A DNA stretch of 64,000 nucleotides from Pyxicephalus adspersus (Eukaryota > Chordata > Amphibia > Anura > Pyxicephalidae). Positions 1 to 64,000 of the stretch are shown piece after piece. Position 1 is the first letter of the stretch, and each line of letters opens with the position of its first letter. Both the position numbers and the translations under genes were made by a program. The notes beneath the pieces were generated by a model that was not told the DNA's origin, ran no database searches, and saw nothing but the letters and a program-made list of their open reading frames with translations. Location of the stretch: the NCBI RefSeq assembly GCF_032062135.1, contig NC_092859.1, positions 39,680,308 to 39,744,307 of the forward strand, written 5' to 3'.

Positions 1-1004
1 CAGCCAAATGTCACCTCAAAGGCTTCTGCACACTGTTACAAAATAGGAAGAAAGTAACTGATCAATGTTAGGTGGTTTTATTTACTGATATAAAACACTT
101 GAAAACAAAAAAAATTGCATAGAAGAAAATTATCCCCTTTATAGATCCTTATGACAGACACCAAATAGGCTGTGCCAGCCATACATAGACACGTAACCAC
201 TTAGAGGCCAGCAAAACAGCAATCACATGGTGTCTGGGGGCCATTGTATTCAGAACCATACACCGCTGTTCTGAGGTCCTGGCTCAGCCAACAGAACTAC
301 CTGGTCAACATAGGCCATTTGCTATTTAGCTCATAACGCACCTAAAAGGGCACCACCCATCCAGAAGGTACTTGGGCAAGCAGATGACCTCACAATATCA
401 TTAAATACAGCAAGCTTGCACATAATGTTGTATTATGACAGATGAGTCCTGAACTAATGTGTACTGTACCATCCTGTGTCAGAAGCATGCACCACAGGAG
501 TTCCCATTCTGTGTATTCTTGCTCGATATTATTTCTTTGTGAGAACTATTTGCAGTTTTTAGCCACCCAAGTTAAAAAAATTACCCAGCTCCCAAAACAT
601 AAATCTTGCTAGAAAGCAAATGTGGACAAAGTGCTACATTGTTCTTACAGTTCCCCAGTGTCAGATGTGCTATGCCCCAAAAGACTGCATCTTGCATAGA
701 TCTGTGCCTATTTAAATGGCTGCCTGGCATCTCCATCTGGGCCAATTTCAGGTTGGGTCACCTGTGAAGTAATAGCTGGTAATATTCTTTCTTCTATTAG
801 GCCTCACTCCCTTGTACTGCTGTGGATAGTTTCTATTGAATGCCATGAATCAATAGCAAGCCCATGTTACATCAGTACTGGAACAAATCATTCTCCCCCC
901 ATTTAAGATCTCAGTTTTAATACCCCGAGAGAGTTTTAAATTTGACAGAAGCTGTACTCCATTATCATTGACAGTACCACACAATATTTTGAAAAACAGC
1001 TCAT

Positions 1005-1010
1005 TTTATT
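1005..1010 (-). terminator. ZP4 polyadenylation signal overlapping the stop codon
   Basis: The minus strand reads GCT TAA TAAAATG, so AATAAA shares its first two bases with the stop codon. The 3' UTR would be only some 15-25 nt. Mammalian ZP genes are also known for almost absent 3' UTRs, which supports the call. Confidence 0.8.
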
Positions 1011-1166
1011 AAGCATTTACAGAGGTCAATGGACAATTTTCTGTTTTGCTTTCAACTCTGTTCCATCTTCTGTACAGGCTAGAACCAACAAGGATAACTG
1101 CCAAGACACAGCCAACAACTGCTGTTCCTTTCAGCCAAAGCATGTAGGGACTAGAAGCCAGGTCAT
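1009..1166 (-). CDS. zp4: ZP4 exon 12: transmembrane anchor, tail and stop
   Basis: 158 nt, residues 496-547 and a TAA stop at 1011-1009. [19 protein letters not shown] is the membrane span, followed by a basic RRW and a 20-residue tail ending TSVNA. Acceptor TTGGCATAG. The same exon, minus its first 40 nt or so, is present at 13.5 kb. Confidence 0.9.
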
Positions 1167-4100
1167 CTATGCCAAGAAATAAAAAGTACATTTAAAGCAC
1201 AAACATTTACTTACAAGTAAAACATGTAGCCATATCTCATCAGTTTTCACTGGTTTAGTAATGTGTGTGAGACAAGCAGTTAACAGTCTTACAATTTCAT
1301 AAAGCAATCCAAACTGTACTAGATGATTTGGGAATGTAGAATTGTACAAAGGTCCATCTGTTTTAGCTTAATAAAGTTATGCCCTCCCCCCCATATGACC
1401 AGAAGCAAGCTCAGCCCTGCAGTTTCTGCATTCCAATTGCCCCTCCAGATACGAGGTCTGGTTGGAACATGTCACTACACCATGAAAACCAGATAAGAAA
1501 GGGGTTTTCAAAATGACAACCAAGTCAACTATAGGAATTCTAAAATTTGCTTCCTACTAAAAGCTTATTTAGATTTAATGACTAGAAGTCCATATATCAC
1601 ATAATTTTATATGTTTTTTTTTGCTGGTTACAGTATAAAAGACTAAGCCTAGTATGGCATCCATTATATACACACATATTTTCCTTAAAATTTGTATTGT
1701 GAATCCTACTGCACATTTAAGTACTGTGAAAAAAGTTTTAAACATTACATAAACAAATGCTCACCAGTCTCCACTTCAGCAAGATCTTGATCTGAATCAA
1801 AGGCATCATCCCCACTGAAGATCACAGGTCCATCAGAAGTTACAGTTAGTGATTGCCTCTCGACCGTATTAGCCATTCTCCCTGCAATAAGACAACTCTG
1901 GCTATTAAAACTGGAATCAGATCAACTGTGGAAAGTCATGAGAGCAAAAAGCTTTAGAGTGACTCTAATGCAACAACTATATCTGTTAATTAGAAGGAGT
2001 TAAACTATACTAAACATGATCCAAAAAGAAAGTATGGAAAGCCAGAAAGTTTAGAATAGGACATTTAAAGCCATCCTACTTTTCCTTTGTGGGCAGTTCA
2101 CAATGCAGGAATCTGTAGCAGATGGGACACATACTGAGGCGCTGCAGTGAAAGAATACCTGTAGGAGAAAAGGCAATATCTCATCACTTAAGCCACAAAG
2201 CAAGAATCCATTTAAGGTACAAAGTATTGTATCAAAGAATCATTCCCCTTTATTGGCCAATCACTCACTTTGAGATGCTGAGGTTAACTTGTTTTCTCAT
2301 CACTAATGATAATTAAAAGGCACTATAATTTTACTTTTTATTCTGTGTTCATAGATACTGGCATAAAACATACAAAATCACCAACTGTATTACCATCTTC
2401 TGCATCATAAACATATGAACAACAAGCAGAATGACTGAGCACAGGCAGTTTTCAAAGTATTAACAAATAACCAAAGAAAGAAATAGAAAGCAAAATAAAA
2501 GAGGGGGAGGGGCACAGCATTGCAGGCCAGATTGAGTAAAGAGCAATAATTCAGTGATATCCTCTGCATTCAAAACAGATCGGCATTATCAGCCCCACTG
2601 TATTCTGAAAGGTATGCTTGAGTAGTGGTATACCGTATCCAATAGAACCAAGTATTTCGGTATTTATCCGTTCTACCATCCCGGCTGGTAATAAGGTCTT
2701 TTATTGCCATAATGTCATTTACTCTTCTAAACAATTGTAACAAGGTGGGAGGAGTGGATTGTTTTCACAGGGCTGGAATACAGGCCTTAGCAGCATTTAA
2801 AAGATGTTTGAGTAGAGAAGCATCTTGTTAGACCAATCATTTAAATGTAAAAGGGCTAGCTCCGGGCTGTTACATATATCTACTAGATTCCCCGCTCCCT
2901 CCATGAACGAGACCTAGGATCTGATGCGCCTGGGGGAAACACCAGGTGTCCCAGAATAGGAGACAGTGGCGAAGGGTAAGTACACACACCAGAGACCCTG
3001 AAATAATTCTGCACAACACGGAGGGTTGTTCCTATCAGGGGCAGCTTGAGAATGGGAGATGATAGTGTCTGGAGAGGACCACATGGCCCCTGCTAACGGT
3101 AGATTGGTAATGGCTCCCTCAAGCCTTACCCATGGCTTAAGGTCTCCATTTCTGCACCAGTCTATCAATGGTCCCACATGTGTAGCCTGGTGGTACAATA
3201 GGGGGTCAGGAAAGGCAATACCCCCACACACACACTTTAGGCAACCTTAAAACCCAGCGCCGGATACGAGGGCTGTCACCCCCCCCCCCCAGACAAAGCA
3301 GAGAAATTTCTGCCTAAACCTGCATAGTACCTGTTGTGGGATATAAACCGGGAGGGTTTGAAGCAAATATAGCAATCTCAGCATAATATTCGTTTTCAGA
3401 ATATTGCATCTACCGAACCATGAGAATGCATGTTGCTTCCACCTCTGCAGGTCCTGTTAACCACTGAGGACAAATCCTCAGTGGAAATCCTCAGTGGTTA
3501 ACCACTGAGGACAAATCCTTAGGGATCCTGGTGCCCAAATACAAGATATCTGATTTTGCCCACTAAAAAAGGAAAGCACGGTGTCAGGGAGTCCACTAAC
3601 GAGCAGGTAATGTAATGGATAATGCCTCTGACTTCTGCAAATTAGATAACACTGAATATCTATGGACCTCATGTAATAAATTAGGCAAAGAGACCCTAGG
3701 AGGGGAGGAAAAAAAAAAAAAAAAACCGGCATAGGCTGCCACTTTATGCACCTGACCATGTACAGCAATCCCATGAATACTTGGGGGTTTGCTCTAACTT
3801 GCCTCAGAAAATGTTCCAGGACCAGTATAAATGAGAGGAGACAGGGGCAGCCCTGTCGTAAAAGGCATTCTTGATAACCAAGTTTTCAACTGTCTTACCA
3901 GTCCACCAAGAGCAACCTGGGTGTTGGGATCCACAAAAGTAAAGGTGCTGACCATAAAACGCTGGTAATGGCTCGGAAAAGCTAAGTTTTCTGAAGGTGC
4001 TCCAACAGCAAGCCTTTCAGTCAGGTAGTTGTCTCCAGGAAATGGGCAACTTAAAAAACAAAATAAGCTAGTTTGTAAAGCTCAATTTATTTGTGGTAGT

Positions 4101-4318
4101 ACATGATCCTCTCATCTAATGCTACTTACCCATTAAACAAGATTGGCCATTGAGGATCATCAATTGGATTAGCAGAATTGGTTGCCCAGCAATTGTCCAA
4201 GACAAGAACCAGGTTGGGATCATTTCGGTTTAGAATATGAACCTCCACAAAGACAGGTTCTCGGAGCACTTTTACTATGGGGTAGTCTTCTTCAGCAAAG
4301 TATGAACTATATGCTCCA

Positions 4319-4360
<42 letters not shown>

Positions 4361-5704
4361 TACTTACATCATGGTCAGAAGCACAGAATTCAACTATTGG
4401 GCATGACTAATCCTGTATGTCACTGATGGTCTACACTGCCATTTTTAATTAATTGTGTTATGTAAATAAGTACACAATAGACTAGTAGCAGCTTTATATG
4501 TGTTATACCAACAAGCTGCATATAGGCATTGCCCATTCTATACATCAGATCATTTACTTTTACATTAAGGTTAGAAGATTAATCTTTATGGATTGATATA
4601 CATTACACCTGTATTCCATTCACCAAGGTGGCAGACATGCGCCCTTACAAGACAGGGTTTCCAGATTTAAATGAGCAAGAGGCCCTATCCCACAATAAAT
4701 GCCCTTTCCTCCTGGGAGCAGGTGGGTCTGGTTCTCATGTCCAGGGGAGGGGGGCACTACATGATTCTTGCCCTTTTATTTGGGAAAACCAGATCCCTAA
4801 TGACTTTTGAAGGGAAATGGGTTTGATGCCTCCTTAACTATCCAGGGTGTGTCCCTAGTCTATTGAAGGGTCAGGTTTCACAATCATGGGGGGGAACATT
4901 CCCTTTTTTAACTCGTAACAAAGGACCCCACATGACAAGCATTTTGTGCCAGAAAAATACTGTTTTTGTGATAAGTAACCCATTTTAGGGGTGAATGAAT
5001 AAAGAGATTTAGTGAAAGGTTCTATTTTGAATGTATGTGCAATAAGGGATTGAAAAAATATTTAGAAATAAGGATATTTTCTTTAGGACCCCATTCCCAA
5101 TTATGTTGGTCAGTTTAGAAATGGGGTTTAGTAGTAGATGGTCCAATTTATTATAATAGAAACCATGATTGAGCAAAAGTTGATTTAAGGTTTCCTTAGA
5201 GATGCATTGTATATTTTTTAGATATTACATGTTGTAGTGCCCTGTATGGACTCTTTCCCCCTAACCCCCACACCTGGTCAATAGTGTCCATCTTGCTTTA
5301 GCCACACCTGGCCATGCCCTGCCCACCATTTTCAAATGTGGGAGTTTATGAGTGACAATTGCCATACAACACATTACCTGTAGCTAGTCTCATTTCCAGA
5401 AAGAGAGGTCCTTGAGTGGACACTGGAGATGGTGGTGGGAAGGTCAGCACTTCGATTTCCAGAGGGACAACATCGGTTTTTCCATAAGTGCAGCGGACAG
5501 TTATTCTAAGTCAGAGCATTACAATCCAAATTAACAAAGTTGAACAAGCAATGGTTTGTGCCAAATGTGGAAAGGCAAGGTCATACGTTTGTATACTTCC
5601 ACTTTCCAAATCTGGTATCTTACCTTACAGTGCTGTCCCTTGTGATAGAGTATCCTTGCCATGTTTGTATTACTTTTGTTGCAACAAGTGTGCTTTCATA
5701 GATC

Positions 5705-5746
<42 letters not shown>

Positions 5747-7884
5747 GATATGCTTACATAATGGTCAAAAAGCACAGAATGCAACCATTGAGAATGACTA
5801 ATCCTGTACTTCACTCATGTTCTACTCATTTTATTTAATGGTATAGGTATACAAGATAGAAGTTCACATGATAGATTAGTAGCAGTTTATATGTGTTATA
5901 CCAATAAGCTGCATATCAAAGGCATGGCCTGTTCTTATACATCAGATCATATCATTAAACATGTGCATTAGTTAAAATTAAAATATTTTGTTTAATTAAA
6001 TCTTATATGGATTGATCATTAACCAAGGTGGCAAACACCTCCCCCTATTAAACAGGACTTCCGGGTAAAATAAGCAAATGGCCAACATTCATAGGAGAAC
6101 ACAAGCCTTAAAAAAAACCCACATGACCAGGATTTTTGCAATAATCCATTTTAGGCGTGTATGAATAAAGAGATTTGGTGAAGGTTTTGTTTTGGATGTA
6201 TGTGCAACAAAGGGATGGGAAAAATATTCAGCATTAAAGGAACATATCTTCAAGATTCCTTTCCTAATTATGTTGTCCAATTTAGAAATGTGACTTAGTT
6301 AGCAGATGGTCTAATTTATTAGGATAGAACCACCAACTGAGCAAAGTTGATTTATGGTTTCCTTAGAGATGCATTGTATATTTTGAGATATTACATGTTG
6401 TTGTAGTACAACTGTATGGATCCCTTCCCCAACCCCCCTCCCCCCACCTGGTCAATAGTGTCCATCTTGCTTTAGTCACAACTGGCCATGCCCTGCCCAC
6501 CATTTTCAAGTGTGTGAGTTTATGGGTGACAATTGCCATATAACACATTACCTGTAGCTAGTCTCATTTCCAGAAAGAGAGGTCCTTGAGTGGACACTGG
6601 AGATGGTGGCGGCAAGGTCAGCACTTCGATTTCCAGAGGGACAACATCAGTTTTTCCATACGTGCAGCGGACAGTTATTCTAAGTCAGAGCATTACAATT
6701 CAAATTACCACAAGTTGAACAAGCCATGGTTTCTGCCGAATGTGGAGAAAGCAATGTCATACGTTTGTATACTCCCATTTTCCCCAAATCTGTTATCTTA
6801 CCTTACAGTGCTGTCCCTTGTGATAGAGTATCCTTGCCATGTTTGTATTACTTTTGTTGCAACAAGTGTGCTTTCATAGATCATGTCATCAAGAGCCTGT
6901 TCAAATAGGGGAAAAAAAAAAAAAATGACCAATCTACCATGCAATTGGTTTTAGTATAAAAACAGTGACTACACCAATATGATAAACCAGCTGACTTTCT
7001 TCCATCCAACTCCCCTTCCTGGTTCTCACCAATTAACATGCTAACAATACAGGCCATTTTTTATTTTATGGTCCAAGAAGATTTATTGCCATTTAGACAG
7101 GGCAACGATCCCCCCCCCCCCCCCCCCCAACTCCTGCTTTCAGCAGTTTCTCCTCAATAGCCATTATTCAGTCTACCATACTTGTTAAATATATCTTACC
7201 TGGTTTACAACATTGCATGCCAAAGGAAATGTAAAGCCAACAAATGAGTTGGTTTTTGAAACGCTCAAACTGGGGCATGAGGTGGAGTCCACACCAATCA
7301 AACTGACTGAATCCAGTATTAAAGATGGCAACGTGAGGTCTTTGGACACAACCACCACCATGTTGTTGTCATCAGTACATTGGGCAGTCACTATAAAAAG
7401 AAATGCACGTTAGTGGAAAGACTCACCATCATTTGGCTTCCATTACCTAAAAGCAAATACTAGAGACAAAAAAAAAAAAATGAAACTTCTGGCCCTAGAT
7501 AGCCACTTGATATGCCTGCAAGTGGAACATTTGTTTAAGCCATCAATAACCCTCCACTGCAGTACTTTGTGCGACACACACACACACACACACACACACT
7601 TTACATTGGGTGATATTTGCAAAGCTTCAGGAAAATCATTGTAATGAAAACAAATCTAGTTATCCATTGTTCACCTTTAGAAAATATGAATCAGATCTCA
7701 GATACCTTGGGACAAGTTAAGCCTTTATACACAGACATCTAAGGCTGGGTCTATATGGGTGTTTTTTAAAACATGTAAATGTTCCTATTGCATTTAAAGT
7801 GCTGGAAAACGCCTATGCTGCATTTTCAACTAATTTCCATATTAAGTGTTAAATGCAGGAAAATGTCCCTTTGAAATCAATAGA

Positions 7885-7924
<40 letters not shown>

Positions 7925-10101
7925 ATTGCAAGCAAGAGCCAAAAACGTGCCTCAAGGAAACATCCTGGTGTAAATTAATCCATTGGGATTTCAAACAAGG
8001 GCTTTAAAAGCCTCAGGTTAAACATTGGGGAAACAGCCCATGTGGAGCAAGCCTAAAATAGTGTTTCAAACTTACATTTATTTCCATAGTAACAGGGATT
8101 TCCAGGGTCATTTTGTGTGTAGCAACATCCAACACCTTCACAAAGCTCTCTGGACACACTTGTGTTAGCACATGGCATACGGTCAGCTCTTGGGATAGCA
8201 GCACATTCATCAATACTGGGAGCATCCATTGCTTTGGAAAAATTATAGTTAGTACAAGGCAGCAATTCAGGCAATACTGTACACACCCCTTCCTCCCTAT
8301 TCCATATAATTGTTCTTTTATCAGACTGCAATTCAACTGGGATGGTATGTGATCCCTACAAATGGGGTGTTAGTTGGCCAAAGATTTGTCATGTGGTAGG
8401 CCAGACCTCTGGAATTCATTAATATATAGGCCCAAACAGGTAAAAACGCAAGCATAGCAAGGCCAAGTACAGAAAAAAAAAAAAAAAAAAAATTCACATT
8501 CATGTAATGCACCACAGATTTGGGACTGCCACACACACACTAATCAAATCCAGATTTTAAGTCAAAATTCACCTGGAAGAAGTGGGCACTTGAGATCCTT
8601 TTTGTGGTACTGGGGTTTTCCATCATGGAGAACTTCTTCTAGACTGATAGTCATAATGTGTTCCCCTTCCTGAAGTCAGATAAAAGCCAAAGTACACGTT
8701 TTAAGCAGTTGAAATAGAAATAGTCTCATCAATTGTACACCCATCCCATACCTCAATGTCCAGCGACAGGGGAAATCCCCCCAGTAGAGGAGATGGTTTT
8801 ATTGCCAAGATGCTCCATATTGAGAACTTATTCAGCATGAAATTTACTGGAAATAAGAAGTCACACAAACAGAACATAGTTCTGAATGGATAGGTTAACT
8901 TCCTTTCAATGTTCTCATTCACCCCCATGAACTTGTCAGTAGATAAATAGAAGGAAATCCTCCTAACAATGCTCATATGAGCCCACCTTTGTTTTAAAAT
9001 TTAATCCAAAACAAAAGCAGGTCACACCAAAGCTCAGGTAAACTAAAAGCCTGGAAATTATGCATCAACCACACCAAGACCATCATTCCAGTCTTTTCCT
9101 ATTTCAACCAGAAGGTTTTCTATGAGGTAATTGAGCTCCCACCATTTTTGCCAGCTTACCTGTTCTTTGACAAAGCAGCCATCAAATGAAGCAGTAACCA
9201 TTATAGATCCATCAGAATCCTGTCCTACCCATGTGCCACAGGCTGAGCTATTATGCAGATAATGAGGTTTTCCATTATGATCTAAAAAATAAAGTTATAT
9301 TTTAGTAAGTTGCTAGACAAGTGCAGGTTTAGGGCACCTGAATAATATTGGCATGTGTTCCTATTTTATTCTGACAAAGAATTCAGTCAAAGTATTAGGG
9401 ATTGAAGAACATTTTTAAAGCTTACATACATGCAAAACCCTTTTAGTTTTAAATAGAGCAGAGAAAGGTTAGACCCCTGTCACCATATACATACACAAAC
9501 ATTTTTGAATCTTCTATACTTTAGACATGGTGGCTGCATTAGCCATGGGAATGGTCTGATGGACATTTGACACTCAGCAGAAGACCTTCCTCTAAGCTTT
9601 ACATGTAGTATGCATCATGGGTTACAAAATTAAACATTAAAGCCAAGACCTCAGCATGCTAGTTATAGCACAAACATAGAACTATAATCCCCCATACAGA
9701 GGTAGAAAGGTGTGGGGTTGGCAAGTCTTGGGATGCAACAACTCATTTACAAAAAAGTGCTGTGTATTAAACAACCTGTACTGCAGTCTAATAGGACCCT
9801 GATCCCATTCATTTAAAGCTCATTCTATAGTCTGACCAGTATATTCATTTACTATAAAGGCTCATTTACAGTGACTGGCACATCCACAAAAAACACAAGT
9901 AACATTGATCCTAGAAAACAGTAAATGCTACTTTTACTCACCTATAACAGATAGCACAAAGGCTGCATCATCCAGAACAGAAGGAAGAGAATATTGCATG
10001 TAATCATACCCACAGCGCAAGCGGGATGGATCATCCCAAGAATCCAAACCACCAGCCACAAAACCACAGAGCCAAAGCACCCCTACAAGAGCCAACACCA
10101 T
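1009..10101 (-). CDS. zp4: Zona pellucida sperm-binding protein 4-like, 12 exons, complete
   Basis: Egg-coat glycoprotein, secreted by the growing oocyte and polymerised through its ZP domain. Coding exons in transcript order: 10101-9942, 9281-9160, 8669-8573, 8231-8076, 7390-7200, 6896-6802, 6679-6552, 4319-4130, 4049-3899, 2158-2080, 1881-1765, 1166-1009. All borders are GT/AG, phases agree, and the sum is 1,644 nt (547 residues; human ZP4 is about 540). Order of parts: signal peptide 1-18; Cys-containing N-terminal region (ZP-N1-like) to about 125; trefoil 131-176 with Cys 136, 147, 157, 162, 163 and 173; ZP domain from about 183 to 452; furin site RKRR 455-458; hydrophobic patch GPVIF near 474-478; transmembrane 509-527; 20-residue tail. 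The trefoil plus ZP layout without a long Pro/Gln-rich insert favours ZP4 over ZP1. Exon 7 also has a second copy at 5378-5505. Confidence 0.9.
1167..1764. other. ZP4 intron 11
   Basis: About 600 nt, AT-rich; nothing else recognised. Confidence 0.6.
1765..1881 (-). CDS. zp4: ZP4 exon 11: propeptide after the furin site
   Basis: 117 nt, residues 457-495. Encodes [18 protein letters not shown] and [20 protein letters not shown]. The GPVIF segment corresponds to the external hydrophobic patch that blocks early polymerisation of ZP proteins until the propeptide is cleaved off. The rest is acidic. Acceptor TTATTGCAG, donor GTGAGC. Confidence 0.86.
2080..2158 (-). CDS. zp4: ZP4 exon 10: last ZP-C cysteines and first half of furin site
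   Basis: 79 nt, residues 431-456 plus one base. Encodes [18 protein letters not shown] and IVNCPQRK. The HCSASVC block is typical of ZP-C. The chosen donor is GTAGGA after AGGAAAA; joined to exon 11 it gives RKRR, a furin cleavage site where this family has one. A donor one codon later would destroy the site and the phase. Confidence 0.88.
2159..2899. other. ZP4 intron 9, distal part
   Basis: AT-rich sequence before the LINE fragment; GT/AG intron interior with no coding sequence or motif recognised. The portion from about 2,620 may be the LINE 3' end. Confidence 0.5.
2900..3870 (-). mobile_element. LINE-1-type ORF2 fragment in ZP4 intron 9
   Basis: Minus-strand reading gives reverse transcriptase pieces in order: RQGCP with FILVLEHF near 3,820-3,860, [14 protein letters not shown] with a [12 protein letters not shown] stretch near 3,350-3,430, and [18 protein letters not shown] with PLIDWCRN at 3,150-3,231. 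This is the usual layout of an L1/Tx1-clade ORF2 after the YADD region. Stops and frameshifts are frequent, so it is dead. Left end uncertain. Confidence 0.7.
3899..4049 (-). CDS. zp4: ZP4 exon 9: ZP-C subdomain
   Basis: 151 nt, residues 380-430. Encodes [14 protein letters not shown], then [18 protein letters not shown] and TQVALGGL. The FPSHYQRF block is a hallmark of ZP1/ZP4. Donor GTAAGA. Sequence of a LINE-1-type ORF2 begins only about 30 nt beyond this donor. Confidence 0.92.
4130..4319 (-). CDS. zp4: ZP4 exon 8: ZP-C subdomain
   Basis: 190 nt, residues 317-379. Encodes [18 protein letters not shown] and, further on, [14 protein letters not shown], the conserved ZP-C cysteine block, then WPILFNG. 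The acceptor lies directly against a run of about 37 T on the transcribed strand (A-run 4322-4358 on plus). Donor GTAAGT. Confidence 0.92.
4322..4358. repeat. Poly(A) run of about 37 next to the ZP4 exon 8 acceptor
   Basis: Homopolymer on the plus strand; on the transcript it is a T tract that ends in the acceptor AG of exon 8, so it also serves as polypyrimidine tract. Confidence 0.9.
5378..5505 (-). CDS. zp4: ZP4 exon 7, distal duplicate copy, intact
   Basis: Same length (128 nt), same phases and same splice sites as the copy at 6552-6679. The differences I can see in the coding sequence are three silent changes and one Leu-to-Phe change (VLTF for VLTL), so the reading frame and nearly all residues are preserved. 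Either copy can join exon 6 to exon 8. Which one is used cannot be told from DNA alone. Confidence 0.8.
5624..5706 (-). pseudogene. Broken duplicate of ZP4 exon 6
   Basis: About 80 nt matching exon 6 from TATGAAAGCACAC to the donor GTAAGAT, without a visible base difference. The first part of the exon and its acceptor are gone: after GATCAT the sequence runs into a TA dinucleotide tract (5708-5743) with no AG in range. It is therefore probably never spliced in. Confidence 0.8.
5708..5743. repeat. (TA)n microsatellite
   Basis: About 18 TA units; it has replaced the acceptor and 5' end of the duplicated ZP4 exon 6. Confidence 0.95.
6552..6679 (-). CDS. zp4: ZP4 exon 7, proximal copy
   Basis: 128 nt, starting in phase 2 and ending in phase 1. 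Encodes [18 protein letters not shown], then [14 protein letters not shown], to MRLAT. Acceptor GACTTAG, donor GTAATG. Because 128 is not a multiple of three, joining this exon to its duplicate at 5378-5505 would break the frame, so a transcript can carry one or the other. This copy has Leu where the other has Phe. Confidence 0.85.
6802..6896 (-). CDS. zp4: ZP4 exon 6: end of ZP-N subdomain
   Basis: 95 nt, residues 243-273 plus two bases. Encodes [18 protein letters not shown] and then a segment ending SITRDSTVR. This is the only copy of exon 6 with a usable acceptor (TTTGAACAG); the duplicate at 5.6 kb lacks one. Donor GTAAGAT. Confidence 0.9.
7110..7128. repeat. Poly(C) tract
   Basis: Run of 19 C in ZP4 intron 5. 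Confidence 0.9.
7200..7390 (-). CDS. zp4: ZP4 exon 5: ZP-N subdomain
   Basis: 191 nt, residues 179-242. Starts [18 protein letters not shown] and ends [12 protein letters not shown]. This matches the opening of the ZP module in ZP4, where the QCT motif carries the first ZP-N cysteine. Preceded by TTTTTATAG, followed by GTAAGA. Confidence 0.92.
7574..7599. repeat. (CA)n microsatellite
   Basis: About 13 CA units in ZP4 intron 4. Confidence 0.95.
7741..8060. mobile_element. MITE with imperfect terminal inverted repeats in ZP4 intron 4
   Basis: Ends AAGGCTGGGTCTATATGGGT and, inverted, AGGCTTGCTCCACATGGGC. The interior holds a 34-nt T run. The same left end recurs near 19,480. A non-autonomous DNA transposon is likely; superfamily not settled. 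Confidence 0.55.
8076..8231 (-). CDS. zp4: ZP4 exon 4: trefoil (P-type) domain
   Basis: 156 nt, residues 127-178. The six-cysteine trefoil pattern is complete (Cys 136, 147, 157, 162, 163, 173), including the core [18 protein letters not shown]. Trefoil domains sit just before the ZP domain in ZP1 and ZP4 only. CANTS holds an N-glycosylation sequon. Acceptor CCAAAG, donor GTAAG. Confidence 0.93.
8573..8669 (-). CDS. zp4: ZP4 exon 3: N-terminal extracellular region
   Basis: 97 nt, 32 codons plus one base (residues 95-126). Encodes [18 protein letters not shown] and then the segment leading to KDLKCPLLP. Acceptor TGACTTCAG, donor GTGAAT. The split codon with exon 4 gives Ala127. Confidence 0.87.
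9160..9281 (-). CDS. zp4: ZP4 exon 2: N-terminal extracellular region
   Basis: 122 nt, residues 54-94, entered in phase 1 and left in phase 0. Encodes [18 protein letters not shown] and on to DGCFVKEQ. The NSS triplet is an N-glycosylation sequon and the two cysteines belong to the ZP-N1-like region. Acceptor TTTTTTAG, donor GTAAGC. Confidence 0.88.
9282..9941. other. ZP4 intron 1
   Basis: 660 nt, AT-rich, no recognised element. Confidence 0.6.
9942..10101 (-). CDS. zp4: ZP4 exon 1: start codon and signal peptide
   Basis: Encodes residues 1-53 plus one base. The ATG at 10101-10099 opens [18 protein letters not shown], a classic signal peptide, followed by [13 protein letters not shown]. The frame stays open upstream through the promoter, but this ATG is chosen because it starts the hydrophobic signal and lies 42 nt below a TATA box. 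Donor GTGAGT. This exon is the one re-used in the collapsed copy at 13.6 kb. Confidence 0.9.
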
Positions 10102-10142
10102 CTTTCCAGCAGCTACCAATACCAGCACTAGCTGAAATTCAC

Positions 10143-10225
10143 TATTTATATGCTGAATCAGTAATGTGATTGGACAGCTATGGTAGTGAGCCCAGGTGTA
10201 CTGTGATAGTAACAGCAATCAGGTG
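10143..10225 (-). promoter_or_regulatory. ZP4 core promoter: TATA, CCAAT, two E-boxes
   Basis: On the minus strand, TATAAATA lies at 10150-10143, 42 nt above the ATG; CCAAT at 10173-10169; E-boxes CACCTG at 10198-10193 and 10225-10220. A TATA box at this distance implies a 5' UTR of roughly 15-20 nt. FIGLA activates mammalian ZP promoters through an E-box; that these E-boxes do the same is an inference. Confidence 0.7.
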
Positions 10226-10511
10226 AGGGGCAGTTTCATTTAACTCATTTGTAGCTGATAATCTTTAGGTGATTTGTGTTTATTATTTCACAGGTTTGTA
10301 TAAGGATGACTCTAGGTGATGCATCAAAAAAAATATCCTTTTGATGACTGAAACACAAAGCATTTCTATATAGATTATGAGAAGCATCCTTTAAAAATCA
10401 ATAGCAACTTTAATTTTTGCAGTTTCAGATATTTAACCGGAGTTATCATCAGCAAAGAGGGACATTAATGCTGTTGCACAGCAAGGCAATGCTATACTGA
10501 TTCTTTTTTTG
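10226..10511. other. ZP4 upstream flank
   Basis: No gene. This flank is repeated at 13,850-14,140 (shared blocks TATCCTTTTGATGACTGAAA and CAGCAAAGAGGGACATTAAT), showing that the duplicated locus carries several hundred bases of ZP4 upstream DNA. Confidence 0.7.
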
Positions 10512-10912
10512 TAGTGAAGTGTAGTGGACTGAAGTGGAGTGAACCTAAGTGATGTGGACTCAAATGGAGTGAGGTGAAGTGGACTGGACAAAAGTGGAGT
10601 GAAGTGGACTTAACCGAACTGGAGTGGAATACAGTAGTAGCTATGGTAGTGAGCCCAGGTATACTATGATTAAAGAACAACAATAAGGTGATGGGCAGTT
10701 TCATTTAACTCACTGGAGTGGACTGAACTTGAGCGGACGTAAGTGGAGTGGAGTCGACTTAAGTGGACTTGAGTGTAGTGAACTTAAGTGGACTTGTTTA
10801 GATTTGAGTGGAGTGATGTGGACTGAACTGAACAAGAGTGCAGTTAAGTGAAGTGGACTTGAGTGGACTGAAAAGCAGGGGAGTGGACTTGAGTGGAGTG
10901 GATTGGACTTAC
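10512..10912. repeat. GTGGA/GACTT-rich degenerate satellite
   Basis: About 320 nt built from 5-11 nt variants such as GTGGACTTGA, GTGGAGTGAA and AAGTGGAGTG, in two blocks (10,512-10,637 and 10,712-10,905) either side of a ZP4 promoter fragment. Confidence 0.8.
10638..10711 (-). promoter_or_regulatory. Third copy of the ZP4 upstream promoter segment inside the satellite
   Basis: Shares CTATGGTAGTGAGCCCAGGT and GGGCAGTTTCATTTAACTCA with 10,178-10,245. It holds the E-box region only; both E-boxes are mutated (CAGGTA, AAGGTG), and the TATA and CCAAT boxes are absent, so it is probably inert. Confidence 0.8.
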
Positions 10913-10919
10913 TGTTACT

Positions 10920-12076
10920 ATTAATAGGTCAATTTTCCTAGAGAGGCCTGTAGCCGTAAGAAATTAAGCAGAGGGCCTACATGACGTAGTGCGAGGCGTA
11001 GCCCAGGGGTGTTAGGGGGTTAATAAATTAAAGTAATGCTAGGAGGGGCTGTGGTAGTGTGGAGTGTGGGGTAGGAGGGTATTAGGAATAGGATGAGTTA
11101 AAAGGGGCTGGACAGAAGTGGGAGGCACTCTTTTGGAAGAAAAAGTTCTGGGCACTCTTTTGGAAGAAAAAGTTCTGGGCCCACCCACCCCTGTTATAGT
11201 TAGAATTTGGTATTTGGGTTTGTCTTAGCGGTTGGGGTCTTGGAAGGCAGGGATCCAGTGCATTGGAAAAGTGGTGGATTTTGGCATAGGGGGATTCTCT
11301 TTGGTGGGGTCTCCCCCCTTATGGTGAACGGATGATTATGGCTCCTGAGGCGGTGCTGGGCAGCTAGGGGCCAAGGTAGAGATGTTGGAAGTCCTGTTGG
11401 GTGCAGCCTGGTTGTTTGGGTGTATAACCGGGAGTTTGGAGTTTGAAAGCATTGTGGATATTGTTGTTATGGTTATTTTTAAAAGGGGGAATTAGGTTAT
11501 TGGTTAATTAGGTTAGTCAATGTATTATGGTGGTGTTGTACAATCCCAGTTTAATTTAATAGGAATAATTATTGGAGTTTTGTTATGTTATTGTATGCTT
11601 GCAAGTGTAAAATGTATTTGTCATTTATTATTGGATATTTGTTAATTACTTGAATTTTTAATTTAATGGTGGTTAAATAAACAGCTGTTTGTCAGCAAAT
11701 TTAAATCTAAGATTGGTGTTTGGGTATTTAATGGTGGGGGAGTGGTTGGTAAGCAGGTGGGGTTCAGGGGGAGGTTCTGATGGTGGTGGTGGTGAAGGAT
11801 GGGCTGGAAGGTCCGAGCTACCCTGGTCATGCAAAGCACATATGTATTCTACATTATTTAGAGTACAGAACTGGGCAGACCAGTTAGTGTAATGTACTGC
11901 ACAGTGGGACACAATGAAGAATTTTGGATGAAACAGTGTACAGAGAGGAGCAGTCCAGATTCACCCAAAGCAAGTATGAAATGGAATGTCCAGAGTTTCC
12001 CACATTCTAAACCTATGATGTAGCCCTAGGTGTGTATCATGGCAAATGGCCTGTAATTAACCACCGATTTGCTTGC
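10920..12076. other. Intergenic G/T-rich segment
   Basis: No gene recognised. Contains a 27-nt direct tandem repeat at 11,124-11,177 (GGCACTCTTTTGGAAGAAAA unit). Short open frames here have no recognisable family match. Confidence 0.5.
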
Positions 12077-12388
12077 CTAGGGCTACGCACACATGTGAAA
12101 TTGTGCTTGGATGATAATTGGCTCAGGGCTGATATTGAATGAGAATCTTGCATGTGTATGACGCTCATTGTTCATCATCTGAGCGACCGTCCTGGCGCAT
12201 TTACAGATGATGAATGATCATAATGAAAGGGAAGCACAGCAGGGTGCTGCTCCGTCATTCTCCACTTCCCCATAGAGCAGAATAGTGCTGTATGTACAAC
12301 ATTTTTCATGCATTGTGCAGTCATTAGTAAGGATCGCAAAAGATCTTTTCCAACAACAACAATTACATGTGTGTGTATATAGCCCAAG
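12077..12388. mobile_element. MITE with 20-odd-base terminal inverted repeats
   Basis: Left end GGGCTACGCACACATGTGAA; right end, inverted, GGGCTATATACACACACATG. The interior (GATCGCAAAAGATCTTTTCC, CCCCATAGAGCAGAATAGTG) looks like a MITE family frequent in frog genomes. No coding capacity. Confidence 0.6.
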
Positions 12389-12806
12389 TCTGTGTTGCAC
12401 AATGATCACCCACACCACTTAAAATTCAATGCCTAAAAGTAGCAAGAACATGGCTACTTATAATTCACAGGTATGGAGCACTGTACAAAAGATACTGTAA
12501 GTTATAGGGCAGAGAACCTAGATCTATATTATTTTACAGGGACATTTCAGTGCCCTTGTAACATTTAAAAGTCTCACACACAGGAAAAAATGTAATGGTG
12601 TGTGTCCAATGTGCCACTTGTTCTCCTGACACAACAAGGACATTTTTTTGTATTTGAAGCAACAGAAATCCAACAGCCACATGTCACCTAAGACTTGGTT
12701 ACAGAATAGGAAGAAAGTAAGTGGTAAATAGACTGACAGTTTTCTCATTAATGAAAAATATGAGATACCTTTATAGACACCAATAGGCTGTGCCAGCCAA
12801 ACACCT

Positions 12807-12822
12807 GGGGGGGGGGGGGGGG
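12807..12822. repeat. Poly(G) tract
   Basis: Run of 16 G inside the duplicated ZP4 3' flank; the parent flank has only GGGGG at the matching place. Confidence 0.9.
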
Positions 12823-13510
12823 TCATTGCATTCAAGACCATGCACCGCTGAGGTCCTGGCTCTGGCCCAGTCATTAGAACCACCTGGTCAACATAGGCCA
12901 TTTGCTCAGAACAAACTCTCACCCATCCAGAAGGTACTTGGGCAAGCAGGGGGACCTCACCATCATTAAATACAGCAAGCTTGCACATAATGTTGTATTA
13001 TGACAGATGGGTTCCGAACTAATGTGTACTTTACCATCCTGTGTCAGAAGCATGCACCCAGAGAGTTCCCATTCTGTATATTCTTGCTTACCATTTCCTG
13101 TAAAAACTATTTTCACTGTTCAACCACCCAAGTTAAAAGTTACCCAGCTCCCAAAACATAGAAGTCTTGATAGAATGCATATGTGGACAAAGTCCTACAT
13201 TGTCCCTTCTGTTCCCCAGTGTCAGATGTGTTATGCCCCCAAAAGACTTCATCTTGCATAGATCTGTGCCTATTTAAATTGCTGCCTGGCATCTCCATCT
13301 GGGCCAATTTCAGGTTGTGTCACCTGTGAAGTAATAGCTGGGGTGTCCCAGTTGTGGAGTGCCTAGTAGAAGCAAGAACCTCACTCCCTTGTACTGCTGG
13401 AAACTATCATATTCACCTATTTAACACCTCAGTTTTAAATTTGACAGAAGCTGTACATGAGACTCCATTATCATTGACAGAACCACACAATATTTTGAAA
13501 AACAGCTCAT

Positions 13511-13516
13511 TTTATT
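13511..13516 (-). terminator. Poly(A) signal overlapping the microgene stop
   Basis: AATAAA overlaps the TAA stop (13517-13515) by two bases, as in the parent ZP4 gene. Confidence 0.7.
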
Positions 13517-13727
13517 AAGCATTTACAGAGGTCAATGGACAATTTTCTGTTTTGCTTTCAACTCTGTTCCATCTTCTGTACAGGCTAGAACCAACAAGGA
13601 TAACTGCCAAGACACAGCCAACAACTGCTGTTCCTCCACAGCGCAAGCGGGATGGATCATCCCAAGAATCCAAACCACCAGCCACAAAACCACAGAGCCA
13701 AAGCACCCCTACAAGAGCCAACACCAT
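13515..13727 (-). CDS. ZP4 exon 1/exon 12 fusion microgene (70 residues)
   Basis: One uninterrupted frame from the ZP4 ATG to the ZP4 stop. Residues 1-30 are the ZP4 signal peptide and first mature residues (ends SRLRCG); residues 31-70 start [19 protein letters not shown], the ZP4 membrane span, and keep its whole tail. Trefoil, ZP domain and furin site are absent, so the product would be a small type I membrane protein of about 52 residues after signal cleavage. The deletion happens to keep phase. TATA, CCAAT and E-boxes upstream and AATAAA across the stop are conserved. Whether it is expressed, or only a pseudogene still open by youth, cannot be told here. Confidence 0.6.
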   Translation of the reverse strand: MVLALVGVLWLCGFVAGGLDSWDDPSRLRCGGTAVVGCVLAVILVGSSLYRRWNRVESKTENCPLTSVNA

Positions 13728-13768
13728 CTTTCCAGCAGCTACCAATACCAGCACTAGCTGAAATTCAC

Positions 13769-13851
13769 TATTTATATGCTGAATCAGTAATATGATTGGA
13801 CAGCTATGGTAGTGAGCCCAGGTGTACTGTGATAGTAACAGCAATCAGGTG
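13769..13851 (-). promoter_or_regulatory. Promoter copy of the ZP4 microgene
   Basis: TATAAATA at 13776-13769, CCAAT at 13799-13795, E-boxes CACCTG at 13824-13819 and 13851-13846, with the same spacing to the ATG (42 nt from the TATA box) as the parent promoter. Confidence 0.65.
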
Positions 13852-14140
13852 AGGGGCAGTTTCATTTAACTCATTTGTAGCTGATAATCTTTACACAAAA
13901 CTTTTTGATAATATTTTGTGTTTAATATTTCATGTATTTGTTAAATGATGTCTCAGTATAAGTGATGTATCAGAAAAAAATATCCTTTTGATGACTGAAA
14001 CACAAAACATTTCTATATAGATTATGAAAAGCATCCTTTAAAAAAAAAGTCACTTTAATTTTTGCAGTTTCACATATTCAACCATCATCAGCAAAGAGGG
14101 ACATTAATTCTGTTGCAAAGCAAGGCAATGCTAAGCTGAT

Positions 14141-15886
14141 TCTTTTTTATGTATTTTTATTGTAAATAGAAAGTTATAACAGAGTCCAATACAACCATAA
14201 AGGGGGATATAGAATACTACATAGGTAAATAGGATACAAAAAGAAATAAAGAGACAAACAACAAGTCCCAAGTCTGAAAAATACCAATGTCAATGGCTTA
14301 GCAATGATAAGATCAGCAAACTATATTACGTTTCATCAGGTACATTAAACCAGAATGGTCAATGGCCCTCGTCTGCTAAACAGATTGTGAGAGTGATTTA
14401 TTATAATACTCAATACTAATCTATAAACTAGATTCTCCGATACTGTGACAGAGACCACTTCTTAATTGTGCATCTGTTTGAAGTCAAATTCTATCATATC
14501 TCTATTGGTAATTATGTTGCAGGCCTGCGAAATGTAGGTATCCCTTACATTTAAAAATTATGTTCTGCATACATACAATGATTGTTTGGTGCCTAAATGC
14601 AAATGTCATCTAAAATTTGGGTATAACTAAAACTATCAGGTTTTAGTTTGAATGAGGAGATTACACTCCTCATAAACTTTTTACAGTGATGCAAATCACA
14701 AAAAAAAAAAAAATGTGCACTGGTTTTTGATGATGGGTCACCAGTTCACTTTGTATAGCTCTTTCTCCAGGTTCTGAAGCAGAGCGCATAATCCATATTG
14801 TCTTCATGTGATTACCAAATAAATATCCTGTGGATCAGCACTTTCAATAAACAATACTGTGTTTGGATACTGGTGAATGTACTGCTGTTACCTGGAATAA
14901 TACTACAATCTACTACTAGTATCTGTGTCTTATTAGGGATATTTTCCTTCACTTCTTTTCGTGAAGATTCAACAGAAAGTGAGAGATTATATTTCCAATG
15001 TGAGAAAAAAGTTTCCCCATTACTGATTTCACTTCTATTCATGTTCTTGTTTTGACTTAGATCCTCTGGCACACAACAAAAGGATCCCAAAGTGCCAACT
15101 TCCTTTCCTTCCTTCATGCTGAGATGGATTTTTTTTGTATGCCTACAAGTGAAGTGGCCAGGCAAGCACTGGGTATGTGCGCTGCTGTCCCCTGCAAAGA
15201 GGTTGCCAAATCTTGGTCTATGGAAAAACAAACGTAATGGGTTGTGGAGGGTAAAAATATCTGAGATGAGACTAAAACACTGGAGCATACACTATTTGCA
15301 CACGTTAGTGGATTTCTCTATGTGCATAAAAGCTGAAACAAAATACTGCACAAATATGAGCTGGTTGTTCAGTCTACTCTGTAGATGCATCAATTTAAAA
15401 TCATCCTTGGGTAAAGTACAAACTCTTTCAATACCTTCTTCTAACTGTATACTGGCCTAAAAAATCTAATGCCCCAGTCACCTGACATTCAGACCACAAG
15501 TTTTCTGGCTTCCCTGTTTACAAAGCCATGGTCCTTCGTCAGGTTTCTACATTAGTCTCTTCCTATTGGCTTTCCAGTAGCATGGCTATTGGGAGGACCA
15601 CAGAGGCAAGATGCCATTGCAAGTAAGTCAGGGACTGGCTGGAGTAGACATTCATCAGCGGTCCCCCACAGACAAAAATGACACTGGCAAGAGACCTGAA
15701 TGGTGGGTTAGGGTATGTCTTCCTGCCCATGGTGAGGACAAACAGCCCTCTTAATATTGGTTAGAGGAGTGTGACATTTTTGAAAATTTGTGTCCAGAAA
15801 TGGGCTTATCTATCTATCTATTACATTACAAGGTGCTGGAATGCTCTGTATTTCAATGTTAGGCACCCACTACTACTGTGCCTTCA
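14141..15886. other. Intergenic, with an unassigned open frame
   Basis: No recognised gene. A 158-codon minus-strand frame at 14,812-15,288 (contains FTCRHTKKIHLSMKEGKEVG and ENIPNKTQILVVDCSIIPG) has ordinary composition but no family I recognise. A TCTA microsatellite begins near 15,808. Confidence 0.4.
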
Positions 15887-15888
15887 GC

Positions 15889-15991
15889 AGGGGTGTAATG
15901 GGGTGGACACGCGCAGGCACGCTGTCCCCTAACTTGTTTCATGACCGCCGTATTACCGTGCCCCCTCTTCTTTTTTTAGGACTACACCCCT
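15889..15991. mobile_element. Short MITE with AGGGGTGTA termini
   Basis: Ends AGGGGTGTAATGGGG and ACTACACCCCT are inverted to each other. A related element lies inside a Tc1 copy at 36.87 kb. Confidence 0.5.
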
Positions 15992-16107
15992 GGCCTTTCA
16001 GCAATGACTTATCACAAATATTGGCAACCAGCATACCATACCCAGTCCATGAATTAAGACTGGGGACCGCTGCCATGAATACTCTAGTGTTCATTCGTTA
16101 ACTGACA

Positions 16108-16156
<49 letters not shown>

Positions 16157-16157
16157 C
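16108..16157. repeat. (CTAT)n microsatellite
   Basis: About 12 units of a tetranucleotide. Confidence 0.95.
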
Positions 16158-16578
16158 CATCCGTTTGTACCTGTATCTCTTATTTATCTCTCTCTCTCTC
16201 TACCTATTCTGTCTTACTTTTATTCTATTTATGTGTTTATACTTATATCCTAAAAAAGAAATTTTTAAAATTTTATGATGTAGCCCCTGCTTGACACCAC
16301 AGATTAAGATTTCCAGGAACAAAACGTCTAAATCAGAAACTATACCCTAAAGTGAGTGTAGTGATGACCATGCAAAATAAACCTGATGGAAATATTTGCA
16401 GGGCATACAGTGCTACCTCTTCATTCTTTCTCACCTCCTCCTCACCATATCCCCTCAGTGTACCTCCCCTCCTCCCTGGCAGGAAAGCAGCGTGGAATCC
16501 ATTGCCCATCCACCACTGCCTGGACACGCAAATCTCACACTGCATAGTGGAATTTCCAGCCTTCTCACTTCTGCAGTT

Positions 16579-16627
16579 ATGGATTACAAAGTGCTGCTGA
16601 TTCTACTACCAAGCCTTGTTCTATTAG
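16579..16627 (+). CDS. pdgfrl: PDGFRL exon 1: start and signal peptide
   Basis: 49 nt. MDYKVLLILLPSLVLL is a signal peptide; donor GTAAGC follows. The leader before it is pyrimidine-rich (16,415-16,480) with no clear TATA box. Confidence 0.88.
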
Positions 16628-16883
16628 GTAAGCCATTTATGTCTGTCAGTCCTCTCTGGCCCCAAAATAGTGTATACTTGTACCTGAGTGCAGTATCTGT
16701 GCTTTAGGCTATGTGCATTCCTAAACATAATTTCACAGAGGAGCTATTGTATGAAAGCTGTGCTGAGCACTGATTTAACTCACTCAGTCTTATTTAAAAA
16801 TGCTTAAAATTTTGACAAAATAAAAAGAGAAGTGGAATTAATGATGAAAAATTTCAGATAGGTAGGCTTTTATTGCAGAAGGG

Positions 16884-16936
<53 letters not shown>

Positions 16937-19900
16937 AAATTAACTAAATTTCTTCTTTTGCCTGCCAGCAATGTTTTTTTTAAATGTACGCTGAGCCATG
17001 CATGCACGGCTTAGTGTACAATCTTGGCATGCCATGGGCGCTGGGATGATTTGAGTCCAGTGCCCATGCGTAACAATTACATCATCCCATGTTGGCCAAA
17101 CCCAGAAAAAGACCAAAGTTCTCATCAGAGATTGAGGAACAGACATCACATCATTAGGGGGAAAATAAGTGCAGAAGGCTATTGTTCCTTTATAGAATGA
17201 GATTTATTGCCATAAGGGGTCAGAACAGCTGATACACAAATTCTTTGATAGGCTGTTGATCAATCAACAAACCCTTATACATAAAATTGTTTTTAATTTA
17301 TTTTCTTTTTGAAGTGTTGAATACAGATGTAAAGCTGTGTAGAAATGTTGGATTTCACCTGTCTAGCATCTGTACTCCACTGTGCTGGATCACTAAAAAT
17401 TGATATGAACTACTGCTGTTGTTTTCTAATGGGTATCTCCCACTTGTCCTCTCCCCTCCCCACTTTCTAGAACACAACAACATTACTACCATTAGTAATT
17501 GTTTCCAGCGACAAATATTAAGAATCTGCACAGGGCTTTAGTGTGTTCATTTTAATGTAATGTGTTGTTAGTTGTGTGCATGTATATATAATTATATACA
17601 GATTCTCCTCATATAACAACCAAGTTCTGTTCCCATGACCTTCTCATTAAGCAAATTGGTTGTTAAGTGAGAAGCACAGTAAAGAGCCAGACTGCAGCAC
17701 TAAAAGCATGGAGCATGTGTCGTGATCAGATCAATGACAGCCTGCAAGACCTGGATCGAGGAAGGAGCGGGAGGATCGTTAGTATGAAAGACGGAGCCCA
17801 GAACAATGAAGGAGAGACGCTGCTCTACTGTACACTGTAGGCATCATAGAGCTGTAAGTGTGAGCCATCAGTAAACAGGTATGTTGTTAAATGAGGAATA
17901 CCTGTATTTATTTAAGGCAAATACCATAATTACATGTGACATATGCACATCCTTTTTTTTGGAACTAAAATTGTAGAATGAGAGGGTGGATTTTACTTAT
18001 CATTCAAATTATCATTAATTTAATGTCACTTTATTTGGCTTTACAGCTAACTGTGAAATCAAAGCTAAAACAGAAAGAACCAGAGAGAAAAAGTTAGCTG
18101 GGGTGTCTTCTACAGCCAAGAAGCCTGAGCAGAATATTGTAAAACGCCCACCAAAAGCCAAACCCCCAGTGCCTCCAGGCCAGAGCCAGACAGGTGGGTC
18201 CATCCTTTCCCAAGTTCTGCACAGAGGGAAGTTCCAGCAGGTTGGTGACACAATAACTGTAAAGGCCGGACAGAATTTGGATCTTCGCTGCAAAGGGACA
18301 TCGGTCCGATGGAATTACCCCCATTACCTACGTGAGGATGATGAAGGAAGACTCAAGTAAATGCAGTTTGTAGAAATCTTTGTATAAGAGCATTTTTAAC
18401 AGCAACTATATTTGCAAATATATTTGTCAGGATCCATCCAAAACCAAGCTGCTGTAGCTCTGGAATGGTGTTAAAGGCAGTTACTGATGCAGAATATTTT
18501 TTTTCTGGTAATATTATTAAAACAAAGCTATTACTAGGCAGACTTTGCAGAAGAATACAATTGTCAGTCATAATGTATATCCAAAAATGAACCTGTAAAA
18601 AGAAAAGGTAGCTTTTCTGCTGATGGTGCCTAGGCTACTGTCCGCCCCCTAGAAATAGCAGCATATCCCATTTGTATATGGTTGATGTACTCATCTTAAC
18701 CTTCTAACTGCCATGCCTAGGTGAATATAAAGACAGATTTGTTCTGGGATAATCCCAGGGAATACAGAGCATCCCAAATCTCACTAAAGGATTTGTTGCA
18801 TTTGGCAGGAAAATCTCCTGTTGAGATTTGGCCTTCTCTGCATTCCTTGAAGGCTGGTGACATCACATTCATCAATGCAAAAGACTGTTGTACCTATAAA
18901 ATATAACTTTTTTACTTAAATGTAAATTTTTGGACATACTGAAACCAGTGATTTTTACAGGGAGTCCCAGAAATTAAAGCCAGATTTGTGTTATACTGCA
19001 AGGCCCAAATTTTGGGAACCTGTACTTTCGGAAATATGGTGGATTCTATTGTTGACCTTCTGAAAATGTTACATGGCTAACTGTTGCTTGATTTAAAGCA
19101 GAATTAAACCCTTTTTTTTACCCATCTGTCCCCATTCTGTCATGAATGCTTCCATTTTAAAGGGACCCCTTAAACCACTAAAACCTTGGCAATACTGCTT
19201 CACCCTGCTCCCACATCTAGAAGTAAAATCCCTAGTGACAGCTGGGTGTGAATGCTGGAAATATTGGATTGCCCATTCCTATGACCTTACAACTCGTTGC
19301 TAGACCAGACCACTGTTATATGGGAGGAGGTCACGTGCTCCATCATGCTAAAAAGTACCTGGCATTGTTAGCAGCTGCTGGGGCAGGACAGAAATGATGG
19401 TGAGGTATCAGAAGTTTTTAGTAGCCTTTTGAACAAGCATTGACATTGTGCCCTTAAGGGGAATATTACAGTGCTTCTTAAGGCTGGGTTTACACTACTG
19501 AATTGTATTAAAATCCATTGCCAAAATGCCCATAGCCATGCTGTTCATTACTAAAAAGGAGCAGAAATGGTTTTAGCTACCCCAGGTTGAGACCAATAAA
19601 AATAAATGGGTTTGGCGTAAGAATGAATTTAGAATGTATGCATTCACATACTGGACGAAAGCGAGCCCAATGCCTCTGTTATAAGTATGATAGGCAATGC
19701 CTATAGTTACAGAGGGTTTTTTTTCTAGTGTGTTTTTTCTTGTTCAGAATTTGTAAATATTTTAGTGTGATCCAGAACAGTGGTCGCTAACCTTTTGGAC
19801 CTCACGAACCACTAAATCTACGGAATCCGGACTGCGCACTCATGACCCAGAGTGACGTCATGATGCCAGAACCCGCACAATCTCCCATTGCAGGCTCAGA

Positions 19901-22900
19901 CCTGCTTGCTAACATCCTGGGGGGACAGCAGCACAGGGCAGTGAACGCAACAAAACTCTGAGCCTGCGATGGGGGGGGGTGGGCCAGTTGTGTCCAGACG
20001 GGGGACAGAGCTGCAGACCACCAAAATATTCTCGCATGGTCCGCTGACCACCGGTTGGCGACCAATGATCTAGAATCAGTGTATAGGTAACTAATATAAT
20101 TGTTGTATAGCTGAATACTGCCATCTAGTGGAGATCTTTAGCACATCCATCCACGTTTTGACTTACCAGTCTTCTGGGGGCTTCAGACATATGGGCATTG
20201 ATACAGATGTGTTTATTTAACAAACTTTACAAAAATGTAATGTGACAAATATTTTATAATTATTTATTTTTTTAAATTATTATTATTATCTGTCCTAATA
20301 TTATTTAATGAAAAACATACTTATCAGTCTAAGGGTAAACTTTAATTGGAGGAATCCATTAATACTAAACTCAGTCATGAGCATTGTGGATAGGAAAATG
20401 TCTGAATTTTGTGATGAACCATAAAGAAAGAACACAGCCCAATCACACAGCGCTTCAATTGTAAACCATGCCTATGCTATGTTATTTGGAAGTCCCTGTT
20501 AATCTTACCAATCTTCCACTTCTAGGATTAAACACTTTGGCCGGTACAGTCAGCTCATCGTGTCGAACACCACTGCCGCGGATACTGGTGAATTCAGCTG
20601 TGGTGGGTATCAGTGTGCTGGAGATGGCTGCCATGATGGTGAGGAGAAGACTGGCAAGACTTTCGTGTTTGTCACAGGTAATCTTTTTTATGTCCCCCAC
20701 CATGAATCTACATTACACATAAAAATAAATACAATTATTTCCACATATAACCCCCTTTTTGTTGGTAAGATAACATTCAAATGTAATTGATAGAATCCAA
20801 TAATTAAAAGAGATGTAAACCCGATCACTAAAATCTCATTCCAACATTAAAGTGTTTTTGTATTTTAAAGTAATTTTCAATTTTTTCAAATTTAAACTTT
20901 AAAATGTAAATTAATACCTTATGATTCTGCCATGATAGTTCTTATTCAAGTACGTTAAAGGGTCAAAACACTCACATCCTATCTTCAATTAAGCCTTGAT
21001 ATCCTGTGACATGGGACTTTTATGGAGAGCACAAGTACCTGATTCAACACACAGGTCCATTGTTGTCCTAAGGGGGCTCAACAATCTAATAACACACTAT
21101 AGCTTACCAAAGTACCTGGGTAATAGCATAAGTGCTTGTTTGTGAATGTTCCCGAATATTCATGTAATGGTATTGCTAGCAGTACATCTCATTCATCTTT
21201 ACTTGTTCTGCAATGTTAAAGATGTTTCACTGTTTATCTATCTTCAGTTCTATTGTGAAGAACATGCCTCAGGTATAATTGTTTATTGTAGTTTTGCTAT
21301 GAAGAGCAATTGGAGAACATTTCATTCATTATGGTATTTTATTACTATATTGTAATAAAGAAAATGTTTTAGGTTAAAGTTGTATGGAATGCATATGCAA
21401 TTGGTTTTAAATGATCAATACCTATGTTGTTTGTTCAGCATTAGTGCATTCATATAAGTGTTGTGCCAAAAAATAAAAAATAGACATTGCAAACCTGGAA
21501 TGGATTTCGTCAAAATAATATGCTATTAGTTGGCAAATGTTTTCAATCCTGCACCACATCCATTCTAGGTTTTTTGGTTCTTTCATGTTCTCCCATGATG
21601 GTCTTCCTTAGTCTTGGAGAGTTTTAATAAATCAGGCCAATTATATGGCCAATAAATACAGATCTGCCAACTCATTAGGAATAAGAAAAATTCAAAAGAA
21701 TTCAAAAAAAGTAGGGGGTGGTGTGGGTCACCTTCTCTCACCTAACTGTACATACAGAGCCCTTTCTACCCCACCTCTTTTGAAGTCCACTTTGTTCGTC
21801 TCTTTAGCACCTTACCCCTAATTGTTGCTGTTGTCTACCACCCCCTGGCCCAGTATCACAATTTTTAGATAACTTTGCCTCCTGGCTCCCACACATTCTT
21901 TCCCATGACCTGCCCACCCTCATCCTTGGTGATTTTAATGTTGCAGTGGATGAGCCCAACTTTCCCTCCTCTGCCAAACTGCTCTTCATTACCTCCTCAT
22001 TTGGACTCACACAGCACATCAATGGCCCCACACACATCGCCGGACACACTTTAGACCTGGTATTTTCAAAACCCTGCAACCTCACCGTCCTTGACAAATC
22101 ACCATATCCCCTCTCTGATGATAACCTTATCACCTTCAACCTATCAAACTCTTGCCCCCCCCCCTTGCTACATTCCAGACCTAGTCAATGGCAGAGAGAT
22201 ATCTGTAACCTTGACCTCAATCTTTTCTCAAATTGCCATGCGTCCCTAACCCCCTCCCTCTCCAAAATCACCTCCCCAGATGAAGCTGCCACCCTGCAGA
22301 AAAATACAATTGTCATTCGTAATGTATATCCAAAAGTGAACCTGTAAAAAAAAAAGGTAGGTTTTTACCTTCTCATCTTCTGCTGATGGTGCCTAGGCTA
22401 GTGTCCGCCCATAGAAATAGCAGCATATCCCATTTGTATATGGTTGATGTACTCATCCTAACCTTCTACCTGCCATGCCTAGGTGAATATAAAGCCAGAT
22501 TTGTTCTGGAATATTCCCAGGGAATACAGAGCATCCCAAATCTGACTAAAGGATTTGTTGCATTTGGCAGGAAAATCTCCTGTTGAGATTTGGCCTTCTC
22601 TGCATTCCTTGAAGGCTGGTGACATCACATTCATTATTAATAAATTATTATTAAACAGGATTTATATAGCGCCAACATATTACGCAGCGCTGTACATTAA
22701 ATAGGGATTGCAAATGACAGACTAATACAGACAGTTAAATGCAAAAGACTGTTGTACCCAAAACATATAACTTTTTTACTTAAATGTAAACTTTTGGACA
22801 TACTGAAACCAGTGATTTTTACAGGGAGTCCCAGAAATTATACCCAGATTTGTGTTATACTACAAGGCCCAAATTATTATTATTAAAGTAGAGAGTGGTG

Positions 22901-25900
22901 TGGGTCTCCTTCTCTCACCTGTACATACAGAGTCCTTCCTACCCCACCCTCTCTCATTTCACCTCTTTTGAAGTCCACTCTGTCCGCCTCTTTAGCCCCT
23001 TACCCCTCATTGTTGCTGTTGTCTACCGGCCCCTGGCCCAGTATCACAATTTTTGGATAACATTGCCTCCTGGCTTCCACACATTCTTTCCCATGACCTG
23101 CCCACCCTCATCCTTGGTGACTTTAATGTTGCAGTGGATGAGCCCAACCTTCCTTCCTCAGCCAAACTGCTCTCCATTACCTCCTCATTTGGACTCGTAC
23201 AGAACATAAATGGCCCCACACACATCGCCGGACACACTTTAGACCTGGTATTTTCAAAACTCTGCAACCTCACCCTCCTTGACAACTCACCATATCCCCT
23301 TTCTGATCACAACCTTGTCACCTTCAACCTATCGAACTCTTGCCCCCCCCCTTGCCACATCCCAGACCTGGTCAATAGCAAAGAGATATCCGTAACCTTG
23401 ACCACAACCTTTTCTCAAACTGCCCTGCTTCCCTAACCCCCACCCTCTCTAAAACCACCTCCCCAGATGAAGCTGCCACCCTGTTAAACTACTCTCTTTC
23501 CTTGGCTTTGGATAAAGTTGCCCCTGCCACCTTCCGATACCCCCCAGCCTGCCAACCCCGGACCCTGGGACAAAAATTACACCAAACAGCTACAAAAGAC
23601 TGTTCGTGCAGCTGAGCGTAAGTGGAGAAAATCTGGCCTCAGTGCCGACTTCATGGACTACAAAGCCAAGCTACAAAGCTTTAACACTGAGCTCACTGTC
23701 ACCAAGCAAAATTATTTCCCAGCTGTCAATTCCTCTCAAGCTTCCAACCCACGCAACCTCTTCTCAACAATTGACTCCCTCCTAAACCCCACACCTGCTC
23801 CCCCCAAAACAACCTTCTTTGCCCAAGACATTGCCACCTACTTTAGAGATAAAATAGACAAAATCAGACATGATATCTCTGCTCACCGAGCCACTCCAAC
23901 CATACCTACCCCTTCCACCTGTAAATCATCACTGGTCTCCCTCAGCCCTATTGCTGTGGACAAAGTCTCTTCTCTCATCATCTCCGTCTACTACATGTCC
24001 GCTTGACCTAATTCCCTCTGATCTACTCCGTGCCCATTCCTCCACCCTAGCCCCTGCCCTAACCGAACTATTCAACCTCTCCCTTTCTACTGGTAAATAC
24101 CCCTCCGCTTTCAAACATGCCATAATTCTCCCTATGCTAAAGAAACCCTCACTCACTTTCTACCAACTAACTACCGTCCTATCTCCCTTCTCCCGTATGT
24201 CTCCAAACTTCATGAACGCCTTGTCTACAAAAGACTCACCAATTACCTGAGCACCAACTCTCTCCTTGACCCTCTTCAGTCTGGTTTTAGAGCTGCCCAT
24301 TCCACTGAAACAGCCCTTACTAAAGTGGCCCTGCTCCTTGATCTTTCCTCTGCTTTTGACACTGTTGATCACCCCATTCTAATACAAATCATGCGCTCCA
24401 TTGGAATCAGTGACACTGCTCTCTCTTGGTTTGCTTCCTATCTATCTGACCGCTCCTTTCAAGTTTCTTTCAATGATAATTCCTCCTTGCCCACTCTCCT
24501 CCCTGTTGGTGGTCCCTAAGGGTCAGTCCTTGGACCGGTTCTCTTTTTTCTGTACACCTCCTCTCTCTGTAGTCTCATATCCTCCTTTGGTTTACAGTAA
24601 CATTTGTATGCTGATGACACTCAAATCTATCTGTCCATCCCTGACTTGTCCTGGATAAGGTCTCATGCTGCCTATCAGCCATCTCATCATGGAACTCTGA
24701 CCGATTTTTGAAACTCAACCTGGATAAAACAGAACTCATCATTATCCCCCTCCAAATTCCAAATATCCCACTGACATATTTCTAACTGTTAACAACACTG
24801 GTATTCGTCCCTCCCATCAGGCACGTTGTCTTGGTGTCACCTTTGACTCTGCCCTGTCATTTACCCCCCAAATTCAGAACATTTCCAGGTCCTGCCACTT
24901 TCATCTATGCAACATCCCCAAAGTCTGCCCCTACCTGTCCCCTGAGACCACCAAACTCCTTGTACACGCTCTTATCATCTCTCGTCTTGACTATTGTAAC
25001 CTCCTCCTCTTTGGTTTTCCACTAACCCAACTCTCTCCTCTAAAATCTATTATTAATGCTGCAGCCAGACTCATCCATCCTTCCCACTGCTCCTCTTCCG
25101 CTGCATCTCTTTGCAGATCTCTACACTGGCTTCCATTTCACCTTAGAATCAAATTCAAGCTCCTGTTCTTTGCCTTCAAATCCCTCCACAGTTCTTGTCC
25201 CATTTCCATTTCTGACCTGTTAAAAAATACTCCCCCCACCGCTCTCTCCGCTCCTCCAATGACCTAATAATGACTTCCTCACTCATAACCTAATTACAGG
25301 TACAGATGCAAGACTTTTCTAGAGCTGCCCCAACTCTCTGGAATGGTCTTCCTCGTCCTATTCGGCTTGCTTCTACTTTCTGCTCATTTAAAAGAGCACT
25401 CAAAACCCATTTTTTTTAAATTTGCCTACCCATCTTCTTCTGTCTTTTGAAACCATCACTACTTCCCACCACTTTATATCTCCCATCCAATTGTGTGTAA
25501 ATTCCCCCACCTACTAGATTGTAAGCTCTTCGGGGCAGGGTCCTCTCCTCCTGTATCACTGTCTGTATTCATCTGTCATTTGCAACCCCTATTTAATGTA
25601 CAGCGCTGCGTAATATGTTGACGCTATATAAATCCTGTTTATTAATAATAATAATTTATTAATAATAATAGAATACTAAAAACAGAGTTTTTTTTTTAGG
25701 CAAGTGTCATTTGTGTATATTTAGCATACCTGGTTCTTCAGGGGATGAACAGAAAATGTCAGATCAGCTGTACAATGAGATATGAAAATAAATACATAAG
25801 TATGATTAGTTACAAAGAATCTTTCAAAATGTAATGTAGTAATTCGTACAAACAGGACATGGTGCCACTTATTGTGAGACATGTAGTGGTTTCCAACATT

Positions 25901-28900
25901 ATAGATGTGTAACATAGGTAGTTGTGATATCTTAGTAATAAGAAACTATATACAAGTATTTAAGCAGGAGTATCATTGGTTAACTTACATCTTGTGATAT
26001 TCTGCATAGACACCAATGATACTCCTGCTCAAATACTTGTATATAGTCACTTATAACTAAGCTATCACAACAACCTACGTTACACACCTATAACGTTGGA
26101 AGCCACTACAGGTCTCACCATAGTGCATGTCCCACCATGTTGTGTTTGTAAGAGTTACTACATTACATTTAGAAAGATTCCTTGTAACTATCAATACTAA
26201 TGTATATATTCTCATATATCCTTGTACAGCTGATCTGACATTCTCTGTTCATCCTCTGAAGAACCCAACTGGCGAAAGATGTCGGTATAGAGATTTTCAC
26301 ATTGGATCATCTTATTATGTAGTCAGACAACTGATTGTTTAGTTAAGAATACGCAAGCCCCTTGATGATCCATCCCCAGGGGTTGCTATAGCGTGAATAT
26401 TATTTTATGGTATACACCACCTTGTATTTACCACAAATGCTATACTTGCTGTAAGTTTGTATGCATACTTTTTAAGGTATGCTAAATATACACAAATGAC
26501 ACTTGCCAAAAAAAAAAACCCTGTTTTTTGTATTCTTTTGAATTTTTCCATTATATGGGAACACAACAAGCTTTGATAAATATTACTTTACTTTTCAGTG
26601 AGAAGATCCATATCCGATCCATAGGATCAATTTGTACAAACAGATTTAGTTAAAGTCCCACATATTTGCAGTGAACATGGGGATATGGGTTTGTGTTACT
26701 GTGTGGAATATGGAAAAATGAGGTGCATATACCATATAGTATAGACACCTCTGAATCAAAGTGACTAATAAGTGACTAGAACCTTGGGAGAAGCTTCACA
26801 AATAATCTTTAGTTAATCAGGATCTCACTGTCTAATTTACAATTATATGACTTGCTTGTAACCAATGCATTCAGGCACATTTGGATTATATATGATCGTT
26901 TAATTCTGCTTTTTCTTAGATCCACAGGAACTCTTTGTCCCAACTGAAGATTACTATGTGGTTGTCCAGATGCGCACAAGACAACCAACTCTTCTACCCT
27001 GCCAGGTCACCAATCCTCTGGCCAAGGTTACTTTGCACCGAGAGTTTCCACCAGAACAGATCCCTGTGGATGGGGTGAAGATCTCCTTTGATCAGAGGAA
27101 GGGATTTGTCATATATCAACCACAACCTTCTCTTGCTGGCTCTTTGTATTGTATTGCAGAATTGAATAACCTTCGCCAGATGTCCACCAAGTATATGTTG
27201 ATCTACGTGCACTGTAAGTGTTCCTATTCCAAATACAGATACAGTTGGGAAAATGAATTCCAAATATGATCCCTCTAGCACCTAATTTGACTTTTGGATG
27301 CAGACTAACAGACCATAGAAATAAAACTAATTTTTATTTCTAAACATTTTAAAACCAATAACCTTTAAAACTATAACATCACGCCCCACAAAAACAAGTT
27401 GAGACTTCAGCATGTGCATTGTGTATATTCATATTATAAAGCTTTGCTAACTCCACCAGGTGGCTTCTCCATCATATGAAAGCTACTGGCCCTGTTTTTT
27501 TTAAATATGTGATGGCCACTTATCATACAGAATTTTTTTATACAAGTTCTAGGAATGATAAAAGACTAGTTTGCTTGTTTTCTAGTCTTAGCTCAGGTAT
27601 TCTCTCTAGAGAATTCTCGCTATAAGTGAGTCAGGTTGTCCTGTCAATAAAGGTCTGAAAAATAGTTGATAAATATTGTAGGCACTCCTTGTTTACAGTA
27701 ACCATATGCACAGGTCTCATGTTAGATCTTTGTTTAAATTTTGTGTGCATTAAGAAACACACTATTTGAGTTAGTTTGTTATGATATTGACCATTTCATA
27801 TACAACCCAGGATTACTGAGCTTTTTTGTTTGCATATGGGGAACACTCAGAAACAGATGATATTAGATCTGCACCAGCTAATTAGGAGTACATAGGTTCC
27901 TGTATTAGTTCAGCAATACAACTCACAGTATTAAATCCATTCCATTTGTACTTAATTTCTCCTAAATGCCCCTTCTTTTTGACCTGTTGCATAGATTATT
28001 ACCTGACTACAAGAATTATTGTATAGGACAAACTTTTTATGAACCCTCAAATCTATTGCACAGGTTATTTTCTAAAGGTAAAACATGGTTGTAAAATTCA
28101 TTGGGTTTCACTGATCATTTTTGTAGACTTTTTTCATGGTCGTGGGATGGTGTGCAGAAAAGTATCTCTTTTTAACTTCTGCAAAACTTGGTAGATATGT
28201 ACTCCTGATCTGACATAGTTTGTGCCAAATGTAAGTACACACTGTCTCTGCATACTGCTTTGTACCAGTCCAGATTTGAAAAGCAAGAAAAACCTGGGCA
28301 GCATATAACCCCATTGCTTTTCCTATGCTGCAGGCCTATTTTTATATACTGCACCCCTTGTGCCAGTAATCAGACTTATCTTTCTTTTTACTGGGTGTGA
28401 AAAAGAACACCTTCTATTTTGGACTATAGAATGATTAACTTTTATGGGACAGAGATCTCAGAATAAAAATAGTGATTTTGTAGTTTAGCAAAAGACCTTA
28501 AACAGGCTAAAAATGCTGTATGTTGTCAGCAAACAGGACTTAGTAACTAAGTGCGTTTCAAGCAGATCAGTTTGTATTTTTCTGTACTTGCAGGGTCTTA
28601 TAAGAGATATAACATTGAAAACTGCATTACAACTACATACAGATTATGTTTAAATAAAAAAGAGACTATGGTAAACTTTATCCAGCTGAACAAAAAAATC
28701 TGAATTAGGACCAGCAGAGGAGAGTTTTTTTAAGTGCAGTGTGTTTGTAAACTTATATTTGTATTCTGTTTCAGATCCATCAGCTGCACCCAAACCTACA
28801 ATAGAAGCGTCAGTAAAGTCAGTGCGAGTTGGGGGGAATTTTTTTGTCACTTGTACTGTTCTAGGGGATCTGGATATTGCTGTCGATTTCACTTGGGAGT

Positions 28901-31900
28901 ATCCCGGACAGAAGGTAAGAGGCAGTTCTGGAATCAATGTAGCATGCTATGTTATAAATCAGGGGTCTCCAATCCTATATCAACAATATTAGGCCTGACT
29001 ACCCATAATTAGTGTCAACAGAGGTAATGGAAATCCCCACCAGCATTTTTGTCAAAGAAAGTAATAAAAGACCCTCCTGGCATCAGTGAAGGAGGTTATT
29101 CTGCCAAACAGTCCTGTTGCATTACAGATATCGAATACTCTGCATTCGAATGTTCATTGCCCACTGCTAATGTGCTTCTAGGAAGTGCCTCCCTGCATTC
29201 TAAGAATTATTATTATTTTTATTATTAAACAGGATTTATATAGCGTCAACATATTACACAGCTCTGTACATTAAATTGGGGTAGCAAATGACAGACAGTT
29301 ACAGACAATGACACAGGAAGAGTAGAGGACCCTGCCCTGAGGAGTTTACAATCTAGAAGGTGGGGGAAGTATCACACAGTAGGAGGGGAGATATGTAGTG
29401 GTGGGAAGTAGTGAGGGTGAAGAGAAAGAAGAAGACGAGTAGGCAATTCTCAAAAAGTGTGTTTTGAGTGCTCTTTTAAATGAACAGAAGGTGGGAGCAA
29501 GCCAAATAGGACAAGGAAGACCATTCCAGAGAATCGGGTCAGCTCTAGAAAAGTCTTGGAGCTGTACTTGTGATGAGGTTATGAGTGAAGTCAGTAGTAG
29601 GTCATTGGAGGAGTGAAGAGATTTTTGCTGAGGCCCCATCATGGCGACCAGAAGGCAGTAACTGGTCCATTAGCCAAAGTTTGGGGACCATTGTAATAAA
29701 TGCTCTTTATTCCTAACATCCAGGTGATTTTAACCAACAATCTTTCTTGTATCTATCTACATGTAGCTGGTAGTTGAGCACAAACAAATTAGGGTTGAGA
29801 ACTCCATCGATCTGCAAGTTTCTGTTGACCACGTTGATTCAATTTTTCGTGGGAGTACTCTGTCACCAGGCTTAAGATGATACGATTTGAAGGTCAGAAT
29901 TCATCGCCTTTTGTTCTGTGACCCCTGACTCTCAGTATCAGTTGAAAAGTTCTATCCACGCCCATGTGACCATGGTCATCATGCAAAGCTGTCAAGACAA
30001 GGTGTCAATGCTTTTCAGGAAGGAACAGTTGCCATTTCTCTTGAGGGTCTTCAGAAGGGGCCCTCCGGTAAACTAAACTGCCACTTGCGTAGTCTGGAAC
30101 AATCTTTGAGCTCCAGCTTGGCTTTCTCTGGTGTATCAGTTTGCAGAATTTCTGGGTTCCGGCCCTCTAAAGCCTTCAGAGCCAACCGACAGAGGGGGTC
30201 CTCCAACTGGTCCTTTCCGCAAGTCATGTCGGCTAAGGGTGGGAAAACTGGGTTTTCTTAACTGAATCAGACTGCAATAAAGTTTGGGGACTCCAGCAGC
30301 CATACCATCAACCGCCTCAGCACCAACTGCATCCTTGGCCTGCCGATCAGCTCCTTGACATAGAACCTGGATTTCTTCAGGGTCCAACTGGGTCCGGTCT
30401 TCATTTGGGTCATACGATCTTCAAGACAACGCATTAGCATCTCGGTTTACTGCTCCTGGCCGATACTTCAGGCTGAAGTGGAACTCAGCCAGTGCAGCTA
30501 ACCATCTGTGGCCAGTGGCATCCACTTTTGCAGTGGTAAAGTTGTATGTGAGGGGGTTGTTGTCAGTCTTAACTTTGCACCATACAAGTAATCTCTTAGC
30601 TTGTCCACCACTGCCCACTTTGAGGCCAAAAACTCCAGCTTATGAGTGGTATAGTTCTTCTCCGATGGTGACAAACTTCTACTCACATAAGCAATGGGCC
30701 TCAATTTTTCTCCATGCTCCTGATACAAACACCCCCCCCCCATTCCTTCTCTGTTTGCATCCACCTGCAGTTCATAAGGACAGGCTGGGTCAGCATAGGC
30801 TAGCACTGGGGCATGGGTGAGACTCCACTTCAATTTAATAAAAGCCACCTAACAAGCAGCAGTCCATTCCTCCTGGATGTTTTCTTTGGACCTCAGAGGT
30901 CCTTTCTCAGAGTGTGTTGAGACAACATGTCCCAAGCAAGTAATAGATGGAAGACAAAATTGGCATTTTTCTAGGGACAACTTGAAGCCTTCACTCTGGA
31001 GTTGATCTAAGACCTTTATCAGATGTTCCTCGTTTTCTTCCAGAGTTTGACCGAAAACGATTAGGTCATCCAGGTACACCAGTACTTTCAGAAGATGCAT
31101 GTCACCCGCTGTCCTCTCCATCAGCCGTTGGGAAGTGTCTGGAGCACCTTTCAGGCCTTGAGGCATCCGATTAAACTGAAAAAATCCAACAGGACAAATG
31201 AAAGCCGTCTTCTCCTTATCTTTGGGATGCATGAGAATTTGATGATATCCACTTCTCAGATCCAGCACACTAAACCACTTAGCCCCTGACAAGCACTGTA
31301 AGGCATCCTTAATCCTCAGAGTGGTGTACTAGTCGGGTATGTTCCTCCTGTTCAATGCAAAAACGGAGGGACCCGTTCTTCCGGACCACTACAATTGGAG
31401 AGGCATAAGGTTTTCTTGACTCACTGATAACTCCGGTCCTCTTCAGCTCACTGAGATATTCCCCAAGGCCATCCAAATCGGCCAGGGGAATCCGTCGAGA
31501 CCTTTCTCAAAACGACTTCTCATTAGATAGACGGATGCAATGTTGAACACTCTTTGCACATCCCACATCAAACTCATCAGTGGAGAACATCTTCGGCCGC
31601 TCTGACAGTATAACCTGAATTCTTTTCCTCCATTCTTCAGGCACTGTAGAGGCGTTTGGGCTGTCAGCTGCTCTGCGAATTTATTGGACACTCCCCCCAC
31701 TGAGAGAGAAAGAGCAATGGGGGTGACAGGCTTCATTTCTCCCAATAGCATCCGGGCCTGGAGCTCCATCGGTCAACCAGTGGTATTTCTGACACTTATA
31801 GGAATGTTTTATTGATTTTGTTTCAGATCCCGAGTGGGCAATGCCCCTGATTCATCATTGAAATCCGCGATCGCTGGAAGCGCGAGCCAGTAAAAAGCTG

Positions 31901-34900
31901 TCGGATAAGCGCGGCTCCGTGCGCGAGCTTTTCCGGTTGTTGAATAGCGCGATCGCGCGCGATTCCGGATCGCTAATACGAATGCGCGACCGATAATCCG
32001 ATTTTGCTTGATGAATCAGGGGCAATGTCTCAGGTACCAGATCAACCCTACTCTAGCCTCAACTCTAGCCTCCTGGCCTTCCCCAGAGGCTGTCTCCAAA
32101 AGCAAAAAAGGCCTTGGCTGTTTATATGTCAACCACACTTCTGCTCTGAGGCATGCCACCTCCCCCAGTTGTAAGACTCTCTTTTTGTTCTCCAGAAGCC
32201 ACAATTTTCCCACTCCATCTGGTGGGGCATCCTTTTCCTTAAGGAGGCTCTAATATACAGACTTCAGTAAAGGATGAATTTTCTATGACGAAGGGCCTTC
32301 TTGATCCACTATCAGGTTGAGTATGCTCCTCACCAAATTTGAGTTTGTCCCTACAATCAGGGAATTTCCCGAGGACCCAGGGGAGCAAGGGCCCACAATG
32401 GCAAGGATATTGTAAGACCCTTCTGACCCAGCCAACCGAGGATCCACAGTCAATCTGATCTGAACATAGCCATCATAGGAAAGGTTCTGGGCTCCAACAC
32501 CCCAAATCTCCAAACTCTCCAACGTCTGTATTGGTATGTGCTTCAGATGCTTATCATAGAAGTCCTGATATACCAGGGTAACCCGGGCTCCAGAGTCAAA
32601 GAGGGCCTTAGTATATATCCCTTCAACTTGAATAGGAATCACAGGGGAGGGCCCAATCAAATCTTTGGGGAGTTTCTGAATATCGATTACCTTTGAGGTT
32701 CCAGTGGTCTGAAAACCCGGTGAAAGCGCGCAAACTTGGTGAAAGTGTTTATCAAGGTAACCACTCAGCTTTGCAATTTGGTCAACCCGGGGTCAGTGAC
32801 TTCAGTATTAAAGGACGCAACACCTGCTGACAACGGTGTAACTCTGTTCTCCAGCATACAGATTGACGCAGACATGGGCAAATATTCTGGGATTTGGCGT
32901 CTAACAGGGCCCTTGCTGTACCTAAGCAATTCTCACTCGATCAGTCTCCATCGGGTCCACCCCCTTCTTCTTTGATAGAGTATCTTGTCTAGTCAAGTGA
33001 TATAAGCAGACAACTTCTCACCCGCACTCTGATCAGTGTGCTCAAAGTGGTACAACAACTCTGATAACTTTTCAGTTCTACCAAACACATCGTGCAGGGC
33101 GTCCAGATAATCTTGAGCCACACAATCCTCCTTACACAGAGTCAAGTTTTGAATGGCCCCTGCTGGGGGTCCTTTCAGACTTTCAGTGATGCGTTGTTTC
33201 TTGTGAGATACAGGGACGTCCCATTCAGTCAAAGCCTGAGCAGCCTAGTCCACCCAGGATTCAAAGTCATCTTCACCCACGGGTGTGGGTTGTCTCCCTG
33301 AAAAAAAACGTAATTTGCGGTACTCGAATCTGGTATAGGGCTGGGTAGGTTTTAAACATCTCTCAACCAGATGGCTTAGAAAAAAAAAGGACAATTAGGA
33401 AAAAAAAATCCCAGATGAGCCCCCACATGTAGCACTTCCTCCTTTAGGAGGGGCTGAATATTCTCCTGGGTATGCCACTTACTCTGGTCTGGCTCAATAC
33501 ACCAATGGAATGAGTTCAAACCAAAAGGGAGTTTATTTTTGTTACCATTATAATAAAGTGAGTTTAAGAGGTGAATAACATATAATATAGAATCAAAAAG
33601 ACTTGAATGGAGCGCTCATGAGTCAAACAGTTCTCCTTCTTGGGAAGAGCAGGGGGGGGGCTATAAATCCAGTTCTGACGTGAACATATAACGATCCTCT
33701 CAACTCCAACACAGACTTCCCAACAATGCAATGAGTCAATGTAAGAATAAGGGCAAAGGAGGGGAAAAAAAAAAGAATTAAAGCTACCAGCAGGCAAACA
33801 GCTAACAAGGATTGAGTTCCAAGACAGGAATAGGTTATATCTGACACTTCAGTTCCTATAGGTCAGTGGAGATTTGTTGAATGTAGAAGACTGCTGAGAA
33901 AAGATTCTTCATACAACAGGCAGTACTTATTTGAAGGTCCACAGTCACCTGTTCCCTTTTAAAGGGTTTCTCAGCCTCACAGCAGTTGCATTAGACTCCT
34001 TGCTTCTGTCACCTGAATCAATAGCTTCCCTCTAGCTGCTCGCCTAATCAATGTGCCCAGGCTGGGCTGGTTCTCCATTGGAGAGTCTCTCCCCCCTATC
34101 CTTTCTCCCTCAGAAAAGCTCTGTCCACTAACAAAACATTCCCCCAGCCCCCTCTCTCCATGCAACAGGTTCCTCCTTTCTTTTGTTCTCTCTCCATGCT
34201 GCCATCTAGTGGTAGTTTAGGCACAGTGTCTTCATACAATATAATGACATTGTTATTAGCCTATTACCCTAATTAAGTCTTTAGAAAACATAAACACATC
34301 TGTGTTCACATACCGGGGCTACATACAGTATTATTATAATAATAATAAACAGTATTTTTTATAGGTTTTTTTTCTCTATATTAAGCCTTTATTCTCAATT
34401 TAAAGACAAACTATATACCTTTTTTTGTAAATTTTAAAGCCAAATTATAGACAATTCTTTATGGTTACAGTAGGGAAAAGTAAGGATTTCTGTCAGACTT
34501 TTGTTGCTCTGGGTGAGTTTTCCTTTACTTCCTGGTCATTTGACATCAGGCCAAGGAATTAAAAATGAAGGGCCAATGGGACAGGAAGATACAGACAGCA
34601 ATAAAATCTGACATTTTAACTATTCCCCAATCTACTAAAACAAGTACTTTAGCTGGAGCAAACATTTAATTCATGTGATATCCTGTAATATTTTTTCCTT
34701 TAAAACATGAATCTTGCTACATCTGTCCGGCTTATTTGAAGTTTTGGAAATAATAGTAAACGTAAGTAAAAGAAAGAAACTATTTTGTGTTGGGTGTTTT
34801 CTCTCACTACCTGGATAACAAAAAAGGAAGTAAGACAAAATATCCTTTAAATTAGGTAAATTCCCATCTTTCTGGTATGATAGAATGTCCACAATTAAAG

Positions 34901-36311
34901 GGGTGGGGTAGTGGTAGGGGTAAACCACCCCCCTAGGAACGGGACATAGACAGCAATACAAATGTAGCAGAAGGTCTAACTTATTCTAACTAACTATATT
35001 CAGAAATTATAAATAGTTATGGCTTTACATACACTTTAAAATGTTCTACTTACAAGCAAAATATTATTATTATTTTTATTTGATCTTGACCTTTTTGGTG
35101 TATTTGAACAAAAATCTCATTATTTTTGTTTTAGGAATAATTGTATTGGACTGGTTTTGCTAGCCATAGTCTAATTGACCCTTCAGTTGTGCAAGATAAG
35201 ATTGTCTTGTAGGGCTATCCTATGGCCAACATTACAGATAGTCTGCCCGTGGACAATACACAACACATTTGCAGATTATACAGTATATAGGCTGCTCCCT
35301 TTAATAATCCCCAGTACAATCCTGTAGCTACTGGGTGCACACAACCTTTGGGAGGGTGATACTAGTAACAACAAGTTAGGTTTCTTCTTTCATATTGCAG
35401 AAAGAATTAAATGACGCCTCCCCTTGGTTTTTAAGACTAGGCTTGGGAAAAGTAAACATATCTCTCAAGTTTGAATTGTTATGTGAAATCACATGAAAGA
35501 AGTTCTGCCACTTTACTTTAAAAAAATGTCTGTTTAGAGACTGAAGTAATGTCTTGTCAATTCCTGATGAAATTTGTACTAAAGTTTTGGTTGGATGCAA
35601 AGGTTCCCATCCCATTGACTGACACATATTAAAAACTCTTGGGTACTGAAGGAAAAAGTCCTCTAGAAAAGGCCAGATCAGTCACCCCCACCCCAACTTT
35701 CCCAGGTATGGCCTGTTACAAGGCTCCCTCGTGGCCACTTGACCTCCTTCTGAATTCTCTTTACAGAATTTATGGAAAACAAAGTAAGGGGCAGATTATA
35801 CAGTATTACACAGTATAGAAATGGGTAAGTAGGTATATAACAGAATAGAGTAAGCATATTACATGAAGCTGGAACCTAAAGGTAACAATGCAAGAAGTAA
35901 AGTGACCTAAATATATCTGCTTAAAGCCTAAATAAATACCTGCTGATCCTTTCAGTAGTTCTCAGGAAATTTCCTATGCACAATGCAGTGTTATTTTAAT
36001 TTTGGGGCATTTAGATAGACTTTACACCAAAAAGACATTTTTAAAAACTTTGATGTTTTGTTTTTGTAATAACATGGAAAATGTAAAAAAAACAATATGC
36101 TGTTCTTCAGATTGGTAGACCTCCCTATGTCAGAGAGAGCACATCCCAGACCAGAAGAGGTGGCCAGTTGCTTCAAGAGTCCCAAAGCATATTGAATATT
36201 GATGAATCTCGCGCAGGGGATGATGGGACTTATACCTGCTCTGCTCAGAACCTTCAAGGGAGCACCTCCGCAAGTACAAAGGTTTCTGTCCTCCCTGCTG
36301 CTGCCAGATAG
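16579..36311 (+). CDS. pdgfrl: Platelet-derived growth factor receptor-like protein, 6 exons, complete
   Basis: Secreted Ig-superfamily protein related to the extracellular part of PDGF receptors; it has no transmembrane or kinase part. Exons: 16579-16627, 18047-18356, 20526-20677, 26920-27213, 28775-28914, 36111-36311. GT/AG borders and phases agree; 1,146 nt, 381 residues (human PDGFRL 375). Parts: signal peptide about 1-18; Lys/Pro-rich linker 20-65 (KAKTERTREKK, PPKAKPPVPPG); Ig domain 1 with Cys98 and Cys145 (DTGEFSC); Ig domain 2 with Cys198 and Cys248, containing VTLHREFPPEQIPVDG as in human PDGFRL; Ig domain 3 with Cys295 and Cys358 (DDGTYTC), containing TCTVLGDLDIAVDFTWEYPG. The C-terminal SAQNLQGSTSASTKVSV matches the family end. 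A PDGFRL paralogue rather than the strict orthologue is possible, given the CCDC69 neighbour. Confidence 0.92.
16887..16935. repeat. (AT)n microsatellite
   Basis: About 24 AT units in PDGFRL intron 1. Confidence 0.95.
17599..17904. mobile_element. Tc1/mariner (Tigger-like) MITE
   Basis: Terminal inverted repeats CAGATTCTCCTCATATAACA and, inverted, CAGGTATTCCTCATTTAACA, flanked by TA on both sides, the target duplication of this superfamily. About 306 nt, no coding capacity. Confidence 0.7.
18047..18356 (+). CDS. pdgfrl: PDGFRL exon 2: basic linker and start of Ig domain 1
   Basis: 310 nt, phase 1 to phase 2, acceptor TTTACAG. Encodes the KAKTERTREKK and PPKAKPPVPPG linker, then SQVLHRGKFQQVGDTITV and LDLRCKGTSVRWNYPHYL. 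Confidence 0.92.
18553..19005. repeat. Intronic duplication, copy 1 (PDGFRL intron 2)
   Basis: Matches 22,297-22,882 at about nine bases in ten (shared GCTGATGGTGCCTAGGCTA, GGAATACAGAGCATCCCAAA, TTCCTTGAAGGCTGGTGACA). It begins 200 nt after exon 2. Copy 2 carries an extra L2 tail insertion. Confidence 0.85.
19480..19620. mobile_element. Fragment of the AAGGCTGGGT MITE family
   Basis: Left end TTAAGGCTGGGTTTACACTA resembles the element at 7,741-8,060; no matching right end found. Confidence 0.4.
19778..20066. mobile_element. hAT-type MITE with 8-bp target duplication
   Basis: Ends CAGTGGTCGCTAACC and GGTTGGCGACCAAT are inverted repeats of the hAT kind. Flanks GATCCAGA and GATCTAGA are an 8-bp duplication with one change. 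The GC-rich interior resembles the copy at 59.84 kb. Confidence 0.8.
20526..20677 (+). CDS. pdgfrl: PDGFRL exon 3: end of Ig domain 1
   Basis: 152 nt, acceptor CTTCTAG. Encodes RYSQLIVSNTTAADTGEFSC and a Cys-rich stretch, QCAGDGC, ending KTFVFVT. Confidence 0.92.
21510..21650. mobile_element. Half of a Harbinger-like fold-back MITE
   Basis: Shares GGCAAATGTTTTCAATCCTG, GGAGAGTTTTAATAAATCAG and the intervening layout with the complete element at 52.25 kb. Confidence 0.5.
21707..22295 (+). mobile_element. L2/CR1-type LINE, duplicated 5' fragment
   Basis: 590 nt almost the same as 22,890-23,485. Encodes parts of the endonuclease end (PTLILGDFNVAVDEP-like, INGPTHIAGHTLDLVFSKP). It ends at GATGAAGCTGCCACCCTG, where copy 2 of the intron duplication begins. 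Confidence 0.8.
22297..22882. repeat. Intronic duplication, copy 2, with inserted L2 tail
   Basis: Partner of 18,553-19,005. At 22,634-22,738 it carries a 105-nt reversed L2-type tail (ATATAGCGCCAACATATTAC) that copy 1 lacks, so that insertion is younger than the duplication. Confidence 0.85.
22886..25670 (+). mobile_element. L2/CR1-type LINE, 5'-truncated and inactive
   Basis: Endonuclease C-terminus (LILGDFNVAVDEPNLPSS, HIAGHTLDLVFSK, SDHNLVTF), then reverse transcriptase: LLDLSSAFDTVDHPILI, WFASYLSDRSFQVSF, a GSVLGP block preceded by a stop in place of Gln near 24,518, and YADDTQI near 24,610. The C-terminal LHFTLRIKFKLL-type domain follows, then the 3' tail TGTACAGCGCTGCGTAATAT and a TAATAA repeat. 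Several frameshifts. AGAAT flanks both the upstream fragment and the tail, suggesting one insertion event. Confidence 0.85.
25671..26535. mobile_element. Long fold-back element with perfect 32-bp ends
   Basis: 25,699-25,730 and 26,476-26,507 are perfect inverted repeats (start GGCAAGTGTCATTTGTGTAT). The inverted symmetry extends out to 25,671/26,535 and inward to a hairpin around 25,965-26,035 (AGCAGGAGTATCATTGG / CCAATGATACTCCTGCT). The left arm lacks about 215 nt that the right arm has. No coding capacity; a non-autonomous DNA transposon with very long inverted repeats. Confidence 0.75.
26920..27213 (+). CDS. pdgfrl: PDGFRL exon 4: Ig domain 2
   Basis: 294 nt, acceptor TTTTCTTAG, donor GTAAGTG. 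Encodes DPQELFVPTEDYYVVV through LHREFPPEQIPVDGVKIS to YMLIYVH. Confidence 0.93.
27214..28774. other. PDGFRL intron 4
   Basis: 1.56 kb, AT-rich; no element recognised. Confidence 0.6.
28775..28914 (+). CDS. pdgfrl: PDGFRL exon 5: first half of Ig domain 3
   Basis: 140 nt, acceptor GTTTCAG, donor GTAAGA. Encodes PSAAPKPTIEASVKSVRV and FFVTCTVLGDLDIAVDFTWE to YPGQK, ending in phase 0. Confidence 0.93.
28960..29693. mobile_element. hAT element interrupted by an L2 tail
   Basis: Ends CAGGGGTCTCCAATCCT and AAGTTTGGGGACCATTG are hAT-like inverted repeats. Flanks TTATAAAT and TAATAAAT form an 8-bp duplication with one change. A reversed LINE tail sits inside. Confidence 0.7.
29212..29636 (-). mobile_element. 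L2/CR1-type LINE 3' fragment, nested
   Basis: Minus-strand copy of the 3' end seen at 25.2-25.65 kb, including the C-terminal SRADPILWNGLPCPIWLAPT stretch and the GCGTCAACATATTACACAGC tail. Confidence 0.8.
29800..29995 (-). pseudogene. Gypsy integrase remnants with core deleted
   Basis: LHDDHGHMGVDRT (29,995-29,950) is part of the HHCC zinc-binding domain. After a break near 29,880-29,930 come LKPGDRVL and RGQQKLADRW, from the C-terminal domain. The DDE core between them is absent. Confidence 0.7.
30498..30848 (-). pseudogene. Gypsy RNase H
   Basis: YELQVDANREGMGG, IAYVSRSLSPSEKNYTTHKL and EFLASKWAV match the RNase H domain that follows RT in Ty3/gypsy elements. Confidence 0.8.
30849..31292 (-). 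pseudogene. Gypsy reverse transcriptase
   Basis: WFSVLDLRSGYHQI, FNRMPQGLKGAPDT and VYLDDLIVFG (the YxDD box) followed by CLGHVVS. The 5' part of the domain (to about 31,450) is in other frames, so it is not translatable as one unit. Confidence 0.85.
31843..32023. mobile_element. CpG-rich MITE inserted in gypsy pol
   Basis: Perfect 15-nt inverted ends GCCCCTGATTCATCA / TGATGAATCAGGGGC, flanked by AAT on both sides. The interior is dense in GCGATCGC-like CpG words. A 3-bp duplication fits PIF/Harbinger. Confidence 0.75.
32283..32660 (-). pseudogene. Gypsy aspartic protease
   Basis: ALFDSGARVTLVYQDFYDKH carries the DSG active-site motif of retroelement proteases; the frame stays open for 126 codons. 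Confidence 0.75.
32993..33300 (-). pseudogene. Gypsy Gag region, PNMA-like
   Basis: Recognisable stretch: EDDFESWVD near 33,270, then ITESLKGPPAGAIQNL, YLDALHDVFGRTE and GEKLSAYIT. The ESLxGPA, FGxTE and GEKLS motifs are those of the capsid domain in PNMA genes and their gypsy relatives. It is broken by stops. Confidence 0.65.
33408..33425 (-). other. Gypsy primer-binding site, tRNA-Pro-like
   Basis: Reads TGGGGGCTCATCTGGGAT two bases after the LTR. It differs at two of 18 positions from the proline-tRNA site well known from gammaretroviruses. Confidence 0.65.
33428..34323 (-). repeat. Gypsy 5' LTR (896 nt)
   Basis: On the element strand it starts TGTAGCCCCGG and ends AGTGCTACA, giving TGTAGC/GCTACA inverted ends. 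AATAAA is present near 33,535. It is immediately followed by a primer-binding site. Confidence 0.8.
34324..36110. other. PDGFRL intron 5, distal part
   Basis: 1.8 kb of AT-rich sequence after the gypsy LTR; a TAATAA repeat lies at 34,331-34,349. No gene or further element recognised. Confidence 0.55.
36111..36311 (+). CDS. pdgfrl: PDGFRL exon 6: end of Ig domain 3 and stop
   Basis: 201 nt, acceptor GTTCTTCAG. Encodes 66 residues including DDGTYTCSAQNLQGSTSAS, then TAG. It is separated from exon 5 by a 7.2 kb intron holding the gypsy element. Confidence 0.92.
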   Translation: MGRPPYVRESTSQTRRGGQLLQESQSILNIDESRAGDDGTYTCSAQNLQGSTSASTKVSVLPAAAR

Positions 36312-36519
36312 AACAAAAAAAACAAGGATAATACTATTAGATCTCATAAACACGTGTGTGTAACCAGAGTCAGTAGACTAATAATCTCATGAAAAGGTAT
36401 AGACATCACAGCCATGTGCCTGCCAAAAATACTAATGTGCAGTGTTGGAAATACTGGTTTTACAACCTTATTGTATATCAGTCCCTAAAGACATGGCCCT
36501 GTATTAGTTACAGAAATCT

Positions 36520-36525
36520 ATTAAA
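36520..36525 (+). terminator. Possible PDGFRL poly(A) signal ATTAAA
   Basis: First plausible variant signal, 209 nt after the stop. A canonical AATAAA lies further on near 37,906. Weak without transcript data. Confidence 0.3.
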
Positions 36526-36779
36526 GTGCACATCCCACAACAAGTCACACCTTCTCGGTTTTATGACCTGCTACAAATTTGAAAACAATTCCATTGTCAC
36601 TGACATATCACTAAAATCTTCCCCGGAGCAGAAATCAGTGCTTGAAGCAGATGAAAACCCTAACTGGATCACATTTTGCTTTATAATGCACTGTGTAGTT
36701 TAAATGAGTATCATGCATTTAAGTTGTCCAATTTGCTTGTGAAAAAAAAGAGACCTTGTTCATTTTGTACATATATACA

Positions 36780-37775
36780 GATGGCCGCTTTATTAGGTAC
36801 ACATTTCTACTACCAGTATGGACCGCTTTTGCTTTCGGAGCTCCCATAATTTTTGTGGCATAAATTCATGGGTGTAGTGGGGCTGCCACGCCGTGCCCTC
36901 ACTTTTTGGAATGAGGCATTTATGTAACAATGATGCACATACGTGCTCGCCATGGATAGTACCATGCTCCTTCTTCTTTTCTTACGACTACACTCCTGCA
37001 TATCTTCAACAAGGTGCTGATAACAATACTAAAACATTTTAGTTTATTTTGACATAGCATCAAGCAATAATGTAGATCTGTCCGCTGTACATGCAAAATG
37101 TAAATCTTCCTTTCCACCACATCCCAAAGTTGTTCTATTGGATCGAGATCTGGCAAATTTGAAGGTTTGAGATTATTTGAACTTTGTGACATTGTGTGTT
37201 ATCTTGCAAGTAGCCATAAGAAGATGGCTATTATGGTTAACTATGGTCATAAAAGAATAGACAAGGGCAGGAACAATATTCTCTTACACCATTACACCAC
37301 CACCAGCCTGAACTGTTGTTGACTGAAGGCAGGAAGATTCCGCTCATTCACATTAATGATGCCAAATTCTGACTGTACCATCCAAATGTTTCAGCAGAAA
37401 TCAAGGCTCATTAGACAAGTGAACATTTTTTTCAATCTTCTTTTGGCCAATGATACTGATTCAATGTAAATTGTAGCCTTATGTGCCAGTTCTTAGCTGC
37501 CTGGGTGGCACCTGGTGTGTGGAGATAGATTTTAATTTTACACACCTTGATTGTAATGAGTTGCTATTTGAATTGCTGCTGACTTGTTAACAGATCTCTG
37601 TTTAAACCTGTCTGGCTATTCTTCCCTGACCACTGAAATCAACAAGGCATATTCCCCACTCACTGAATATTTTCCCTTTTCAGACCACCTTCTGTAAAAA
37701 CCTGAAGATAAATGGAACTTTAGTAGATCGTCTTGACAATATCTACATGCCTAAATGCATTGAGTTGGCTGAGGA
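36780..37775 (-). mobile_element. Decayed Tc1/mariner-type transposon
   Basis: The plus-strand left end CTTTATTAGGTACAC, the transposase piece LPDLDPIEQLWDVVERKI at about 37,110-37,165, and GTCTTGACAATATCTACATG near the right end match the common vertebrate Tc1-like element in order. A large part between is missing and a MITE is inserted at 36,868-37,000. Confidence 0.7.
36868..37000. mobile_element. MITE nested in the Tc1 remnant
   Basis: Ends GGGTGTAGTGGGG and CGACTACACTCC are inverted. The Tc1 sequence is interrupted between GGCATAAATTC and CTTCAACAAGGTGCTG. Related to the element at 15.89 kb. Confidence 0.55.
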
Positions 37776-40700
37776 GTGTACATCTACATTTTTTTCCCTA
37801 ATTTTCGATTATTGAAAAGTGATTATAAAAAAAATTAACACATTATGCATCTGATTTATGCAATACAATTCTTGATTATGTGCCTTTAAATGTGCAGTAG
37901 CAGCAAAAATAAATGGATATACCAATGCAGTGCAGTTTTCTTGCCACAAAGATATGCATTGTATCACTGGAAACTGCAAGAGTGTGTACAATGCCTTAGT
38001 AATATTCCCAATCCTAACAATTAAAAAGTGTGCAGCCACATTTCCTCTTCCTAGGTTGTCAGTCAAAGTTGATGATGGCACAATGCATGGCTTCCATTAA
38101 TGAGTTATCATTTTAAAGTGGGTCAGTGGCTTCTCAACACAAAAAAATGACATGTAGACAAGCTAATATGTTTTGACTTAGATATCTATAGATATTAAAT
38201 TCAGGTAGGTTGGAGAAAAAGTATTTATATGACTGATAGACATGTGTTGCACCAAATGGACCCTTGTTGTGATCTCCACATCCATCTGTTTATGCTGCCC
38301 AGCTACAGGTTTGCTTCAAATCCAGACAGGCAAAGACTCCAAATTCCTCTGAGTGTTTCATTTAGCTAACTTTCATATTAGTACTCCACCACCCCTTTCC
38401 TCTTTTTAGTTGTATCATATACACAACAGATGGTAAAATCACAAGCACAGAAAATATGCAGCACACAGTTGTGTGAACCAGCCAAGTCATTATAGGTGTT
38501 TTTAAAATATTCATATCATTAATAATAATAATAATAATAATGTTCAGGGTTTTTTTGAGTTTCCGATGTCATTTTTTTAATTAAAAAATTGCAGCCTTTA
38601 TTTTCCACACTGGAAAAGTTTTCTGTCTGGGTTTAAATAGTGATTTTCCTCCATCACGGAAGCAATCAACTTCCAGAAATGCTACTTGTAGTAATTATTT
38701 GGGCTGATTGCTATCCCCAAATGTAATGGAGAAACACAATTTTATTATATATAATAAAGGTATCCAATTCTGACATCATACTAATTTCCTTTTTGCTGGT
38801 GTTTAACACCACATAGAATTTCAATTCAGCAATTTCCAAAGCATTTAGCAGAAAAGGTTCATTTAATTGGGAACTTTTTATGCAATATTCTTCCTTACAT
38901 ATGGCAGCAGGGATTAATGTACAACCCCATCCCCAACCTTAACCTTAACACAAACACATCTTTCACTCCATGTTCATTTCCTCCCTATACTGAGCCAGTT
39001 ACATGTATCTTTAATAAAATTATTTCTTACACATGTGAAGAGATGCCCACAGTACAGATTTCTTTTAAAAGAAGATGGGAATTGATTATATACAATGCAA
39101 ACTATAAAGTCAATATTTTGACGCTTGACCATCACACCTCATTTTAGTATAAAACTATTCCAAAACTATGAGCATTAATATGCAACCTTTTTCATCTTTG
39201 TAGATAAAGCAGTCTTCACACTTCACTACAATATTTTGTGTTGCAGCTGTAAATATTTCCCTATTCAGACTAATAAGCATTTGTACGTTCAGAAACTGCA
39301 CAAGAGAATCTGGGTCTCAATCGATGTTCCGAAACATCCCCTAAAGTGTTCAATAGGATAGAGGCCAGAGCATGTAGTTATGGAGCTGGCTTTGTGCACT
39401 GGGCACAGTTGTGCTCGTACACAGTTGTCAAAAAAAGACTCTTTTGTAGCATTGCCAGAAATTATTAAGAACACCTGAAATCATCAACTGAATGGATATC
39501 CACATACTATAGGCTATACCAAATGGATGTTATGCCAACTACTTTAGATTGATTATGCTCTGTGTCATTGACTTGGATGCAAATATATTAGCAAGTTTAC
39601 CTGTATACCTTTTCGAGGTTAGAGACTCAGAGTATTGAAGTTCATTGTAGTTTATCTTTTCACAATTACATTGTCTGTTGGTGTTTCTATTAGTAGAGGA
39701 GCCGGAGTTAGCTTCCCAATAAGACCGGAAAGCTTCACATTTTGTGCTTATGAATACTATAAAGGGTAACTTCTGTCATTTTGCAGGATCTTCATTATAC
39801 CATTTCAAACAACAGTAAAAATAAAATAACGTTCAAAAAAATGCACACTGTCACTTGTCTGGAACAGACTGCCCTCCATGCTGGACTAAACACCACATTT
39901 AAAAAAGCAAGCCAAAGCTGGTTGCAGATCATATTTGTATACCAAAGATATAGAGACCAGTGTTCACAAACATAAAATGTATTTATTAAAGATAACTGGG
40001 AAATGAAAATTGTACAGAATAACAAGTAAAGTTGAAATGTCATTTATAAAACACTTTTCTTCACTACTGAAGTATGTTCCAGTATCTGAATCATGATACT
40101 ACTGAAAATACAACAGTTCCTGAAGAATAGTGCCTCACACATACTACCAGTTATGCTATCTCCTACAATCATAATGTACTTTAAGCAAACCTGTCCTGAG
40201 AGACATTAAAAAACCATTGCCGATCTTCTTTTGTAAATGATCATTTCTGGCATTTTAACACAAAAGAAATATACAGATCAGATTCAGAGTAAAGTCAGAA
40301 CTTCTCTGCATACATCTTCTAACTTAGTGGCTCGGATCCTTTGGAAATTACATGGTAGGTAACTAGTAATTTCAGATTGGTTTATCAGACATGGAAGCTC
40401 CCATACCGCTTAATTGCTGTTTTGTTTGATGGAAATGTAATAAAGTAGGAAACGGTGCAAATTTGCATTAAATGAAAAGTTCAACACAATGCACTGCATT
40501 TAACTGCACTAAACTCAATTGTTTTCCTAAAGAATATCTAAACCAAAGGAACGAAAGTGTTAATGTAATGAAGCTTTTACAAGTTCATAGATATGGTGGC
40601 TGCATTAGTTTGCTTTTTAGGCACATACAGAAAAACACTTAGTTCCTCCAGAAAACCAGCGTTGGAACTTCCTGCACACTGAACTGAATTTGCAAACAAT

Positions 40701-42947
40701 CTCATTAGCCTACCTATTTGTCTTCTGCAAGTTACAAAACACATTTACTTAATGAAATTAATATTTAGAGGTGTTTCTAGTATAAATTAGGAGGGGGTAA
40801 CAACCCTGCTCCCAAGGGTATACCGAGTGAAGGTATACCCTAGACAGGAATTGTTTTACTGGCAGAATAAGCAGATAAAAATAAATTAAAAACTAAAAAA
40901 TAATCCAGCCATCACATCAGGGAATGGTAAGCCACACATTATTACATATCTGCTATAATGGCTATTATTTTTGAAAATCTTGTTTATTTGATTGTTGGAG
41001 TATGAAGACTCTCCTATATCCTGATATCCTATCCTAGGATATGGTTCCATGTATTTATTAGTCACCTTATGATATCGGTTGCCACAATCCAACTAAATAA
41101 ACCATAAGCACAGCAAACATTTAACACTGCAGTGGAGCAATATTACCATAAAAATAATGTACTCTATTATGAAATGTGCCAACTAGAAGTCATTATGACA
41201 TAAAGTGCTCTTAAAGTGCTATATTTGGGTTCTACACCACCTGCATTATTCACCTGCAGAAAACATTTAGTGTGAATAATGCAATTGAAAGTTAACCTAG
41301 TGTTTGTTTGCTGTGAAGACCATTTAAAATGTGCTTCTATCAAAACAAAAGCGGGGCTGTAATAAGGCACCAGCATACAATACCCAAGCCAGAAAAGCAC
41401 TAATAGTATGATGACGGAGGTGACATTTCCACTGTAACACTAGCCAGTTTATATCAGTATTGTCAGTTTACCTGGTAACCGTATCTACAACTATATTGTA
41501 CATACATGCAAAACTATTTGTGGTTTGGTTGAATGCTTGAAGATAAGTGCACTTCTGTGAATAAAACAAAAGTTATTATATTGCTCTCCACTTTTCATTT
41601 TGTGACAACAGCCTAAGCGCAAATTCTATACAGCACATTCATTTAATAAAGTGTAAAAAAAGGATGGATGATGAAGCAAAACAGGCATTCAGGACTTACT
41701 TTCCAACGTTTTATGGAATAGGAAATTACGTTTTTTTTTGCATGTGCATGTTTACTACCATCCAATCATGTACTAGAGAGTATGCATATCTAAAGGGATA
41801 TCAGGGATGTCTGTCAATATGCAGATTCCAGTGTAGGAAATCTAAACTAACCATACCTTTGATGAGCCCAAAGAGTAAGCAACATTTAAAGCTTTGCCTA
41901 ATTGATCTGGATGTACTAAATAAAAACATATGAAGAAGATATGGAATTGTAAATGAATATATGGACAGTCTACAGAATTTTCTGATATTTTAAGTCATAT
42001 TATAAAACTCCTAAACTATCATTCAAATAGAGTGTTCTGGGAGTGGAGCTTAAAAAAAAAAAACCACAGAAATAAAAGCTTAATGATCCTCATACAAAAA
42101 AACTGTGTTCACAGCACACAAGTATGGCAAAACTATAGTAAGAAAAAATATATATACACATCTGTGAATTTCCAGAACTGGTAATATAAAAAGTAAAGTT
42201 AAATGGGATAGTCCGAACTACAATAGTTTTGATAACCCCAATACATTTGATTTATAGTTTTTTTAGTTACCTGACTGCAGAATATGAAAAATCAAGCAAT
42301 GATCGAATGCTATGCAATACAGGGGGTTTGTCAGAGTTGCAATTAAAATTTCAGTAACAGATGCATAGCATTAGAAATTTTATTAACCTAAAAGGAGATC
42401 CAACTGGTAGAAACCCAATAAATAAACAATGTAAAAGATTTACTTTTGGGTAAATAAAGCGTATGTCTACACAAAACTTTGTTTTTAACATTTTTGATAT
42501 GAAACCCTGTTGGTTTTGGTTATAAAACTCCAGTAAATATACAGATATTGGTCTTTGGTGCACTGGCATTTTGTTTAATTTTTGTCTTTTTACTGCTGTC
42601 TTGGACCTTATTAAAGGGATTCCCCTTGTAGAAATAAGGGGGTAATAACAAAACCTTGGAGAGAAAAAAAAAAAAAAAACACTTTAGGTTCCAACCCTTC
42701 CCCAACCTATCCAAACTTTTGGTAGGACATGCACTTTCAATTTTAAATAGAAACATTTAGTACAGAGGAAAGGTCCTGTTGCCAGTCCATAAACATGTAT
42801 ATACAATTTCAATAATTAAAACAATAAAATAAATATAAATTGTTTCCAAGAGAGGAAGCTTCTTGCATGGTTATAGTTTTCAGTATTGCTTGGGTCCTCT
42901 GAATATAACAGGATTTTGCCCTCTTGTCCATGAATTCAGTTCTTTTT
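37776..42947. other. Intergenic region between PDGFRL and CCDC69
   Basis: AT-rich, no gene found. A possible transposase-derived minus-strand piece lies at 39,289-39,474 (CPVHKASS, YPIEHFRGCFGTSIET). The CCDC69 3' UTR must occupy the right part. Confidence 0.5.
42379..42384 (-). terminator. Possible CCDC69 poly(A) signal
   Basis: AATAAA on the minus strand, about 565 nt beyond the stop codon. Not confirmed by other elements. Confidence 0.3.
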
Positions 42948-43116
42948 CTAGGTCACCTTGATGGAATCGGGTGCCATTGATAAAGAGAATGGGAGTGGGC
43001 CATCCCCATTAACAGTTCGGTAAAAGTGCTGCTCCTTGTCTCGCTGTAACTGTTCATTAAGCTGTTTCTCCTTTTCCAGGGCCATCTGAGCATTCAGCAA
43101 TTCCTCTGTCAAACGG
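42948..43116 (-). CDS. ccdc69: CCDC69 terminal exon
   Basis: 169 nt: IRLTEELLNAQMALEKEK, then HFYRTVNGDGPLPFSLSM and APDSIKVT with a TAG stop at 42950-42948. Acceptor TCTTTTAG. Confidence 0.87.
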
Positions 43117-46100
43117 CTAAAAGAGAAGCAGAGGATGAAATGATGATCTATGGGTGTGGGTATATAGGGAACTCCGGGCTATAGAACAAATGTCTGTTAG
43201 AGGTCACAGAAATATTTTTAGAAGGTGCTAACCTCTTAGAAATTTATTTTTAACACATAACAGGTAAAGTTTCAAAGTTGAAGCAAATGCATTAAATTAT
43301 TTACATATATGATGCAGTTTGTTTGTGGATTTTGCTTGTGTAACATTTTTTACAGTTTTATTATCTGCTGATCCTGATTCTTCCACTTGTAATTGTTATA
43401 GTGATAATGTTGCAATTGCACAGCAGCATTGTCACCCTGTAGACCCTGTAGTTTTTAACGGACTTTTACTTAAAGCCAACATAGCACAATTTCCAACAAT
43501 GTGCACTTGAGCCCCCTACCCCTTTACTAACCTAAGTCTACCTCCAAAGGTCTGTACTTACAAGATATAGAGCGCTGCAGTCTAGCATTTATTTACAATT
43601 TTTTTCTCGGCTGGTCTATCTGGTCAGGAAACAGCCCACAGAAATCAATGGGGCTGCACTGCGTGGGTAAAGGCAGAAGAAGTGGACTTGGTGTTGGGAA
43701 AACAAATGTTGTATTGCATCCCATCGTATCTTGATGCTTATGTAAACCGTGGAGGAGAAAGGTAGGTTAAGCAAGTCAAAGAGGAAGGGGTCCCCCTTGG
43801 GTACACTTTTTTTAAGGCCAAATTCTATGTAATGCTGTTTAGCTCCTGGCAGAGATTTAGGGTGTGCCCTTACCACAGTAACGAACACCTTTGCTGGACA
43901 GCTTGGCCTGTTTAAGGAATTGGGGGAAAAGTTTTTTTTTCCGTGCAGCAGAACAGTACTGCTGTATTAGTGTCTGACTTAAAATGCTATTGTCTGACTT
44001 AAAATGCTAGATTATTAGGGAGATTATTAGGGGGCACCTTCTAAGACTCTGGTAAGGTACCAGACAGTTTGGTTGAAACACTTGTAGAGGCGAGTCTTAG
44101 TGACTGCATTCAAGGTTTCAATAAAACTCTCCCAAGTCTCAAAAAATTGTGAGGTTTTGGTTTCTATGGAGTAGGAGGCCTCAACCCATTCCATTTTGAA
44201 CAAATGCTGGTAATTTGAGAGGAACAGCTGGATCGAGGGGGGGGGGGGGGGGGGGCATCAGATATCCAGCAGTGGAAAATAGATTTCCTTCCTACTGCAG
44301 ATAGAAGGAGTAACAATTGTTTAGCACCACAAAAGTAGCGAGTACTGTCTCTGCCTACCATACCAAATATTGCCCAAGAAGGGAAAGGCAGATAGCGGAC
44401 AAGGTGTATTTGGATGTAGTGGACAATTTGTCTCTAAAAACGTTTAAGTAGGGGGCAGTCCCAAGAATTGTAAAAAACAATCTGCTTGAGCTGCACCACA
44501 TTTGAGACAGGTTTTGGATTCTGACAGGCCCATATGATGCGCTCATGAAAAAGAAATATATGCCCTGTGGAATATAATGTTCATTTTTTTTTTACTGATC
44601 CTTACATTTTACAGCCTCAGAGACACTGTCATAGTCAAGATCATACTAAACATCATTGACATATATGTAATTTTTCAGCTTACATGGTCATTGCTGCCTG
44701 GTTCTGGGCCTGGGCTCGTAAGGCTTCAATCTCCTGCTGCATACTCTGCACTTTCTCCTCCAGTATGATATTCCTGTCCATCTATCATACAAAAAAATCA
44801 TTATTAGTGAAATTTAAGGCCTGGGTAGTAAAAAGTCATTAAGCAGTATGAGTAGCTTAAAAATGAAAATGTAGAACCAAGCTTGGGTTGCCAGCTGCTG
44901 TGGAACTACAAATTTAAGCATCTTTCTTCAGCAAGCATTCTAAATTATGTGCAAAGCACAAAGAATAAAGGCATAAAAAATTACAAAAGTAAAATTAAAG
45001 ATGAAGGGGCTATAGACCGAGGTAAGGCAGGCAAAATAATAATCCTTTTTTTCCCCCCATAGTGGGCCTATGCTGTGCCCAGATCTGGTCCCAACATTTC
45101 CCACAGTGCAGGGCTGCTTCTTCTAGGCAGACAAAACAGCAGCTCTGCCTAGTTACATATCCCCCACCCATCTTTAGGGCATAATATTAGACACTGCATT
45201 ATGCAGCTACAGGAAGCTAAGTCCCTTTGTCCAGTACATATTACATGGTTGTTTTAGCTTTATTTGGTATTTTTTCTAATATACAATTTACTATACAGAG
45301 GAAACATGAGGTGGAAGATGAAAGCACAAAGCTGTCAAACTGGCTTTTTAATGTTTCTAGCTGCACCACCTGTCACGAGTATCAGGTAGCGATCATACTC
45401 TGTATTGCTCATTTATCATACAATATTTATATGTATATGTATATTAAAGGTAAAGTCTTCCGATACTCCATAATATGGGAAGACTGACCTTACTGAGACT
45501 TTACCTTTTTAAGTGAGTTGACCCTTTAATATTTTAACATTATACACCTTGGAAAAAATCAGACAGTTCCCAGTTTGTTTTTCAGGAACATTGCTAGGCT
45601 ACTCTCTTTAGTTTTGTCACATAAAGCTGGAAAAGAAGTAAAGCTGAACTGTTTTCTTAAATGCCAAAGAACACGATCAGAGTACATATGCCATGCATTT
45701 AGAACCTTACTGTAGCTTGCTGAGCCTGAAGCCTTTTCTCTTGTTCTCTTATCCGCCCACTTTTCATTTCAATCACAAAATGCAGACTTTGTAGCTCCTG
45801 CTCCCAGAATTCACCAGGGCTACCATGATCCTAAGAATACAGAATTGGACATCACTATTAATGGAAAACCCTCCACAAAGCGATAAGAAACTAAATTATC
45901 TCATGGGAAAAGGGAATGTTCTAAAAAGGAATTAATATTAGTTTTTAATCTTTGAGATTTGTATGCAAATTTGACTATCTTTAGGAAAAACTGTAACAAA
46001 CTGAAGTAAGCCAAGAAGGTAGGCAAATGATATAAAAAAGTACACCTTGAAGTTATCTTCAGTGCAAACCACAAGTCAAAAAAGTCACATGATAAAGCTT

Positions 46101-49100
46101 ATTGCAAGATTTTGAGCTTCTAGCTCTGTTGGAAAGCATGGTGCAATGACTTCCTGGAAGCATAAGCCAAGGTATGTGTTTTTGTTTGTGGGTGAATGGT
46201 TTGTGTCATTTGCGTTAAGGTTGGCAAATTAGCAGACCTTTGGTTTACCAAAGAAGTTCCACTTTAGACAAAACATGATCATAGCTATACTGTCTATGCC
46301 ATGTCCAGTCCCTTTCTTTTAGGCACTTAACAACACAGGTCAAAGAAAAAGTAGTAACAGCTTGATCACTGTGCAGCCCATCCCTGAAACTTCATCCTGC
46401 ACAGGAAAATTGACATTAGTGTCCCAGCACATGACAGTGAAACAAGATATGCATTCTCTTAACCAGTATTACATACTAAAGTATGTTAGCATCTCATGTA
46501 AACTTTTGAACTGCTTCTTAAAGGCCCGTCCTGCACATTCGGATATTATCTGCTAAGAACACAAGTAGGCACCTTTAAAATTCTTTTCTGTGTGATTACA
46601 GGGAGGCCTGGAATGTGGCAGCACACCTAAGTGTGGACAGATTACCAAAGGAAAGGGATTACTGTACTGTGCTCTGTAATAGTTGTTTGTGTGTGAAGAA
46701 CATTGGGTAAAGCATACTTCAGTGAAATAAACAGGACCTACACGGAGCACAGGTTCGAAGCCAAGGAAGATTATTTCATTATGCACGTAGAAAACATTGT
46801 TTATCTAATGGCGATCTATTAAAAACTGACATTTTGAATGCATTTCTAGCCAAAGCATGTTTTTTTCACCAGGAAGGAAAGTGTAAGAAAATCCAAAAAC
46901 ATTCAAATTTTCCCCCTGGCAAGCTTTGACGTTATACGTAAGTCCAGAAGTTTTGACTGTCACAATGGTCCAGCATTCAGGGAAGGATCTGCATGCTTTA
47001 AGTTGGATAAAGGAACCATAGTGTAGCACAACGTCAGGTACCTAACATTCCTGGAAGTGTTGGATGCTAATCAAATTCAGGTATACAAATTTGACTCCAG
47101 GTACTGTATAAAAAATCTTCTATTTGACGCAGCAACTTTAAAAACCTGTTAAAACAGGCTTTTGCTTTGCCTATGCAAGGAAAAAGCTCAGGAAGTTTAA
47201 AAAGGTAAAATGTAATATCTAAACAATTCAGGTCAGCAACCAAATGCTTCCTTTTATTGTTACTGTTGTGTTTATAAAATGTTGTATTTAAAGGATTGCT
47301 ATAGGCATCAAATAAGTTCTATTCCAATGGCTGTACATATACTACTACAATACCTGAATATGAATTTTGTAGTCCTGACTTAGGACTGACTCTTCAACAC
47401 GTTTCATTTTCTCATGGAAGGATGCCAACTGCCCACTTAACTCTGTAACAGTTTCCTGCAAAGTAAATAAATCAATTACTATGCTTATGTGATGGGGCAA
47501 TAAAAAGAAAGATGGCAATATGCAAAATACAGTAACCACAGGAACCATCCAGTATTGGATCAATTCAATAATTTTTGTCCAAGCACAGAGATGCATAAAA
47601 TTGTATCTATATGATCTTTGGAAAATACAGCACATCACAAAACAGATCATTCACATCTGTGTGTTGTGAGGTGCTATGGCTCAGGTGTGTTAAGGTTTAT
47701 GTATATGTAGGATAGGTGACATTCAAAATGAATAACATTGACTTAGATGCTGAATTGTAAATGTCAAGCAAGTTTAATAATATATGTCCTTTGCATGGAT
47801 TAGGTGCTCTTGTCATTCAGTACAAAGTTATCAATCTTTGCACTTACTTAATAAGTTGTCTTACTGAATAAGGCACAGATAAGATTGTTTTTTTTTTTGT
47901 CATCTTGTTTTCAACAAGAGATCAGCTACCACTTCCAGTTATCCAAAATCGCATATAATTCATCTAATTATTATGATTAGACTGTTATTTATATGACCTA
48001 GGATAGCATAACTTTTGTACAGTTTAACCTAAACCTTCATAATTTAATTGAATTAATCTAGATTGGTCTCCGTAGTAGAAAACACAGAATAGTTAACAAT
48101 AAACAAATATATGGAAGGTGCTGTTGCTGACCTATTTAAAAAATGCACACCGTCATCCTTGCATCAACACTCTTCACTTTACCAATTGTATTGTTCTGGA
48201 ACAGTGATTCCATAAGCAGTGAGGCAATGATGAGGATGACATCAAACTATGATTTAGCACTTTTTAAAGCAAGTCATGCCCTGCAGTTCCATTTTGACAA
48301 GTTCCCTAGTGAAAAATGTATACTATTTGTTCCACCACACTGACTTTTTACTTTTGCGGAAAAAAAAAAAAAAAAAATCAGCAAAGTGACACCTAAAGGT
48401 TGAATGTTAAGAGAATGAAACTATATATTTTTAGGCTGGGTTTCCTTCCTTTACCATCATTTTTAGTTACATACTACATCTACACCAGTTGCAGAAGCCT
48501 TAATTATGTTACAAAACTGATGAACCCAGCAGACCTGAAGGGAAGTGGTTAACTTTTCATACGTTTCTTTGAGAGATTCCTTTTCTTCATTATTGTGCTT
48601 CTGCAGCTCTATGGGGAAAAATACAATAGAGTACAGTCATTTCCTCTCAGTCATGCTGTGCACAAAGATGCAAAAATGTTTCACTTCCTTTATAAGCAAT
48701 AGTTAACACTGCACCCTGCTACATGTAAAAGATTGACATTTGTACCTTCTTCATAATTATACTTCTAAGGACCCAATAAATATATAAACAAAATACAGAA
48801 ATTATATTAGGAGCCCTATTTGTAAAGCAGTGGTATGGACTAACCATGGGCATACTGCTGCATTTTTATTGAAGGAACCGATGGAACATAAAAAAAAAAA
48901 AATCAGTGCCCCTGGTTTGGGGCCCTGGGGCAAACAAAACAACATTCTTTGAAATGAATGGAGGGTAAGAAACGTGGAACTGTAAATTCAATTTAAGCTG
49001 GAATTCTACTTCACCCTAATGGATAGTGCTAGGAGGAAGTAAACAAGACTTTTACATTTCCCCATGCAGATAGAGTTGGTAAATCTAAAGAATGTGGGTA

Positions 49101-52100
49101 GTAAGCATGGATGTTCACTGATAGAGCTATCAATGGTGGCAGCATTCAAAACGATACAGCAAGAAAAGCATTAGAAGGCTCATTAGTTCAAATGGCAGAT
49201 CAACAGGTATTAAAAAAAAAAAAAAAAATAGGAGTAAAAACAGATTACAGTATCAATGGTATGGAAAACCTACAAGACATATGTGATTGTATAGTTTTAT
49301 TATTACACAGTATTTAATTAGCGCCAACATATTACACAGCGCTGTACAAAGTCTACTGTCATGTCCCTAACTGTCCCTAAAAAGGGGCTCACAATCTAAT
49401 ATCCCTACCATAGTCATATGTCATTAACACAGACTAAGGACAATATTGGGGGGGAAGCCAATTAACCTAACTGCATATTTTTTAAATGTGGGAGGAAACG
49501 GATGTACCCAGAGGAATCCCACACAGACAAGGGGAGAACTTGCAAACTCCATTCAGATAGTGTCCCGGCCGTGATTTACCTGGTACCAGAGTGACCTCTG
49601 AGCCAGCGTGCTGCCCTTGTTTTAATAAAGTTTCGCTGTAATGGTTTTTGATTTACCATGCAGAACCAATTTAGTCAAAATTGGCTCAGCCTGCACCCTC
49701 GACTGGCCCAGGGCTCAACTCACACTTTTCCATATAGTTTGGATACCTAATAAATATCGCAATAAATATCTAAAAAAATTCTCCATTTTTTATCACATGC
49801 TTAATACAGGTTGCCCATGTCAGTGACCAGCAGGGGTGTCAGAAGAAAAACACATTTGTGGAGCAAAGATAAATAAACATGGCAAAGGTATGTTTTCTAT
49901 CTCCATTTGCCAGCCTGGATTGTTTTATTTTACACTAGTTGTAAAGTGATATGGGTTGCCTTGGATTCGCATAACAACCACAACGTTTTCCATTTTACCT
50001 TCAAATTTTTTATCCAGTTCAGTTTTCAGACACGTAGCCTGTTCTGCAAGACGTTTTTCCAATTCTGCTTCTGCATCTTGTTTAGCCTGTAAAAGCGTGA
50101 CAACATTTATCAATGGCTGTGTATATAATTTTCATCTCCAGAAAAGTGCTGTGCCCTCAGTCTCCTCTCCCTCACCATTTACAAATTCCAACCATTTTTC
50201 TTTACAAACCGACATCCTGAACTTTTGTGATGCTTCTCCCCAGAAAAGATATCGGGAATCTATTGCTACCTCTAATCCAGGGGTCGGCAATTGACCTTTA
50301 GGCCAGATACGGCCTAGCCGGTAGTTCGTTCCGGCCTAACCCCCCCCGGGCCGATCCAGCCTAATGCCGGGCGGCAACCCGCAGCTCCGGAGCCGGAACT
50401 ACCGATGTCGGATCCGCCTCCATTCTGTGGCTCCCCTATTTATCGCGGCCGGCGTTGATACTTCCGCCGCTGCGGTAAATATGGAAAGCTCCCTGAAGGA
50501 AAATCCCTTTCCTCCGCAATTCATACAGAGGAGAGGGATTTCACTTCAGGGGGCGTTCCCTGGTGGTGGGCGGAGCCATTAGGGTGGGACTCAAGAGTCC
50601 GGCCTAGTGTGCTCCCGCCCACCCCTGAAAGGATTTAGTGGCCATAAAAGTTTGCCTGATTGTAATTAAAAGTTTAAGGAAGATTGGTAGAGTAGCTGTA
50701 TGTTAAATAAACTTAAAGTCTAAATCCATTAAAAAAAAAAGTGTTCAGGGATAGAATGAGGAAGTATCGAAAACCCTTGTTTTTATACTGCAATACAGTG
50801 AGCTTCTCTAATGACAAGGTCCATGAGAGTGGGGTTGGATGCTTCCAAAGCAGTGGGGGTGAGGAACCCATCAGGGTATGGAGTTCCGGTATTATCAGGC
50901 CACATGGGACACTGGGTTGTTGTGAGGCCCGGTGGGATACCTGCGAGTTGTCCCAGAGCCGGAGTGGTAGCGGTTTGGGGCCTTTGTGGTGAGTAGGAGT
51001 ATCCAAGTATTAGTAGGTTAGTAATGCAGATGTACTTTCATGGACCTTCAAAACCTTTTAAACCTTTAAACTGGTAAATATATCTGGTTGTTTGACATTA
51101 AAGGAAAGAAGTAAATCATTTTGTATGTAAAGAAAAGGCTGCTATGGCCAGTTTTACCCAAGGACAGGTCTCTGTGTGGGTATTTTAAAGGTATCTGGAG
51201 GGAGGTGAGACGGTGTTGGTAAGCTGGCAAGCAGTTAGGAAAGACTGCATCCCCCTTTACAATTGTCATGGTCACAGGACAAAAAAAAGGCAAATTTTCC
51301 CAGAGGGGACACAGCCAGCAGATATTAATTAAATCCTAAACTAGAAAAAGTTTTAGACTTTCTTAGCTGGTCCAGTGTTCTAACAGTTTATGAATAAATG
51401 AAAAGCCCTCAGTGCTGGCCTATATTGTCAGCTGTCTTCTTAACTGTTGACAGATTGCACCTGTATAAGCTGCTCTCACTGAAATCAAAGTTCAGATTAA
51501 GGTAACAATGCAAATAGCTTCTTTATACAATACTGAAGCTCATAAAACAAACATTTTACGGTTTAGAGTTTTTCCCAAGCAGAACAAAGCTCCATATTGG
51601 CAGGCAACATTAAAAGAACACGTTGGTTTTGTTCTGTTTATAACAAGTACATGGAACATATGTGGTCAATAAACTGACATAATTAGTCAAAAAATGGAAC
51701 TGAATATGATACAGCATTATTATCAAACTCCTTTCAACCAATCGCTGAAAAAAGGTGTTCGGGAGGCTACTGAAACCTTGACTCGGTGTCGGTTTCCTTT
51801 TCGGACTGCATGTTGCTTGGAGTTCTATAGGATAATCCACCTTCACTTCTACTTTTTGACTCCCACCGCTTACTTGAATTTGCAAGCTTCTCAGTCCAAA
51901 CCTAACAAGCAGGCAGCCTATTCTACCCACTGAGCCACACTAATCTAGTGGTACTACTGCATTTATCCAGCACATTTGCTCCAGGAATAACACTACTGAC
52001 CTTTTCCCTCAGCTGCTGTTCTTGCTCCTCCATCTTCTTTTTGTTGGCCTCCTCAATGGCCATCTTCTCCTTAAGGTGGGCCTGAAGGAGATTTTTGATT

Positions 52101-53054
52101 TCTTTTTCATAGTCTTGGATTTTCTGCAAACATTCACTCGATCCATTGCCTGTGTTTGGACACGAGGATAAAGAAAATTAATGTCAGGTCACATTTCTTG
52201 TTTACAAAATCAAAGCCACTTTTTCAATGGTCAATGAACCTTGTGGGCCTGATTTCTTAAAGCTCTCCAAAGCTGGAGAGGATACACTTTCATCAGTGAA
52301 GCTGGGTGGTGCAACAAACCTGAAATGGATCTGGTGCAGGATTGAAAACATTTGCTAACAATAGCAAATAACTTTGAAGCAATCCATTCCAGGTTTGCTG
52401 GTTCACCCAGCTTCACTGATGAAAGTGTATCCTCTACAGCAATGGAGGAGCTTTAATAAATCAATCACATTGTGACTGGTTATCAATTATGAATAGATGA
52501 CAGTTTTAAATGTATGGTAACTAATGTATACCACACAAGGAAAGCAGTTTAGATTGGATGATAATCAACTAAATCTACCTTTAGTTTTATTTACTGTAAG
52601 GATCTTTAAAAAAAAAAAAAGAGATTCCAGCTCTACCCCAGATGGTAGGTTACACTATACAAAAGAGTATGCCAAGAAGTATACATTCTAGCATTCTAGG
52701 GTCCTTCTAAGGCTAAAATGAAAACCAAAGCAAAGAGAAGATCATATAAAAAATGTTTAAAATATGATGCATAGTCAGTATCTATAATCAACATATCCTA
52801 CAGAGCTATTGCTTCAGAAATGTTCATATCCATCCTAGGAGAGTCTTTTCCCACCTGCTGCAGTGCTGCTCAATAGGCCCCTTTATCCTCCAGTTGAGCC
52901 ACGTTCAAATGGAAAAGATTTATACTGCATGCCACATTGATATACATTTGTCCCTGGCCTTGCCAGAGCTCTAAAGATCAAAGCTAGCCCTCTTACCGGC
53001 TATGTCGTTCAGCTCTTGAGATGTGTGCTGGTTGTGCTTTGTTTTTTGCCGACT
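42948..53054 (-). CDS. ccdc69: Coiled-coil domain-containing protein 69-like, 8 exons to the stop, first exon missing
   Basis: Coiled-coil protein; human CCDC69 is linked to spindle midzone assembly. Exons in order: 53054-52997, 52149-52001, 50086-49999, 48608-48535, 47455-47354, 45830-45711, 44781-44684, 43116-42948. Phases fit across all joins and give 285 residues plus stop (human CCDC69 about 296 in all). Diagnostic motifs: ASFHEKMKRVEESVLSQDYK and EFWEQELQSLHFVIEMK, close to the human protein. Heptad-rich Glu/Lys/Gln composition throughout. MTUS1 is a relative, but its C-terminus differs. The first coding exon, which in human starts MGC, was not seen up to 64,000, so intron 1 probably exceeds 11 kb. 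Confidence 0.88.
43620..44560 (-). mobile_element. LINE-1-type ORF2 C-terminal fragment
   Basis: Minus-strand pieces such as QNPKPVSNVVQLKQI, LLLLSAVGRKSIFHCWI and LASTSVSTKLSGTLPES recall the region after RT in L1/Tx1 ORF2. Frames are broken, and a run of 19 G (44,237-44,255) interrupts it. Confidence 0.5.
44237..44255. repeat. Poly(G) tract of 19
   Basis: Homopolymer in a CCDC69 intron. Confidence 0.9.
44684..44781 (-). CDS. ccdc69: CCDC69 coiled-coil exon
   Basis: 98 nt: MDRNIILEEKVQSMQQEIEA then LRAQAQNQAAMT. Acceptor TATGATAG, donor GTAAGC. Confidence 0.85.
45446..45514. repeat. Nested small hairpin
   Basis: AAAGGTAAAGTCTTCC pairs with two separate downstream pieces, GGAAGAC and GACTTTACCTTT. 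Possibly the end of a fold-back MITE. Confidence 0.4.
45711..45830 (-). CDS. ccdc69: CCDC69 conserved exon
   Basis: 120 nt: DHGSPGEFWEQELQSLHFVI, then EMKSGRIREQEKRLQAQQAT. The most diagnostic exon of the family. Acceptor TTCTTAG, donor GTAAGG. Confidence 0.92.
45831..47353. other. CCDC69 intron
   Basis: 1.5 kb, AT-rich; no element recognised. Confidence 0.55.
47354..47455 (-). CDS. ccdc69: CCDC69 conserved exon
   Basis: 102 nt: ETVTELSGQLASFHEKMKRV then EESVLSQDYKIHIQ, nearly the human wording. Acceptor TTTGCAG, donor GTATTG. Confidence 0.9.
48535..48608 (-). CDS. ccdc69: CCDC69 coiled-coil exon
   Basis: 74 nt: ELQKHNNEEKESLKETYEKL then TTSLQ. Acceptor CCCCATAG; the donor GTCTGC is weak. 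Confidence 0.75.
49303..49612 (-). mobile_element. SINE with L2-type 3' tail
   Basis: Minus strand: body GGTTAATTGGCTTCCCCCCC and CATCCGTTTCCTCCCACA, then GATTGTGAGCCCCTTTTTAG, ending TACAGCGCTGTGTAATATGT and a short AT-rich repeat. The tail equals that of the LINE at 25.6 kb. Confidence 0.65.
49999..50086 (-). CDS. ccdc69: CCDC69 coiled-coil exon
   Basis: 88 nt: AKQDAEAELEKRLAEQAT and LKTELDKKFE. Acceptor TTTTACAG, donor GTAAAA. Confidence 0.82.
50279..50628. mobile_element. GC-rich hAT-like element
   Basis: Starts CAGGGGTCGGCAATTGACCT and ends CCCACCCCTG. A 350-nt CpG-dense island within AT-rich intron DNA. No clear 8-bp duplication. Confidence 0.5.
50629..52000. other. CCDC69 intron
   Basis: Open frames near 50,741-51,006 and 51,610-51,933 show no family resemblance. 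Nothing firm recognised. Confidence 0.45.
52001..52149 (-). CDS. ccdc69: CCDC69 coiled-coil exon
   Basis: 149 nt: GNGSSECLQKIQDYEKEIKN, then AHLKEKMAIEEANKKKME, ending QQLREK. Phase shows that the acceptor is AAACACAG, not the TTTGCAG 21 nt further in. Confidence 0.8.
52246..52465. mobile_element. Near-palindromic Harbinger-like MITE
   Basis: Left arm CTTTCATCAGTGAAGCTGGG is inverted as CCCAGCTTCACTGATGAAAG on the right; outer ends CCTGATTTCTTAAAGCTC and GAGCTTTAATAAATCA. The whole 220 nt folds as one hairpin. Confidence 0.75.
52997..53054 (-). CDS. ccdc69: CCDC69 first visible exon
   Basis: 58 nt: SRQKTKHNQHTSQELNDIA plus one base. Acceptor CTCTTTCAG, donor GTAAGA. Basic, low complexity, likely just after the N-terminal exon. 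Confidence 0.7.
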
Positions 53055-53529
53055 CTGAAAGAGAAACAATACTTGTTTTAATGTGGACTTAATTAATAAG
53101 ATTGCAAATGGCCATAGACACTTAAGCATGTTTGGATGTGTAGACATGATGTAACTACCCATCTGTTCCAATCACCACATCCCTAAACACAAATACCGGT
53201 AGTTCCATCAGGACTATAGAAAGAAATTGGAAAGGAGAGTTGCAGACCCCAGTGCCGCATATTTTTTTTTAGTGGAAATCAAAAGCAATTGAGGAAGGTT
53301 TAATATCCCTATTTTTCTATCTTAGGCATGGGGGTATTTGCAGATTCCCCGAAGCAATTACATTGTTGCATTATACAAAAAAAGCTATTATTTACCCTAG
53401 CAGTTCCATGTCCTAATTTAAAGCTGACTGCTAATTTTGTCTAAGGGTAGATACAGTATAAGTAGGTAATAGTTTTATCTAGATTTTACCTTCAAAGTAA
53501 ACCTTTGCTGACAGATAATGGGGAAATAT

Positions 53530-53840
53530 TATTAATATTAGACAGTATTTGCAAATTGCTGCATTACATGTCAGTGCTATAAACTCCACAGTCTTGTCAC
53601 TAGCTGTCCTTCAAAGGAGCTAACAATCTAATGCCCCATACCCAATCATAATGTACCATTTATATACATATGTCTTTAATACAGTCTAAGGGCAATTTTG
53701 GGGGGAAGCCAATTAACCTAACTGCATGTTTCTGGAATGTGGGAGGAAACCCAACGCAAACACAGGGAGAACCTGCAAACTCCATGCAGATAGTTCCCTG
53801 GCTGAGATTCAAACCAGGGACCTAGCACTGCTGAAAGCAC
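53530..53840 (-). mobile_element. SINE with tRNA-like box
   Basis: Minus strand begins near GGTCCCTGGTTTGAATCTCA, which resembles a tRNA T-arm/B-box, followed by TATCTGCATGGAGTTTGCAG and the GGTTAATTGGCTTCCCCCC body shared with 49.3 kb. Confidence 0.65.
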
Positions 53841-56800
53841 TACAGGGCACAAAAAGACACTTATTGCCAAGGTTAAATACACCTTTGAGCTGAATGCAAT
53901 TATTACCGAAATATATTGTATAATTATATTTTTTGCTCTGACAAAAAAATTGGCATAAAAAACAAAGACTTGTCACTAAGGTGTGTGCGGATTACTCACT
54001 GTTTAGACAAATGCTACAAAATCTTAGTATAAACTATGGTGCCTGTGTCTTGTCAAAGACAGACAATCATGTTTATCATCCGAAAACAATGTTATCAGAG
54101 TGACTGCCATAATACAAAGACTGCCAAATACCAATATGCCATTGGTGCAGCAGGTCCTCTCTGGAGTGTTAATGCCATGCTGATGCCATGCCTCTCACCA
54201 GATCCACACCAGACTATGCTATAATTTTATGAAGTATTTACAGGAAACTTTCTCCAGAGTCAGTACTTCACAGTCCTTCACAGTACTTCACAGATTGAGA
54301 AACACGTGCAGCCATGAAATGCAAAGTACATGATCTGTATATTTGCTCTTGTTAAGTGACTTAAAAGTGTTAAAGATCCATATAACAGCCAGGCAGCTGG
54401 CATCTTCATAGGGAGGACACATCTTCATGGTAGATTAAATCTGTCAGCAGAGCAATAAATGTAATAGCCTGTAACGCTGAATTGGTTACGGCAGGCACTA
54501 CTGACCTACTGATACAACAGGAGATCTCCAACAATTTTTTCAATGGAGATTGCATGGCAATTCCCAAATATAACAACAAAAAAATCATAAAAAGAGGGAT
54601 TTCAATATCTAAATATCTTGTACATGGGAAATGCATTTGAACATCTAAATATTACATGGCTTAATAAGACTAGGTGGCATGAATTGGTGCCTTAATGGAC
54701 CTTTGTTTAATATTGGCCCAAGAGGGAATAATCTATCATGGCAGCCAAACAGTTTCTCCACTGAAGTAAAGGAGGACTAGTTGTCATGGGAACAAGTGTA
54801 GTTCTCATTCAGACATCAGGATATATCAGGCCCAAGTGTTCAATATAATAAATATATATAAAAATAAAATAAAAGGAAATATGCCAGTAATCACACTAAT
54901 GATCATAAACAGAGCCCTCCTGGACAGTGAGCAGATAACATTTTATTGTCATCCCCTGAAAACCAGAGCTTACCTAGGGAGGCCTACTATTAGCTATATT
55001 CCATAGCATGTAGCTTGAAATAAACAAGATGGATGGTGACATGCAAACACAGATTCATTAGTACTCAAAAAATGTATTTATTTCACCTATTTGTGCTTGG
55101 TCAAATTGATGGACGATATTGAGACACCAATGTATCAAAGGGATAAACAGGCTGTGGTGACACCATAGTTGATTTGGAGGGCAATGGCCACCTTCTGAAC
55201 ATCTCCATTTCATTTTAAGACCGCCTTTATGGGTGTTTTTAAAACATCTGAAAACCACTGTAAGAACTGAAGGGGTATAGGAAGAAGAAATACAACATTG
55301 TTTTCCCTGGAATACAGACATGTGCCATTCAAAAATATCAATATTTATTTTTTTTAAATGGCTAGCCATGCCAAGTTCTGGAATTTAATATTGCTTTAAT
55401 ATGTCAAACACTTGCTTTGTTGTAACAGGTTCCAAGTGCATGTTTTGGGTTCACGTGTTATCTAACTTTGCAGTTCTTTGCAAATGTGTTTCTGTGCAAT
55501 TTATTGTTTGTGCCTGCAATTTTCCCTCCCTTTAATTAAAGGCTTTCTATGCTACAAATAATCCGATAGCAGGCTCCTGGGATTTTAATATGGTGCCCTA
55601 CATTTAGCGACTGTCTGTAATTATGAAATCGGTTTTGAATTTTCTCATGTCAAATATAAACTGTTCTCAAAGTCAACCTGTCACAAATTAAAACTTTTAA
55701 AATCATACACATCTGTACTCGCAAAGCTTCAACAGGCAGTGAGGCTGGGTAAAATGGGGCAATAGAACTATATATGTTATAATCGAGAACTGGCAGCAGG
55801 TAGGGTTATATAGAAGCAAAAAAAAAAAAAAAAGTCTCTTCTGCCATAAAACCACATTTTTTTCTAATACTTTCTTATTAACACGCTGGGGTGCTTTGTA
55901 CAGTCTTCTACAATGATAAGTTGCATTGTCATAGAAGCCCAATCTAGATCTAAAAGGTACAGATGTTTTTTTTTAGCAAGCAAACAAGGTGCAACAGCAG
56001 TTACCTGAAGCCCCGTGAAAGTTCTGCTCAGTCTGGATAGGAAGCAATATAGAAAATAAAACTTAAATTCAGCATATTTCTGGGTAGAATAAGCCATCAT
56101 TGAATGGCTTGTAAGGTTTGTCTTTGTGTTTCTCTTTTCACCTGGCATATCTGGGTATTTTATCTGCCAGTATTTGTCTGCCAGAAAGCACCACAAGTAT
56201 GAAAATGATCAGGGTGTCTCTCTCACAGATGACATACCATCTTACTTACGCCAGCATTCCTCTGTCAAATTTGATAAAGGAGATATTTTTAATGAGGGTC
56301 AGGAAAACAGGAAAGTTTCAAGGAAAATCAGAAGATTGATGACACGTGATACACAAAGCATATGTGCTCATCCCAGCTACTCACAGCTCTGTATCAGGGC
56401 TAGAAATGAATACAAATCAAGGCTAAAAAAAAAATGCCGTGTCATAAATTACAATAAATGAGTACAATCAGTGACTTAATGTTCTGGCAAGCTTTACACT
56501 TAATTTAAGGCAAGCTTTACACTTTGCATTGCAGCAATGCATGGTATAATGCATATGGTTTCTGTTTAATGTGTTAGAATGGTCTTCCAGCAGATTTAAA
56601 GGTATTAGGCTGCCGTAACACAGTGCGAGCATATCCTGTGTTCATTCGAATTCTCCTAGATCACAGACACCTGTTGTATATGTATGGACACATTTACATT
56701 GGTAGGGCAAGAAAAGAGACCACAAACACAATATACTCCAACACATAAATAGTACAGCTCATGCACATCTTACTATGGCCAAAGTAACAAAATACTTCTA

Positions 56801-57504
56801 AACTCTAGTAAAAAAAAATAAAAATAAACAACAGACCAGCAAAGGTAGGGTCATAACAGGTTTTATAGCTAGAAATATACTTTGAATTTAATTACCCCCT
56901 CCTCCACCAGTTTGGATACACCAGTTTAGTATGAAATAGTGCTATCAGGGTTTTGCAATTTGTATCTCATTGGGAAACGAAAGGAACTCCCCAACATAAG
57001 GGAAGTGCCCTGGAGAGATGTCACAGAAAACAGTGCCCCAATTAGATTTCCCCTTCAATTCTTGTTCTGGAAACACCTTTAAAGTTTTGGATTTTCCCTT
57101 AATTTTAATCCCAGTGATACTGGCCATCAATACAACCAAAGAGTCATCATCCATTCTTAAGATTGTAGTCCATTCTTTGTTGTATTTTTCCTATGGTTAT
57201 GCAAAACAAGATACACATTTTAAAGCCCATGAGTGGAGGTGTACAGACTGTATTAGCTTGGATTGTTTTTCCTCCCTAAAGCTGAACCTTGGGCAAAAAT
57301 GGTTTAACCCCCTGCAGTGGATCCCTCTTACCATTGCAATGGTTAGCTCAATGACCTAAATAGGTGGAGTAAAACTTACCTTACTTCCCACTTTCACAAC
57401 TGTAAACACTCCTATTCCATTTTGTTAGACCAGTCCCACACAGTCATACCAGAATCCCCTTTAATGCATGTCTGTAAGCCTTTCACTGGCCAGGATAATT
57501 CCAA
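53841..57504. other. Presumed CCDC69 intron 1 or upstream
   Basis: AT-rich, no coding exon, RNA gene or repeat family recognised. Confidence 0.45.
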
Positions 57505-58072
57505 TGGCAGTTCTTTTCACCAGCTTCCATTTCATTTTAGAATCAAATTCAAGCTCCTGTGCTTTGCCTTCAACTCCCTCCTCCGCTCTTGTCCCATTTA
57601 CCTTTCTGACCTGATTGGAAAATACATGCCATAGCTGCTCTCTTCACTCCTCCAATGATCTACTAATTACTTCCTCACTCATAACCTCATCACATTCACG
57701 ACTTCAAAACATTTCTAGGGCTACCGCAACTATCTGGAATGGTCTTCCACATCCTATTAGGCTTGCGCTAACTTTCTGTTCATTTAAAAAAGCACTGAAA
57801 ACCCATTTTCTTCAAACTTGTCTACCTGTCTTCTTCCCTTTCTTAAACTCTCACTACTTCCCACCATTCCATTTCCCCCCTCCTACTGTGTGCTACTTCC
57901 CCCATCTCTTAGATTGCAAGCTCTTCTGGGCAGGGTCCTCTCCTTATATAACCTCTCACTCCTTCTGTGTCACTGTCTGTATATGTCTGTCATTTGCAAC
58001 CCCTACTTAATGTACAGCACTGTGTAATATATTGGCGCGATATAAAAACTATTTAATAGTAATATTAACAAA
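57505..58072 (+). mobile_element. L2/CR1-type LINE 3' fragment
   Basis: Shares the C-terminal coding part (FHFRIKFKLLCFAFNSLLRS) and the tail TTGCAAGCTCTTCTGGGCAG ... TGTACAGCACTGTGTAATAT with the LINE at 25.1-25.65 kb. Confidence 0.8.
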
Positions 58073-59837
58073 CTGGAAGACCTTTTAACTGCAGAAGCCA
58101 GATGTAAATGTCACTCCAGTGGTACTACTACTACTACATTTTAAAAACCCAGGATCATTAGCGTCCCACTACATTACCAATCCATTTTGTCAGATCGCTA
58201 AACCACAGTCTACTAACTGGAACCACATTAGCCCCTGCAGAAGGGTGCTCATGTTCATCGCCTCCCCCCCTCCACTCATCATAAAACAGAACAGGGTGCT
58301 CAGCAGTGGGTGGCAAGTCCTGGAATTGTGCCTAAAATGTAACCAAAAATGACTGCCAACAATCATTTTAAACAATTATTTTGGTCGGGGTATGTTGAAT
58401 GTTTATTTTATATATGTCACTTGTGATATCAGCTGATAAATAGTTTACAAAAAATAATAAAACAAAGAATAACTATTTAGTGTTACTTATTAGGCAATCT
58501 CTACAAAGCTGGAGGTCCGGGTATATATAAAAAAAAAAATCTTGCGCCTGGTTGACACTCCAAAATATTACCATTGTGAATCGCCCGAATCTTGCATTTG
58601 TCATTAGCCACCAATCTACCCTCAAATATGTGCAAGGAAAGTTACAGCTGCCCTGTTTGCTGGACAATTTTTTATGTTTCTGTACATTTCTAGAGCTTTG
58701 CAATGAAAAACACAGTAGGTTTAATGGTTCATGTCATCTCCAGACTACATTCTGTCTTCATGTACTTTATTTATGAACTTTTATCATGTCTCCTGAAAAG
58801 ATCTCTTTTGGAATCACATCTTTTGTATATACGGGTCTGAAAGTTTCCATTGTGCTTTGCTTTTGAAGATGTAAAATACAGACACATCAAACCAGCTTGA
58901 GGATAAATAACATAAATCCTGTCCCAACATTGCACATTCCCCCTGCTCAGTGTCTCATGACAGTGACCCTGCTGGCAGCCTTCACACTCCTGGAGAGGAG
59001 TCCACAGTCACTGTTAAACATTCACTTGCAGAAGTAAACTACTACAAGTTATATATTTAACACACAACCCATGAATTCAGAGAGTGGGGGCTACTTAAAG
59101 TGAATGCAGCCTATGAATGTTTGTATGGAATAGAAAAGGAATACAGGCTCACTCATGCTTTTTTTTTTTTTTATCAGTTTCACCAATAGATTCACAAATT
59201 CACCTTGTCCAATTACCACTGTCAAGAAAGTAATTTGAAAGAATTAGCCACGTAAGGGGCCTAAATCTTTCAAATAGAATATCTAGTCAACTGTGTAAAA
59301 AAGCCTTTACTTTCATTGCCCCGATGTGTCTGCCTGTGTTGGAAATTTAACATGGTTAATGATTTTTGTTCTATCCTCACGTGACAGTGTTTAATTTGGA
59401 AATACTGCACAATAATCAGAAAATACCTGATGGGTGTGTAGCTACATGTGGAAGGGGTCATTAAAATCATGGTGCAAAGTGTACAGCCCCTGGGTGCTTA
59501 AAAAGAAGGAGCATAGCAAACTTTTCCAATGCCCACTGAATGCCAATTAAAGTCTAGGACTGAGCTGAGGAATATTTATGTACTCTTGTTGGTAAAGTAC
59601 TGTGATAGCTTAAACAAAGCAAGCAGTTTTCAGGTCTGCCAAAGCTGTACCATAAGCTGTCAAAAGACTCTCACTTTGCCCTGAAATCTAAAATAAAGTT
59701 TTCCCTATATTTGTACTGGTTACAAAAAGCAACCAGTAAAGATATTGGAAAAACTGAAAACTAATGCACCTATCACACCATGGACTGGTAAGCTGCAATA
59801 TATTACATTTTTGCCTTTCACTTTAGATACACTACGG
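58073..59837. other. Presumed CCDC69 intron 1 or upstream
   Basis: No feature recognised. Confidence 0.45.
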
Positions 59838-60054
59838 CAGCAGTTACCAACCGGTGGTCCATGGCTCTGTCTCCCGACACAACCCCTCCCCCCATTCTGA
59901 GCCTGCGATGGGGGAGTAGGCAGGTTCCGGCATTATGACATCACTCTGGGGGAATTTTCTTCCCCTTTGAGTGACACACGGCTTGCGGCGCATGTGCAGG
60001 GTTTAAAATTTTGAATGTAAAGGTCTGTGAGCTCCAAAAGGTTGGCGACCACTG
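59838..60054. mobile_element. hAT-type MITE
   Basis: Ends CAGCAGTTACCAACC and GGTTGGCGACCACTG. Shares CTGAGCCTGCGATGGGG with 19.95 kb. Flanks CACTACGG and CACTAAGA could be a worn 8-bp duplication. Confidence 0.7.
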
Positions 60055-62144
60055 CACTAAGAGCTCTATTTATAAAACAGGGAATCTGACATTCCCTCAA
60101 AAAATACCTTGTGGGAATCTTCCAAGGCCATGTATTTCAATGCCAGTATTTGGTTTCCACAAAGGAATGTTTGGTGGGATGTTGGTTTCCCTGTTTTATA
60201 ACTAGATCCCTTAGTGTACATTAGGGAGAGTTCAGGTTAGGTGTTGGGGGTCACAGGGAGGCCCATATTGTGCCAAATACTATCAGTGTTAATCTCTTTG
60301 TCATTGAAACTCCCCATTTCAGATGCAGAAAGCAACAATATTAAGGGCTGTTTTAAGAGATCTTAATATAAAAAACTAGAAGGGAGTTCTTCTTAAAATT
60401 TGGGATTTTGTAAAAATAAAGGCTTGCATTTCTTTTATAAGAATTCTGAATGCTGTACAATGTAATAGTGGGACCTACTCCCCTCCTTGAACTTGTTGCA
60501 TCAGGAGTACAGAGAGCCCTCCCCACACCAAGCTCCATACTTCGGACAGATCCCTAGAAGGAATGTACAGTCTGCTGCACTGGGGAACAGATTCCCATCT
60601 CATGCCAACTGCATTTGTAATGTCAAGAAGTGTTTACGAGATTTGAGCTGTCTGCTAATAAAAATGAGACTGAGGGTTTCTGTGTACATCCAAGGTGCAG
60701 TCAGGATGGCATAACATGAACAGTACTACACCAGGATCTATTTCTGTACACACTGAAATACATTTACCTCAATATTGTACCAATGTTCCAAAAAGCGATT
60801 CTGTATACCCAAGGTGGCTAGGATATTAAAAGCCAATTTCCAAAAATATTTCTTTAACCTGAGTCATACACAACCTCAGGACTAGGTTAACATTTAGGCA
60901 CAGTAGTCTTCTGCCTAATGGCAGCAGAGCCAAGAGGGGTGACCCAAGGTTGTGTGCCCGTAGGTTTTTATGATGGAAATCTGGCCTTATGCAATCTTCT
61001 TATATGTCTCAGTGGCACTAGTGGTTATATATCTACACCCACTGGGGATGACACCTTCCTCTTCCTATCTATCCTATCAGTTGATCTGGTAAAACATATC
61101 TAATATTGACAATGGAAGAGCATGCCTGTACAACGTGTATGACAGCATTGCTTCTTTTTTCCCCTATTACCATGGACACATAATAAAGGCTGACAATACC
61201 ATAAGCATGGGAGTTGCACCCTTTCGACAGTGCACAGCACCACAGTCCTTGTAAAGTTTTAAAAACATTGTTAACTGGAAGAGAAAGAAGTTTTATAACA
61301 GAAGAGACATTCTCCTCTGACATAAAACATTACTAGCTAACAATTTTTATACAGTGTTTAGTTTGGCTTTAAAACAATGTTTACCTTATGTGTTTGTAAT
61401 AGCTGGCCTGTTTTTTTTTTTTTTGTTTGTCTTTTTGATACTTTGTCCTCAACCAAAATAGCTTCATGGACTTTAAATCAGTGTAGTAAAGTTTTATTCC
61501 TTCAGAACACTATAATACTATTTGGATACTACTGAAGGACAGATCTTGTTTAGGTAATAAAAGGAAACAAAAAATATGTCTACAAAGATGGTTAATAAAT
61601 TCTAACACGGACAGTGCTACAGAAAGCAGACTATCATATGGGCCCTTTGTCAAACCTAATAATGCAAAAAATTTGGCCACCTAAAATGTTGTTACAAGGG
61701 CCATCTAGGGGCAGGGGGCTGTGGGCTGTGCACTCGCTATGTAACCCTTCCATATTACCAGCATTGCTTAGTTGTTGTTTTTTAGAGGCCACCGCATGTT
61801 GCATTATGTAAACAATTTTTGAGCCTTCAAGTAAATATATAGGACTTTCATAGGGCAGAATACCAGTCACATCCGCCTCAATAGAGCTGTGATTACCACA
61901 ATAACACTTATGAGCAGCACTAACTATCACAATGTTCAATTTGTATTAATGTATTTATTTTTTCAGTCTTCTGTTGAGATATGTGACTACATCCCACAAT
62001 TACAGGAGTCAAGGATGTTATGATGAGCCAAAACACATAAAATTGTCTCTCATTTCTTTTGTTTCATGGTCAGTATAGGTATAAAGTAGTTAGGAAAATA
62101 AAGCAGATTCCATGCTGCTTTCAACAGTTTATTCTAACAGCAAG
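60055..62144. other. Presumed CCDC69 intron 1 or upstream
   Basis: No gene or repeat family recognised. Confidence 0.45.
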
Positions 62145-62860
62145 GATTCCACAACAAAGCCCCCCTTTCCCAGCCACACCAGACTTCCACAACGAAGATA
62201 CACTTCCCCAGCCACACCAGGCTTCCATGACGAAGACCATCTTCCTCAGCCACACCAAGCTTCCACTTCCCCAGCCACACCAGGCTTCCATGACGAAGAC
62301 CCTCTTCCCCGGCCACACCAGGCTTCCGTGACGAAGACCCTCTTCCCCGGCCACACCAGGCTTCCGTGACAAAGACCCTCTTCCCCAGCCACACCTGGCT
62401 TCCATGACGAAGACCCTCTTCCTCGGCCACACCAAGCTTCGGTGACGAAGACCCTCTTGCCCAGCCACACCAGGCTTCCTTGACGAAGACCCTCTTCCCC
62501 AGCCACACTGGGCTTCCATTACGAAGACCCTATTCCCCGGCCACACCAGGCTTCCACAACTCAGACTTTCATCTCAAGACACACCAGGCTTCCATGACAA
62601 AGACCCACTTCCCCAGCCACACCAGGCTTCCATGACGAAGACCCACTTCCCCAGCCACAACAGGATTCCACAGCAAAGACCCACTTCCCCAGCCACACAT
62701 GACTTCCGCAATGAAGACCCACTTCCTCAGCCTTACCAGACTTCCGCGACCAACACCCTCTTCCCCAGCCACGCCAAACTTTCAAAGCCCAGACCCCCTA
62801 ACAAAGACTACCACTGCTAAAACTCCAAGCCACACCTGAGTTCTACAATAAAGACCCCTG
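62145..62860. repeat. 38-bp minisatellite, about 19 units
   Basis: Unit built on GACGAAGACCCTCTTCCCC plus CAGCCACACCAGGCTTCCAT. Successive GGCTTCC words at 62,283, 62,321 and 62,359 give a period of 38. Central units are most alike and both edges are more diverged. Open frames in several phases come from the repeat itself. Confidence 0.92.
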
Positions 62861-64000
62861 CCACAGTCACTATAGTCACTATAGTATGCACAACGCCTCC
62901 CAATCCAAATTACACTACATAAAGAAAATATTTTAATTTTTCGTTTATATCCTTTTATTACTTTTGTTTCACAAGTTGAACAATTTTTAAGTCCACCAAG
63001 GACAATGACTGTCCTACCACATGATACATTATGGAAGATAAATTTAACTCCTCCACCACCTTTGCTTGCTCCTTACTGGGAATGACAGGGAGTGTGTGGG
63101 TGTGCTAGCAGAGGAGTAAGCATCATCTTAGCAGTGTGTATATATATGTGTCAGAATGTGAGGGAGCAGCACAGGTCAGTGCTGCTATGACTGAAGCGCT
63201 TAAAACAGCCAATGCACATTCCTGCATATCAACACGACTGTAAAGGGAGATACAATAAGCAAAGCCAGTGGAAGGCAAAGAGCCAGCTGTTGGGAAGAAT
63301 AAAATAGCAACATCAAGGTGCCACATTATAAAGCTTATTTAACTCAATAGGCAAAGTCCAAAGACATGCCATACCACAGCAATCAACCAGAAAGTTGCTT
63401 TTAGTGTAGTCATTCTAATAAAAGCTAGTCTGTCTAGTGGTTTGGGTTCTTTAGGATCCTCTATGCCAGTAAATCATTACTGCTGAACCATCTTGGATAT
63501 CCATGTGTTACAGAGCTGTGATCATATGGACAAAGTAAAAGCAGCGGAGGGACTGCTGAACAGCTTGAAACTGTGTTTAATTTATCTGTGGTCTATGTAC
63601 CTTTTTGATGAAAGCATACAACTGAAGGGGATTTTAATTTTGAAAATGAAAATCCTCTCAAAAGAATTCATTACACCGTATAATATAAAGGTTACCAACT
63701 TTTCATTTTTCTGTCACTTTATTCCCCTCTGGGAATGAGAAGAATTCTGTGTAGGCCCTAATTCAAAATAAACTGGGACTTACATAGGACTGAGGTTTCT
63801 CAGGTAGTTGATGGGGAGGTATAGTCAGTCATATGCTCCACTATACCCAGAAGTCCCAGGTTTTTCTATACTGTAGTCAATGAAATATAGAAGACGTAAA
63901 GGGAGGGTAAGTAAAGCTCAAGTTGAGGTTAGCATAAAGATGAACCTGTTCTTCTGCTCATGAGGGCTCATTTCCAAGCCTACACCCCCAAAAAAATATT
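62861..64000. other. Right end, no feature
   Basis: AT-rich, no exon or element recognised; a short TA-rich run lies near 63,138. Confidence 0.45.

Follow-up and report, generated by a model that had tools for sequence, protein, structure and literature searches.

Is an open frame that joins the signal peptide of ZP4 directly to its membrane anchor a new microprotein gene of the frog egg, or is it what remains of a dead gene copy? The question is raised by a locus of Pyxicephalus adspersus within a stretch of 64,000 nucleotides (hereafter the window, to which all positions refer), in which an intact ZP4 gene is accompanied by a tandem copy that lacks most of the gene. An earlier note on this DNA had offered both answers: a young pseudogene, or a new microprotein of the egg in competition for ZP processing or membrane sites.

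The deleted ZP4 copy and its join

The frame runs from ATG to TAA on the minus strand (13727-13515; 70 codons, 213 bp), and would specify a signal peptide, a 15-residue stub, a membrane helix and the ZP4 tail. It sits ~3.4 kb upstream of the start codon of the intact ZP4 gene, in the same orientation, and is identical to this parent at 213 of 213 bases. The exon 1-derived part comprises codons 1-30 plus the first two bases of the next codon (13636-13727, minus strand) and matches parent positions 10010-10101; the exon 12-derived part comprises one base, 39 codons and the stop (13515-13635, minus strand) and matches 1009-1129. Across the join the product reads RLRCG/GTAVV. The in-frame fusion reported in the earlier note was thus recovered with the same coordinates, strand and product, and its naming of exon 12 as the 3' source agrees with our corrected parent model, which has 12 coding exons.

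By base comparison, the deletion join (between 13635 and 13636, minus strand) is blunt: 8,880 bp of the parent (1130-10009) are absent, there is no microhomology, and the next base in exon 1 and the preceding base in exon 12 are both unlike the copy. An imperfect GCTT..GCTG similarity near the join was considered as microhomology and rejected, since its two sides are displaced by one base; along the diagonal of the join itself, no 10-mer matches at more than 3 of 10 positions, a value reached by 43,106 of 50,000 random joins. A join at an exon boundary, which would hint at an RNA-mediated origin (GTATGA follows the join), was likewise rejected, as the 12-exon model carries exon 1 beyond the join to 9942. 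The chance that such a join keeps phase is about one in three.

The intact parent gene

The parent ZP4 (1009-10101, minus strand) was modeled as 12 coding exons encoding 547 aa, with GT-AG borders and no internal stop: exons 1-6 at 10101-9942, 9281-9160, 8669-8573, 8231-8076, 7390-7200 and 6896-6802, and exons 7-12 at 6679-6552, 4319-4130, 4049-3899, 2158-2080, 1881-1765 and 1166-1009. An earlier 11-exon model (556 aa) was discarded after comparison with the P. adspersus protein P0001 exposed a missing exon (8669-8573). Ten GT sites were tested as the donor of exon 1: use of the GT at the join (10009) leads to a stop in exon 2, and two, at 10013 and 9941, keep the frame open into HNGKPH. We chose the donor at 9941 (TAG/GTGAGT), since the intervening CGYDYMQ...VLSVID segment is found in P0003 and P0004, the Mantella and Rana proteins.

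The protein, Pfam and PDB searches for the parent used the 11-exon model. In Pfam, this model contains the ZP1/4 Ig-like domain, a trefoil domain (PF00088), and ZP-N and ZP-C (PF23344, PF00100). The protein search gave at least 782 matches from at least 7,988 candidates scored, and the closest among the matches listed (the best 120 of 782) are two P. adspersus ZP4-like proteins, P0001 and P0002. The 12-exon model is 92.6% identical to P0001 over 513 residues and 89.7% identical to P0002 over 505 residues, both higher than the 86% and 82% of the 11-exon model. Both proteins start at Met35 of the parent, and so are without a signal peptide, perhaps through misannotation of the start codon.

Within the parent gene there is a tandem duplication of exons 5 and 6 and their introns (4976-5708 and 6142-6886, minus strand). 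The second copy of exon 6 (exon 6b, 5505-5378) is open, shares a 15-base acceptor context with exon 6, has GTAATG as its donor, and differs from exon 6 at 4 of 128 bases and in one residue; because each is 128 bp long, the two copies of exon 6 cannot be spliced together in frame. Exon 5b is interrupted by a TA repeat.

Other features of the window

Exon-like frames at 18019-18360 and 26904-27269 (plus strand) perhaps belong to one neighboring gene, which we take to be PDGFRL. A piece of the latter frame matches a VEGFR-1-like Ig domain (PF21339) and VEGFR chains in PDB, and a piece of the former matched no Pfam family. Frames that by eye resemble reverse transcriptases of LINE-like and Gypsy-like retrotransposons lie at 21808-25267 (plus strand) and 30498-32792 (minus strand), and a minisatellite at 62143-62776 consists of 17 copies of a 38-bp unit and is open in several frames. 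The window contains no match to Rfam and no tRNA detected by ARAGORN.

A near-identical core between diverged flanks

The copy is not uniformly parent-like. A core of 432 sites (13462-13893) covers the promoter, the frame and the poly(A) region; within it, only 2 sites differ from the parent, with 0 indels (0.46% divergence): none in the 213 bp of the frame, one in the 166 bp upstream (13792) and one in the 53 bp downstream (13481). Either side of this core, the homology continues at far greater divergence. The 3' flank (12818-13461, homologous to 236-955) differs at 72 of 519 sites over 12818-13340 (13.9%; 8 indel events), a rate that leaves out the poorly aligned 13341-13461, with which the count becomes 115 of 633 sites and 11 indel events. 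The 5' flank (13894-14153, homologous to 10268-10513) differs at 26 of 238 sites over 13910-14153 (10.9%; 5 indel events), a rate that leaves out a 16-bp gap (13894-13909), with which there are 6 indel events.

The contrast between core and flanks is strong by Fisher's test (P = 9e-18 against the 72/519 of the 3' flank and 1e-10 against the 26/238 of the 5' flank), and persists when the non-coding core (2/219) is compared with the 5' flank (P = 2.5e-6). None of 20,000 shuffles (160 difference events over 1,320 columns, the poorly aligned part included) reached 432 columns with two or fewer differences, the longest such run being 145. The synonymous sites of the frame are also unchanged (0/52; P = 0.0025 at the 10.9% rate), and dN/dS is therefore undefined for this pair.

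The flanks have the same order in the copy and the parent, with a tandem period of ~12.6 kb (12818 minus 236), and point to a genomic tandem duplication that produced a second ZP4 and is older than the identity of the core. A retrocopy is excluded, because the copy has its promoter and both flanks and is joined within exons 1 and 12; it does not answer to the description of a processed pseudogene (loss of introns at exon boundaries, absence of an upstream promoter, a 3' poly(A) tract). The copy does show the mark of an unprocessed pseudogene, being a genomic duplicate with homologous flanks that has lost the bulk of its coding sequence (8,880 bp). Its frame is open, undisabled by stops or frameshifts; on our reading, the ZP4 copy behaves as a dead one, yet is not dead by a strict frame test.

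That synonymous and non-coding sites of the core are as invariant as the rest makes copying from the neighbor a simpler explanation than selection on a peptide. From this one sequence pair, we infer that the core was probably copied, or homogenized by gene conversion, in the recent past. As to its source, the exon 12-derived residues of the copy are identical to those of the ZP4 in the window at 39 of 39 positions, whereas P0001 differs at 2 and P0002 at 5, which argues for the neighbor, or a copy like it. Among the matches listed, several frogs have multiple ZP4-like entries located on a single sequence, which makes exchange among copies plausible.

The open frame under neutral expectation

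A clean frame with intact signals is explained by the recency of the core. We simulated neutral change with 0.14 indels for every substitution, of which 80% break the frame, and made 20,000 runs per setting. The frame was still open in 92% of runs at 0.23% divergence on the branch of the copy and in 85% at 0.46%, and in only 15% to 0.8% of runs at 5.5-13.9%. An open frame would be notable had the core been as old as the flanks; at 0.46%, an unselected frame of 70 codons is expected to be open still, and the open frame of the copy is not evidence of function. The description of the copy as a young pseudogene accords with this result.

Regulatory signals

The TATA box (TATAAATA; 13769-13776, minus strand) lies 42 bp upstream of the ATG, and two CAGGTG/CACCTG E-boxes lie ~92 and ~119 bp upstream of it (13819-13824 and 13846-13851, minus strand). 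An AATAAA poly(A) signal (13511-13516, minus strand) overlaps the stop codon. All of these, read directly from the sequence, are the parent's own, and the copy and ZP4 have 165 of 166 promoter bases in common; the promoter and poly(A) signal had been called intact, and are. The copy may consequently be transcribed in oocytes at some level, as a short intronless transcript. In mouse and human ZP genes, an E-box lies ~200 bp upstream of the start site, according to one published account (PMC8391237); by analogy, the E-boxes of the copy, which are closer in than the mammalian ones, would act alike in the frog.

A third, partial copy of the ZP4 promoter (10639-10712, minus strand) is 87.8% identical over 74 columns, with the TATA box outside the matched stretch, and lies between minisatellite arrays. 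Having lost both CAGGTG E-boxes, it gives a picture of a decayed ZP4 promoter.

Predicted product

On our reading of the frame, a signal peptide of ~17 residues would be removed to leave a mature peptide of ~53 residues, with ~15 residues predicted outside the cell, a membrane helix and a 20-residue tail. There are two hydrophobic stretches (residues 1-21 and 27-51, with a 19-residue hydropathy above 1.6 within the latter), which together with the identity to the parent indicate a signal peptide and a C-terminal membrane segment. An AlphaFold model from the single sequence, of little weight, has helices at 2-19 and 25-60 (mean pLDDT 71.6).

The promoter, signal peptide, membrane segment, cytoplasmic tail and poly(A) signal are common to the copy and to ZP4/ZPB of the ZP1/4 subfamily; unlike ZP4/ZPB, the copy is without the Ig-like ZP1/4 domain, the trefoil, ZP-N, ZP-C and the furin site. 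ZP-N, ZP-C and the trefoil (PF23344, PF00100, PF00088) are absent from the 70-residue product by Pfam (E up to 0.1); matches to HIG_1_N and SoxE_N fell below the curated cut-offs and were taken as noise. The furin site RKRR, which in the parent precedes the membrane segment, is encoded across parent exons 10-11, which the copy does not have.

No candidate in the protein collection shared three words with the 70-residue frame (proteins of ~38-122 residues being eligible), and alignment with the analogous Mantella and Rana ZP4 joins gave 10 candidates and no match at E 0.01. Annotation frequently passes over small frames, and the missing relatives are for that reason a weak negative. A marsupial egg-coat microprotein is reportedly related to MSMB and, by title, unrelated to ZP4 (PMC3268785). 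In a limited literature search, partly of excerpts, no report of such a ZP4 copy was found.

These features bear on the suggestion that the product competes for ZP processing or membrane sites. One account describes ZP precursors as having a furin site and hydrophobic patches, and as losing a C-terminal propeptide at the plasma membrane (PMC8391237). The hydrophobic patches of ZP4 would lie in exons 2-11, all of which are absent from the copy. As the copy has neither the furin site nor exons 2-11, it would offer ZP processing no substrate, and specific competition at that step is unlikely; the absence of ZP-N, ZP-C and trefoil, and of any relative found, also speaks against the suggestion. That the product crowds a membrane or an export route is no more than conceivable.

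Origin of the copy and alternative explanations

In our view the copy is, with a probability of roughly 75%, what is left of a tandem ZP4 duplicate, young and not under selection; this verdict draws on one copy-parent sequence pair and the neutral expectation. An old tandem duplication gave rise to a second ZP4, the flanks of which have since diverged by 11-14%, and gene conversion from the neighboring ZP4 would then have homogenized the core. Two routes could have led to the deletion. In the first, the whole gene body would have been homogenized, followed by an ordinary end-joining deletion of 8,880 bp. In the second, a break in the copy would have been followed by the copying of a few hundred bases from the neighbor onto each end, and by joining of the ends (aborted gap repair). 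By either route, the join would have stayed in phase by the one-in-three chance. With its promoter and poly(A) signal intact, the copy may give rise to a single-pass membrane peptide of 70 residues, which would lack any ZP function and, most probably, any other function too.

Each route carries an assumption that counts against it: the first requires prior homogenization across the gene, and the second requires two tracts that meet at the join. Alternative end joining often uses microhomology, so that its absence here is a mild point against gap repair. In P-element gap repair in Drosophila, aborted products of synthesis (SDSA) are finished by alternative end joining, and short copied tracts flank an end-joined deletion, like the tracts here (PMC8951532). 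The Drosophila events are products of an assay, whereas here the process is read from the divergence pattern of one sequence pair, and an ordinary deletion in a homogenized copy explains the pattern as well as aborted SDSA does.

In its general form, the copy resembles unprocessed pseudogenes and partial tandem duplicates, which likewise have a promoter and flanks, an intact parent adjacent, and most of the coding sequence lost. Unlike typical unprocessed pseudogenes, it has an open frame that starts with a signal peptide, and its own promoter and poly(A) signal.

An unlikely alternative is that the deletion is old and predates the identity of the core, in which case two conversion tracts later happened to meet at the join. 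The divergence of the flanks does date the duplication itself as old; conversion would nevertheless have had to act at either side of an 8.9-kb heterology and leave the join in place, which takes more steps than a recent deletion in a homogenized copy.

We regard as quite improbable a functional oocyte microprotein gene under purifying selection, the 53-residue peptide of which would act in the secretory pathway or plasma membrane. The edges of the conserved core (166 bp before the ATG and 53 bp beyond the stop) count against an unselected remnant, since they would also fit a selected minimal gene: the core coincides with the promoter, frame and poly(A) region between flanks that are 11-14% diverged, and the signal peptide and the hydropathic membrane segment are intact. 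However, non-motif promoter bases are as invariant as the synonymous sites, a pattern that looks like copying and not like selection on codons; the product has no ZP module, trefoil or furin site; and the search for small relatives, though weak for short frames that often go unannotated, found none. Very doubtful is the more specific proposal of a new oocyte membrane microprotein that arose by in-frame deletion within ZP4, with the ZP4 oocyte promoter and with its identity held by selection or by continued conversion, which could occupy the export route or membrane sites of ZP4 and remain unreleased into the egg coat.

An assembly artefact, in which two tandemly arrayed ZP4 copies were fused into a chimera, has hardly any likelihood: tandem gene arrays are difficult to assemble, but the join is blunt with no shared bases, unlike a repeat-driven misassembly, both flanks are ordered correctly and similarly diverged, and the window contains no N.

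Implications for ZP4 evolution

The copy illustrates neatly why intact signals around an open frame are not evidence of function: the surviving part is nearly identical to its neighbor, whether coding or not, and there has therefore been no time for the frame to decay. The pattern suggests that ZP4 copies in P. adspersus exchange sequence, which matters for estimates of selection on egg-coat genes that are made from single copies. Should the peptide be demonstrated in eggs, the locus would represent an unusually simple way for a structural gene to give rise to a membrane microprotein.
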